Shown one piece after another: positions 1 to 64,000 of a stretch of DNA of 64,000 nt. The notes beneath the pieces are model-generated. The model worked only from the letters and a program-made list of their open reading frames with translations, was not told where the DNA came from and made no database searches. This DNA is from Owenia fusiformis. Taxonomy: Eukaryota > Annelida > Polychaeta > Sabellida > Oweniidae. The stretch lies in the NCBI GenBank assembly GCA_903813345.2, contig CAIIXF020000006.1:16868348-16932347 (forward strand), given 5' to 3'. Position 1 is the stretch's first letter. Each line of letters starts with the position of its first letter. Both the position numbers and the translations under genes were made by a program.

Positions 1-786
1 ATATCTTAAGAATAACAAAGAACATTTTGAATTATTGGTAATCTTGGAAATTCTTCTTATTTTCACCTACTTCTTTGAAGGATATTTGAATAATAATGAA
101 GAACTAAAAAATATGTTCTCAGATATTCTTCACTTTTTCACCACATGTTTCCTACATGTTTCTTTATTTAAAAATCTTCAAGAAAGATGTTTAAATAAAG
201 AAACATGTAGGAAGAATTTCTCTGCTTTTATTTCAAATTATTTTATTATATTTAGTATGTACACTAAGAATTTTGACTTTTATACATATTATTATTATAT
301 ATATATATATAAATTCAAGAATTATCTTCAGAATAACAGGAATTCTGAATTATAGTTCAAAAAGTATTTAAGTATATTGTAAGAAATTGTATTTGAATCC
401 AACAGCAACATACTAGTATGTTATAGTATGTTTTATTACATAAAATTGTTATTTACCTAGGTTCAAGAACGCTATGTACTAGGTTTAAGAACACTTACAG
501 AATTTATTCAAAATAAAACATTATTTTGTATTAAAGATACAAATTATTTTACTGTGTATTTAATATTCAATATATATTCATCCTGGCAACACTTGCAGAG
601 CTTTTTCAGAATAAAGTGAAATATCTAAGTCCTGGAAAATATTCTACAAATATTCTAATATTCAAGAATTATGATTATTGTCAATGCATAAGAACTTTAT
701 AAAAGTCAATTTCATGTGAATATTATGTTCAATATGGTGTAAGGAACACAATGGAAAATATTTCAGTTATCGCCCGAACAGATGCT
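1..786. other. AT-rich flank, no gene seen
   Basis: No coding region is recognisable. The stretch is very AT-rich, with many short words related to 'attcttgaat', resembling the satellite at 11.3-13.4 kb. It holds a strong hairpin (151-211, listed separately) and a short TA dinucleotide run near 295-312. The open frame at 35-355 has low-complexity Phe/Tyr/Asn-rich composition and is probably chance. Confidence 0.5.
151..211. repeat. Near-perfect 61-nt hairpin
   Basis: Positions 151-172 and 190-211 are exact reverse complements (22 bp). The inner sequence pairs again (ATCTT with AAGAT) around a CAAGA loop, after a single mismatch. The whole thing is a roughly 28-bp stem with a 5-nt loop. It could be a palindromic transposon remnant or a small-RNA precursor; the sequence does not decide. 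Confidence 0.7.
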
Positions 787-3700
787 TTATTTGAAAACGG
801 AGCGTCCAATGCCATTAGGCATTGCTAGAACATACATTTGCATATTTTCTCCACACTGAACTAAAACAAGTTTTCTCTTTAGCTCACTTATGTGATACAG
901 CTCTGTTTTCCCTGAAGGTTTTGCTTTATTTGCATAAGTTGAACCTCTCTGCACTCTGAGCATATCAATTACTGCAAAATGTGTTTCTTTGCCATCAGTA
1001 ACAAACCTCTTAATGAAACCACGTTTTCCATTTTTTAATTCCACACAGTTACAAATTCTCCTCTTCATGCGTGCATACTCATCAGAGTAGAACATCTCTC
1101 CATTTATGGAGATTCGTGAAGCCACTGATGTACAGTTCTGAGGCACAGAGTCCAGATCATGATCAGAATCAGATAATGGCCTTGTTTTACCATGTATTTT
1201 AAGTTTTTCCTCAGTTGTATTCAACTCTTTGATTTTGACTGGTTGATTTTGTGTCCTTATTTTAATCTCAGCTGTTTTTTGCCTCATTATCTGTGTTGTT
1301 ACATCCCCTGTTCCATGGCACATTTTTAATATATGTGCATTTGAATCTTCATAGGGAAAGCAGCTCCAATTCCACAATGGTCCCAATTGTTGGACCCAAT
1401 ATCCGAAATGGGCTCCAATGTAGTGCAAGTTCAATGTACAGTCTCCAGGGGGATATAGCTTGGGGTATTCAACGTAGAATTCTTTGAGGAGAAGTTCTGC
1501 TCTGTTAATTTGTTCTGTAGTTATACTGTCACCAAGCAAAATGTGTATGCCTTCAGAGAGTTTTTTGAAATGGTCCAAGTATTTCTTAGGGAGGATTCCT
1601 TCGAGGCAAGGTACTGCATAAAAAAGCATCCATGTTTGATTTTCAGTTGCCTTGAAGTGTAAATAATGTTTCTCCAGGTTTCGTGGTAACCTTTCTATCA
1701 TGTTTGGTGGCTTAATATACTGCATTCTTCTTGAAATTTCTTTTATTTCTTTACCAACATGGTAACTTTCATTGCTGTTTTCAGAAGAAAACCACCTTTT
1801 ATTAATTTTTGGGATTACACCCATACAGACACAGTGCATGTAGTCGGGTGGGCAAAGTTTGCTCAAGTCCACTCCTTTCAGATCATAGAGCCCAGATTTA
1901 CCTTTAAAACCCAGGATTCTTTTTTTCTCTTGGCCTTTTGTCATGCAATCGCGAATCTCCTTGTCTGTTCTGTATTTGTAGGTGTGCTGGGCTGGAAATG
2001 CTTTAGTGTGTCCACCACCTTGTACTTCAGTTTTGCCTGGTATTTCACAAGTTGTGCAAGCATACTGGCCGTTATAATATGTCATGTTCATCATATTTGC
2101 CCTAGCTGGTAGGTCTGCTGGTGATGTAATGACTACTACTTTCACATTTATCATTTCTTGATTTACATGAATATCTATGCCCTCTGTATATAGTTTGTTC
2201 ATTTCCGATGAGAATACTTCCATGTACTGTTGGAAAGGTGGCTTACCCTTTCCTTGCCATAAACTAGCTGGGATCATATTTTCACGAGCAAACCTCTCTG
2301 CAGGAGGGAGTTCAGTCACTGATAGGAAAATCGGCCATATTTCAACACCTGTTGATTTATAGAGGTTAACACCATCTGTATTCATCATGACACTAATATT
2401 GTGAGGATTTGATAAAAATCCAGTTTTTATTAGGTTTCTGTAGACCTCACCATCTGTAACATCTTTTAGTACCCCATCACTAGTTTCATAGCGTTCGAGT
2501 ATGACTCCTTTGTTTTTCTGTAGGCCATCCCACATTCCTGTAAAAGATAAATAAAATAAGTTCCTGTAAAAGATAATTAGGACAATGTAATAAAGGACCC
2601 ACAGTCTTGTGCGTCAATTAGCAATTGAGTTATCAAAGATTACTTTCTTTTATAAAAATGGCAGCCATTTGGAAATTCAGTGGCCATTTTGAAAATTCTT
2701 TCTTGAACAGAGCTACTGTGTCCCTAGGTATGAGCATATAAAATTTGAACCAAATCCGTTCACTGGTATTTGAGTTATCAAAGATTATTTTTTTTACGAA
2801 AAATGGCCGCCATTTTGAAATTCAGCTGCCATCTTGAAAATTCTTACTCGAACAGATCTACTTTGTCCCTAGGCATCATCATATAAAATTTGAACCAAAT
2901 CCGTTCACTGGTATTTAAGTTATCAAAGATTACGTTTTTTTAAGGGAAAATGGCCGCCATTTTGAAATTCAGTGGCCATCTTGAAAAGTAGGATTTTAGA
3001 AAATAATGCCAAATTATTCAATTGAACTGAAACATTCCAATAATACTTTACCTGGTAGCTCAAGTAGGTCCTTTATGTATTTCTTTGGATCAAGAAACAC
3101 AAACTTTTTGCATGGTTGTCGATTAGCTTTTCTCTGTTCCTCTGCTGTACCAATATATCTTAGACCACCACACGGACATTCCACACAGTCAACGTCATCC
3201 TCGGGAAATATCCTGCTACAATCTGGGCAATAATGAATTTGCTTGGTAACATTATCCACTATGCTCCATATCTTGTCATATGATATTTGATTCCAAACCT
3301 GAGATTCTGGAGTTAGTTTCTGAAATGTTTGTAACACATCTTTGCAAGCTGTAGCTGAAAGTTCATTGCGAATAAAACATGACAGTATCTTTAAATACAC
3401 ATCACTGCCAATTATATCTTTGTCAAGATCAAGTGAGTCATTTTCAATTTCTGAACAGGATGTGCGTTCAGTCTCCGAATCAGATGAACAACTGTATATG
3501 CTTGAATCACTATAAGAATCAAATTCAGAGTCAGAAAATATATTTTCATAACCGTCAGAGTCCAATTCTGAATGCGAGTTCATAGATGTTGAGTCTGAGT
3601 CAATATCAAGTTTGCCATATGGCTCGCTACCATTAACATAGTCAGTTGCAGATGAACTTTCATCAATCTTGTCACCATGATTGTAATCTGATAATTGAGT

Positions 3701-4801
3701 GACAGATTGGACTACAGTACCATTACCCACGAGTGATGAAATAGCAATAGAATTCTCAAGTTCAATACTAGTGGTTTCACTTTTTTCAGAAATTGTATAG
3801 GCCTTGTCTGAATACTCAGGGGTGATGTCATCCTGTGAATCTTTCTGATCATTTTGACGTTCTCCATCTGGCCCTTGATCATCTGTACCTGAAAAGTGCA
3901 CAATTTAATTAAATTATATGTACAGTAAAACCTGCGAACAGGGAATGCTCTTGAGACTGGAGGAAAGTTTCCTTGTTCAGAGGTTTTCCCTATAGAGAGG
4001 GGCTGCACTTTTCAAACTTGCCGAATAAGCATATTTATATATTAGGGAATCCTATACTAAAACAATAGTAACATAAGATTGGATCAAGGTAGATAAGCCC
4101 GTGACCCATGTGAGCTTAAAAGGTGAGGTTACATAAATCTAAATTATTTACCTTCCTGCTCTTTCTCCAATTTACTCCTATTTGCTCTATACCAAACGGT
4201 ACTCCTTGGTACATTCTCTTTTAATCCTGGTTTGTTTTCGTACAATTTATACTTCTTCACTGGTGAAGCTGTAAGAAAATATATTTGTTAACTCCACAAT
4301 GGGAAATGGATTCAAAAATAAATTATAAAATTCATCGAGTTTTAATTACCCAGATGCCAGTAGGTAGTTACCAATTTCACCACAAGGTGGCTACATCGGG
4401 TCAGATACCATAGCAAGTATAGAAAAAGGTTCTTTTGAACTTGAATATTCATCAGTTCTAGTGGATCAATCTTCATGTATCTGATAGTATATGACTACTA
4501 TGATGACTATTTATGTGAGAATGCTACATGCATTTGTATATGGGCGATTGATACGTGTGGCCTCTAAAAGTTAGTTTTAAACAAATTCACAATTTTCCAA
4601 CAAAAAGTCCTTCAAAAACCACTTTTTGAACTTCAAAAATGGAAACTTACAATAGCCATGACTTGAATGTAGATGCATTTCAATGTTTCTTTTATTTGTA
4701 AAAGTCCGCCTACATTCCCTGCACTCAAATTGTTTCTTTCCATTTTCCTGCAGAACCAAGAAACCTGGACTGTTTTGGTTTGTATTCTCACATTCATTCA
4801 T
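787..4801 (-). CDS. CACTA/EnSpm-type transposase with N-terminal C2H2 finger
   Basis: Four exons join in phase: 4801-4651, 4268-4152, 3888-3052 and 2537-787 (2856 nt, 951 aa). Every junction is GT/AG on the minus strand. Exon 1 encodes one C2H2 zinc finger (C27, C30, H43, H48). Exon 3 is an acidic Ser/Asp-rich linker followed by a CPDC...CVECPCGG cysteine cluster. Exon 4 matches the tnp2/Transposase_21 family: D423 in NTDGV, D510 in ADLPA, C529-x2-C532 and D600-x2-H603, which is the C(2)C and D(2)H signature of CACTA DDE transposases. A DUF4218-like stretch follows (GPLWNWSCFPYED...HGTGD). The frame is intact, so the copy may be recent or domesticated. I could not locate CACTA-type terminal repeats. 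The start codon is the only Met before the finger; an untranslated upstream exon is possible. Confidence 0.8.
2624..2992. repeat. Tandem repeat of about 146 bp in transposase intron
   Basis: Two and a half direct copies, each starting with 'gttatcaaagatta' (about 2628, 2774 and 2920), followed by 'atggc[ac]gccatttt' and 'cctaggcatcatcatataaaatttg'-like text. They lie in the intron between the last two exons of the transposase gene. Confidence 0.75.
3925..4015. repeat. Dispersed 'cagtaaaacctg' repeat, diverged copy
   Basis: Begins 'acagtaaaacctgcgaaca' and continues with a 'gaggttttccctatagagag' part. It belongs to the family also seen at 29952, 42554, 46361 and 47174. It lies in an intron of the transposase gene. 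Confidence 0.5.
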
Positions 4802-4968
4802 AATAAATGGTGAGTCAAGCTATTAACTGCAAAATAAAAAAGACAAATTTTTATGATGATATGTATATAATCAATCCACAAGCTGCACAGTGAAAGTAAG
4901 AAGTTGGGGAGCAAAATTTGGCGCCAGTCTCATATATCTATTCTCAGCAGAAATGTAAGTTTGCAGTC
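4802..4968. other. Short spacer upstream of transposase
   Basis: AT-rich spacer between the transposase start codon and the 1.3-kb TIR element. No promoter element stands out. The last five bases (4964-4968, CAGTC) are the left target duplication of the neighbouring element. Confidence 0.4.
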
Positions 4969-6279
4969 CAGACTTGCCAACCTCCCGTTTTTTTACGGGA
5001 ATCTCCCGTAAATTTTTTGTTTTTCCGTAAAAAATAACAAAACTCCTGTACCGTTTTCTCCCGTAAACACTCCCGTACCGTATTTCTACTAAAATCTCTC
5101 TTGGGAACGAAAGGTCTTCGGTTCGATTTCCGCATTGGGCGTTACATTTTGCAAACTCGGGGACCGTTTCATTTTTTCAACAATTTTCTTATCTGTTTGC
5201 ACATTTTATATATGTTTATACATTTTTAACTGTTTGCATGCCATTTATCATTTTTATGGATCCGTAATATAGATGGTTTATATTTCTGTCGGTAGATGAA
5301 GTTTCTATTGGACATAGTCAATATTTATGAAGAAACTGTGACCCGAAAATGAAAAATGCATAGAAATCTTTTTCAAAAATTCCGTCAATGTAAATAATTT
5401 ATCTTGTAGTAACCAGCTGGTCAGTCCTCTTTATATTGCACTTGGCTAATGATAACATCATTGTGATACAGTGCGAAAAATATGAGCATAATCTAATATC
5501 TGGAACGTAAGCTACGCTAACCCTGTACTGCATCCTTAATGTCACAGATTCATGTATGAATCGGCGATATCGTTCAAAACGGGATGGAAATGATAAGAAC
5601 TACTTTTTAGAGTCTATAGTTTGCATACTTTGCATGATTTAGTCTGATATGATCAGTGGTAGCACGCCCCATGCATTTTACGCATGTTTAATCAGCTTCT
5701 AGAATAATAAAATCTGCTCCTCCCATTTTTTCTTCCGCAACAACTACAGTTTCTTCAAAAATCTCCCGCAAAAACTACCGTTTGTCAAAAGTCTACCACA
5801 AAAACTTCCGTTTATTTTCAAAATCATATCCCGCAAAAACTGCCGTTTTTTTCAAAACTCTCCCACATAAACTGCCGTTTTTTCAAAACTCTCCCACGAA
5901 AACTCCTGTTTTATCAAAACTCTCCCGTAAAAACTCCCTTTTTTCAAAAATCTCCCATAAAAATCGCCGTTTTTAAAATCTCCCACAAAAACACCCGTTT
6001 TTCAAAAATCTCCCGCAAAACTCCTGTATTTTAAAAAATCCTCCGCAAAACCTTCCGTTTTTTCAAAAATCTCCCGCAAAAACTACCACTTTTTATAAAA
6101 TTTACTTAAAAACTACTCTCCCTTAAAAACTCCAGTTTTTCAAAAATCGCGCGTAAAAAACTCTAGTTTTTTCAAAAATCTCCCGCAAAAACTACCGTAT
6201 TTTGGAGAACTCTCATGTAAAAGTACCGCAATTTTTTGAAAATCTCACGCAAATTTTTCATTTTAGGTTGGCAAGTCTG
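4969..6279. mobile_element. Non-autonomous DNA transposon, 15-bp TIRs, 5-bp TSD
   Basis: The left end reads CAGACTTGCCAACCT and the right end is its exact reverse complement (6265-6279). Both sides are flanked by CAGTC (4964-4968 and 6280-6284), a perfect 5-bp target duplication. The 1311-bp element has no transposase frame. Its interior starts with a tcccgt-rich block and ends with a minisatellite. I do not assign a superfamily from TIR text alone. Confidence 0.85.
5705..6250. repeat. Degenerate roughly 30-bp minisatellite
   Basis: About 17 decayed units built on 'ctcccgcaaaaactaccgtt' followed by a T run and 'caaaaat'. The same words occur near the left end of the host element (about 4982-5080). 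Low-complexity reading frames across it are by-products of the array. Confidence 0.85.
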
Positions 6280-6284
6280 CAGTC

Positions 6285-7790
6285 ATTATTTTTTGTGATG
6301 GGAAATCCTGATACAAAATTTACCAAATTAGATATATCTCCTACTTTTTTGATTTTGATTATTGTTTTGTCATGTGAGAAATATAAATCGAAAGTGAGTG
6401 GGACAAATTTGAATCTGGTGTAAAGGTCAGGGTGAATTTTGTTGCAACGCTCAATAGAGTCACATGTTAATTTTCAATTATGAATCACACGATTGTGGAT
6501 TGTGAAATGCAGAAATGACATCAAAATCACAAAAAGTCGACTACCAACTTACATTTCCTCCAACTCTAGCCTTTAGGGCTGTGTAGACCATAGGCCTGGG
6601 AACAGATAGTTTTAGTACACCGAACAAAATTTACCTACTGGGTACAGAGAGAATTTCAGTCAGTGTACTATCTGTTCCCTGTATGTGCTGTAGACTAAGG
6701 TTCAAAATTTTGAATTTCTAGGAAAAAGTCAATTTAGAAATGCGACATGTATTTTCAGTAAAAACGTACATGGAAACATAGATGCCAGCAAAATTCTTTT
6801 GTAGTAGGGATCAGAAGCTCAATAAATATTCCTCAAGATGAGACACCGAATCTTGTTCTGGGATCCTGTGTATTCAAATATAATTGTAATGCTGACTTCA
6901 CATTTCTCGGATCACAGAAGCACATTCAGATTTGGACAGCCTTCCACCAATATTGAATATATATCACTATTTTGTCTAATTGTTTGTATACGATTCGTTA
7001 GTGATAAGAAAGTTAAAGAATAACAAGACGCTTCGAATGAGATATGATTTGATATGAGATGTCTCATATTTTTTTGAAATGGCTGCACGACAATGTGAAT
7101 AACAATCGCAGTTATGAATATGATCTTAGCCAACCTGTACAGGATTTTATATAAAACAAAAAAGGACTCTACAAACCACAAGAGTAGCTAATCGCAAAAC
7201 TAAATGTACAAGAGACAAAACCAGCACTAGAGACCACCTAGGTGACATTAAAGCACCTCAAAGAAAGGATATAAACCAACCCCCATATATTGGCTAGATC
7301 TATATGGGTTACTTAGTTCCAAAGCCTTCTCTATGATCTGGCTTTGAGCCACTGTTACAGCAGCTGTGGTATTCAATATTTGCCAATGCATGGTGACCAC
7401 GCACAGTTGTTTCGTCATTATTATATGAAACATACCTTTATGCATACATTTGCAGAAAATCAGCTCATATCCCCGTCTTAATCGAGTGTATTTAGCATTT
7501 AATTTCGCAAAACGAAATTTCATTTTAAAATGGCCACCATTTTTCTGCGAATGAGGTCACTGAGGTGTATAAATGGCGGATCCATTGAGTTTGAATGTTT
7601 TTCCGAAAAGAAATTTTGAAATATCTAAATTCAGACAAGCAAAGCTTCTACATCAATATGATTAATATTCTTATAAATATTTATAGAAACTATTAAAAAT
7701 GAGTTCAAGGTGCGTGTATGACATTTTTTCAGGAAAACATACGAAATCAATCAAGTTACATCTAGCTGTAAGCTAGAGACTCGAGTAATA
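6285..7790. other. Intergenic, no feature recognised
   Basis: Ordinary AT-rich sequence. Short open frames (such as 7248-7523 minus and 6912-7181 minus) have no recognisable domain, no splice support and no conserved composition, so none is called. Confidence 0.4.
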
Positions 7791-7793
7791 TAT

Positions 7794-8108
7794 GGGGACG
7801 TGCCACTAAAATGGGTCACTCTTTCGCCAAATCCCTAGGTGTGGGTCCCATTTTGAAGAAAAAACCCTAGATTGAGGTTTCATTTTGATAAAAAAAATCT
7901 GGGAAAAAATCCCTAGAGATGGGTCTATTTTTGGAAAAATCCTAAAACTGGGTATTGTTTTTGAAAAAAATCGCCGGAAGTGGGTCTTGTGTTTTAAAAA
8001 TTACCTTGAAGTGGGTCTATTTTTGAAAGAAAACCGGGTTCATTTTTAGAGAACAAAATCCCAAGATGTGGGTAGATATTTTGAGTCTCAGCGGCACCCC
8101 CCCCCCCC
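7794..8108. repeat. Inverted-repeat element with 'gggtctatttttg' units
   Basis: Five or more decayed units of about 38 bp built on 'tgggtctatttttgaaaa'. The ends look like imperfect terminal inverted repeats: GGGGacGTGCCACT on the left, and GGGGGTGCCGCTGAG as the reverse complement of the right, followed by a C homopolymer. Probably a non-autonomous element. Confidence 0.55.
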
Positions 8109-8518
8109 GACTCGTGATCGTTGACGTAAATTTTAAATTTGATTTTTTTCGAGGGGACCGTCCCATCTGAATAATATAATATTGAGCTATCCTTCTAAAA
8201 AATAATCTTGCCGGCATCTATGCATGGAAATAGATTGAATTTACTAACCTGATTTGTTATTTTTAATCAAAATATTGATCTAAAATTGTTTTTACGGATT
8301 TGCCGGAAGTAGTTAATCTGTCTAAATTGAAACCTCAACTAAACGAAATTACACCGTCGCGCCTTTACTTTTAATGTAAATTCCATAAATCAGACTGTTT
8401 TACTCTTATTATACTGTAGTTTTGTACGTATTTATACCGAAAATAGGATAACATTTACGTTTGTATGCACATCAATAATAATATTTAACAAATCCGATAC
8501 AAAATCACAGAGTAAATT

Positions 8519-8633
8519 TTGCCATTTTCTTTCACTTCCCCGATGCATCCTGGGTACAGCATCATTGCTGCTGATTGGTTAATATTTCATTACGTCAATC
8601 TTCAGACGCGCGAATTTTCGAAGAAGATGGCGG
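8519..8633 (+). promoter_or_regulatory. Probable promoter/5'UTR of BEN gene
   Basis: Upstream of the start codon there is an inverted CCAAT box (GATTGGTT, about 8573), a CRE-like TTACGTCA (about 8590) and a CpG-containing 'cagacgcgcg'. The start codon lies in AAGATGGCGG (8624-8633), which matches the YY1 consensus often found at translation starts of housekeeping genes. Confidence 0.5.
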
Positions 8634-11152
8634 AGAAAACAGACTATTTATTGCTACTTTGGGTGGAAGATTTTACACAAAGTATCGAGCCTGCCAGGAA
8701 TCTTGTCAATAGATCTAAAGGAACATGCCCAGAACTAGGTGAATTTGTCGTTTGTAGATTTGGTGCTGGAAAGAAAGCTAAAGAACACGACGCTATTTGC
8801 TTGGGGATCGGAGGTAAGCAAGACTGTTAGAATTCAAAATTTTGAAAATTTAGGGTCAGTTTCTTTAAAAATGAGGCCCTTAAAGGCCTTTTAATGACAT
8901 AAAGGCACATTAATTGAGGCCCTGTAACACATTTGGCCCAACAACTTTTCTCTCTCTGTCAGTTGCGACTCGTGTGATTGACTTTTGACCTTTTGGTCAG
9001 GCCCGTAGCCAGGGGGGGGGGTCGATTCGGTTCGGACCCCCCCCTGGCCAAACATTCTTTCAAAATCATGCATCACCATTCTGAGCATTTTCATGTGATT
9101 TTGGGTCAACTTTGTCAACGTGAACCCCCCTGGAATTTTTCTGAAAAGTGAACCCCCCCTTGGCAAATCCTGGCTAAGGGCCTGCAGGTCATCATTCGAA
9201 GGGAACTAATTTTAATCTGTCGAAATATTGACAGGTAGGTTATTTTGACGGATGAAAAACTTTGTCACCCGTAAAATTTTGGGGTTGTTGATTTTATTCT
9301 ATTTTGATCACTGAAGACTTGCGCTTACAGGCTAACATTATAGTTAGAGACTGATTGAGTTTTAGACTGAGAAATTTCTCTTATTATTTTAGCATCATTG
9401 TCCGATGCAGAGCTTGTACAAGCTGCCAAAAAGACAGATAAGTACATTGATGAGAATTTAACCCAAGATGAGATTATATGTCTAATCAAGGCATATTGGG
9501 GTAACATCGCACGCAACCGAGGTGGTTGCATTGAAGATGCCGGGGACAGGGAGACAGACATGACAGATGAGCATTCATCGAGTGACACAGATGATATGGC
9601 TAGTTCGCCAGAAAATGCCTCAGCCTCTGAAAATGCCTCAGCCTCTGAGAACACGTAAGATAATTTTTACCTATTTATTTCATGTTGTTAAGTCAAGCAT
9701 AATTTAGGTGCAACAATTAGTGCAGAGGGGCTATTTAACGATCATGGACCAGTGTCAAAATATATTTAAGTTTGGATACTTCATCAAGACTAACATCTAT
9801 TTTTATTATCTACAATGAAACCCGCTAGTCTCTAGATAAACATTATTTCAGCTGATATTCCTCTTGAAACATGGTGGATCTTAAAAATATAAAAGTGGAC
9901 GTCCCATTTAGCTTTGAACTGAATTTACACTTCTTAATGCTGAAATTGATAGTTTATCCATACATTTTAAGAAAATAGGTATGTCAAAGAAGATGTTAAG
10001 CCAAATGTTGCCTTGATAGCTCAGAAAAAGTTGAAATTTTCCTATTTTCTCTCTACAAGCCTTATTGCCCCTTTAAGTTAACTACCATACTTCAAAGAAT
10101 TCCCTCTGCCATTTTGACCATGAGTCAAAGGCAGATGGCAAAAAACCATTTCAAATCACAATTAAGCCTGTTCAAATTTTGAGAAATTACCAATTTTAGT
10201 GAAATCCTATTAAAATTGCCAAAAGGTCTATTAAAAACATATTTATTGAAACTCCTGCATGACCATGTTTCACCTTTCAGAAATAAAGTATAAAATTAAA
10301 ATATGCCTCAGATTTTAAATATGCCACCAATTTATTTATAACAGATCTGCAAAGGCATCAAGGGAAAAAATTAAAACCAACCAAGATGAGCATTCATTGA
10401 AAGACTTGGAAGAAGAAAATCCCCCAAACTCTGGGAACAAGTAAGATAATTTTTACCTATTTATTTCACGTTGTTAACTCAAGCATAAATTACTAGTTAC
10501 TGAAAGAGGTTTACTTAAACTACTTCTTTAATCCCTCTGGCCTTTTCATAATGAGTCAGGCAGACGGCAAAAAATCACAAGTATGCCTGTTCAAATATTG
10601 AGAAAAAAATTCATTGTCCTTAGCAATTTTGGTGAAATAAGTTCCAGCCTATTGAAATCGCCAAAAAAGCCTGTTGAAAACATATTTATTGAAACCCCTG
10701 CATGACCATGTTTACCTTTCAGAAAAAAGTATGAAAAAATACCTGTGATTTTGAATGTCTCCAATTTATTTCAATATAGGTCTGCTAGAACTATTAGAAG
10801 CCTAAAGAGGAGAGTAAAGGACCTCGAGAACCAAGTTGCTGAAATAAGAAAAGCAATGCATATGGACGAAAATGACATTGCTTATGATGTTATTAAGCAT
10901 CTACCAGCAAGTGATGTCCGTTCAGTGACAAAAAAGCTGGTAAGCTATTTTTTCACAGAAGAAGAGTTGATACTCCATAGTGTCACCGGGAAAAAATCAA
11001 GTCGTTCAGAGAGCTCTAGACCCCCACTAGACCAGACTAATGTTAACAGAGTGCTAACTTTAGTGGAAAGACATTGTAAGACTTCTCCAAAAATTACGAA
11101 GGAAAAAATTGCTAACATTCAAAAGGCATTACGCTTAAAAAATAGAATGTAG
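8627..11152 (+). CDS. BEN-domain protein
   Basis: Four exons join in phase: 8627-8813, 9393-9654, 10345-10440 and 10780-11152 (918 nt, 305 aa). All donors are GTAAG and all acceptors AG. The N-terminus (YLLLLWVEDFTQSIEPARNLV) resembles the short domain that often precedes BEN domains in invertebrate proteins. The middle is acidic and Ser/Asp-rich with an ENASAS repeat. Residues 186-205 form a basic coiled coil. The C-terminus is the BEN domain, with the core LVSYFFTEEELILHSVTGK, a conserved LD, then 'IxKALRLKNR'. BEN domains bind DNA or chromatin proteins and usually repress transcription. The start is chosen for its strong Kozak context; a longer in-frame start at 8519 is less likely. Exon 3 looks like a duplicate of the end of exon 2 (see findings). 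A polyadenylation signal variant (AATATAAA) lies near 11263. Confidence 0.85.
8998..9184. repeat. Small inverted-repeat element 'CAGGCCCKTAGCCAGG'
   Basis: The ends CAGGCCCGTAGCCAGG and (reverse complement) CAGGCCCTTAGCCAGG enclose G and C homopolymers. It lies in intron 1 of the BEN gene. The TAGCCAGG core is shared with elements at 25711 and 37705. Confidence 0.65.
9708..10058. repeat. Dispersed repeat in BEN intron 2
   Basis: About 350 bp that match, in reverse complement and almost end to end, the segment 54543-54913. Intron 3 of the same gene is homologous to intron 2 but lacks this block, so it acts as an empty site. Confidence 0.8.
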
Positions 11153-11284
11153 ATGCGTAAGACACTTGTATTTGCAACTTGACAAGACACTTGTATTTGT
11201 AACTTTGTAACTTTCCTGTAGAAGGACACTCATTTTGTAGTTTGACAGTATTTGTTAAGAATAATATAAAGCAGTTCTATGTAA

Positions 11285-13425
11285 CTTCAATTGAATTGTT
11301 TATTCTTTATTCATATTTATTCTTGAGAAACTCAGGGAAAGTGCAAACATCAGATAAAAAATTGAGGTGATGCATAATGAAGCATTTTCTGATTACTACC
11401 CATGATGCATATACATGAATAACTCAGTAAAAAGAAATGAGGTAAGTTTTTATCATTTATTCTTTAAAATATTTTCATTCTTAAAAATCATAAAGGAATC
11501 CTTGTTTATTCATGAAGAATTTATTCTTCATTATTCTAAAGTGATAATAATAATCCTGAATGTTTATTCATCTTTATTCTTGGGAACTCAATAGTGACTG
11601 GAAGTTTGAAAATTGAAGAATTACCGATGAATATTTAAGAATTAGTTTTCAAGCATATGCTTGAATAATTCATCAATTTGATTAGAAATTTGAAGAATAA
11701 AGAAGAATATTAATTCTTGTTTATTCATCAAAAACATGAATGTTTATTCATGAAGATTTCTCATTTATTCTTAAGAAATCCCTGATAATAAGGATCTTTA
11801 TTCTTGAATAATTCATGGAAAGTGTCAAGTTATCATATGATGAAAATTGAGGAATAAATCATGAACATAGAGGGATTGTGAAGAATATTGAAGAATATCA
11901 AAATTGATGTCCAAGCATATGCTTGAATAATTCTTGAATTTGCTTCCTAGAAATTTGAAGAATAAAGAAGAATATTTATTAATATATATTCTTCAAAAAC
12001 GAGAATGTTTATTCTTGTTTATTCTTAGAGATTCATGACGATTTTTCCTTCTTTATTCTTAAAAAATTCTGATAATCTATTCATCTTTATTCTTTAATAA
12101 TTCATGGCAGGTGAGCAAGTAATCATATGATGAAAATTTGGGGAATAAATGATGAACATAGAAGGTTTGTGAAGAATAATGAAGAATGTCCAAATTGATG
12201 TTCAAGCATATGCTTGAATAATTCATGAATTTGCTTACTAGAAATTTGAAGAATAAAGAAGAATATTAATTCTTGTTTATTCGTAAAAATCATGAATGTT
12301 TATTCTTGTGTATTCTTAAAGATTCATAAAGATTTCTCCTTCTTTATTCTTAAAAAATTCCTGATAATCAGGATTTCTATTCATCTTTATTCTTCAATAA
12401 TTCATGGCAGGTGAGCAAGTTATCATATGATGAAAATTTGGGGAATAAATGATGAATATAGAAGGATTGTGAAGAATAATGAAGAATGTCCAAATTGATG
12501 TTCAAGCATATGCTTGAATAATTCATGAATTTGCTTACTAGAAATTTGAAGAATAAAGAAGAATATTAATTCTTGTTTATTCGTCAAAAATCATGAACGT
12601 TTATTCTTGTGTATTCTTAAAGATTCATAAAGATTTCTCCTTCTTTATTCTTAAAAAATTCCTGATAATCAGGATTTCTATTCATCTTTATTCTTTAATA
12701 ATTCATGGCAGGTGAGCAAGTTATCATATGATGAAAATTTGGGGAATAAATGATGAACATAGAAGGATTGTGAAGAATAATGAAGAATGTCCAAATTGAT
12801 GTTCAAGCATATGCTTGAATAATTCATGAATTTGCTTACTAGAAATTTGAAGAATAAAGAAGAATATTAATTCTTGTTTATTCGTCAAAAATCATGAATG
12901 CTCATTCTTGTGTATTCTTAAAGATTCATAAAAATTTCTCCTTCTTTATTCTTATAAAATTCCACGACAATTAAAATTTTTATTCATCTTTATTCTTGAA
13001 TAATTCATGGCAGGTGTGCTAGTTATCATATGATGAAAAATGAGTAATAAATGATGAACATAGAAGGATTTTGAAGAATAATGAAGAATATCCAAATTGA
13101 TGTTCAAGCATATGCTTGAAGAATTCATGATTTTTGCTGAATCAGAATGTGAAGAATAAAAAGGAATATAAATTCATGTTTATTCTTCAAAAATTCCTTG
13201 ATATTTCTTTCTTTTTTGTTCTTGTTTATTCTTCACGGGTCCTTGAAAGTTTATTCATGAATATTCCAGTAATTCAGTTTTGAAGAATTTTGGGGAAGTG
13301 TCCAAATTGATGATCACGCATATTCATGAATAGTTCATGAATAATTATTCTTCATTGGTGGATTATTCATGAATATTTTACATGAATATTGATGAATAAT
13401 TCACGAATAATCAGGAATTATTCCA
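11285..13425. repeat. AT-rich satellite, period about 300 bp
   Basis: At least six head-to-tail units. The palindrome CAAGCATATGCTTG or its close variant occurs at about 11650, 11912, 12203, 12503, 12804 and 13105, giving spacings of 262, 291, 300, 301 and 301 bp. Units are full of 'gaagaataa' and 'ttattctt' words of opposite polarity, so single strands could fold extensively. The central three units are nearly identical and the outer ones decay. The right edge abuts the TLR pseudogene. Confidence 0.95.
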
Positions 13426-13462
13426 TGCTTTTTCGCCGGGGATAATCCTCCGAGACCCTGGG

Positions 13463-16205
13463 AATCATGTTGTTATAAACTTAAATGAATTACACAAGTT
13501 GGAAACCCTCTATATATCAAGAATAGACAGTTTTAGAATATTTTTTCAATTCAGCAATCTCTCAAGTCTGAAGCAATTTCATTTCCAAAATATGGCAGAA
13601 GCATTTAAAAGTTACCAACAACAAATATTGAAACTATTCAAGAGAAATAAATCCCATTGGTTTATTACCATAGACTTTTCTGGGAATTTGATGTTTCAAT
13701 ATTCAGATGATAGTTTATGTGCTCTGTTCGTTGATCTACAAATAACTGAGCTGTATTTGAATGACAATTATTTCACAAAACTTCCCTCTTGCATGTTCCA
13801 AAGATGTGAAATAAGGAAGTTATACTTGAATCGAAACAGAATCACTCATATTCAGAATGGCTTATTTCAATTTCAATTCATGTTTGATTTGTTAGATTTG
13901 TCTCAAAATACAATTTCTTCTATTGACGGAAATGCCTTTGAAAGTCTACTAAAAGGACCCTATTCCACTGTTAAAATGCATGATAATTTATTATCCTGTG
14001 ATTGTGAAATGAGGGCTTTCAGAAAATGGGTCATAAAAAATAGGCCTAATAGAGAAACATATGGTGTCACTGTAAAACATGATCAATTTTGTAAATCACC
14101 AAAAAGCCAAACAAATGAAAAATTTCTTGACTATAAATTAACATGGCTAGAATGTAACAATGGGTTATTCATACAAATATGTGCATTATCTAGCAGTTGT
14201 ATTATACTACTGACAATTGTGACTTTATCTCTGCTTAAATACTTCTGGAGGGATATTAAATACAGACACATGGTGCGAAAAGCACGAAAGCAAAATGTTC
14301 ACAATATCAATCAAGACAATGATGAAGAAGTGGAAATCTATGATGCTTTTGTGAGTTATCATTCTGAAAAAAGAATATGGGTGAATCAAGTTATGACACC
14401 AGAACTGAGTAAAGTCATAAATCATAGTCAACTTTACCTTTATGCAGATGATAGTTCAATCTTTATGCCATTTAATAGGAAAGCTAATATCATTGAACAG
14501 AACCAGCATTTACAAGCTGACTTAAATAATTTATGGGAATGGTCACAGAAATGGAAGCTTAAATTTAAACCTTCTAAAAGTCAAGATATGATTTTTAAAG
14601 GCTCAAGGAGGTGCAATCTCTTATACCCTCCCCTCTACCTAGGAAATGAGGTCATTAATAGAACCAGAACTCATAAACACTTAGGAGTCATTCTAGATGA
14701 GCATTTGAATTTTGAAGCCCATTTACAGGATATCATAAAAGCATGTAATATAATGTTAAATCCATTGAAAGTTCTTAAGACCAGGATTCGAGCTAAACAA
14801 CTAGAGAAGATGTATCTATCATTTATTCTCCCAAACTTAGAGTATGGAAGTATATTATTTGAAAAATCTACCAAGTATAATATTATGAAACTAGACCAAG
14901 TTCATTATAGGGCAGCATTATTAGTAAGTGGCTGCATTCATGGAACATCTACTGTAAAGGTTTTGAAATGTCTAAATTGGAATACCCTGTCTGAGCGGAG
15001 AAAGGAGAAACGTTTACGTTTAATGTATGATGTTAGACAGAAATTGGTCCCAACTTATGTTCAAAAAATTTTTGATAGTTATCAAAATAAGCAACATAAT
15101 ATTAACTTGAGAAAATCAAGAGAATACACTATTCCAAAGTTAACTGCACGTTCACAAAAGTCACCAATAATAAATGCCATAAGAGAATGGGAAGCCATTC
15201 CAAATTATCTAAAAAGTGCACCATCAAGAGTCACTTTCAAAACCAATTTACGTAAATATTCAGGAACAATGAAGCATTTAACAACCACAAACCTGGATCT
15301 TACAAGAAAAGAAGAAATTTTACTGAATAGAACAAGATGTGATTTCATTTTTACTGGTCATCTTTTTCAACATAATTTTCAAGGTATTGACAGTCCCAAA
15401 TGCATCTGTGGTTTTAAACAACAAACTACAAAGCATCTAATCTTCAAATGCCCTCTGTTGAATGTTATAAGAGAGAAACTTTGGGGGGAACTCAGGAACA
15501 TGCCAGAAATGAACATTTTCTTTACAGGATGCTCTATAGAGCAAAAGCTGAATATCTTAATGTATGGCAGAGATGGAGTTAACATAACATGCAATTCTTC
15601 AATATTGAAGCATTTTACCTCCTTTTTGTGTGAATGCATTGATATAATTATATAGTTTTAACACATTCCTGCCATGCATACATATATGTTGGTAGTCATT
15701 TTGTTGCTATTTTGTAAATTTGAATAAACTTTGTATTAACAGGGCCAATAATGCTGATTTCAGCCTCGGCCCTGTCATTTGTAGATAATTTTGTAAAGTA
15801 AAATAAAGAAACCATAAAAAAACTAAACTGAGTAAAGGTGACCTTGACTTCAAACTGATTCACGACAACAACATAATACCAGGTCAAGAGTCATACTTTA
15901 GTGGGATTATGACTCACATGGATCGTAGCCGCCATATTATATTCCTCGTTACACGGGGTTGGATGAAAGAGGGCTGGAATGAGTTTGAGATGAACGCAGC
16001 AATTGATATGCTAAGTCAAACACAGCGACATACTCTTATAGTGATATTGATGGAGAACATTCCATAGAAAGAGATGTCAGGAGAATTAAGGCTAATGGTA
16101 AGAAACAATGTTTGCCTAAAATGGAGTGAAGATGAAGGAAAACAAAGAAAATTCTGGAGAGATCTGAAACTAGAGTTGGGCAAGAAAAAATTTGATAAGA
16201 AATAA
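13463..16205 (+). pseudogene. Toll-like receptor pseudogene, 5'-truncated and LINE-interrupted
   Basis: Recognisable receptor coding begins just right of the satellite. It has leucine-rich repeats (for example ITELYLNDNYFTKLP and IRKLYLNRNRITHIQ), an LRR C-terminal cap (LLSCDCEMRAFRKWV), one transmembrane helix (about 14164-14240), and the TIR domain start IYDAFVSYHSEK. At 14414 a LINE interrupts. After 15825 the TIR domain resumes in the original phase with box 2 (HDNNIIPGQ), then GWNEFEM, and box 3 (FWRDLKLEL), ending at 16203-16205. A further in-frame TAG lies at 16065-16067, where a tryptophan codon would be one base away. No signal peptide or N-terminal LRRs are found, since the satellite occupies that place. 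This is a dead receptor copy. TIR receptors normally signal through MyD88-type adaptors; this one could not. Confidence 0.9.
14415..15825 (+). mobile_element. 5'-truncated LINE (jockey/CR1-like RT) in TLR
   Basis: The 1411-bp insert is flanked by a perfect 12-bp duplication, AACTGAGTAAAG (14403-14414 and 15826-15837). The coding part starts just before the reverse transcriptase YADD box (LYADDSSIF) and continues through the thumb and C-terminal region (HKHLGVILDEHLNF, LPNLEYGSILF) to a CxC...H...C end (CICGFKQQTTKHLIFKC), with stop at 15653-15655. The 3' tail ends with 'aataaagaaaccataaaaa'. The 5' truncation, tail and TSD are the marks of target-primed reverse transcription. By chance the insert is in the receptor's frame, so an open frame runs from 13499 or earlier to 15655. 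The family is judged from motif style only. Confidence 0.92.
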
Positions 16206-16264
16206 CTGTATCTAAAAATGCACCTTTTATTCATATAAACATTTAAATGTACATGTATACTTAC

Positions 16265-19200
16265 TTTAGCCCCATCGAAGAAAAAGCAGTCCATAATGTT
16301 GACAGCACTGTCAAATGGGATGACACTGAAAATGAAATAAAAATACATGTAGAATATAGGAAAATATTTAGAAGTTATACAATGCGACATTCCACATTGT
16401 GTGTCAGCTTTGTTTATAATGCTAATATGTATATTAATATGAATTGTAGTTAGAACAGTGTTTATGGTATAGTCAATGACAGCTTTGTGCCAGCATAGTA
16501 GCATAAATCTTAATGCCTTAAAATTATTTATACAATGTAGATTACAAGGAAGTGAATTTTTGGTATGAAAAGCTGAAAATATTTGTGCATAAAGTACTCA
16601 TCTAGATGACTTAATAATGAAGTCATATAGGATTTATGTGGAATAAATGTACAAGTATATTGTAATGAATTTGTAAAGGTTTGAAAACATTGTTATTATT
16701 ACCAATACAATGCAAAGATAAATCTGCATAAAAATTAAATTTTGTTATATCTAGTGGCAACAAATTACAAGCAATGATACACTTACATTATTGTCTCGCT
16801 AATGTGCTCTTTCCATCCAAAATATGATTTCTCAAAAAAGATAGATGATATCAAAGTTTGAACTATCTAAAAACCATAAATGTTTAAATTCTTCATGATT
16901 TAAATCTATTCTTTTCTGTGAAATGAAGGGGTATGAATTTTTGGGATTTTTGAAAATAGGCATGACATGGATATCAGCCCGAAAGCTATTTCTTGTTTCT
17001 CCCTTTAAGATCAACAGGACTGGGAACATTCTGAATGTTCGATTTTACTGCACGCACATCAATCTGATCTTACCTGAGAAAGAGTGTGAGAAACCATGAT
17101 AAAGACACCATAGTGATAAGGCCTAGTTGATCCAGCTTCTGGTAGAGACTAGGCATGTACTGTTGAACTAACTCCTCAAAAACACCTGCAGAACAAATAT
17201 AGGCCATTACATTGAATCCAAACTTAATATATGACCAAAATACCCAACTAAATATATGGCCAAAATCCTTGAATAAATTTATAGCAAAACAGCCGAACTA
17301 CATATATGAACATGATACCAAACTCAATTTATGACCTTAGCCAATTCAACAAGGCATTAACATGCAAAATATCACTACTTGCCATTTGTTAAGACACCAG
17401 ACGCCGAATGCAAACACCATCAAAAAGGTTTGAGACGATAACAAGATGTCAACACTTGTGGCGGTGACATAGCAAAGGGCAATAATATCCGATGAAGTAA
17501 CATGACTCTAAAAGTCAACTAATAAATATATATAACATGATATAATACACAAGTAAATGATTTACCATTCTTTAATCATTAAAGTATACAGAATTTTTCT
17601 GAAAAGGTGACCCCAACAAGCCTTTTCATTACTCTACATTCAACTATGGAAAATAAAAAAACATGTATTGTCTCACACAGATCATGACAATGTTTAGATT
17701 TAAAAAATAAGTACCCTGGTCGATGAGTGCTCCTACAACTTTAGTATTGTAGTAGTCAGGAAGTAAACGTTCACACAGTGCCACTAGCAACCAGAATGTC
17801 TCCTCTTCACTGGCATAAAGCAGAAGCACACTGGTTACTATGTTCATAGCCTGGCAGTACCCTGGAAGAAATGTGTTATTGAACATACCAATATTCATGA
17901 CAATATTATCACATAACAACTCTTAAGGTAATCTTTGAATAAATAACTCAAGCCTGGTAATCGTTGAATCAAACTGAACACTTAACAAATTATCCACTGT
18001 AAAAGTCATCAAATTGAATTTAAGGAACTATCCTCCGGTAAACTAAGTGATCACTACATGTGTTATGGTTATGTTATGTGCCAGACTTACCAATATTAGG
18101 GTTTCTCCAGGCATAAGCTGTAAGAACACGTCTCAAAGCATCTATACCTATGTCTGTCTGGAAGGCAGGGTGCTCAGGGAGGGACCTGGAATAGCATGAG
18201 TCAAATAAAGAAACAAGGAACATCCTGTCAGCACAACCATCCTACGGCCAAACTTGCCTTCAAACAACTTGCCAGGCCAAGCAACCAATTACATCAATCT
18301 GCTAATCAAATTACAAAACCATCCACCTTTCCATCCACAGACTGGCACAATAAACATCAAAGCTATAGACAAAATTTCTGCTTTCCGTTCTTTTCCACAA
18401 TATGAGAGCAGATTTGCATTAAGGGGGAAATTGCAAGGCTATACTAACCTGTGTAAATCCCTTTCGATCTCATCAGATGCTATGGTATATTTTCCTATAC
18501 TCTGCTCCACAATGGACTGGTAGTACCCAGGATGGGTAGACATCTAATAATAAAAAGTAATAATTTTGCACATTTCAATGTATTCTCATTTTAAACATGT
18601 AATTTATATGTACTTTTACTTGAGTTTGAATAATGCGATTAAAGGGTGAAGCATCCAAAACAATTCAAACAATGCAGTTTCATTTCTATTTTATTTTTGA
18701 TTCATGTGCCACCTCTTACTGCTAGTAATTAGAACTATGTAAAGCACTTCAAAAATAAAAAATATTGTATAATTTTGAAAATAAAATGATCATTTTATTT
18801 CATATATTCTTCAAAATAAACTTTCAAATCATACCTCATTGATTGCTCCAGAGTACAACATCCAGATCTCACCCCTGTATATATCAGGTACACCTCGCAA
18901 TATCAACTCATGTGTCTTGTGTGTACGATACATACAGATACCCCTAGAAAATGTTACAAAGCATATACATGTACTCTATTGTTATATATCAAACCATATG
19001 ATCATATATCTCCACCTATATGTATAAAATTATATTGCATCTACATGCAAAACAAAATATTATTGTAGTTTAAAATGTAAACACTAAGAATTCAGAAAAC
19101 CAATGCTAATAAGCATTCCTTAGCCAGAATAAGTTAAATGAGAATTTTGCACCAAGTTAAGAAAAAAGAACTAGGAAAGAGTGAAATCTACCTTCCATAT

Positions 19201-22200
19201 TCTGCAAAGTGGATCTGCCAAAGGTTTTCTTTAACTGCCTCTTTGGCTGAGATGTCATCTGAGCCTCGTCTCATGAATCTCTTAAATAATGCAGGCTCTA
19301 GTTCAATAGTTGGTTGACCTAGAATATAGAATATAGCATGAAATGGAGGAAATATTCATTTTGGGAATTTGCTACTCTGATTTTCTTAACAAAATGACTA
19401 TGCAGTTTTAGATTTTAGCTTTCTTATGGTTGTTTCACTGTATCCTATGTTCAATAGCTATATAAAAATACTTTAAATATGAAAAAAGATTTGCAAGTTG
19501 ACAAAACAGAAAAAATGGAGAATCAGCATTGAAAAGCATGTTAGAGAACCACTGATACAACTTACTGTTATCATATGAATAAAAAAATACATTTATTATG
19601 TCATACCTAATACTATAATATTTTACCTGGTTTTGTCAGATTAGAGTCAACCATATCTTTTTCTGCCTCAAAAGTCCTGGAAATATAAAAATAACTTGAT
19701 AGATTATCTCTGAGTGTGTGTTTTAACAATATAATATTCTACAAGGTGTCCAATAAATAAGGTGAAAGATATTGTAACTTTCTTAATATTGCACCAATCT
19801 TGATGAAATTTTCAGAGTTTGTAGCCCAACCATTTTTACCTTTATTCTGTGAATTTAAAGCATCTTCTATTTGATTGGCCAGAATTGTGGTTGCTATAGG
19901 AATGGAAACAACAAAAAGGTGGGGAAAGTTTGCTTACGTTACAACTTTCCAAAACATATTTATTCTTTCTGATAGCTTTATTCATACTCCCAGGTCTATT
20001 ACTACCACAAATACAATATAAAAACAGTCCTAAAGTCCCAGTGTTATGAAAATAAGCTATTCAACATAATGTCCATCTCTAGCTATACACTTCTTATGCC
20101 TATTCATCCACTCTCTAAACACACTTTCAAACCCATTCTTGCCCATTTCCTGAAGTCTTGCTAAGAAATGTGATCTGAGTTCATCAGTGCTTCCAAATTT
20201 ATTTCCTCTCAAGTCACGCTTGAGTTCTGCATATAAGTAAAAGTCATTGGGTGCAAGGTCTGGGGAATATGGAGGGTGTGCAAGTAGGGGTAGCCCCCGG
20301 GGGGTAGCCCCAGTGCCCTAATAGTTTCACTAGTGAGCATAGCTGTGTGTTTACACCCTGAGGACTGCTGAGCTGTCTCTGGCAGGAAGAAAGGAAGAAA
20401 GTCCTGTTTACCTGCATCATATTGAGCGAGAAATTCTCTAGACATTTTGACAGGGTTCTTACGCTGCTCATCTGTAAGCTCATGCGAAATCCACTTAGCT
20501 GAAACTCTTCTTAAGTTACAGTATTTCCTTAATATCGTATGTACAGTTCCTCTACTAATGTCAAACATTTCTGCCAGCTGTCTAACAGACACATGACAGT
20601 CATTCATCACTTGGGCTTCAATCTCTTCAATTGTGTCCTTGTCAAATGAAGAAACTGGCTTCCCACTGCATGGTTTGTCCTTAACTTCTTCATACCCAGA
20701 GCTGTATTTGTTAAACCACTTGTAGATATTTTTTGTATACTTTCTTGATTTCTCTCACTGTTTCCTTGACTGATTTAGCCAATTTAACACAGAATTTGAT
20801 ATTAGTTCTTTGCTCAATTCTGCTTTGTGCAGGAGCCATCTTGAACTTTGGGTTTCACAACACATTGTGATATGATGATATCTCATTGTGATGCATAAAT
20901 TTTGTTATTAGTAAAGATATCTCAATGACATCATAAAATACAACAAAGAAGCACTATGACATCAGAGAGGCTACCTAACAACCAAATTACCTTGGTTACA
21001 TATGTATACATCCAGTGTCAGTTGAATTTCATTTGTGGTTTTGCAGTTCAAAATGCATCATCATTTTGGAAATAATACACGCCCGGTGATCGTGAATATG
21101 GGACGGAGGGGGGGGGGGAGCAGGCAAATTCTGCTAGGAAATTCAACAAATCTGGAAGATTTATTTTTTCAAGAAAAAGTTTACTATTGAATTGCTAAAT
21201 GGATAGGCGCACGGTATGGTAGAATATGTTAGGTTTTCTGGGATTTTTTCTGAAACGATACGCATCTAAGGTATCAGATCTATTAAAAAAGGCGCAAGGC
21301 CATCAACAGGCACAAATCAACGTTTTTGCTATAAATCAAGCAACAATGGTCTGGACGACCTGTAATAAATACTTGTAAGTGATGTTATCATAACTAAATT
21401 AATGTCATTGCTGAATTTATAAAATAAGTTTCCATATGTGAAATAAAAAATAATCGAAAATAATGAATTTGGGATGGAGGGGGGGAGGGGACGGAGGAGG
21501 GGAGCAATATGTATATAAGACATGATTAAAGATGTTTCGCGACTTTAAGTCCTTTTACTCCAAATGTCCCCATTTTTCAGTCTCCAGGGGTATATCATCC
21601 AGTTTCTTACTAAGTTAATGAGTTCATTTTTCAAATACAAGAATTCGTGTGAAGTTGTTTCAATTTATAGAATTATTACTCCCCCTCCCTCCGTCCCCTC
21701 CCCCCCCTCCGTCCCATTTTAATTATTTTCGATTATTTTTTATTTTACGTATGGCAACTTATTTTATAAATTCAGCAATGACATTAATTTAGTTATGATA
21801 ACATCACTTACAAGTATTTATTACAGGTCGTGTAGTCCATTGTTGCTTGATTTATAGCAAAAACTTTGACTTTTGCACGTTGGTTGCGTTGCGCCTTTTT
21901 TAATAGATCTTATATCTTAAAAGAGTATAGGTTGAAAAATAATCCTAGAATACCTAACATATTTTATCATACCGTGCGCTTATTCAATTTGCAATTCAAT
22001 CGTAAACTCTGTCTTGAAAAAATAATTTTACCAGATTTGTTGAATTTTCTAGCGAAAATTGCCTGCTCCCCCCTCCGTCCCATTTTCACGATCACCGGGC
22101 GTGAATAAGACGACTGTAACTACAATAAGGGCCACGCCTTACAACCACAACTCTGGCCAATCAAATGAATTGAATATAAATTCACAGAATAAAGGTAAAA

Positions 22201-25200
22201 ATGTTTGGGCTACAAAATTTCATCAAGATTGGTGCAATATTAAGAAAGTTACAATATCTTTCACCTTATTTATTGGACACCCAGTAATTGTACTATTTCA
22301 CCATTTTGAGGAATGGTATAAGCAAAAAACTTAAATTGGGATTAATCCATCCAATCATTTCTTGTGAGTTTTGGAAATAAGACCAAAATTCACGATTCAA
22401 ATGTTGAAGTGAATAAAATGGCGGCTGTTTGAATTTAAATTTTGAATCACAACATTACATCTCCATATATGGAACAGAATATCGAAGTTGCACTCTGGGA
22501 GCCAATTCTCTTTGTTAATTTTGTGAACTTAAACATTGGAACTTGGTTGTGATATCACCATGGCAATGATTATTACAAATGACAATGACAAAGTATCTAT
22601 TTTTGACTCCAACTACCCTTCGCCAGAACACTTATTTCACACACACTTTAAATAAGAGATAATAATTTGATCTAAGCTATATCCAATCAGAAAATCAAAC
22701 TTCATTTGAAAATAATAATATAAGATAGTAAAATTGCAAGAACAACCAAAAAATGAAAAAATGAAAAATACTCTGGTACATTAAAGGGGTTAAAACTGTT
22801 TTATTTGTGATAGTCAGAGAGGAAATAGAATGGTGATATCCTTGTGAGATATTTCTCTTCACTGCATAGTACTGTATTAGCCTGCCAGAAGCATGAAATC
22901 AATATATTCTCTCTTAGCAAAATTCCACTAAGGTACACTGTATTAGAAATCTGCAATCAATAACACGATTTGATTCACCAGCCTGTGCTGTATGAGCAAT
23001 AGAAGCACAAAACATCTTTCACTTATCCCTGCTATTAGCTAAGTGCATTGCTACGAAAAGAAGCAAACAACCTTCCACTAACACTCGTAAGCTGTAGAGA
23101 GTAGTAGATGCCTATATAGTGTAAAGATAGTAAGCTGCTATGGTTTGGAGTTACGTGATCTAAAAACTGCCTAAACAACCAGATTTACCAAGCGCAAAGA
23201 TAACATTACATTTTACAAGTATCTGTATATAATAAAACTGATATACATGTACATGAAAGGAAATAATGCAAAGGACAACATACACTAATCCAATCTAAAA
23301 AGGTGAATAGACAAGGATTTTAATACCAGTATAACCAATACATACAATATGTAGGAATATACAATATAAAATATATCTAAAATTGGATACATACTATAAC
23401 AATGGCATATTTAGGAGACTTCAAAACCTGGTGTTTAACACAAGGCTTAAATGACAACACGTTGCAGATACTGTTAGATAAAGGTTTCACAAACATAAAC
23501 ACATTGAGGCTTGTAACACAGCCTCTTCTTGACACTGAACTAAAGATTGAACCCCTTGGACAGCATCTACTACTGAAGGAGGCTATTCGGAAGCTCTGGT
23601 TGACATCAGCACATGGAGGGGCTGGAGGAACACCTATAGGTGGCAGTACTGTCCCTGGGCAATCATACAATGACCCTCCGCCAGCATATAATACACTTGC
23701 ACTAGCGTTTAACACTATCAAAATTGTAAACATGGCACCAGGAACAGGTGAATCATTTCCAATGGAAACATTTAGCACATCTAAAAATGCCCAACCTCCA
23801 CTGCCTGGTGTGCATCCTCTACCAACAAGCATGGCTGCTTCACAAGCACAATCAAGTCTTCACCAGCACAATCAATCACAAGGCAACCAATCACTACACA
23901 AGGACAATCAACTGGTACACCAATACAGACCCCACAATCAGCTGCGAAAAAAGCAAATTCCAAAACCTAAGAATACTGCCAAAGTTGTGCATGCCCAGGC
24001 ATCAATAGAGGATAAGATCGCAGTAGCCACAGAACAACACCCACAAAAACACTCAAAAGCCCATCTAGCTGAAGATGCGACCCCAGCAGCCACTCATGGT
24101 GCTGAATTTGTGCACACTCATACATCCATAGAGGATAAGATTGCAGTAGCGACAGAACAACACCCACAAAAACACTCAAAAACAAAAGCACAACAGGCTG
24201 AAGAGGAGACAGCCACTCATGGTGCTGAATTCGTGCACACTCATACATCCACAAAGGATAAGATTGCAGTAGCGACGGAACATCACGCACAAAAACACTC
24301 CAAAACAAAAACGCAACTAGCTGAAGACACAATCCCTGCAGCCACTCATGGTGCTGAATTCGTGCACACTCATACAACCATAGAGGATAAGATCGCAGTA
24401 GCCACAGAACAACACCCACAAAAACACTCAAAAACACAACTAACTGAAGGGGCGACCCCAGCAGCAACTCATGCTGCTGAATTCGTGCACACTCATACAA
24501 CCATAGAGGATAAGATCACAGTAGCAACAGAGCAACACCCACAAAAACAACCAAAACAGAAACCACAAATTTCTTATAATAATCCATACATTAAAGGAAT
24601 GACTGATCTAACCTGGTTGTCAATCTTGTTTTGTTTTGCTTTGCTTGGAACAAGTATAGCAGCAGCGATTTATAAAACTTCAACATGGAAGTATTTCAAT
24701 GGAGCCTGGAGCTTTATTTTAATCGTATTTGCTATTATTAATGAATGTAAAATCAAAGACAGTCTACAAGACACTCGAGCAGGAAATAAAGTTGTCGCGA
24801 GATATTTCAAGATTATGAGTGTCTTTCTTCATCTGACGCTTCCAATTTGCTTGGCTATGATGGCAATGGCTGCTTATGGAATGTACATTGATCGAGAAAT
24901 ACACATCTATGGAAAACCTTGTGATCATCACATTATAACAATAATGTTAGAACTAAAATGTGAACATAATGCCACAAGTGATACAACACACGCATATATC
25001 GTAGGATGGAATACTCTTCAAGCAATACATACCGCCAATATAGTACTAGCTTATGTTGTATTTGTTATAGTCATATGGGCACTTTATGCAAGGTATGACT
25101 TTGTCAATGGTAGACCACCAATCACTTTCACAGATGATAAAGAAAGGAGATTCATCAAAACGAGCTTTTTGTTTAAACTCACTCCTATATCTTTTCCATT

Positions 25201-28200
25201 TTTATCCATCATTGAGGTGATATTCAAGACTTCAATGTGGCAACTCTTTCTTCCAGCAATTTCCGGTTGTATCCTTCTCATCTCTGGATTCCATGCACAT
25301 AATTTACATTTTCTACCAGAGGGTGTACAGAAAAAGAAGCGATGTAAACGCCAAATTGTTTTGTTAATTTTTTCCATGCTTGCCTGCATAGCAATGGTAT
25401 GTGTTCATGTGAGTGGTTTGTTTCTAGATAATGACATTCATGAATATGGGATCTCTTGTGATGAGGACTATATTAGATATTTTGATTATACATGTGAACT
25501 TGAAAAGACTGCTGATGGATCTGACTTCATAACACATGCTTATCTAAGTCATGAGAATCTAAATTATAAACAAGTGATCCATTTATGTATTGTGGTTTTA
25601 GGAGGACTACACATTATGTGTCTCTTTTATGCAGTCAATGCAGGTGTTTCATTTTGGAAGAAAAATGAAGCAAAATTCAATCTAAAGGAGAGTGAACAAA
25701 TATGAGGTCCAAGGGTGTAGCCAGGTTTCAGTCAGGGGGGGTGCGATTATGGCATAAACAAGCCAAAATTTTAAGATTTATCTTGAATTTTACAAAATTT
25801 GATGCAACTTCCTTCAAAGTTGAGCTAGAGGCTTCAAATAAAAAGCATTTTAAAGCTCTTTTCTTCTGCTATCTCAGGTTTATATTTGTATTGGTTATGG
25901 GGGAGGTCGCACCCCCTCCCGCCTGGTTACGCCTATGAGGTCCTTTTAGGATCTCAATGATACAATACTCTTGTATTCTGCCTTTGATTAAAATGAATCT
26001 AAAAAGCATAGGTGTACTTAAAAACTGTTGACTGTACTATAATCTATTTTGATGATTGATTCAGTGTGTACAATATTCCTAGGACAATATCTTGTATATC
26101 AAAAACTTATCTAAGGTTCAAGATGCAAGTACAATTTTATGGTCTCTAAATTACAATGTCATGTACAAAGGCTTTGTACATGTAATTTTTGTAATTTTTT
26201 GACACAGTATTAAAATATATAGGGTGATGAAGACTGAAGTAACACTGTATAGTCTACATGTACATGTATATTCTATAAATAAATAGATGTCATGATGAGT
26301 TACAAGCTCAGTTACAAGAGTTATCTTTATTTTTATATTGTACTTCTACTTGATTTGGCGCTACTTATTTTTGATGATTTGCTGTTTTGAATATTTGCTT
26401 TATCTGAGTGTTTTGGTCTGCACATAAACATGAATACATCATATCAATTAGAAATTTAAAAGTATTTTATTCTCAAGAAATAGTTAGATGGCACAAGCAA
26501 TAACAATCCATTCCAGTTTACCAGACCCCCTCTTGATTTATAACAAAACAAAAAAAATATTGACTTTTGCATGCTGGTGATGTTGTGGCTTTTTTAATTT
26601 ATCTCACAGTGTATCAATGAAGAAAAATCATTTCACCATATTGTTCACCTAATCATTTTGTGATTTGTTTGTAAACTTCCTTTTGAAAAATTAATTCTTG
26701 CAGATTTGTTGAATTTTCCTGATTACCAGGCATGAAGATGGCCACCCAAAAGTAATCCAATTAGTCATTTCCCTTGAATCATGATGACAAGATTTATCTA
26801 ATTACTTCCAAAATGATTGCCAGAAAACAAAATCGACACCCAAAGTTATTCAGGTCTAGAACGTGATATCTTCTATCATGTGTACTGATTTTAAGAAATA
26901 ACTGTTTAACTTACATTTTATCGACAGTTGGTTGGCGGCTTAAGAAATCTGAGATCTTTTCAAGGACTAGTTTTCTGTCAGGCATGTTGGCAAAGAGGTA
27001 GTTGATCTGAAAAGGATGTATGCAAATATGTAACATGTTGAAACATATGGTTGAAGTATTTGTACACAATCAAATAAATTTGAGAACAAAAAAGAAAAAA
27101 ACTTTCTCTTGGATATTAAATCTGAATTGTTAGGCACAAGCTTGATATCTCACATGATCATAAACATAAATATCTGTGACAGCAAAATACAGGTTTCATG
27201 ATCCAGCTTCCTTTCACAAATGCAAAAGTTGGGTGTCAAAATACACAATCCATGTCATGTCAGTGACATGACGTCACATATACGACGTCAGGTCCATCAT
27301 TTGTACCTTTGTTCAATTTAACTGGGAGAAAATTATTTGCACCTTCTTTGATTGTGTCTGTGTTTTCTAACACTTATAACTTTTGAATTCATTTTAGATG
27401 GTTCCAATTCATACAACCATACAGGAGTTGTGATCTCATTTTTTTAAATTGTGATTACTCTATATCCATCATGTACGAGACATGTACACATGTAACATGT
27501 AAAAAATACGAGGTTGTAAGTCTAAACAAGGTCAAGGGTTAACCAGATTGCCCCCATCTCGATTTTCCAAAATTTTATTTTATAAAAGTTTATTGAAATA
27601 AAATAATAAAATGAGATATCTCTTACCTTTCCCTTGGTTGTGACAAGTAGGGAGTTAGGGAGAACATTACCAGAGGACATCCCTGTCTTTTCGACCACAG
27701 AAATCTCCCTCATTGGTATCACTATGGCAACTAGACTCTTGACCTAATAAATATGAAAAATGTCACTCGTAAATGGCTGCAATAGGGTAATAACACAATA
27801 ACAATTTGTTACATATGCTGACTTCTGATGCTGATCACAAAATATGGTGGCTAGAACAAAGTCACCACTTCTTGGTGATACAATACAAAATAAATTCTTT
27901 AGGATAGAGCATGGAATTACAGAGTAAGTCCATGGACATAGCAACTTAACTTAATACTTACCCTACTTGCAAAACAGAGGTAGTGAGATGAGATGTATAT
28001 TCTACCCCACACATGTTGTTTATTATAAGGGGTCCACAACGTACATTCAACATCCCCGTCTAGCTTCTCATTGGCTGGCAGACGGAATATACTCCTGTAA
28101 GCTTCACTTCGAGCCCTTGCATCTAGATCTCTCTTTAGATATGACATCTTTCTCTTTTTCCTAGATACATTAATCAATAAAATAAATGACTAATATTCAA

Positions 28201-31200
28201 ATTATTCTCAACAACATGTATCCTATCAAAACAGAGATTTCATTTAAATTTCTGACAATGTGCAAAACATGAAAACAGCTTGCAACTGGCACTTTTGGAA
28301 ATTATGACTCAAACATACAAAAAACAGTTACATCCCATTATATTTTGGCATTTTTTGTAATAACAACCAGAGAAAATCACCTATTGCTGGCTGCAAATGA
28401 CCCCCCTTGACATGATGTTTAGGGTTTTAGGATTGGGTTTGATCCTTTGTTTGAAATGACTTACTTTATTTGAGTCGATGCATTGTTAAACGAGACATCA
28501 GCCTCAAACGTTTCATCAGACATCAAACTGAAAGAAATATTGATTATCATGAAAATGATCTACAATTAAAGAGACCCGTGTACTCAAGTGTCTGCATTGG
28601 CTATATTCAAGTAACAAGATTGGCTATTCAATTGATAAAATTGGATATGTTTAAAATAAGCAAAGAATACAAATATTTTTGAGACGACAAAGTTGATGTT
28701 TACAGAAAGTTAATTAACTTTTAGTAATTGGTAAAATGATAATAAATTGAAGAATCTAAATCCTAAAAAGTCTTTGTCAGTTGACTTACCATTTCATAGC
28801 ATAGTTGGCAAGTTGCTCCATAATGCGGAAGGTTTCTTCAATGTGTACAAACATGGAGAAGCTGAACTGGAAGATAAAGAAATGCTGTGTCTTATACTGA
28901 CAATCATTAACCTGGGAATTGCTAAACAGAAGTTAAGCATAAGGCCTACCTTATGATTAATTTCAAGCTATAGAAATTTTACCTGAGTATCACGCGTTGA
29001 AATATTGATGCTCTCTGGAAATAGTCTGTTAGTTCCTCGCTCCAGTTTCTACAAATTAAGAATTAAAAACGTTTAAACAATCATACAGGGAGAAACTACG
29101 AAATGAAATGACTAGAGCTCATTCTAATTTTTTTTTAAAGTGTGGTTTATTTTTCAAAATAAATTTCACGAGAGGCCCATTTTTAGGCACAAAATGAAAA
29201 TTAATTGTTGGGCTTTGGACCCAACTAAGTGACCTTTGAGGCCAACTCAAACTTACAGTTACATCAGTCCAGCGTATGATGAGTTTGGCCTCCTTTCCCA
29301 TGAGGAATGAGTAGAAACATGCATGATTGACACTGAGGTACAGCCAGCCCTGTCTGGGTACCTTGCCCTTCCAGTAACTGCATGAGTAATCTAGAATCAC
29401 AAAGACAATGCGATTTCTGACTAAGAGTCTGTGATACAAAAGGGAATCCTAGTATGTGATTTGAAATGTTTGAGAGAAAGAAAAGAAAAATGATTTGAAA
29501 ATATGTGATGCACTTTTAAAGTATGTTACTACATGTGTGACATCGAGGCCTTATATGATGATGCATGACAATATTCGGCTTAATCCTATTCTTGTTTTTC
29601 TACACAAATGTCTACAGCTTAACTAAATTAGCTATTAAATGTAAAACAACTTCGTGATTGTTTATAAACAGCTCAATCTATTCCATAAAAATCCAGGTAC
29701 CTGTAACTACTAGTATGTCTAAATCATGTACTATCAAAATCAATATCAATATCAAGGGCAATTTATCAGGTGAACATGTTTTTATAATTTTCATTTCAAC
29801 CTTCTTGCTGTCGAGGGGACACGTATGATCTCTTTTTAAGAGGCTACTAATCTACATGTTCCCAATTCTTTCAATCTGTTTCTCAAATACTATCATGACA
29901 TAATCGGAACTGCCATGAGGCCTCATTCTGAAAATTGAATACATGTAGATGTACAATAAAACCTGTCCGTGTGTCTATGTGGAACACTTTTGGTACCTCT
30001 AAAATGTGTTCCACTTGGGAGGTGTTCAACTTATACATGTAGAGGCTCATTTAACTGTCAGTTGGTTTTAAGAGAGGTATTTCACTTCACAGATTTCTCT
30101 ATACATTTGTATTTTCTGTTTTTAACATTCTTTCTCCCACATTCCAGATTGAAAAAAAAACACATTAACACAGAATAATAATAGAATTTACTTTCTTTTA
30201 AAACATGCATGTGTTATTTTCATTTAAGCAATATTCCCCTAAGCTTCATGAATATTGTACTTGTGAAAGATGCACATATGTTCCTCTAAGCAGAACAAAA
30301 AATTTGTAAGTTACTTAGATTCGTTTAAGGGTTTACTTTAAACAAAAAAACATATAAAACTGAGCTGTCTTAGATCAATACTTATTAATGTGCAATATAT
30401 ACAGAATATCACATCATTTTGAGTGATATCATTTTTATCGCCGAGTTGATATCAAATATCAACACGAGTGAGCGAAGCGAATGAGTGTTGATATTTGATA
30501 TCTACGAGGCGATAAAATGATATCACGAGAAATTATGTGATATTGGGTTTATCCCATGGTTACAATCACATTGTGACGTTCTGATCCAATTTCCAGGACA
30601 TTGGCAGACAATATAAACTAGAAATTAGAATATCAATTGAATATTTGAAACACTTTATTTTAACAATTAAAAGTAAATAACATGATATAATTCGTCATAA
30701 ATACCATTTTTTAATCGATAGTTAGCAGGTAACGATAATTTCCAACAATATTGTGGCGCGAAATGCAAATGTGATATCACACGGATATGCGTGAGATAAA
30801 TGATATCACACGCATATGAGTTTGATAAACGATTTTCTGGAAAATATCACACGGATTTCAAAAATATCAAAAATATCAATAGCTGTTATTGTACAGATAA
30901 CACATTAATCGTGGGATAAATTTTGATAATACCTCTTTGCTCCTTTTATTAACATAGAAATGAGAAACACATTTTTATAATTTTTAGGAACCCTTGATAG
31001 GGAACTTTTTACTGTTGCTTTTTATTGCAACATATTTATCAAATGATTTTTTTCTCCAATAAAAAGCATGGCCACTCAGAATGATCCACCATTACTGTAG
31101 GAGAGATTCAACATGGCAAAATTCACATTCATATTGGTAGTATTCATACTTATGATGTCACTGGGTTTAGAGGCTAAGAAACGGAAGAAAGGCAAAAAGA

Positions 31201-34200
31201 CAAAACCAGATGATCCAGTCTGTAAGAAAAGTGATGTTAAAACTCTCACAGAAAGCCTATCAGTTATGCAAGTTGAGATGATGAAATGTTGTGAGGGCAA
31301 CAAGGGGGAAAATACAGAAAATGTATGCAATCTTGAAGGACTGGTTAAACTTGAGGACTTGGCTGAGATCATTGAAAACCAACATAAAATGAATGCTTCA
31401 CTCAATCAACTTGTAGCTAACAATGCTGTGATAAATGGACGATTTGACAAAATTGATAAATCCTTGGCTGAAAGAAAACCTACAGAGCCAGAAGAGAAAG
31501 GTATGATTTTTGAATTTAAGTCAGCTACCTAGGTTGGGCTAGGTGTCTGTAGTTAACTACCAGTTTCACCACTATGTGCCTAATACAGGTCAGATAACAT
31601 GGCAAACAAATACAATATCTCACTTTGAATTATGATATATTTAAAGTCATGCCAATCAAGATTATTTCTATAGCTAAGTGTAGACTTGCCATACTTACTA
31701 CAAAGGTAATGAAACTCAACTGGAATTGTTTCTCTATTTAACTATTGCTGCTGTCCATCGTTTCAAAACAGACAAGTTCCAAAAATTTTCTATTTCATTC
31801 ATCTCTTATTGCAGAGATCTATCCTAAGGACTGCACTGACGTGCCAGGATACACAGGTGTAAAAGAAATTCAGACAGAAGATGGAAGAAAATTTGATGCT
31901 TATTGCAAAAGAGGATGGCTGTATCTCTCAAGGCGTTTTGACGGGAGTGTGGACTTTTATAAAACATATGCAGAATATCAATCAAGTTTTGGTGATCGTA
32001 ATGGCGAATATTTTCTTGGACTTGATAATTTGGTGAGTGTTCTGAAACAAGGGAGATACACTCTACGAGTTGATTTAAAGATGTGGCCACCAGCTAACAC
32101 TGAAGCCTATGCCCAGTATTCAACATTCCGAGTTGGAGATGCTACTGATGGTTATCGCTTGCACGTTGGAGGTTACACAGGCACTGCAGGGGACTCCTTA
32201 GGTCATTCTACATATCATCAAAATATGAAATTCAGCACGAAAGACAATGACCAAGATACCCATTCAGGAAGTTGTGCACAATTGTACAAAGGAGCTGGTT
32301 GGTACGGAGCATGTCACATTGCTAATCTGTTTGGTAAATACAGCAAAAGCTCTTTGTGTCCAGAATTTGCAGCGTGCATGTCATGGTATCACTGGCCTAA
32401 GAACATAGGGAACCCAAATAATCATTACTATTCCTTCAAAGAAGCAGCTATGAAACTTTACAGACAATAGCCTTTAGCCTTTTGACATAATTTGAAAAGA
32501 AATCAAAAATCATATATATCATATCATATATGAAACTCCATCGCAATTCAAATTGAATCATTTCAAATTACATTTGGAAAATTATTATGTGAATAAATAT
32601 TTGAAAATTGAACCCTACTGGAAATTTGTAGTGCCTTTATATGTATTTTTAGACCTACCAGAGTAATATAAAACATATCAAACACCTGTTGAAATGCACA
32701 GCAATTTTTTCAACACTAATCCACACTACCGTACCACGTGACCACATTTAAAAAGGATACAGGGTACAGTTAAGTTGCAAATGGAGCGGGTATTCTCTAT
32801 CTTTGTCCATTGGGCTTTTCTGGTAATAATAACTTTTTGACCCTGAATAAGTCATTGAAAGTGAAAGCTTAAATCTAAAGTCACATTTGAACTTCTGAGA
32901 ACTTGTAGATGATTTCGAAAAAAATGGTCAATTTGAAGCAAGATGAAAAAAGACCTTTTTAACCTTGAGAATGTCATTAACTGTCAAATCTTTTTTGACC
33001 TTGAGAATGTCTTTTATTTGAAGGTCAAATCTATAGTCAGATTTGAACTGTTGAGAAATCGTAGATGATTTTGAAAAGAAAAATTGGTCAATTTGAAGCA
33101 AGTTGAAAAAATACCTTTTTTCACCATGAGAAGGTCACTGAAGGTCAAATCTGAAATTCTGATAACTTGTAGATGATTTCGAAAAAAATTGGTCAATATG
33201 AAGCAAGTTGAAAAAAGACCTTTTTGACCATGAGAAGGTCATTGAAGGTCAAATCCGAACTTCTGATAACTTGCAGATGATTTTGAAAAAAAATTTGTCA
33301 ATTTGAAGCAAGTTGAAAAGACCCTTTTGAACTTTTTTGACCTTGAAAAAGTCATTGAAGGTCAAATCTTAAATATAAAGTCACATTTGAACTTCTGAAA
33401 ATATGTTGATGATTTTGAAAAAATCGTAACTCTGGGACAATACAATGTGTCAAATTCCTGCCTCTCACATCGTGCTGCATTATTACTTTATCTTCACAAT
33501 GCCTATAAGTACAACGACACAGTTAAAAGTTTAGAATGGACTGAAAGGTAGTATTGTCACAATTAATCGATACATAGAGATATTCATCTCCAAACGTGAT
33601 TCTAACTCTTTAAATTCCTCTTGCATTGTTTTGACTTATTTTAAGGTGAAAAAATATTTTTAAAATTTGATTTTTTATGCCAGTGTATTATACTTTTGAA
33701 TTTCCCCAGAAACATGATTGATGTGGCAAGGGCAGGATTCACCAAAATTAAATGTTGATATAGTACTCTAGTATAGTGTGTACACAAACATACAACACAC
33801 AAAGCTTAATCCCCATATCCTACTTTAATTTTGTTGTATCGAATTTTGTTATATTGAATATGATACTGTATAAGTGGTAATTTGCCTAAACATTTAATTT
33901 GCCTATTGCCTAATTTTTGCCAGGAAATGAATGTCAGAAATTTTCTTAATAATGTTATCCAATGGGAAGTTTCTTGTCATTAGAAAAATTAAAATTATAA
34001 AATTTGACCTTTCGGAAAAAAAATTAACCACTTGGAATAAATAACACTTATACAGTGATTGCAATACACAGAGTATAATTGAACACTGCAAACCTTTATA
34101 GATGCTAACAGCATCGCTGGCAGACACAATTCAACAGCAATTGTGACATTGATGTTAGACTCGGCAAGAGCGACACACAGATACAGAAGAGAAGACAGAA

Positions 34201-37200
34201 GCAAAGATGGAGCTAGCAAGTTCAGCAATAGTGCTGATAGTAATAGCAATCAATGTTAAGGGTTGGTAGATATGACTTTTGTTTTTAACTCAGAAATATT
34301 ATTCTTTGGGAACAAACTAAAATATTCTAAGCACAATTAAATGTATGACAATGGATCCTTACTTATTAAACGAGTGAAATTAAGTGAGTACTTCTACAAA
34401 TCGCCTTTTCATAGCATGTCAAATAAAGCACTATTTTTATCAATGTACAGAAAACCAGAATCCACTACTATATTTTTTCAAATTATTTTGATTATTTCTC
34501 TTGGCATTTTAATGTTTTAGAATTGATCATTTTTTATAAATTCATAATGTACATTTCAACTATATGAATTGGGGAAAAGTCGAGTATTATGTCTGAGATT
34601 TATATACTAGTATTTCAAAGGTATATTATAGAAGACAAATAAATGAAAAAGTTCAAAACAATTAGAATTATAATTTTGATAAATCAGAGGTAACCAGGGT
34701 AAAATCGATGTTCATTTGAATAATTAAATCTATAGACCTTTGAAATGGCTCTTTTGACATGTTTTTGTTAACTGTGTGTTCTCAAGGTATTTTCTTCAGA
34801 ATGTATTCTTCTATCTTCTAGATGTTACTCCTGCGAGTGAAACCTGTAGAAAAGTAGACATAGATAGTTCTACTACCAGCATTACAAATGACCTATCCAA
34901 CTTCAAAACCGAGATCACTTCACATTTGGACGAGATCAGACAGGAAATTGCAGAAATTCAAAGTACATGTGCGAATGATAAAGGTTAGCCTCTGAAATAA
35001 TTATTCAAGTGATACAAGGTGATCAGTTAACACACTAAATCTAATTGGTGGATGCACTAATGATCCATATTTGAGATCCTCAGTGAAGAACTTTAACTTC
35101 ATTGGTTTTTGATTTCATTTTCTGCTTATTTTACATTTAATAATTTTGATAATATTAACAATATCTTTATTCTGTTACGATATGCATGTTTATCAATTTT
35201 TCTCAGGACTCAGAATCTGAAATTGGAAGCTTTCTTATAACCTTTTCGTCATCATAAGGTATCTGGACCAAGTTTTAAGATATAGTGTCCAGAAAGTAGG
35301 TAACCAAACAAGAATATGTTTTCTACCTTTAAAGGGTGACGCATATCGTTTAGCAAATCGAACGCTCGTTTCTGGTGTTGCTCACCGTTTAGTATAAAAG
35401 GCCCGATCCTGGAATAATACTCAAGGGTTCACAGGCTCGAGGTCGTTGTGTCAACACCTCTAACTGTTATATAGCATAAGTATATTATAGATCGTCACAT
35501 ATTTATAAAACGGTGATTTTTATTTTGACAAATCAATTCCACATTTATGGGTGAAGTTTCAGGATCTTCTATTTGTGTATAATAAGGAAAAATTGACATC
35601 TAAATTTCCCCATAACGTAATAGCACACAGCTTGGTATATGAAATATCCTGCAAATGAAACAAAGCAGTTCTAATACAAGGATTTATATTGGCTGTTGTA
35701 CATATTCTTTGAACGCAATCACTCTATGGATAATGTTTTCAAAATCATTATAAACGGATACTTTATCTCAAAGACAATTTCAATAAACTGGATTTTACAA
35801 AACTCCCCTTATTTCTTAAAAATGGACTGATCCAGTCGATTCGCCTGGAGCCGCCATATTGTTTTTATACGGGATGCTTATCGGAACCCTTTAAGCCAAA
35901 TTATTATCTGCAACTTGACTTTAGATTAGGCTTAATAGAGAAATTCAAAAAAATCTTGCCAACTCGAACTCAGGCAGTTCCTTCATTTTCAAATGATAGG
36001 AAACTGTGATTATGTGTGACCAAGGGATCAGTGTATGCACAAAGTGCGTACATACACATATTTTTTTGTTCATTGATGAATGTAATGTATGTGCTTTTTA
36101 GGATGACCTCATTATACCTAAGCATATTGTATCAAAAACCATAATACCGAAAACATGATATTTAAAGTTATGATAATCGTACTTGTAGATTATGAAAATT
36201 ATGATTTCAAGAAAAACATTTCATATTTAATTAGGAAAACCAAATTAGAGAGAGGAGAAACACCAAATTTCAAAGTTGATCTCTTCCAAACCCTCCCCCC
36301 CTCTTTGTTTCAAACCAATTTCTAGTACATCAATACTATATATGTACGTTAACACTCATAAACATATTTCTTACATCTGGGTTATTAATCTTGTTGTGAA
36401 ATAACAAGTAATAACATTAAGGCGAGGAAGAAACTGTAAAAAGAGGCTGTTTAAAAGTTAACCCCTCCCCTCAGTTTAGCACTTATAGAAGAACAATATT
36501 TAAAAGAATAAAATAAAACAAGAAATCAACATTATTTTTGTCTAAGAACCTACCTACGTATAGCATTAGTGACTTCCATCATGGGCTTTCAATCTAGTTG
36601 AAAGCCCATGCTTCCATCATTTGCATATTTATTGTGACAATATGATGAAATGACTCGAGTTTGAAATCAATTGAAGTAAACCCGGAGAGTATAATAAAAC
36701 ACTTGATAGTGCTACTGAATTTCCTGAAAGTATTATATAAAGTGCATGCAACACGCATATTAACAAATAGCGGGACAAAATGTCCAGTTTTATCTCTTGA
36801 AAAATTTAATGTTTTTCTAAAAGAATTTGGATTCCCTTTCGGGAAACAATCGTGATAAGTGCACCTGGTCAAATAAAGCTATTATGCCAACGAGATACAA
36901 CCATCATAGCTTGGGCTGATCAATTGAGGTAACTTTTTCGTAAGTGTTGGTCTTTTTGATAGGATGTGTCATTTCATGTTTTGATTGATTTAAAGAGCGT
37001 ACCAAGGAAGTTGAGGGTACCAGTTGAGGAACAGCAATTCATTCAACATTTAATTCCATCATTTTGGGGAAAAATAAGAGGATATATAGGCAGGCTATTT
37101 AGAATTTTTAATTTCGGATGTTGACTCAGCTATTGAGACTAGCATGATAATGATGAAATATACATTTAATTACATCAATTTAGCTGTTGAGACTGGCATA

Positions 37201-40200
37201 ATAATAATGATAAATTAATTACATCAATTTGGAGAAAATTAAAGCATAGGATATTAAGATGTTGAAATTCGGATATAACCCAAATTGAAATTGAAATTCG
37301 GATATTACCCAAATTACCGATCCTGACTAAATAAACAATAAATTCAACATTTATTTCCATTTTTAATAATTATATCATTGTGGGATCCACAGCAAGTATT
37401 ATTAATCCAAGTGATGACATCCAACATAACTTTAAAATATGAAACTTACAATTGGGATATAGTGAAAAAGAAATATTTTAATGGTAATATAGTAACTAGT
37501 ATCCAATATAAAAAATAAAAGTCACCAAGACTCTGATAAGTCAGAATGTAATCATATTAATGTTATTCAAATGAAAAACTGCCAATGCCATTATCAAATA
37601 ACAAAGCATGGTTATTTTAGCTTAAGCTTCATCTATACAATTCACTGCTTGACTTCTCTTACCAATTGGTTATCAAATAGTAGCACCAACTCATACCTAT
37701 GTCATAGGCATACCCAGTGGATTGGTGATTGGTGCGATCGCACCCCTCCCCCATAATCAATAAAAATATAACCATGAGATAGAAGAAATCTTTTTGGCTA
37801 TCGCACCCCCCCCCCCCTTGACTGAAAGCTGGCTACGCCAGTATCTACATAACTAAATCGAATCTACATGTACGATGTGCCTGGTGCAAAGCCATTCGGT
37901 ATAATGCTTTTTGGTACAATGCGTGTCGGAATGGCATTCGTTACAATGGCTTTCGGTATAAGGTGCATGTAATGTGCTTTTTCAGCAAATCAAGCACTGA
38001 CTGATACCTGCTCATAGTTAGTACTTTCTTATGCTTTTGATTTCATCTTTTTAAATCCACTATTTCTATTTCATAATATGTATCAGTATAGTAGAAAATT
38101 TTATTTTTCTGTTCGTAAATTTGAGAGTATGCACATGCGTACTTTGCGCACACGTAGCTACACCACTGATTATGAAAGGAATAATGGGATTGTTTAATTT
38201 ATCAGCTGGACCTTGGTGGATTTCCACTAACCCATCCACTTACCCACCAGGTACAGGCAACAAATTAAATGATCCCAGCAATCACAGTTGCAAAAAGTTC
38301 TATTTATTTCAGAGATGCCCAAAGACTGCACTGACGTGCCAGAATACACAGGTGTAAAAGAAATTCAGACAGCTGATGGAAGAAAATTTGATGCTTATTG
38401 CAAAAGAGGATGGCTATATCTCTCCAGGCGTTTTGATGGGAGTGTAGACTTTTATAAAACATATGCAGAATATCAATCAGGTTTTGGTGATCGTAATGGC
38501 GAATATTTTCTTGGACTTGATAATTTGGTGAGTGTTCTGAAACAAGGGAGATACACTCTACATGTTGATTTAAAGATGTGGCCACCAGCTAACACTGAAG
38601 CCTATGCCCAGTATTCGACATTCCACGTTGGAGATGCTACTGATGGCTATCGGCTGCGTATTGGGGGCTACACAGGTACTGCAGGGGATTCTTTAGGTAA
38701 TCCCGACTTCCATCAAAATATGAAATTCAGCACAAAAGACAATGACCAAGATACCTGGCATCGAAGCTGTGCGAAAGTGTATAGAGGAGCTGGTTGGTAT
38801 GGAGCATGTCACGTTGCTAATCTGTTTGGTAAATACAACCAAGGGTCTGAGTGTCCAAAATTTGCAGCGTGCATGTCATGGTTTCAATGGCCGGACACCA
38901 TATCGAACAAAGGGAATCATTACTATTCCTTCAAAGAAGCAGATATGAAACTTAAAAGACAATAGATTATTTAATTAACTTTTGCGAAAAAACTTATCAT
39001 ATAATATAAAACCAGATGCATAGCAATTTACATTAATTCATTTCAAATTATATTTGGAGAATTATACTGTCAAGTGACAACATGAATAAATATTTGAAAT
39101 TTTAATCCTACTAGATATTTGCTGTACCTTAATATCATTGTTTCAGACAAACCAGATTCATATAACTCTATACATCTCTAAAAATACACCAATTTGCAAT
39201 TCAGCACTGAATTCAGCGCTGGCATTAATTGATTCAATATCTCCAAAATTTAATGTTGATTCTAAGCATTGAATTCACCATTAGTTAACTCAGTGATTAT
39301 TTAATCAGCACTGAATCAGCACTGATTTAACTTCAATTCCAGCACTTATAAGTTATAAGTTATGATATATTCAATGATGAATTATTAATATGAATGATCA
39401 TTGAACCAATGGATGCTTCATCAATGATTTGAATTGTATGTGACATAACAGCCACATTGAAATGTTGATTCAGCACTTATTTTATGTCACCACCAAGAAA
39501 TTGTGACATATTGTTACGAATGTTGTCCAATTATCTACAGTCATGGAAAATGAAATTAATTTCATTATGGTTTCACCCATAATCCCCTCACCTAATAAAA
39601 TTTTAAATGTTGATTTGATTTGTCTTTCACTTGAATATTACAAAATTAACGCTTTTCGCTAGCAAAACCATAATTTACCCCCTCCCTCTAATGAAACTGA
39701 CTTCGTTATTCAACAACAGTTGAGAATAAGACACCATCCTTCACAGCCATACTGTTTTGTAACCAGTGTTCAGTATTGGTATAAAGCATCTCTAACAAAT
39801 CCTTACACTTCAATCAGATGGTGAAATTTTGCTGTGTTAATGTTTGTCAGTTGCGATCAGTTCCCTAAGGAAAGTGGATGGGTATCACAACAAATATCAA
39901 ATATCATTTTTGGCATCTACCAACAGTGTTTTTCCTAAGGCAAAATACATCACAGGACCACCGGACTGACAGGTTCTACATTTTGGCCAGTCCATACCAA
40001 AACTCATCGGACATTCGGACCTGTAACTTCAGTTTAATCACCGGTCCGTGTGAAAACTAACCAGTCCAAGACTAAGAGAGAAATGAAAGTAACAAATTTT
40101 AGAGCGAATTTCTTGCGAATTCAGTTTCAAATCAGCCCATAATCGCATGTTTTTATACATGTTAAAGGTGACCTACTTAACTGCAAATTATATTGAATTC

Positions 40201-43200
40201 GGACGAAATTTCTGAAAAAATCATCAAAAAATTAACTTTAAAGTTTACATTATTAATGCGCATGCGCATAATTCTATCGTTTTGAAAATGCTTTTGATTG
40301 GTTGATCAACTAAAATTCACGTGCCATCACTCGTGGCTCACCATGGGGTCTGCATGCTTACGAATATGGTTTCACGATAGCCCTGATAAACAGGCGCAAT
40401 AATCATGGGAATCTCGAAACCGATCCAATATATGACAAAATTAACCAACCAATCAGCGATCAGAGTTTGCAATGATACCGAAAGATAAACCAAGGGTGAA
40501 CGTAATACCCGGATCGTTCGCAAATTGGCGTTCGGTTTTTTACCGCATCCGATTTGAATTAGCCAATAAAACCTCACGCGGTAAAAAATCGACATGATTA
40601 CCCAAGAGTCTAATCAACCAATCGGAGAACAGTTTCTGTTTGATGCTGATAAAAAAATGATGATACGTAAACATCCTCCCCTGCAGCCAATTTCACTAAA
40701 ATGATTTTTAGAATTTCAAGGTTTTACCGTAGATATAATGAGATTTCAGACAGCGATCGGACCAAATTTGGGAGTAAAGAAATGATTTTAGATTAGGAAC
40801 CGGACACAAGCATAATTGAGGACTGGCTACTTGATAAAACTCATCAGTCCGAAGCCCACATCACCGGAGATGTCCTATGGTCCGACGCTTAGGAAAAACA
40901 CTGTCTACCAATAAACTACTACAGGGTTAAAAAGGGTGTCATGTTGCAACATCAAATCATTATTATAGAACTGATTACTTTTCAGAACTGCCTCATTAAA
41001 ACTGTTAAGTGTGTCAGTTACTTACAGTTTACGAGCTTCTCTTCCGTGGGCATGTTGAACAGCTTACAGAATCTCCCCATAGCAGCTTTGAAATCACTCG
41101 TTTCTTCATCTTCAACTAAAATAACAAGTGTTCGGTCATACAAAACATCGTTCCCAACAATTTGGCAGAATATGTATGCATCAAGATATTCAAAAATGAC
41201 AGCGTGTTACATGTTGCACAACATACGAGGGTTGATCCAAAAGTTCTGCAATGTTTGCTCTAAAAATCTGAATTGTTCATATTTGGCCTCAACCACCCTA
41301 TATATAGTAGTTTTATTTTGTGTAAAAATAAGCAATTAATTTGAAAAGTAACGTGGGTATCTGGTTACCATAGCAACATGACAACAGGAGAGATATTTGG
41401 AGAGAGAGAACGACACATTGTAGAGTTGGAAAAAAGTTTACACTTGGAGGGTACCAAACTTATTTCAAAGGTGTCAGTCATGTCTGTTAATCAATTATTT
41501 TTTCATTAGATTTTATGTGTGATGTGATATCAAACATGCTAAAGTTGTCATTGACCTGAAGAATGCCTTACGCTAAATGCAGCCATATAAATATAAAATC
41601 AAGTTTCATTTCGACAATACGCCATTCCATACCTCAATACTTATTCAAACTTCAATGAAAATATGCGCATGCCTTAGCTTATAATTATAAAAACCACTTA
41701 TGACATGTTTTTCTGTACATACCATCAAGTTGTCTTGCACTACATACACTGGCCACCAAGCTCTCTATCTTGCACTTAACAAACTCCATGGCATCTTCCT
41801 CTGCTTCAAATGCAGCTGAAATGAAATGAAATTTAAATTCCATCCATGTTTTAATGTGAAATAGTATGAAAATAAGTGAAATAAGCAGAGTGGATTAACT
41901 TAAACAGGTATGAAAAATTATGAAAAATGGAATATACAGTCTGAAATTGAGGATTCGGGAAAATAGATGTAATCATGTGATCAGTTTTAGCCAGACCAGT
42001 GAGAAACATATTAATGATGTAATAATATTCATTACCCAATGTTTCCATGAGATTTTGTTCCAGCCATTCCCAATCTTGGAATATTTCTTTCTTGCTCCCT
42101 GCTTCAGCAATTGTGTAACTGATCTCTGAGCTAGGAGTGCAATGGAGTATTCTATAGGGCTGTTTCTGTATAGAATAAAACATAAAGAGCATATTTTTAA
42201 AAACATATATCCGTATGTCCATAGTCCAAATTCGTAAATTCGAAACAACCACATGTAATCTTACTGACTGGATATTTATTATTGAGTAAATGCAATCACA
42301 GGCTTTACTTCCAAAAGTCTGTTTATATTGGTATAACTCAAGGCATATTTCACATCATACAGTAGGTAGATATATAACAGTTTAGTATTGTATCGTTTAC
42401 CTTGCTATCAAGAACTGTGTCCAGAGTACCAACCAGGAGTCCTGTAATTCCACCACCTCCATGACCCTTCCTTCTCTGTAGCACAAAGTAAGGGTTGGCT
42501 CTCTCTGTTACCCTGAAAAACAGTATTTTTCCCTTTTTATATTTGAAATTGTAGTACAGTAGAAGCTGTGTAAGTGGAACACTCTCCGTTCTGCCAAAAA
42601 GCGTTCCACTTAGGAGGTGTTCCACTTACGGAGGTTTTGGGTTTGCGGGGATTTAACGAACATACAAGATTAATATAGAGTTGATATGTATCACTGAAAA
42701 TAAGATTCTCCGATCATTGCAGGGCAGCTATATAGCCTTAATTATCCATTTGTTTTACTCAAAAAGGTATCTGACATTCTTAATCCTCCTCATTCTGCCA
42801 AAAATGTTTTCTGACATTCTCAATCCTCCTCATCCTGCCAGTCTCAGACACTAAGATAAGGCAATTAAGTTTTAAAGACTTGTTCCTAATGCTAATAATT
42901 CATTTGTTTTTTAACTGACATTCTTAAGCTTACTTATTAAGTATGAAACAAACAGCAAGAAGTAAGAGGCAAGAGCATCACATGTCCATCTCTTAATCCA
43001 ATTTGCTGAATGATAATCTTATAAAATTCTAATTTGCTAATTATCAAATTAATTAGTGGTAGCATCACATGTTGATCTCTACGGAGGTTAATCCAATTGA
43101 CTATATGGTAATCCATTAAAATCCTAATTTGCCAATTATTTCGTTATTGCCCGTTTTCATACCCAGGTATCACTGTTGGAGGTTAATTTTGTTAACATAA

Positions 43201-44870
43201 GTATCACTATTGAAATTTATGGAAAATTGACTGTTATGTTCCACTTAGCAGGTTAATTTTTCAATATGGGGTGTTCACTGTTCAAGTTTGGAGAGTGGGT
43301 GAAGTGTTGGGAGAGATATTTTCAAAAGCAAGTCAATGTTTCCTTTATATTGAATGAAATCTTATTTTGTTTTTTTTAAAAGAATTGATATATTAGATTA
43401 AATGTAAAAGTGATCAATTTAAAAAGCAGAAAGAAGATGTGATTCTTATAATTCACTGTCCATAAATAGCATAAGAATATAAAAGCAAAAGTAATTACTA
43501 ATGAATACATTGGATAAATTGAAGTTGGCCTTCATATGCCTAATCAAACTATATGTTTTAGTACTTTTATCTGTATTGTCATGTAATATCTCGAATAAGG
43601 TTGCCTTTGAATAGCCCTTCCTACAATGTGTATTTAGGTACAAATGTCCACAACATTTTTAATAAAACATTAACTTTCTTTGAATATATGGTTGAGTGAC
43701 AGGTTGACTTCACATAAATGATTCATGTGATCATACAGTTGTGTTCAAAATGAGCTGTAACCAAACCATACATCTATTTTTTTAAATGATAAAGATGCAG
43801 TATACCATAGGTGTCTCACCCAGACTATCAATGATGCCCCATTATTATTGTTCATATAATATCTCACATACCATCGATATATCTTGACCTTCAACATTCA
43901 TTGACTAGCGATCAAAATCCCTGTTGAGTCATTCAAGCGCCCGTGCGCACCTTTAACCAGGCAGACAATCAGGTTCAATCATGATAAACAAATTAAATGA
44001 CCAATCAGATAACAGGAGGATTTTCTCTGTATATTCAAACTTCAGATTGAATTAATTTCCGCGAAAATAATAAGATCGTCAGTACAATCACACTGAAAGC
44101 ATTGGGATATGGAACTTCTTTGTTTGTTAGTAGATAGGTGAATATGTGGTCATGTGACCAACAAGATGGGGGGACCAAATGCCAACAAGAGCTCTAAAAT
44201 GGTAAGTTATTAACTTTTATATTGAGTTTTCCTGTGAACCTAGGGGTTTACATAGGCTTTGCATAAAAAACCTCCTACCTTGCACCCACCTACAAAAGAC
44301 AAGGCCATTTATATACATATTACATACTGGTAACTAGAAACACAGAGACTACCTACAATCACAACTGACCAAATCAAAATGCTTAAAAACCCCTAGACAA
44401 GGGATTAAATCATCATCACACGTTTCAGCTTACAATGAGAAGGAAATATTCCACTCAGGTAACCATGTATCACCACTCAAGCTTCGTTTTCGTGGATGAC
44501 ACAATGTTACCTTCCATGGAATATTCCTGTATCACATGTTGAAACATTCGATAACTGGGAGTTTCATATCATTTCCTTATTTTTCACAATCAAAGTAATC
44601 CGAAAAATAATTCGAAAGATTCTAGACATATAAAATGCTCGTATAACAACTTTCTCAGACACTGTGACAGTTTCAATTGATATCGTCAGAACTCTTTCAA
44701 TATCGTGTAACCTGATGATGGTAGGCCTATCAGTATCATCTTTTTTAATTTTTATTAACTGCAACTGGGAGGATTTCTGTAAAGAAGTCCAATTATCAAA
44801 TAAACTACAGAATTAAATAAGCATACCATAGTGCATTTGCTAGGAGTACTTCTTCAGGTTTCACCCACAT
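16265..44870 (-). CDS. TBC1D9: TBC1D9-like Rab GTPase-activating protein (3' end outside window)
   Basis: Twenty coding exons join in phase, 669 codons: 44870-44827, 42512-42401, 42159-42036, 41815-41723, 41115-41026, 29390-29257, 29048-28983, 28866-28790, 28527-28465, 28160-27962, 27743-27627, 27006-26915, 19676-19627, 19318-19192, 18943-18835, 18543-18449, 18185-18091, 17861-17715, 17185-17074, 16325-16265. The start [15 protein letters not shown] is typical of TBC1D9. GRAM domain 1 lies in exons 5-8 ([16 protein letters not shown]), and GRAM domain 2 in exons 10-12 ([16 protein letters not shown]). The TBC domain keeps both catalytic fingers: arginine (I525-x2-D528-x2-R531) and glutamine (Y564-x-Q566). 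The end of the TBC domain and the EF-hand region are missing and should lie left of position 1. The family accelerates GTP hydrolysis on Rabs at membranes. Introns 5 (11.6 kb) and 12 (7.2 kb) hold nested plus-strand genes. Confidence 0.93.
20057..20839 (-). pseudogene. Broken mariner transposase
   Basis: The N-terminal part begins [17 protein letters not shown] frameshift near 20745 breaks the first helix-turn-helix ([19 protein letters not shown] continues in another frame). The second helix-turn-helix is intact ([24 protein letters not shown]-like, about 20540-20600). The central block with the first catalytic aspartates is replaced by unrelated sequence (about 20290-20400). The C-terminal [15 protein letters not shown] motif, carrying the third Asp, and the tail to the stop at 20057-20059 remain. 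It cannot be active. Confidence 0.85.
21078..22103. mobile_element. Foldback (long inverted repeat) element inside mariner
   Basis: Two arms of about 450 bp (21078-21530 and 21655-22103) are reverse complements. Outer ends read CACGCCCGGTGATCGTGAA. Each arm carries a G/C homopolymer block ('ggacggaggggggg'). Possible 4-bp AATA target duplication. No coding capacity. It entered the mariner element, so it is the younger of the two. Confidence 0.85.
22287..23400. other. Intron 12 spacer upstream of nested gene
   Basis: No coding region or clear repeat is seen. This stretch should contain the promoter of the plus-strand gene starting at 23402, but I see no convincing TATA box or other core element. 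Confidence 0.35.
23402..25705 (+). CDS. SAM-like, repeat and 8-transmembrane protein of unknown function
   Basis: Single exon, 767 aa, Kozak-like start (acaATGG). Residues 1-70 look like a SAM-type helical bundle ([20 protein letters not shown], ending [11 protein letters not shown]). Residues 70-193 are Gln/His/Pro/Ser-rich. Residues 194-386 hold five tandem repeats of about 38-43 residues, each with [20 protein letters not shown] and a Lys-rich part. Eight hydrophobic helices follow: about 403-424, 432-447, 468-496, 543-563, 588-608, 611-633, 651-675 and 724-746. The membrane part is an internal duplication: after TM3 and TM7 comes the same loop pattern, DxxIHxYGxxCD...CE...THAY (C507/C520 and C686/C698), suggesting one disulfide per loop, plus an N-glycosylation site at N523. 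I do not recognise the family. It is nested antisense in TBC1D9 intron 12, and being intronless suggests origin by retroposition. Confidence 0.85.
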   Translation: MAYLGDFKTWCLTQGLNDNTLQILLDKGFTNINTLRLVTQPLLDTELKIEPLGQHLLLKEAIRKLWLTSAHGGAGGTPIGGSTVPGQSYNDPPPAYNTLALAFNTIKIVNMAPGTGESFPMETFSTSKNAQPPLPGVHPLPTSMAASQAQSSLHQHNQSQGNQSLHKDNQLVHQYRPHNQLRKKQIPKPKNTAKVVHAQASIEDKIAVATEQHPQKHSKAHLAEDATPAATHGAEFVHTHTSIEDKIAVATEQHPQKHSKTKAQQAEEETATHGAEFVHTHTSTKDKIAVATEHHAQKHSKTKTQLAEDTIPAATHGAEFVHTHTTIEDKIAVATEQHPQKHSKTQLTEGATPAATHAAEFVHTHTTIEDKITVATEQHPQKQPKQKPQISYNNPYIKGMTDLTWLSILFCFALLGTSIAAAIYKTSTWKYFNGAWSFILIVFAIINECKIKDSLQDTRAGNKVVARYFKIMSVFLHLTLPICLAMMAMAAYGMYIDREIHIYGKPCDHHIITIMLELKCEHNATSDTTHAYIVGWNTLQAIHTANIVLAYVVFVIVIWALYARYDFVNGRPPITFTDDKERRFIKTSFLFKLTPISFPFLSIIEVIFKTSMWQLFLPAISGCILLISGFHAHNLHFLPEGVQKKKRCKRQIVLLIFSMLACIAMVCVHVSGLFLDNDIHEYGISCDEDYIRYFDYTCELEKTADGSDFITHAYLSHENLNYKQVIHLCIVVLGGLHIMCLFYAVNAGVSFWKKNEAKFNLKESEQI
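23982..24560 (+). repeat. In-frame tandem repeat, about 114-129 bp units, five copies
   Basis: Direct repeats inside the 8-TM gene, each containing 'gaggataagat[ct]gcagtagc'. Unit lengths differ by multiples of three, so the frame is kept. The minus-strand open frame over it is a shadow. Confidence 0.9.
25706..25937. repeat. Inverted-repeat element at 3' end of the 8-TM gene
   Basis: Starts GGTGTAGCCAGGTTTCAGTC followed by G7 and TGCGAT, and ends 'gtcgcaccccctcc...CCTGGTTACGCC'. The inverted ends GGYGTARCCAGG and inner [GC]TGCGA match the element at 37705-37845. It lies directly after the stop codon, so it forms part of the 3'UTR. Confidence 0.65.
26278..26283 (+). terminator. Candidate polyadenylation signal, 8-TM gene
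   Basis: AATAAA about 570 bp after the stop codon, the first strong hexamer downstream on the plus strand. Confidence 0.45.
26525..26740. repeat. Decayed copy of foldback arm
   Basis: Similar to the right arm of the foldback element (about 21850-22065): both read 'gatttatagc/ataacaaa...tattgacttttgca', then 'ttttttaat', and both end 'agatttgttgaattttc'. It is much diverged and lacks the partner arm. Confidence 0.55.
29952..30060. repeat. Dispersed 'acagtaaaacctgt' repeat
   Basis: Starts 'acaataaaacctgtcc', then 'gtggaacactttt...tgttccacttgggaggtgttc'. Same family as the copies at 42554 and 46361. Confidence 0.7.
30424..30526. repeat. Long hairpin element with CG-bearing loop
   Basis: Left arm (30424-30465) and right arm (30485-30526) pair with few mismatches, including the perfect inner stem ATATCAAATATCAACAC. 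The loop is 'gagtgagcgaagcgaatga'. Related 'atatcacacggatatgcgtgagata' words follow to about 30905, so the full element may span 30.40-30.92 kb. Confidence 0.75.
31113..32470 (+). CDS. Secreted fibrinogen-related protein A
   Basis: Two exons, 31113-31500 and 31815-32470 (347 aa), with phase-1 splice (codon GAG split). Residues 1-21 form a signal peptide. Next come a Lys-rich stretch (KKRKKGKK), a Cys-bearing helical region (VCKKSD, MKCCEGN) and a short coiled coil. Residues from about 130 form a fibrinogen C-terminal domain: [68 protein letters not shown] (calcium-binding type loop), and a final CMSWYHWP-region followed by [11 protein letters not shown]. Such proteins (ficolin- or FREP-like) bind carbohydrate or acetyl groups outside the cell and often act in innate immunity. 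The gene lies antisense in TBC1D9 intron 5. AATAAA at 32592-32597 is a likely polyadenylation signal. Confidence 0.87.
32826..33430. repeat. Degenerate tandem repeat, about 100-160 bp units
   Basis: About five copies of a unit with 'cttgtagatgatttcgaaaaaa', 'ggtcaatttgaagcaagttgaaaaa' and 'gaccttgagaatgtcattgaaggtcaaat'. The core word 'gtagatgatt' recurs at about 32903, 33060, 33169, 33272 and 33403. It lies between the two fibrinogen-domain genes. Confidence 0.85.
34207..38965 (+). CDS. Secreted fibrinogen-related protein B
   Basis: Three exons join in phase: 34207-34261, 34822-34983 and 38313-38965 (870 nt, 289 aa). Exon 1 is a hydrophobic signal peptide ([17 protein letters not shown]) with a weak donor (GTTGGT), so its end is less sure. 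Exon 2 encodes a short coiled coil ([24 protein letters not shown]). Exon 3 is a fibrinogen domain closely related to gene A, with calcium-type loop KDNDQDT. The N-terminal half differs from A at about 8 of 127 positions; the last 88 residues differ at about 25. Role and location are as inferred for A. AATAAA at 39085-39090 follows the stop, in a 3'UTR that is itself similar to that of A, showing tandem duplication of the 3' part. Confidence 0.8.
34985..36579. other. Intron of fibrinogen gene B, nothing recognised
   Basis: No exon-like or repeat signal was seen beyond AT-rich sequence. I cannot exclude further small exons of the fibrinogen gene. Confidence 0.3.
36580..36610. repeat. 31-bp palindromic element, copy 1
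   Basis: CATGGGCTTTCAA, a CTAG-type centre, then TTGAAAGCCCATG: a near-perfect palindrome. The whole 31 bp is the exact reverse complement of 45759-45789. Confidence 0.85.
37703..37848. repeat. Inverted-repeat element, TAGCCAG family
   Basis: Reverse complement starts GGCGTAGCCAGCTTTCAGTC, then a G14 run and TGCGATAGCC, matching the element at 25706. The other end reads GGCATACCCAGTGGATTGG next to TGCGATCGCACCCCTCCCCC. Confidence 0.7.
39195..39480. repeat. Low-order 'tcagcactgaatt' repeats
   Basis: The word 'cagcact(g)a' and its variants recur about eight times downstream of fibrinogen gene B. Simple decayed array; no other feature. Confidence 0.5.
39924..40903. mobile_element. Non-autonomous hAT-like element with 8-bp TSD
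   Basis: Ends are CAGTGTTTTTCCTAAG and, at the right, its reverse complement. Perfect 8-bp target duplications TCTACCAA flank it (39916-39923 and 40904-40911). An 8-bp TSD with CAGTG ends is characteristic of hAT. The 980-bp interior has no transposase; subterminal 'ccggactg/cagtccg' words occur at both ends. Located in TBC1D9 intron 5. Confidence 0.9.
42554..43310. repeat. Dispersed 'acagtaaaacctgt' family, extended copy in intron 1
   Basis: Begins 'acagtagaagctgtgtaagtggaac', then 'gcgttccacttaggaggtgttccacttacgg'. A second 'gttccacttagcaggtta' and 'ggggtgttcactgttcaag' occur near 43235-43290. Between them is a 55-bp tandem pair ('ctgacattct[tc]aatcctcctca', about 42772 and 42811). Confidence 0.6.
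43311..44826. other. Remainder of TBC1D9 intron 1
   Basis: No exon, RNA gene or repeat was recognised. AT-rich throughout. Confidence 0.4.
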
Positions 44871-45874
44871 TCTTTTCTACTTGTATTAATTTCCAATAAG
44901 TGAGAAACTAGCAAAAATATACGTCAATGTCTTTATTTTCTGAAAGACGTCCACCATATTGGAATAAACGAGAATTCGATGACGTCATTATTTTTCAAGA
45001 ATAAAATCCTCACTTTAAACGTATATAAACAGCTCATTGAAAAATGAATGATTAGAATATAGTCTATTTGGTGGTTTTGATCATTACTTGATGCCCAAAA
45101 TATGGTTATATTAAGTTTAATTAGTTTTTGAAATCTGATCACATGACTAATTGAAGCGAGATCTCGTTTTTGTAAACAAGGAAGCAAGATTCAGGTTTTA
45201 CATAATTTTGTCATTATTTTTGATTTTGTAGAACAAGATTGCATTGAATAGTAATTCGTTGTGTTCCTAGTCGTTCCATTCTTACCAGAGCACATTTTGA
45301 ATTGTTTAGAATTCAGATCAGACTTCAAAGATGACACGAATGGCTACTCAATAATTGGATTCCTTTAGCAGACTTTCTCAATTTCAAAAGAATCCTTGAC
45401 CTGTTAAATATTGATAGATGTTGCTGATTAAGTTATGTTCAAGCGAATTTTTTCTTGTTCTGTAAATAAAATAGTTGTTTTGAAAAATTAGTAGGTGCCT
45501 GTTGATTCTCCCATGTTACCTTATTCTCCGGCCACAAGTAATTTGGCTAGAGACTCGAGTACAGTGTAACTCCCATGGACTTTCAATTAGAGTTGGTTCT
45601 CCTCATGACCAGAGTCGAGGAGAAAGATTTGTTATTTGCAAATCTCATTTATGGATTTAATTTAATAGGACTCCAAAATTTGAATAGTCTTTGTTATTAA
45701 AATGTTGAACCATATCTAATATAATGTAAAATGGTATCAGTATAATGTATGGTGTAACCATGGGCTTTCAACTAGATTGAAAGCCCATGATGTAACATAC
45801 AGTAATAACTGAATAATTAACAGACTCTTTCATTTTCAGTTGTTTCCTGTCATCTCTAACAGTGATTAAGTTCT
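44871..45874. promoter_or_regulatory. Shared divergent promoter region, TBC1D9/GLRX2
   Basis: About 1 kb separates the two divergent start codons, so both promoters should lie here. I see no clear TATA box or CpG-rich island. Near 45860 'tctctaacag' could be a splice acceptor, implying a GLRX2 5'UTR exon further left. A 31-bp palindrome (45759-45789) lies within. Confidence 0.45.
45759..45789. repeat. 31-bp palindromic element, copy 2
   Basis: Exact reverse complement of 36580-36610. A more decayed relative ('cccatggactttcaattag') lies near 45571. Confidence 0.85.
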
Positions 45875-46854
45875 ATGAACAGTTTACGCACACTGGTAAA
45901 GTGCACTGGAAGCAGTCTGCTAAGAGTGTCACAACGTAACATCATGGGGTCACTGTTTTCATCCGATACAGGATCATCTAACCCAGAGCTAGAACAATTT
46001 GTTAAGGAAAAGATTAATGGAAATTGTGTCATGGTTTTCTCCAAAACTACCTGTGGATTTTGTCGGATGGCTAAAGAAACATTGAATAATGCTGGAGCTA
46101 CGTATGAAGCCTTAGAGATCAATAATCGACCAGATGCTTATGAAATACAAAGTATCTTAGGAAAGATGACAGGCTCTACTACGGTAATGTATATAGTTCA
46201 TAATTATGCAAGAATTAGGATATAATGTCTGATTAATAGCTCAAGTATAACATGTCTTACTGTAAATTGCTATACTGTATAGTTGGCAATAACATCATGT
46301 CTTAGAGTTCAAAGACTCGTCATTCTCTAGGTTTTTCTTACACACAGTGCTAGATCATTATACAGTAAAACCTGTCTAAGTGGAAACCTATGGTAAAAAG
46401 TGTTCCACTTTGGAGGTGTTCCTCTTGTAGAGGTTCATTTAAGATCAAGTAAATTGGTCCTGGGACTCTGAAAAGTGTTCCACTTGGGAGGTGTTCCTCT
46501 TGTAGAGGTTCATTTAAGATCAAGTAAAGTCCTGGGACTCTGAAAAGTGTTCCACTTGGGAGGTGTTCCTCTTGTAGAGGTTCATTTAAGATCAAGTAAA
46601 TTAGTCGTGGGACTCTGAAAAGTGTTCCACTTCCAAACAAATGTGTTCCACTTATAGAGATGTTTCACTCAATGGGTTTCATTGTATTTAAATAAACAAA
46701 TCAAATGAAAACATCTAAATTTTTGTATTTACAGGTACCAAGAGTTTTCATCAATGGAAAGTGTATAGGAGGGGGTAGCGAGACTAAATCACTTCACAAT
46801 GCTGGGAAACTTATTCCAATGATAGAAGACTGTGGAATTAAAGCAAGCTTGTGA
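45875..46854 (+). CDS. GLRX2: Glutaredoxin-2-like protein, probably mitochondrial
   Basis: Two exons, 45875-46183 and 46735-46854 (142 aa), phase 0. Residues 1-23 are basic/Ser/Leu-rich without acidic residues, fitting a mitochondrial presequence. A second Met (24) would give a shorter, cytosolic form. The glutaredoxin domain follows: FSKTTCGFCRMAK with the active site C60-G-F-C63, the cis-proline TTVPRVFINGK, and the glutathione-binding CIGGGSET. C51 and the C in EDCGI correspond to the structural disulfide pair of vertebrate GLRX2. The enzyme reduces protein-glutathione mixed disulfides. CGFC resembles a dithiol variant of the monothiol CGFS site, so assignment to GLRX2 rests on the whole domain and presequence. 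Confidence 0.9.
46361..46680. repeat. 'acagtaaaacctgt' element with 72-75-bp tandem units
   Basis: Starts 'tacagtaaaacctgtctaagtgg'. The word 'gtgttccactt' then recurs at 46400, 46475, 46547 and 46622, with 'ggaggtgttcctcttgtagagg' between. It ends 'gtttcactcaatgggtttcattgta'. Lies in the GLRX2 intron. Confidence 0.9.
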
Positions 46855-49800
46855 TAAAAGACTGCAGGATGATAGCTGAATTATATACAACTATAGACTA
46901 GTCTAATTAAGTAAATTATGTGTATCTAATATGTAGTATATACTACATACATATATGATGAGACGGATAAGTCTTAGTAAACAATAGTATTTATGTACTA
47001 TTCATCATGTATGAACTTCAATATTAACATCAACATCTCTGACAAAACATCTACAGTCTAGTATATAAACATGAACATCAATATCACCATGTCACCACAA
47101 ATGTTATTCAATATATTGTGATTTTTAATTGTTCTAAGATATTTTTTGTTCAGTTCTATGCCCATTTTACACATACAGTAAAACCTGTACATCCAAACAT
47201 CTCTATAATCCAAACACCTCTCAATGTGAACACTTTCTTAGTCCCATAATTGTAGTCTCCCATTGACTCCCATGTGAAGATAAACCTCCAAATGTGAACA
47301 TCTGCTAATCTGAGCACTTTTGGCCTGTCAAAGTGCCATTTGGATCAGACAAAATTTCTTAACATATATCAAAACAAACTTCTAGGTATTTCGTTAAAAT
47401 CAACATACTTAGTTTGAGGAACACTCTTCATGTTGTTCTTACAAAGTATACAAAAAATATCACCTAAGGATACAATAGAATACAACACTTCAGAATTAAT
47501 AGAGCTCGTACTTGGTACATTGCATTCTGTTACTCCTAGCATCTTTCTGTTTCTCAGGGCTGAGAAGAAATGAGATGTCATGGTTTATCATGTACATTGT
47601 TTTTGTAGCCTCTATAACTTATTTCAAATGAGTATATATTTCTCCTGGAAATGTTGTATGAGGTCCTAGGGGTAGCTAAACATTGTTTCCTCTGGATATT
47701 TTCATTATGTTTATTTATTATTTTTGTAGAATTTACACATCTGTATGCAGATCCTTAACTGCATTTCACTGAGATATCATTCATGACAATTGCCAGGCAA
47801 ATTGTTGATAAATAAAAAATTAGTTGAAAAAGATGTCACCACTGGTATTGAAGTTAGAACACAAGAGGAGGAAATATCCCATCTTCATGTAATGGAATTG
47901 AGAACCTGGAGATGTACTCTGGGGTATTCCCCATCTTTGAGTATGTATACTCGGAGGGTGATCGACTAGGATAGTACCCCACACAAAATGCTTTAAAAAT
48001 GTTTAAACTTGCTAGCCAATCTCAATATCAGGTCACAATAAATAGCAATAACAACAAATAGTGAATGTGAAATATCTGAAGCAATTTATCCAAAAAATCA
48101 AAAAAATCGGAGCAAAAAATGTTAAATAGGCTAGTAAAAAGTCCTTCTTGGATTAGTATTTGGAAAATTCCTAACGTTTGATTGCTCGTGGTAAGTTGAA
48201 CTGAAATCTAAATCTTAATAAAATAAGATAATTTAAGGGTATCGTCTTTGTAAGCATTCATAAAAATATTTCTCAAGAAATTGCAATGAATTATAAACTT
48301 TGTGTCATACGACCACAAAGATGCTAGAGGCAATTTTCACAGTATCGTTATTGCATGCCCTTGTAGAAGCTTCAATGTGTGCTTGTCATTGTTAATATCT
48401 TCACAAACTAATTGACGTTTTTAAGCTCTGTGATTTTGTTCTGTTCCCATGGCAACCATAAGAGGATGAACCATTATTAATGTTTCTTAATATCAATACA
48501 GTTGGACCGTATATGTGTTTTAAACTCATATTGAACATTATTATATTTGTTTGTATCTGCATCATATTTATTTATTTAGCCATTTATTCTTGCATTAAGT
48601 GCCTGGATCCAAAAGAAACTCTGATTACTATTGATATTTAACAACAACAATAGAGCGAATTCGTTAGATTACAGGTATTTATACAATTACAGCTTTAGTA
48701 TATAATAATTCCCATAACATAAATGATTCAATAAAGGTTATCATAAATATGTCATAAAAATACCATTACTGTCAGATTGTAAATGTATGACAGTTTCTGT
48801 TCATTGACTGTATAGACATTCAGGTAGTCTTGCACCAAATCCCAGGATTTCAAACATAGTGAAATACATGAAATAGTAAAACAGATTTAAAAAACACAAA
48901 AGGCAACACCAAGAAAACAAAGAAGATCAGAGACAGGACAGACACGTTGCATTGATTTTTTAATGGCCCGTTAATAGCATGCAATGTAATATTCGTTTTA
49001 ATTCTAGATTCATGTTCTATATCATGTTCATGTTCTATATCTAAATGATGATGCTGATTAATTGGCCACATGTGCATTTTTACATGATGGCTTTAAAACG
49101 GTGTACTTTTAAAGCAAACTCATAACGTTTTAAGCAATCACATTTTAAAAGTGCTATTATTTTCAGTAAAAGACATGTGAAAAAAGCTGTACAGTTACAG
49201 TACTAGAATATAAACCCTAAACCTGACAATGCCAACCTCATAACGTCTACCACCGGGGGTCAGTTCCCCCTGGAATTTCAAAAGTATGAAAGTGATAAAA
49301 AAACAAGTACATGTACTATGTAAAAGAACGTCATTGAAAATGCACTTAATATGTCAACATTTCCGAAAAATTGGTTAAAAATACAACAAACCGATCGAGA
49401 GAGTATTTTCGAGAGTTCTAAAATAGACCCTAGAGTTTTATGCAATGCGTTATTTTTGAGATGCTCGGCAAACACATGGGCGTCCAAAGGAGCGTGGGGG
49501 GTAATTTGGGTGAATTACCCCTGTTTTCGAGTTACTTTTCCCGGGGATAACGTCCATGCTGATGAGAGAAGAAATTGCGCGTTGTGGCGATAGAGAATGA
49601 GAAGCTTCATGTATGATTCTCTACCAATAGTGTCCCTGGACAATCCCGAGGACACCCCTTTACTAGATAATTGGGTCTGATGCTGACGAACCTCTCCTAG
49701 CTATGCAGCAAGCTTAATTGACAGGGGGGGGTATACAGTCTTGAGGCAAGACTAGAGAGTAGGATACCACAACAGTACTGAGAGAGGCAAGAGGGTTGAT

Positions 49801-52548
49801 AGTACTAGACCAACTAATGTACGGATGAGACAATCATAACAGCCCCGGGTATCAACCTGCCAGCTAGACCTAATCAAGGGGAACCGCTAATCTCGCTACA
49901 AATAAAGCGAACATAGAACATAATGGGTTCTTGCTCTGCACTAATGACAAAGTCACCTAGATTGCCGATTCATCACCGCAAGTTTAGTCTGATACAACAG
50001 ACAATATAAACGAATCCTCAATAAAACCACCAGAGTAGAGTGCCTGTACGAGAAAGTTGTTCAAAGTATAACTTTTAAAAAATGTATCATATTAATCAAT
50101 TTGGCATCTTGCCTCATTTTGTCATGCCAAAGCATTTCAAAATATACCTTATTTAAAGAAATTATTTTACATTTTTGTGATGATTTTTTTCTCTATGAAA
50201 GTTGCTGTATATTCGCATTGAAAATTTTGTAGTCACTTTACCACAAGAGGTATTTGAGATTGTAATGAAAATAAGGTTGGATACTAGATATAAGTAGTTA
50301 TATTGCTTGCAATTGTTCAGCTCTCGATTCTTTCCATAATATAAAGAGAAATAATGTGTTTTCGCAATATGTTATGGTTTTGTTTCTATCATGCATCGCT
50401 GTAAGGTCAATCAAAGTTAAATCAATGTTCAATAAATATCAATTTCCCTAAAAACTCTTTGAAGTCTTTCCACCCCACGATTCTTCCCAACCAACATATA
50501 TCGGTCATGGGCTCAGTTCAGATGCCAGAGGTCAGTTGAGACGCTCTGGGAACTAATATAAATTATGGAAGATGAAGACCTGTTATTTACAAAAGTTTTT
50601 TTTTAATGTGAAATTCGCTATTTCGGGTACTTTCATGGGCGTGGCCAACTCCTTAATGGGAGCTGACTAGTCTATTCAATTTTTATATTTTGGTAAGAAA
50701 AACAAAACACGCAAGCCTTGTTAAGATAATGTAGTGAAACAAAGCAATTACGATCTATCGATGCAATGAATTGTTACAGATGTTACAATCGATTCCAATC
50801 AATTACCATTAAATATTCATACATCTGAAAATTTCAATAGAGTTTTTCTAAAACAGAATTCTATACAAAACCAAATGGAGTTAGTGTTTATTCTATATCT
50901 AAGGTATCTATTCAGATCCCTCGGTAAAAATAATTGAAATAAAAAAAGAAATACATCGAAATGTATAAAGTAGAAATTCATAAAACCATTTTGTCACTGT
51001 GGGAGACTACAAATAAAAGAGATAATTACAGGTGATCAATTGATGAGAATTAATAGCAGGTACTTCAGGTAAAATGTAACTTATGAGCTGATTCATAGAT
51101 ACGCGATCTAGTCGGATGTCTTATTTGTCTCCGTATCTGCATCTTCATATCTTAATGCCGTCGGGCAATTGATGGGATTTACTTTACAATTTTCTCGTAT
51201 ACTGAGATAAATTCTTAATAAAAATAAATAAAATATGTTAGAGGAGGAAAACTTGGAGAAGGTGAGTGTTAGGTTTAGTTTTTTAAATCTGTTATAGCAA
51301 CTGAAACCTAGGATGAAGAACATCTTACGACGATGTGAATCCCGATGAAGGCATATGCCACAGTAAATCTCGGATATGTTCTAGTGAGCTTTTAGTTTTT
51401 GTGATATGTTTTTGTTTCATTTGGCAAATTGACCCTGAAAAAGTACAACGTTATCGCTGGATTATACGTTGTTAGAATGATCTCTCCGAGTTGTGCATAT
51501 CTTGATATAACACAGACCATTGTTACCATGAAATTAAGCAAAGATGGGGGAGATTGGGAACATACATTTGTAACATGCAATGATAAAGTTCATCGTGTCC
51601 ATGTACGTTACAAAACAATCATATAAAGTTTATATATAAAAGTGAAATATTATTGCAAAACTGTCAGCGCTTATTAGCAACAACTTTTACAATAAAAAAC
51701 AATTATCACTGTCTGAACAACAATCATAGATGACAGAAAATGATCTGGCAGAGATACCACATGCTACGATAATGTACAATAAATAGTGAGAAGGTCTACA
51801 CTAAACTGTTAAATAATAATCGTCATCCAATATCATGAATAAGGGAGCTTTTATTCAAGAAAATCCATTTCAATTGAAATCTCAAAGAAGTATGGCGTGA
51901 AGTGGCTCTTGAAAGACGTAATAATTTTAAGAAAAAAAGAAATCAATTTATCAAAAGATAAATGCTTGATCAATTTGAATGGAACATTTTATTGATAGAA
52001 AATTCTGTGTGTTGTTTATGCATAGAATTGTCAGGTGAGTTGTTTTTTAATCTAACTGTCGTACAGTGATGAATGCATTATCTAAAATGTTTCCTTTATT
52101 CTCTGTAAATTATTTATTGAATGCTAATAGGATATATTTATCATCCATGCAGAACAATGTCACTTTTTGTTGAATTAATTATGATGCATAGCCTACGTAC
52201 ATTTTTATATTCAATGACATTTCGCCAAAACAAAATTTATATTTATCATAAATTTTTTCTAGTAAACTAATGATCGCAATAGTTAGTTGTTGCCTAACGG
52301 GAGTTTAAATCTTCTGCGTAGTTTCACTACTTACTAGAAACTCTTAAACCCATAAAGCTGGAAACGATATCCACAAAGATAGAATTATAAAAATACAATA
52401 TGTAAAACATGTTTTCATTAATAATGGCCTAATTCATGTAATTGAATCATAATTGAGCTTGAACATTTTGAAATGGAATTGAAGAATTTGATCACAGAAT
52501 TGGCAAATATTCTCTAGAAAACCCTCAATTATCTGATTATGCAACATA
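46855..52548. other. Gene-poor interval, part 1
   Basis: No supported gene. A further 'acagtaaaacctgt' copy is at 47174-47350. The block 49240-49960 is richer in G and C than its surroundings, with a small inverted repeat (GGTAATT...AATTACC, about 49500-49520) and a frame at 49351-49593 without a recognisable domain. The 51429-51626 frame is also unrecognised. Confidence 0.4.
47174..47350. repeat. 'acagtaaaacctgt' repeat, diverged
   Basis: Begins 'acagtaaaacctgtacatcc', with 'ccaaacatctctataatcc' and 'gaacacttt' words. It keeps the head of the family but not the 'ttccactt' body. Confidence 0.6.
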
Positions 52549-52744
52549 TGGCCATTTTCAGGTTTGATCAGACGATTTTTATAATCAGTGTTACGTTAGC
52601 ACTTTGTTGGACTTATCCAGAGACATATAAATGTATACTCTATATCTCTGACTTATCTCACTTCTCCATTCACATCTTGTCCTTCCTTGCAATTGAACAA
52701 GGATGGATTGCGGGCTAAATCTTGCATTTAGTCATTGTGTTACC
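52549..52744. repeat. Dispersed repeat pair, copy 1
   Basis: About 195 bp matching 54323-54484 in direct orientation: both run from 'ggccattttcaggtttgatcag' through 'cacatcttgtccttcctt' to 'agtcattgt[ga]ttacc'. Copy 1 has an extra block of about 30 bp ('cagagacatataaatgtata'). Confidence 0.85.
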
Positions 52745-54322
52745 TCTCCTATACTAATACAGCAAATTAGATAATGCCGGGGAGTGGCGTAACTCAAGAT
52801 TTGAAAAACATGTTATTAAACAAAAAATGTAGGCTTTAATGTACGATCTACTAACATAGAATGATTAATTAAAGACTGAGCCTCGGACTGAGCTGTGAGC
52901 AGTCATCTGTTCTAGTTTCTTTTATAAGCCCCTGGATACATTCGTTTCACCCGCAGAGATATCCAGTATCGATGGATTTGTCATTAGCCAACATTGCATG
53001 CACAATTTGAAATATTCCGTATAAACACAGAAACACTGGGATCATGCAGCGTCACCAGAAAATCAATTTTCTTTTTTTGTCTTTATCATAACTGTGGAAT
53101 AATGAGCAAAAATGATTTTCAATACGTAACAGCAAGAGCATTGAATGTCAGTACTGTTTAATAACTTAGAAACCTTTACGAGTATATGGCATAATGCTGT
53201 ATGTAAAGCAGGTACATATAAGTCATATAAAATATATTGATGATCAAGATGATGTCACGATGTCAAGGTACAAAGAAACTAGGTCGTTTAAGTTTGCAAT
53301 GTTTTTCACAACCTAAACATGAACGGAAAATATCTATGCAACGCATTTGTATGGGCGATTGGTCATACGTATAGGTTGGCGTTTCGATTTTATATGCACT
53401 TTTAAACTCCGTAATCCTAATGTCATACACCAATCTCTTCTAACACAACCAGAGTATTTTTAGAACATGAAATGTCAAACGTCAGAAATGTCTAGTTTGT
53501 AAAATAAAATAGTATCAAATTCAAAAATACTTCAGTCATTCTAAACAAAAACATAAAGGGGTCCACAAGGGTTACCAGAATAGTACAAAAAGATGAAAAT
53601 CCTTTTGAGTCAATCTGACCCAAGCCAATAAAGATGTGAAAGAAAATGTGAACTTTCATTAAAGAATTGAAATGCTATTGAATTCTATTTTTGTAGAGCT
53701 TCTAATTTAAGATTAGAAATCAACAGATAACTTCTAACAATTCAAGTGTTATTTCTAAGAACATGGCAACGACAGCTTCAATAATATTTACAAAATATAC
53801 AAGTTGAAGTGATATGTTTATTATTTTTAGAGAAATCCCCCCTACAAGGTACACGTATACAACAGATTGTAAATATCTTAATAATTCATATCAATGAGAT
53901 TTTTATCAATGATATGTTATTTTTGTTAATGGAAACATTGAAATTTTCAACTGAAAATTGGAAAATTCTAAAGTGAATCTTTCAATGGGTTTAGGCTACT
54001 GGTATCAACTTTTTGAAAAGGTGTTCATTTTTTAATCAATGGGAAAGACTGTTAATCAAAGTGGTAATATGCCAATATTCATATATTTGGGACTGGGAGC
54101 CTATATTTTTAAAATATCGCTCAGATTTTCTCATTATGCTAGGACTTATTGAGATGAAACTTACATTTTTCTGGTATTAGCATATTAGGAAAGAAGAGGT
54201 AAGGAAACATACAAAAAATTTTATTTGGTGTTGTATTTTCCTTACTTGTGTTTGGAAAAATACTTATGGACATGATACTTAAATATTTGAGAGATTTTAT
54301 TGGAAATATTGTAATGTGCATC

Positions 54323-54484
54323 TGGCCATTTTCAGGTTTGATCAGCAAAAAGACCATTTCTATAATCAGTGTTACGTAGCACTTTGTTGGACTTATCTTG
54401 CTTCTCCATTCACATCTTGTCCTTCCTTGTAATTGAACAAGGATGGCTTGCCGGGTAAATCTTGCATATAGTCATTGTATTACC
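54323..54484. repeat. Dispersed repeat pair, copy 2
   Basis: Direct-orientation partner of 52549-52744, about 1.8 kb away. It is followed after a short 'gtacccaagacaa' duplication by the repeat at 54543. Confidence 0.85.
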
Positions 54485-54542
54485 GGTAACTGGTCAACTC
54501 GTACCCAAGACAAGTCGTACCCAAGACAACTCGTACCTGGCC

Positions 54543-54913
54543 TGTAGAGAGAAAATAGGAAAATGTTTTTTCTGAGCTATCAAGGCAACATTTGGCTTAA
54601 CATCTTCTTTGACATACCTATTTTCTTAAAATGTATGGATAAACTATCAATTTCAGCATTAAGAAGTGTAAATTCAGTTCAAAGCTTCAAAAGGAGGAAA
54701 TCCACTTTTATATTTTTAAGATCCACCGTGTTCCAAGAGGAATATCAGCTTAGATAATGTTTATCTAGGGGGTTTCTTTGTAGATAATAAAAATAGATGT
54801 AAGTCTTGATGAAATACCCAAACTTAAATATAATTTTTATTTTGACACTGGTCCTTGATCGTTGAATTGTAAAAAATACATACAATATATGTCGCTGCAC
54901 TAATTGTTGCACC
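54543..54913. repeat. Inverted copy of BEN-intron repeat
   Basis: Reverse complement of 9708-10058 over its whole length. The small frame 54563-54757 is part of it and not a gene. Confidence 0.85.
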
Positions 54914-57900
54914 TTTAACTGAAAAATTGCAATGTAATTCTTTACCCATGTAATAACAGACTACATCTAGAATCCAATCTATTGTTTCAAGATGCATTAA
55001 AAGCTTCTGAATATAGTCTATGCTTTAAAATAGCAACCACCATGAGCAATGCCTCAAGAGCTATTGAAATTTCCATCTGTTTTGTGAGTATAAATAATTC
55101 AGTGGTAAAGATGATGGTTGTTTGAGAAACACAAATAACAATACTGCAATATTTAGTAGTTCTATAGCAAACGTTAACTTTGACATTTAAGTATCACAAT
55201 AACTTATCAGGGAGCATCGAATAGTTAAGGTAGACAGATTGGAATGAAATGTCAAAGAAATCTAACCAGCGGAATATTCATTCCACATACCCTGTGCGCA
55301 GAGTCTAGTTATAGCCTATAGATGAAGCTCTCTTTTAAAAAGTGAAGTCGAACGAATGCAAAGGGTACATTCTACACAGCCTAACTTAAAGAGTCAACAA
55401 CATATAAGAAGAGTTAAGGGCAACATTGTCACAGTTTTAAAATATATTTTGCTCATAACACTCCATATCATTTAATTGCTATGACGATTTAACTTTTCTA
55501 CATCTTATTAGATAACTTTCATAATTGATGCGCTATCTCACTTTTTAGGCATTAAATAAATTATAAGGACCACATCAACTTGTTTATTGATAAGATTGCT
55601 GCTAGCATTTTACACACTATCATTTGTTGCCGCTTTAATTGAATACTATAGGTAACCCTAATGAACCAAACCTCTGTTATTATTATATTGAAATATGATC
55701 TTGACCTTTCTCTTATACATAATATATTTTGACTAAGGGGAAATAAGCTTGTAATTATAGGTCAATGAAATCTGAAAAATCTAAAATCTCTCTATAGATA
55801 ATGATTGACTGACAACTTTATAGTACAAATGATTACGTGACCTTTTATACTCGAATGTAAATTCAAGACTCCCAAATTGTACAACTTACATAAAAATACT
55901 TTTCCAACAAAAACAGAAACAAATCTTATAAATGAATTTTCCAAAATGAAGTAATAATTAGTCATTTTAAGCAGATATGAATTCATAAAATCACAATGAG
56001 TCAGAATAAGTCAAACATATCAAGTTACAAAGTATGATTATGATGTCTTATATCTGAGCAAATCATGGGTATTAAATTATTTCTTTTTGATAGATTAGAT
56101 CCACAAAAACTGTATTGTTTCGAAGTTTTGTGTATTAAAACTTCTATATGAACAAAGGATAATTGGCTCAACTTGGATTTACTTTCAACTATTGTTGAAA
56201 TCCACCTCTTAATCCCTTCAAGTGGGTCAATAGTTTATAAATGGCAAATGTTTCCTTAATCCATTGTTTGAATTATATTATTCCAAGAGGCCAAAGGAAT
56301 GGATAAGGCCCTCTGAAAAAATCTAACCCTAATTTGATATTTTACCCATTTCTTTATAAGAATTCAAAATAAATACTTTTTCTTCCACTTATAATTTATA
56401 GAAATACACATCCTTAAATCATAAACAAATAAATGAACAAATAAATAAATAACAAATAGATAATGCTTTGTGTCTTGCAGATAGTAAACATAGTCAACTA
56501 AGCAGGCTTCTGTCACCATGCATAATACATGTATATATATATATCTTTTATTGACTCTCTGATGTCATTACAAAAAATCTTTTTTGTCACTAAAAAACTA
56601 CAAACTACAATATACAAAATTGACCTAAGACTAAACTAACCACTGAACCTACCTCTATTTTTATGCAAGGGTTTCTGAGGTCCTAAGTTGCCATAATTAG
56701 ATTACCCATAGGACGCTCTCTCATACTCTCCCTTCAACCCTTGGAAACTTGAACATTTCTTCATTAACCAAATGTTAAATTTGACGACAACATTTACACT
56801 TTACATAAGGAAATACAGCCATAATAGTGTATCTAATTATTGAATGTTTGATTTAATCGAAAAAAAGACATGAATATTTTATTAGAGACTTTAGTTACAT
56901 CCGACTGCAAAATTTATTCTGTGATAACTTTTATGTTAACAAAACACTAGAGGCTTGACACAAGATAAAATCATCTCGTAAGACTATATTATCTCGTTCA
57001 GTAGATCTGTTGCATACAGTGGATGGAGAATAAGGCAGATTTCACAATTTCAGCTAGTATAAGAAAACGAAAAGACATAATTTATTTTAGAATGGATATG
57101 AAAAACACATCTGAGGGATTTTGTGTAATTTAGGGTAAGATATACACATGATGCAGCTCCGGAGTTTCAGAAAAGTTCAAATGTGATTTCTTCATAATTC
57201 TAACAACATATTTTGATTTCAGACATATAACACACATATACATAACTCCACATAAAAGTTATAGTTGGTTATTGTAATCATCAGAATTCTCACTATGTAG
57301 ATTTACCTTGAGACACATTTTATTTTATATTTTGTAGACTAATACCAGATGTTTTTATAGTTGATGGTTATGGGACCTAATTTTTAAAGTTAATTGTATA
57401 AAATATGATTGCGATGCTAAATCAAATATTTCATAAACACTAAATAATGTTAATGAGAATCAGACAATAAATTAGTATTACTCCAAATAAACAAATTAAA
57501 TTAATATCAGTTTTAAAAAATTGATTAAATCTGAAAGTTGGATTATTCTTTCTAGATGAACCTTTAAAATATTTTTAGAAGTGGCCCTGCCACCATTCTG
57601 TTTGTTAGGATGAGAAAAGAACAAACAGAGGTCTTTGATCTCACATAATGGGAAAGGATAAATTGGGTATTTTTAGAAAATGTACAATTTAAAATTCTCT
57701 GTTTTTACATTCTAGAAATAAATTCTACCTTAATCCCTTGTTAATTTATATTACAATGTCATTACTTCAGTTCGTACTTCATTGAGGCTAAGTGAACCAT
57801 TTACAATGCTAACATTTTTAACATTATTATTGATTACATAGTCATTTTATAAATTGTTCTGCTAACTGATACAAAGGTGCAGGGAACCAAAGCAATTTTG

Positions 57901-57990
57901 TATTAATTAAATAAATATCAATCAGAAATACACCATTTCTACTAAAAAATTAATGTGAAATGAGATTTACATTTTGTTGTGGTGATGAAA
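54914..57990. other. Gene-poor interval, part 2
   Basis: AT-rich, with a short TA run near 56534. No coding or structured feature was recognised. Confidence 0.4.
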
Positions 57991-57993
57991 TAT

Positions 57994-58063
57994 AGGGTAA
58001 CACAAAAAGCAGAATCCCAACACTTTATTCAAAGATTTGTGGGTTCTGTTTTGGGTCACGCTA
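57994..58063. repeat. 70-bp inverted-repeat element
   Basis: The left arm AGGGTAACACAAAAAGCAGA and the right arm (reverse complement AGCGTGACCCAAAACAGAAC) pair with mismatches. The head resembles the ends of the 61774-62361 element (GGGTGACACAAAA). Confidence 0.55.
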
Positions 58064-58336
58064 TTATATGATCAATTATTTAGTAGGCTATTTAGATTCA
58101 TTTTACCAATTTTTCTTTTTTGGGAATAAAGTTATTGTTGCAAAACAAATATCTCTTTGTTGTCTTATTTCAGGACTACAATGTATATGACTTCGCAAAA
58201 GGAAACAATACTGAACTGAATGGATTCATCTATTATTACACAATGGACCATCACTACTATATAAACTTCGTAAAATCTAAGCAACAACATCAGTGATATA
58301 AAACAATACATAATACCTTCAAAAAGACTTATCAAA

Positions 58337-60832
58337 ATGGAGCATGGAGAGGTAATTGATTTTGTATCAACAACTGAGGAAAGGGACCCTCATCAATGTT
58401 CCATGACAATTCTCGCACAGAGCAATGATGAATATAATACCCTACATGGCTCTCTAGGGCCTCTACTGGAATATATGGACCCAGGTCTTCATTTTATAAA
58501 TGTCAAATTGAGTAACCCTGACAACAAGATCCTTTCTGATACTTTAATGAAACAGGCACAAGATCTACCAAAATGTCAGTCGGGTAAGGTTCTCACACCA
58601 GCTTTATCTGTGCTTCAGTTCTTACACGAAGAAGGAATGCTTACTTACGATGAAGCAAAGATTTTACTCCAGTCAAAGAAAAACTGGAAGTTTCATCATA
58701 AGATTGAGTTAGCTGTTAACAGAAATGGTTTAAAACAATCAATGGGTGTCCAGGCATTTTATTCGCCTTCTCCAGGTCAACCATTATGGGCAGTTAACCC
58801 AATTCACACAGACACAGAGTACATTCGTTTCCAATATTTCACGCGGGATTTCCCAGCCATGGTTGATTTCTATAGATTGATTCTAGGCAGTGAAGTTGAG
58901 ATCTCCAAGCCAGGATTCTGCGCTTTCTCTATTTACACAAAGCCAGGGTTTGAGGTTCAGCTTGCCTTGAAGGCCTCGACCTCTCTAGTGCCTTTTCCAG
59001 TTCGGACAGCCAGCCTTAGGTTTAAAATTGCCAACTTAGATGATATTGTTCCCATTCTTGGGTGTCACCCTGTAGAGGTTACAGCAACTGAGTACTGCAT
59101 TCAAGATCCCGATGGCAACTGGGTGATCCTTGAGGAAATCCAACAGGTAAATTATATTCCAAATCATTAAAATAACAAAGTAATTATTGGAATATTACTT
59201 CTAACATCAAAAAATAAAAAACAAAAAATATCAATTCCTCAAAACAACAGAAAATTACAATTACTGTATGTTCATAACAAGGTACAATATTTGATGTACA
59301 ATCCAAAAAAATGTAAAGGTAATACCATACTGTATTAAAACAAGATTTTAGAATACATGTACATTATTATTTTAAGTTGAGTGATTTAATGTTCTTATTC
59401 ATGTTATTAGGTTGATGATAATACTGATATCAACTCTGTTGGGGCCACAGAGACTGACTCCTGTGATGCATCTTTGCCAGAGGAAATCTCAGCAATGCCA
59501 CTAAGAAAACAACATTTGCCAACAGTTAAGCCTGTGTCCATGCTCAGCACAGTAGGGGAAGTTGGATCATGTGAGAGTCTGGATACATTGATGAAGTTTA
59601 CCTTGAACACTAGTGATTGCGATGACAGTGAGTCTGATTATTTTGAATGCCAACAAGAAAGAATGAGCCAACCAGTTTTGAACATATCCAATACATTGGT
59701 AAATAAACAGGTTGAATCAGCAGATTCAGGAGTTGACTGCTCTTCTCATTTAAGTAGTTTCAATAGTTCAGGAACCCTTGAGACTTTTTCCCCAATATCC
59801 CCTCCTTTACATAGATCTCAACAACAGACTATCCCAGAGTGCCACTCGGATGAGTCCTCACAAGAGGAACACTCCCAGAATTTCCAAAACAATACAATAC
59901 GAAGGCAAAGTTACATTTCTCCTAAAGAGTTGACTCAAAGTTTGAATATTCCAAGGAGGCCTTCACTGTCAACATCAGATGAAAATAGACGAATTTGTAC
60001 AAAGGTTCCACAAAGACCAATGAGAGCTCGACATCACAGTGATGTTGAACAATGTGATTACAGTGTAAAAAATAACAGAGCCATCGAGCAACAGTTTTAT
60101 CCTGGTGTTAATGCTCAGCATTCCAAGCCCATGAGAAGACAAAGTATCAATGATTTTATTTCTCATACTGTCTCAATGGCTAAATACTCTGATACTAATA
60201 CAACTGGAAGAATAAACAATGACAGGTTGAAAACGACACCTGGAAACAGACAACATTACAATTCTCTTGAGTATGCCCCACAAAATGACAGGTGTTTGGA
60301 ACAATATAGACAGTATCCAACTGAGGTTATGGCCCAACATATCAACTCTCAAAGAAGACAAAGTGTTGATGATTTTGTTTCACATACAGTTTCAATGGCT
60401 AAAGGTACTGTGAGACCCCCTAGCTGTAGCAGTGAATCAGAAGAGAGTGCGATCTCTGAACCCTCACCGAGATATAGTGTAGGAGGGTTAAATGCTATTT
60501 CCCCTCGGGAACAACGGTCTCTGATGAACCCCGCACCATCCGTCCATGACACACCCCATAATAATATCACAAGAAGATACAGTGTTGGGGACTTCATCAC
60601 TCAGATGTCAAAATCTAAAAATAAAATTGGAAAACTATTCAATGGTGGTGACCCACAATTAAAACAACGTCGTTCCTCAACTGATTCAGGGTCCACACAT
60701 TCTGGCTCAGGGACTAGTGATGAAGTCATGGAAACTAAAGTTAATAAAAAACAAGTTTGGTTCCAGAAAAGAAGAACAACAATAGCAGTGGGTAATAACA
60801 GAAGAACAATTAGTGATTCTGGATATCTCTGA
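58337..60832 (+). CDS. FAM124: FAM124-family protein
   Basis: Two coding exons, 58337-59146 and 59411-60832 (743 aa), phase 0; likely an untranslated exon start at 58174 (cttatttcag acceptor) with a 12-codon upstream frame at 58181. Residues about 20-268 are the FAM124 domain: the FLHEEG, WKFHHKIEL and QAFYSPSPGQPLWAV region, then a second half (FDFY/VDFYRLILG ... LDDIVPILG ... QDPDGNWVILEE) that looks like a VOC/glyoxalase-type fold. The long Ser-rich tail is low complexity and carries three RR[QY]S[IV]xDF motifs near residues 512, 585 and 658, plus RRPS, RRSS and RRTIS. Vertebrate FAM124A/B are of unknown function; FAM124B has been reported to associate with CHD7/CHD8. The A-or-B choice is not made here. 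Confidence 0.88.
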
Positions 60833-61333
60833 AATCATTAATGATTTACATTTAATATAGCCTAATGTATAAATGGATTTAGTGGTTAAATGCTTTCTAC
60901 AGATGTTACAATTGTATTCATTTATATAACAAATCCCCATAGTACATACAAAAAAAGTTTGCTGATCACCTGGGATATACCAAGCAATGGAGCACATAAC
61001 TTTACGGCAGGCAGAATAATAATATAGGGACAGCTATATAAAGTTGCAGTTAGGATGACTTTTTAAGAATTGATGGAAATGTACAATATCATTATTTGCT
61101 TGTTATTTTTAAGAAGTTCAAGAGTTTTATTTTTATTTCAAGAAAATGCTTTGACTTTCAAGGTTAATACTGATGTAATAGATCTGTAATAGGGAACAGA
61201 TCTGAAAATAAGACATCCACTTTTTATCATATTCTGCATGTATCATACCTTCAATTTTGTTACATTATCAGTGTGTCATTTATTACTGTAGAACTTGTGC
61301 CTGTGTAGTATTGATCGAACCCATGAAATGGCT

Positions 61334-61340
61334 TAATAAA
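61334..61340 (+). terminator. Candidate polyadenylation signal, FAM124
   Basis: TAATAAA about 500 bp after the FAM124 stop codon. It is the best hexamer in the downstream region. Confidence 0.4.
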
Positions 61341-61773
61341 TATGTATAAACTATGATCATTGATTTATCTGAAGAATATATTGTTGTTAAACAATTGCAC
61401 TATATCTGTTATTGTAAAACATTTCTCCAACTCATGCAATGTGATTAATTAATGATTATTATATTGTAACTACAACAATACATGTATTTTTACACTTCAG
61501 ACCTCATTTGCATACAAAATAACTTAATCTATTTCTAAGAGTAGTACTCCATCATTATAAAGAACCTTTTCTCCATGGTAATCTCTAAAAATAACTAAAA
61601 CTTTTTTTTTCATAAGTAAAAGATAACAGAAATACATGTATAATGCAAAATGGAGTTAAACAGCTTAGAATTCCATTTTAGATAAATAATATTGGTTTTG
61701 AAAGCAACTGTCAAATTGAACAAATGGAAAATAGAACCGTGAGTGTTTTTCTTGATAGTAGTCCCTTATAATA

Positions 61774-62361
61774 CCACGTGACATAAAAAATGACACCCAC
61801 CCTCATAATGTTTCATAACTTTTTTGTCTGAAAAAATCTGACTTGTTCTTTTTCGCATATTAAGACTACAATTCATTTTGCAAGTCCACAAGAAGTTTCA
61901 GATGACTAGCTCACCTAGATGCAAATTGATGAGCGTTTGATGGTACAACTGGATCTTACACAAAAAATGACACCTCCCCTCTGTAACATAATTTTGGAAA
62001 TAAGTTATAATGATTTTATCAATGGCAACTATATTATTTTGTGTTTAATTGAATAGACTTCATTTCCCTGAAAGTACAAGCCAAAATCATTCGTATTTAC
62101 AAAGTTATGTTACAAAAGCTGGGTGGCATTTTTGTGTAGAATCCATTTGTGTCTGCAAAGGAATGGACATTTACAACATTTAGGCCTAGAGCAAATGTTG
62201 TAAAGCTAATAAAATTTGACCCACTTGGGCTACACATCTGAAATTTCTCAAGGTGCTTTTGCATTATGTCTACTTTAATATGCCAAAGGACAAGTCTATA
62301 TGTTAATAGACAAACAAGTTATGCAACGTAAGGTGGGTGTCATTTCTTTTGTGTCACCCTG
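61774..62361. mobile_element. MITE-like element with about 30-bp inverted ends
   Basis: The left end CACGTGACATAAAAAATGACACCCACC pairs with the right end, whose reverse complement is CAGGGTGACACAAAAGAAATGACACCCACC. Internal copies of 'aaaaaatgacacc' (about 61964) and 'ggtggcatttttgtgta' (about 62122) show nested repetition. No coding capacity. Confidence 0.75.
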
Positions 62362-62705
62362 TACAATTCTCAAACTGTATACATCATTTTTCATCATAAT
62401 CAGGATAGGCCCCATGTGCATCTAACCACGAAACTATCTCATATTACCCTCAATCCATCATGCATGTTCTCATACTACAAATGTGTAGCCTAAAATTATT
62501 AATTAATAAAAAGGCTTCAGACTAGAAAATAATCACATGCTTCATTAGGAATAAGATGTGTAGAAGATATTGCCTCTGGGGTCTGGTTATCATATTGATA
62601 ATTACAGTGAAAATGAGATATGGTTAGGATTCAGAACAAAATCTATTTTATTCCATAATAACATGTTTTCCCTGGGAAAATAACAGGGAATAAAAGTGTT
62701 ATTTG

Positions 62706-62815
62706 AAAAATCCCGTATCAGATCCCGTATCAGCCAAAATCCCGTATCAGATCCCGTATTGGATCCCGTATCAGCAAAAATCCCGTATCAGATCCCGTAT
62801 CAGAAATATTCCCGG
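62706..62815. repeat. Short tandem array of ATCCCGTATCAG
   Basis: Seven or more copies of the 12-bp word ATCCCGTATCAG or one-base variants, some separated by 'ccaaa' or 'caaaa', ending 'attcccggtaa'. Confidence 0.9.
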
Positions 62816-63059
62816 TAATTTCTCTTGAGTTTTACGCTTTTCGTCTAGCACATCTCTACAGGAAGTAAAAATATCGTTTGGAAAATTGAAATTATTATCA
62901 TCTAGTTTACGTCTATTACTGTGACAAAGGTCTATTACTGTGACAAATATGTCTAGGTATGCAACAGAGGATGTTGATGACTTCATTAAAATTGAAAAAA
63001 AATATTATGAAATAAATAGGTTATTGATGGTCGTGATGGACTATGGATTTATTCCTTGA

Positions 63060-63158
63060 GAAAATATGATATTGGCCTCAGAAAATATCATATTCATTGA
63101 CACTCGGGCTATCACCCTCGGTCAATATGATATTTTCCTTGGCCAATATCATATTTTC
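63060..63158. repeat. Nested long hairpin
   Basis: Outer arms 63060-63077 and 63141-63158 are exact reverse complements (GAAAATATGATATTGGCC). Inner arms (63081-63101 and 63121-63137) pair again, around a loop 'actcgggctatcaccctcg'. Likely a foldback element related in style to 30424-30526. Confidence 0.85.
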
Positions 63159-64000
63159 CCTCGGAATAAAATCCATATTCCATCCCTCCCATTAAATAAC
63201 CTCTATATATTGAGTTATATTTCTAGTATCCACTTAAAACAAATCTGAGTGTATTTTTATGGTAAAAATATTTACAAATTGAACTTGAATAACAAGGCAT
63301 TAACATGCAAAATGTCACCACCTGCCATTTGTTACAGGTGTCAAACGCCACCAATAAAAAAGTTGGAGTTTATAATGTCACCATTTAAATTACTCTTGAT
63401 TCTCAAATACTGCCCAGGGTACTATACAGCATATACATGACAAGAATATTGTTCCTCAAATATTACCCTTTGTTCTCTTTGATTGCATGTACAACCTGAT
63501 TGAATGTTGAGATTCGCCTAAAAATAGACAGGCCCATCCTTCAAGATAGGGTTTCATTGCTATAGCAGCTATGAAAAGAATTGAAATACCCTTGGATCAA
63601 GGATGAGATACATCTACATCTACATCTGACATGTCTTACACTCATCATATTGAGAGATAAAGAGATGAACTATTTTTAATGAATCATTACTGCTAATCAC
63701 TGTAATCAGACATGACACTGTAATACATCGATCCATTATTTAACAATACTGTACACAGATTCAAGATATAGGTGATGATTAGAAATCAATAACATATGCT
63801 GAAAACACATTTTGTAAACTTGAGACGAATGGAATAATTTGAGAGAATACATGAAGTTAATTAGAACACAGTGATCTCCCCATAGTTTCTCAAAATCCTA
63901 ATTTTCTCCCCTGGGTTTCCATTTCAAAATCCTAATTTGATCTGTTTTAGTCAAAATATATATACATGTAGTTTCACTGGCAATTTTTCTGTTGGCTATT
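63159..64000. other. Right flank, nothing recognised
   Basis: AT-rich, no gene. Words such as 'attaacatgcaaaatgtcaccacctgccatttgtta' (63299) resemble a segment of TBC1D9 intron near 17355 ('attaacatgcaaaatatcactacttgccatttgtta'), pointing to another dispersed repeat. Confidence 0.45.

Follow-up and report, generated by a model that had tools for sequence, protein, structure and literature searches.

A single-frame gene of Owenia fusiformis that appears to combine a SAM-like domain of gag-type affinity with a doubled, diverged CD20-like membrane module

The gene and its relatives

The stretch of DNA analysed here (64,000 nucleotides of the Owenia fusiformis genome, called the window) contains a gene whose product joins a SAM-like domain, a PPxY motif and histidine-rich repeats to two four-helix membrane modules, A and B (Table 1). 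A previous interpretation made from the letters alone, the sequence-only reading, had placed the frame exactly and had called it intronless, which holds for the coding part, complete in one piece, the 5' untranslated part being set apart. Upstream of the ATG, homology to the paralog C8 runs for 59 more bases, to 23343.

Table 1. Features of the gene and of its immediate downstream flank, in window coordinates
Feature	Positions	Strand	Remarks
Whole coding frame	23402..25705	+	767 aa, single piece, ATG to TGA
SAM-like domain	23402..23611	+	residues 1-70; profile matches, tree
PPxY motif (PPAY)	23678..23689	+	residues 93-96
Five histidine-rich repeats of about 41 aa	23981..24556	+	residues 194-385
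Four-TM module A, CD20-like (supported by steps)	24608..25126	+	residues 403-575; loop Cys507 and Cys520
Four-TM module B, CD20-like (supported by steps)	25130..25639	+	residues 577-746; loop Cys686 and Cys698
Repeat insertion adjoining gene end	25701..25943		element about 25711-25933; outside the protein

In the 498-Mb genome eight single-frame members of this family were found, the window gene included, spread over six large contigs as diverged genes; the seven paralogs had been overlooked in the sequence-only reading. Two members have one module, two have two modules, and four have a SAM-like domain followed by two modules. A genome search with the membrane part returned 9 matches in 7 candidates and no high-copy relatives. 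The modules of C12b are 92-93% identical to those of C12a, and the two genes lie in a common 3.2-kb block that takes in 688 bases before the frame and about 470 after it; since the flanks are shared, duplication at the DNA level is likelier for this pair than a spliced retrocopy. The window gene shows little similarity to C12a or C12b outside the frame.

The window frame looks like a real gene under purifying selection because its dN/dS against C12a is 0.32 (0.324/0.999), with regional values of 0.12 in the SAM-like domain, 0.26 in the membrane part and 0.57 in the tail. Across the five family pairs tested the overall ratio was 0.32-0.37, and the highest regional value, 0.78, was found in the tail of the C12 pair. 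The insertion behind the gene is flanked by 10-bp direct repeats, TATGAGGTCC, the left copy of which contains the TGA stop codon, and the element has at least 47 matches in the genome, the window included, at 81-100% identity (40 of 2455 candidate places scored).

The membrane modules

Eight helices in two four-helix halves had been proposed, and hydropathy bears this out: by the Kyte-Doolittle scale (19-residue mean of at least 1.5) seven of the eight are called for the window protein, where module A lacks a call for TM2, and all eight for C12a, C12b and C1. Five of eight are called in C8 and in C7, and three of four in the one-module C2. The internal duplication is likewise upheld. Modules A and B of the window protein align with 28% identity over 159 aa (blastp, for a database size of 1e6; E 3.4e-9 when A is the query and 3.3e-5 when B is), and a profile of module A matches one of module B with E 1.9e-14 for the three SAM-bearing paralogs and E 8.1e-34 for five doubled paralogs; the halves of C1 barely match each other (blastp, E 0.25 and 0.06). 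In the module tree, the A modules and the B modules fall on separate sides of a branch (89/93, 78/94), and from this split it follows that one doubling predates the separation of the doubled paralogs.

The cysteine pair of the TM3-4 loop is kept in 14 of 14 modules. This part of the loop signature described earlier is therefore general, but its THAY element, present in both window modules, is not constant elsewhere, the A modules of C8, C12a and C12b having TGPN in its place. Over the 14 modules the Cys-bearing TM3-4 loops are acidic (K/R 51, D/E 124) and the TM2-3 loops basic (K/R 70, D/E 18), and N-glycosylation sequons occur in the Cys-bearing loop of 12 modules, 27 sequons lying in that loop and 9 elsewhere in the modules. 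Being acidic and rich in sequons, the Cys-bearing loops are predicted to lie outside the cell, and the basic TM2-3 loops inside; a topology with cytosolic N- and C-termini is supported. Disulfides in these loops, already suggested in the sequence-only reading, and a location at the cell surface are predicted. Seven residues are invariant in 11 aligned modules, six lying within the TM3-4 loop or next to it, which suggests that the putative outside loops do something.

Assignment of the module to the CD20-like family

A chain of steps supports the module as a diverged CD20-like module (PF04103). The one-module C2 matches PF04103 with E 3.3e-6 and 27.7 bits against a cut-off of 27.9, over profile positions 20-151 of 156 (132 positions); when C2 was searched together with its neighbours the score was 27.9 bits, marked as over the cut-off. 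Below the cut-off, the family is also matched by the B modules of C1 (E 3.7e-4) and C7 (0.052), and just 3 of 11 modules match PF04103 at E <= 10. The window modules are in turn similar to the C2 module by blastp (A, E 3.5e-16, reverse 4.4e-9; B, E 3.1e-16).

The family was also compared as a profile with CD20-like proteins of the same genome. Of the 13 modules known at that stage, 11 entered the profile and the C12b pair was left out as near that of C12a; C2b, found later, was added to the cysteine and PPxY counts, the module tree and repeat profile tests. For the comparison set, five of ten rows were used, leaving out L019 (a near-copy), L020 (identical with C2) and L021, L024 and L025 (partial or weak); five of the ten pass the CD20 Pfam cut-off, and L022 and L023, two of the five used, are under it. 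The family profile matches this set with hhalign E 6.4e-6 and score 41.1 over 134 columns; the best of 180 shuffles scored 28.4 and the reversed profile 14.7. In further comparisons with 25 shuffles each, the profile with C2b added scored 41.4 (shuffle maximum 32.3) and all B modules 36.3 (30.0), the profile without C1, C7 and C2 was at noise level (31.2 vs 30.7), and all A modules (20.2 vs 20.7), the A modules of the SAM-bearing clade (20.2 vs 27.2) and its B modules (25.9 vs 26.5) stayed under the shuffle maxima. The assignment is thus transitive, because the window protein and the profiles of its own clade reach no clear match alone.

No Pfam family, PF04103 included, is reached by the window protein at its cut-off, a PDB sequence search matched no chain with the protein or with the module profile, and neither source gave a clear whole-length match to a named family. 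AlphaFold2 models of pieces of the window protein had low mean pLDDT (58.7, and 48.1 for the membrane module). The view that the protein belongs to no known family is therefore only partly right: the module is CD20-like by steps, and doubled MS4A proteins have been published. Among other candidates, DUF3169 (E 0.0037) and ERG4_ERG24 (0.0046) were matched by one module each below the cut-off, CD20 being best in the 11 modules, and chordopox A13L (E 0.043 with the whole protein, 0.015 with the membrane part, both below the cut-off) was matched over 45 residues only and taken as chance. Tetraspanins (PF00335) gave no Pfam match; the marks given for them in PMC4815072 are a CCG motif together with a large loop that has 4-6 cysteines, and the window protein has no adjacent cysteines and two per TM3-4 loop.

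The SAM-like domain and the N-terminal tail

Profile similarity relates the N-terminal domain to the SAM superfamily, as the sequence-only reading had proposed: its profile matches that of 11 ordinary SAM domains from this genome with E 2.2e-5 and score 27.5, above the maximum of 18.3 in 120 shuffles. The ordinary profile was made from 11 loci out of 12, L064 being excluded for its stop, and these were drawn from 37 matches. With gag-type SAM-like domains (5 of 11 segments, near-copies and partial ones left out) the match has E 2.7e-8, and in the tree the domain groups with the gag type, away from ordinary SAM, with support 97/98. The nearest relatives found thus appear to be retrotransposon gag-type domains of the same genome, a new relationship that had been missed earlier, together with the PPxY motifs described below. 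The domain was probably acquired from a retrotransposon gag-type protein, a direction of transfer that we infer. Pfam (PF00536) was matched by 0 of 4 members, and a Foldseek search with the low-pLDDT AlphaFold2 model of the SAM piece gave nothing at E <= 0.001, EphA2 SAM appearing only at E 8.3. A match of the SAM profile to lipocalin-type prostaglandin D synthase in PDB (E 0.69, 20 residues) was taken as chance. Among the literature matches listed, no title or opening of an abstract dealt with this architecture or with SAM domains in gag proteins.

A PPxY motif occurs in the N-tail of seven of the eight family members, C2b being the exception. By chance the motif appears in 2.1% of 2000 shuffled window tails, and at 0.020-0.110 per shuffled tail in the seven members that have it; as a sequence motif, the recurrent N-tail PPxY is shown to be a new feature of the family. 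For the histidine-rich repeats, TRF reports 24000-24568 with a period of 123 bp, 4.6 copies and 81% matches, and a motif scan finds units at residues 194, 235, 276, 319 and 360. The five repeats claimed earlier are thus found, but the letters of the first unit differ and are not VHTHT. C8 likewise has five units, and the nine repeat matches in the genome at E <= 1 are confined to the window gene, C8, C12a and C12b.

Proposed role

The window protein appears to join parts of known kinds in an unusual and new way. With modest confidence we favour the reading that it is a pre-dimerised CD20-like scaffold or receptor of the cell surface, clustered by its SAM-like domain and controlled by WW-domain partners. 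Two four-TM modules fused head to tail would let one chain do what CD20/MS4A proteins do by assembling, each module showing one Cys-pair loop (TM3-TM4) outside the cell. The cytosolic SAM-like domain would probably cluster the protein or bind a SAM partner, PPxY would probably recruit WW-domain proteins, for example NEDD4-type ubiquitin ligases, which would affect amount and endocytosis, and the histidine-rich repeats would serve as a spacer in the cytosolic N-tail. Clustering, ligase binding and the receptor role we infer by analogy, and the oligomerising receptor or scaffold of the sequence-only reading is plausible given the SAM-like domain and the duplicated module.

More tentatively, a gag SAM domain may have been domesticated to cluster a CD20-like receptor on its cytosolic side: within one animal lineage, doubling of the membrane module in a CD20-like gene would have been followed by the gain of a gag domain for self-assembly, and the resulting eight-helix surface protein would polymerise by means of gag chemistry, with WW-domain ligases tuning it. 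If the domain did come from gag, the gene would be a clear example of a membrane protein into which the assembly domain of a transposon has been built. Since members with one module, with two, and with two plus SAM coexist, the path from single module to fused dimer is testable.

Among the alternatives, an ENTREP-like ligase adaptor, in which the membrane part is a mere anchor and the PPxY tail and SAM bring HECT ligases to other cargo, seems unlikely to us, though it is the least unlikely of them. The frequency of PPxY over its chance level speaks for it, as do two CD20-like frames of the same genome (L016, L018) with PPxY in the C-tail and ENTREP/FAM189A2 itself, whose CD20-homologous region is so named by its authors and which, in the portion of PMC8811627 consulted, works through PPxY and ITCH. 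Against it, the invariant residues in or beside the TM3-4 loop suggest working outside loops, and the PPxY of ENTREP is in the C-tail while that of the family is in the N-tail.

Somewhat less likely again is that this is an unrelated four-TM family, a lineage-specific orphan membrane protein whose CD20 likeness is convergent. Earlier MS4A-like matches in invertebrates are held to be short and possibly convergent in the available text of PMC2826416, and the lack of a Pfam match for the window protein and of clear scores over shuffles for own-clade profiles agrees with this; however, C2 covers most of PF04103 and its next family comes only at 0.0037, the all-family profile beats both 180 shuffles and its reversed form, and the topology and loop cysteines agree with CD20.

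A role in chemosensation, as a receptor or within a ligand-gated path for calcium entry, as in the mammalian MS4A chemoreceptors, is improbable: odorants evoke calcium signals via MS4A proteins in HEK293 cells (PMC11026480, in part), and the paralogs are diverged on six large contigs, but only eight members were found and their loops share invariant residues instead of being diversified throughout. Finally, the view that the frame is non-functional or arose by chance, perhaps within a mobile element, may be set aside, because the scattered single frames and the high-copy repeat directly behind the stop are outweighed by dN/dS in five pairs, eight open frames and a membrane part without high-copy relatives.

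Comparison with known systems

CD20-like proteins serve as drug targets and as receptors for odours; in CD20 the TM3-4 loop cysteines form a disulfide. The surface scaffold or receptor proposed here resembles the PF04103 proteins (MS4A, TMEM176, FAM189, TMEM212) in its four TM helices per module, inside termini and larger TM3-4 loop with a Cys pair, a layout predicted here, and the TM2 motif WGG of the CD20-like family is present in the C2 module and in module A of C7. Unlike them, the window protein is missed by the Pfam model, is doubled and has a long N-tail with a SAM-like domain. MS4A genes proper are clustered and multi-exon, whereas those of the Owenia family are single-frame on six contigs. 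The gag-type first frames L043 and L072, of a retrotransposon in the same genome, carry an N-terminal SAM-like domain 36-37% identical to that of the window protein, followed by a CCCH zinc finger (below the Pfam cut-off), RT-RNase H and a recombinase-like frame.

Yeast Sho1, a four-TM oligomeric sensor and scaffold (PMC4411306, in part), is comparable by analogy only, the sequences being uncompared. ENTREP/FAM189A2 shares a CD20-homologous region and a cytosolic PPxY, which lies in the C-tail; its authors' model has one TM helix, and doubling and SAM are not mentioned in the available part of PMC8811627. That layout, a CD20-homologous region and then a C-tail PPxY, is not found in the family, in which the seven members with PPxY have it only in the N-tail.

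A likeness in architecture is seen with the tandem MS4A proteins of chicken, opossum and platypus, which also have several CD20-like four-TM modules per chain (two, once six) and whose doubling was read by the authors as support for dimers (PMC2826416, in part). These are vertebrate proteins with modules closest to human MS4A1, 3, 12 or 15, and the available text mentions neither a SAM-like domain nor a histidine-rich repeat, both of which the window protein has. Moreover, in Owenia one doubling is common to six paralogs, unlike in tandem MS4A. The same article, as far as its available text goes, concludes that invertebrates are without MS4A or MS4A-like genes; against this published view, the present genome has frames over the CD20 cut-off together with a doubled branch reached by steps.

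Architecture of the window gene

The window gene is an uninterrupted reading frame in which a SAM-like N-terminus, a PPAY motif and five tandem repeats precede two consecutive 4-TM modules, A and B (Table). Hydropathy recovered seven of the eight transmembrane helices in the window protein, eight each in the paralogs C12a, C12b and C1, five of eight each in C8 and C7, and three of four in C2. Directly behind the gene lies a high-copy repeat with 2455 candidate places in the genome (40 of these scored), and the TGA sits within the left copy of its 10-bp direct repeats.

Features of the window gene, its paralogs, related loci and the rest of the window
Feature	Location	Details
Window	C6:16868348-16932347	genome of 498 Mb, 525 contigs
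Window gene	window 23402-25705 (+)	ATG to TGA, 767 aa
SAM-like N-terminus	residues 1-70	
PPAY motif	residues 93-96	
Five ~41-aa repeats	residues 194-385	TRF: period 123 bp, 4.6 copies, 81% matches
4-TM module A	residues 403-575	
4-TM module B	residues 577-746	
~223-bp repeat	window 25701-25943	flanked by 10-bp direct repeats
C12a	C12:29.57 Mb	670 aa
C12b	C12:33.07 Mb	673 aa
C8	C8:12.00 Mb	777 aa
C7	C7:1.52 Mb	558 aa
C1	C1:36.70 Mb	1002 aa
C2	C2:8.74 Mb	443 aa, one module
C2b	C2:8.71 Mb	341 aa, one module, 23 kb from C2
Retrotransposon(s) with a SAM-like domain at the start of the gag-type frame	L072 462-4125; L043; L042; L052-L059	probably tyrosine-recombinase type
~44-bp minisatellite	L073 around 2353-2481; L074	judged by blastn piece spacing
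CD20-like single frames L016-L019	C1:50.7-53.2 Mb; C9:14.99 Mb	above Pfam cut-off
Transposase_21 (tnp2) frame	window 787-2613 (-)	E 1.5e-15
Toll-like-receptor type frame	window 13400-15655 (+)	LRR_8 E 3.2e-9, continuing into reverse transcriptase (RVT_1 E 2.6e-7)
Transposase-type helix-turn-helix frame	window 20209-20754 (-)	HTH_32 E 4.9e-9; mariner-like by eye
Fibrinogen-C frame	window 31742-32470 (+)	PF00147 E 1.1e-46
Second fibrinogen-C frame	window 38273-38965 (+)	judged by sequence, similar to the first
FAM124 frame	window 58274-59170 (+)	E 7e-39
Serine-rich frame after FAM124	window 59411-60832	no Pfam match at E 0.001

Elsewhere in the window, the Toll-like-receptor type frame, in which a TM and the start of a TIR domain are visible by eye, looks like a receptor gene broken by a non-LTR-type element.

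A family of one-module and doubled membrane proteins

With the membrane part as query, six paralogs were recovered among the best-scoring candidates in the genome. C2b emerged when the C2 module was the query, and C2b itself as query gave no further member below E 1. The family therefore has at least eight members, each a single frame, and may have more, since these searches score the best candidates only. Among these members the SAM-like domain was found in four, namely the window gene, C8, C12a and C12b, within which all nine genome matches to the repeats at E 1 or better also fall; five repeats are readily recognised in each of the window gene and C8, and those of C12a and C12b are eroded. 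The minisatellite lies near the edge of a 3.2-kb block common to C12a and C12b. The dN/dS of the compared pairs indicates purifying selection on the family frames: the window gene and C12a differ by dN 0.324 and dS 0.999 overall (SAM 0.196/1.658, tail 0.502/0.878, membrane 0.258/0.999), C12a and C12b by 0.041/0.112 overall and 0.059/0.076 in the tail.

The internal duplication proposed in the sequence-only reading was borne out. By blastp, with database size fixed at 1e6, module A of the window protein matched module B at E 3.4e-9 (3.3e-5 with B as query), and profiles of A and B modules matched each other at E 1.9e-14 when built from three paralogs and at E 8.1e-34 when built from five; the two halves of C1 scarcely match each other in blastp (E 0.25 and 0.06). 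A tree built from 14 modules places the six A modules on one side of a branch (support 89/93), the six B modules likewise (78/94), and sets the two one-module paralogs apart (76/91). Because A and B each occupy one branch side, a single doubling is common to the six doubled members, in a tree with moderate supports, a midpoint root and C2b as a long branch.

Probable relationship to CD20-like proteins

The window protein had no Pfam match over cut-off, and neither it nor the module profile matched the PDB. The link to the CD20-like family (PF04103) passes through C2, which matches that profile at E 3.3e-6 (27.7 bits, positions 20-151 of 156; 27.9 bits and over cut-off in the genome scan) and is matched by both window modules in blastp (A E 3.5e-16, reverse direction 4.4e-9; B E 3.1e-16). 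Three of 11 modules matched PF04103 at E 10 or better; matches under cut-off include the B modules of C1 (E 3.7e-4) and C7 (E 0.052). The 11-module profile matched a profile of five CD20-like proteins of this genome at E 6.4e-6 over 134 columns, scoring 41.1 against at most 28.4 when the columns of the CD20-like profile were shuffled (180 times) and 14.7 when that profile was reversed. Adding C2b gave 41.4 (maximum of 25 shuffles 32.3), and all B modules 36.3 (30.0). The window protein's own clade, A and B together, scored 31.2 against 30.7; its A modules (20.2 against 27.2), its B modules (25.9 against 26.5) and all A modules (20.2 against 20.7) fell below their shuffle maxima. The module is therefore probably CD20-like through this chain of steps, without a direct match.

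Four further CD20-like frames, L016-L019, of which L018 matches the profile over no more than its first half and L016 and L018 have PPxY in their C-tails, bear on the view, as stated in PMC2826416, that invertebrates lack MS4A-like genes.

CD20 has its TM3-4 loop closed by a disulfide. Summed over the 14 modules, which include close relatives and are not independent, TM2-3 loops contain 70 K/R and 18 D/E, and TM3-4 loops 51 and 124; the TM3-4 loop carries a cysteine pair in 14/14 modules and N-glycosylation sequons in 12 (all except B of the window protein and of C12a), with 27 sequons there and nine in the rest of the modules. Charge split, sequons and cysteines fit a predicted CD20-like topology with termini inside and a disulfide-closed TM3-4 loop outside.

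The SAM-like domain and its retrotransposon relatives

The SAM-like domain had no Pfam match. Its profile matched 11 ordinary SAM domains of the same genome (E 2.2e-5, score 27.5, maximum 18.3 in 120 shuffles) and five gag-type SAM-like domains (E 2.7e-8, score 41.9; shuffling in 12-column blocks reached at most 34.9 and in smaller blocks 22.6, 120 shuffles in total). In single-sequence comparisons, the window domain and the 370-aa gag-type frames found each other in both directions at 36-37% identity (E 1.1e-3 to 4.5e-3). From the gag side, however, C12a and C12b appeared only at E 0.38 and 0.49, C8 being absent among the matches listed; 10 of the 11 non-family matches of the window domain recur there, the remaining one being C12:23831079 (E 1.1).

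In L072, the most fully read element, the gag-type frame contains a CCCH finger (PF18044 E 0.0012, below cut-off). Another frame encodes RT-RNase H (PF00078 9.4e-17, PF17917 8.8e-7), and a further one gives a weak match to a tyrosine-recombinase N-terminal domain (PF13495 E 3.8e-4, below cut-off) and shows, by eye, an HxxR motif near its C-terminus; for these reasons L072 is probably a tyrosine-recombinase retrotransposon. The order gag-RT-RH-YR is Ngaro-like. The frame order of DIRS1 is described as different (PMC3266345). Other gag-type frames, of which short stretches were read, are 41-49% identical to that of L072 where their SAM-like part was covered in full; three matches are 100% identical over 71 aa, and diverged relatives of the frame occur elsewhere in the genome.

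In a tree, the domains of the four host proteins and those of gag type (five) group together against the 11 SAM domains (97/98) as sister groups, and the tree therefore gives no direction of transfer. The wider spread of gag-type frames, as against four derived host paralogs, favours transfer from element to host.

Proposed function and comparison with known systems

PPxY is present in the N-tail of seven of the eight members (all but C2b), with a chance of 0.020-0.110 per shuffled tail; four of the seven are probably one shared ancestral motif, leaving about four independent cases. ENTREP/FAM189A2 binds ITCH via PPxY (PMC8811627), so NEDD4-type ligases would be the likely partners of this tail.

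We propose that the window protein would act as a pre-dimerised membrane protein of CD20-like type whose two cysteine loops lie outside; the SAM-like domain would cluster it and WW-domain proteins would hold it in check. Mammalian MS4A proteins are reported to sense ligands (PMC11026480), and the window protein may do so by analogy. The authors of PMC2826416 took the tandem MS4A proteins of chicken, opossum and platypus as an argument for dimers. Among the titles and abstract starts listed from a library with few subscription journals, no gag-type SAM-like domain before doubled CD20-like modules was found. Doubled CD20-like modules are already known, and within that scope the gag-type SAM-like domain ahead of them is the new part.
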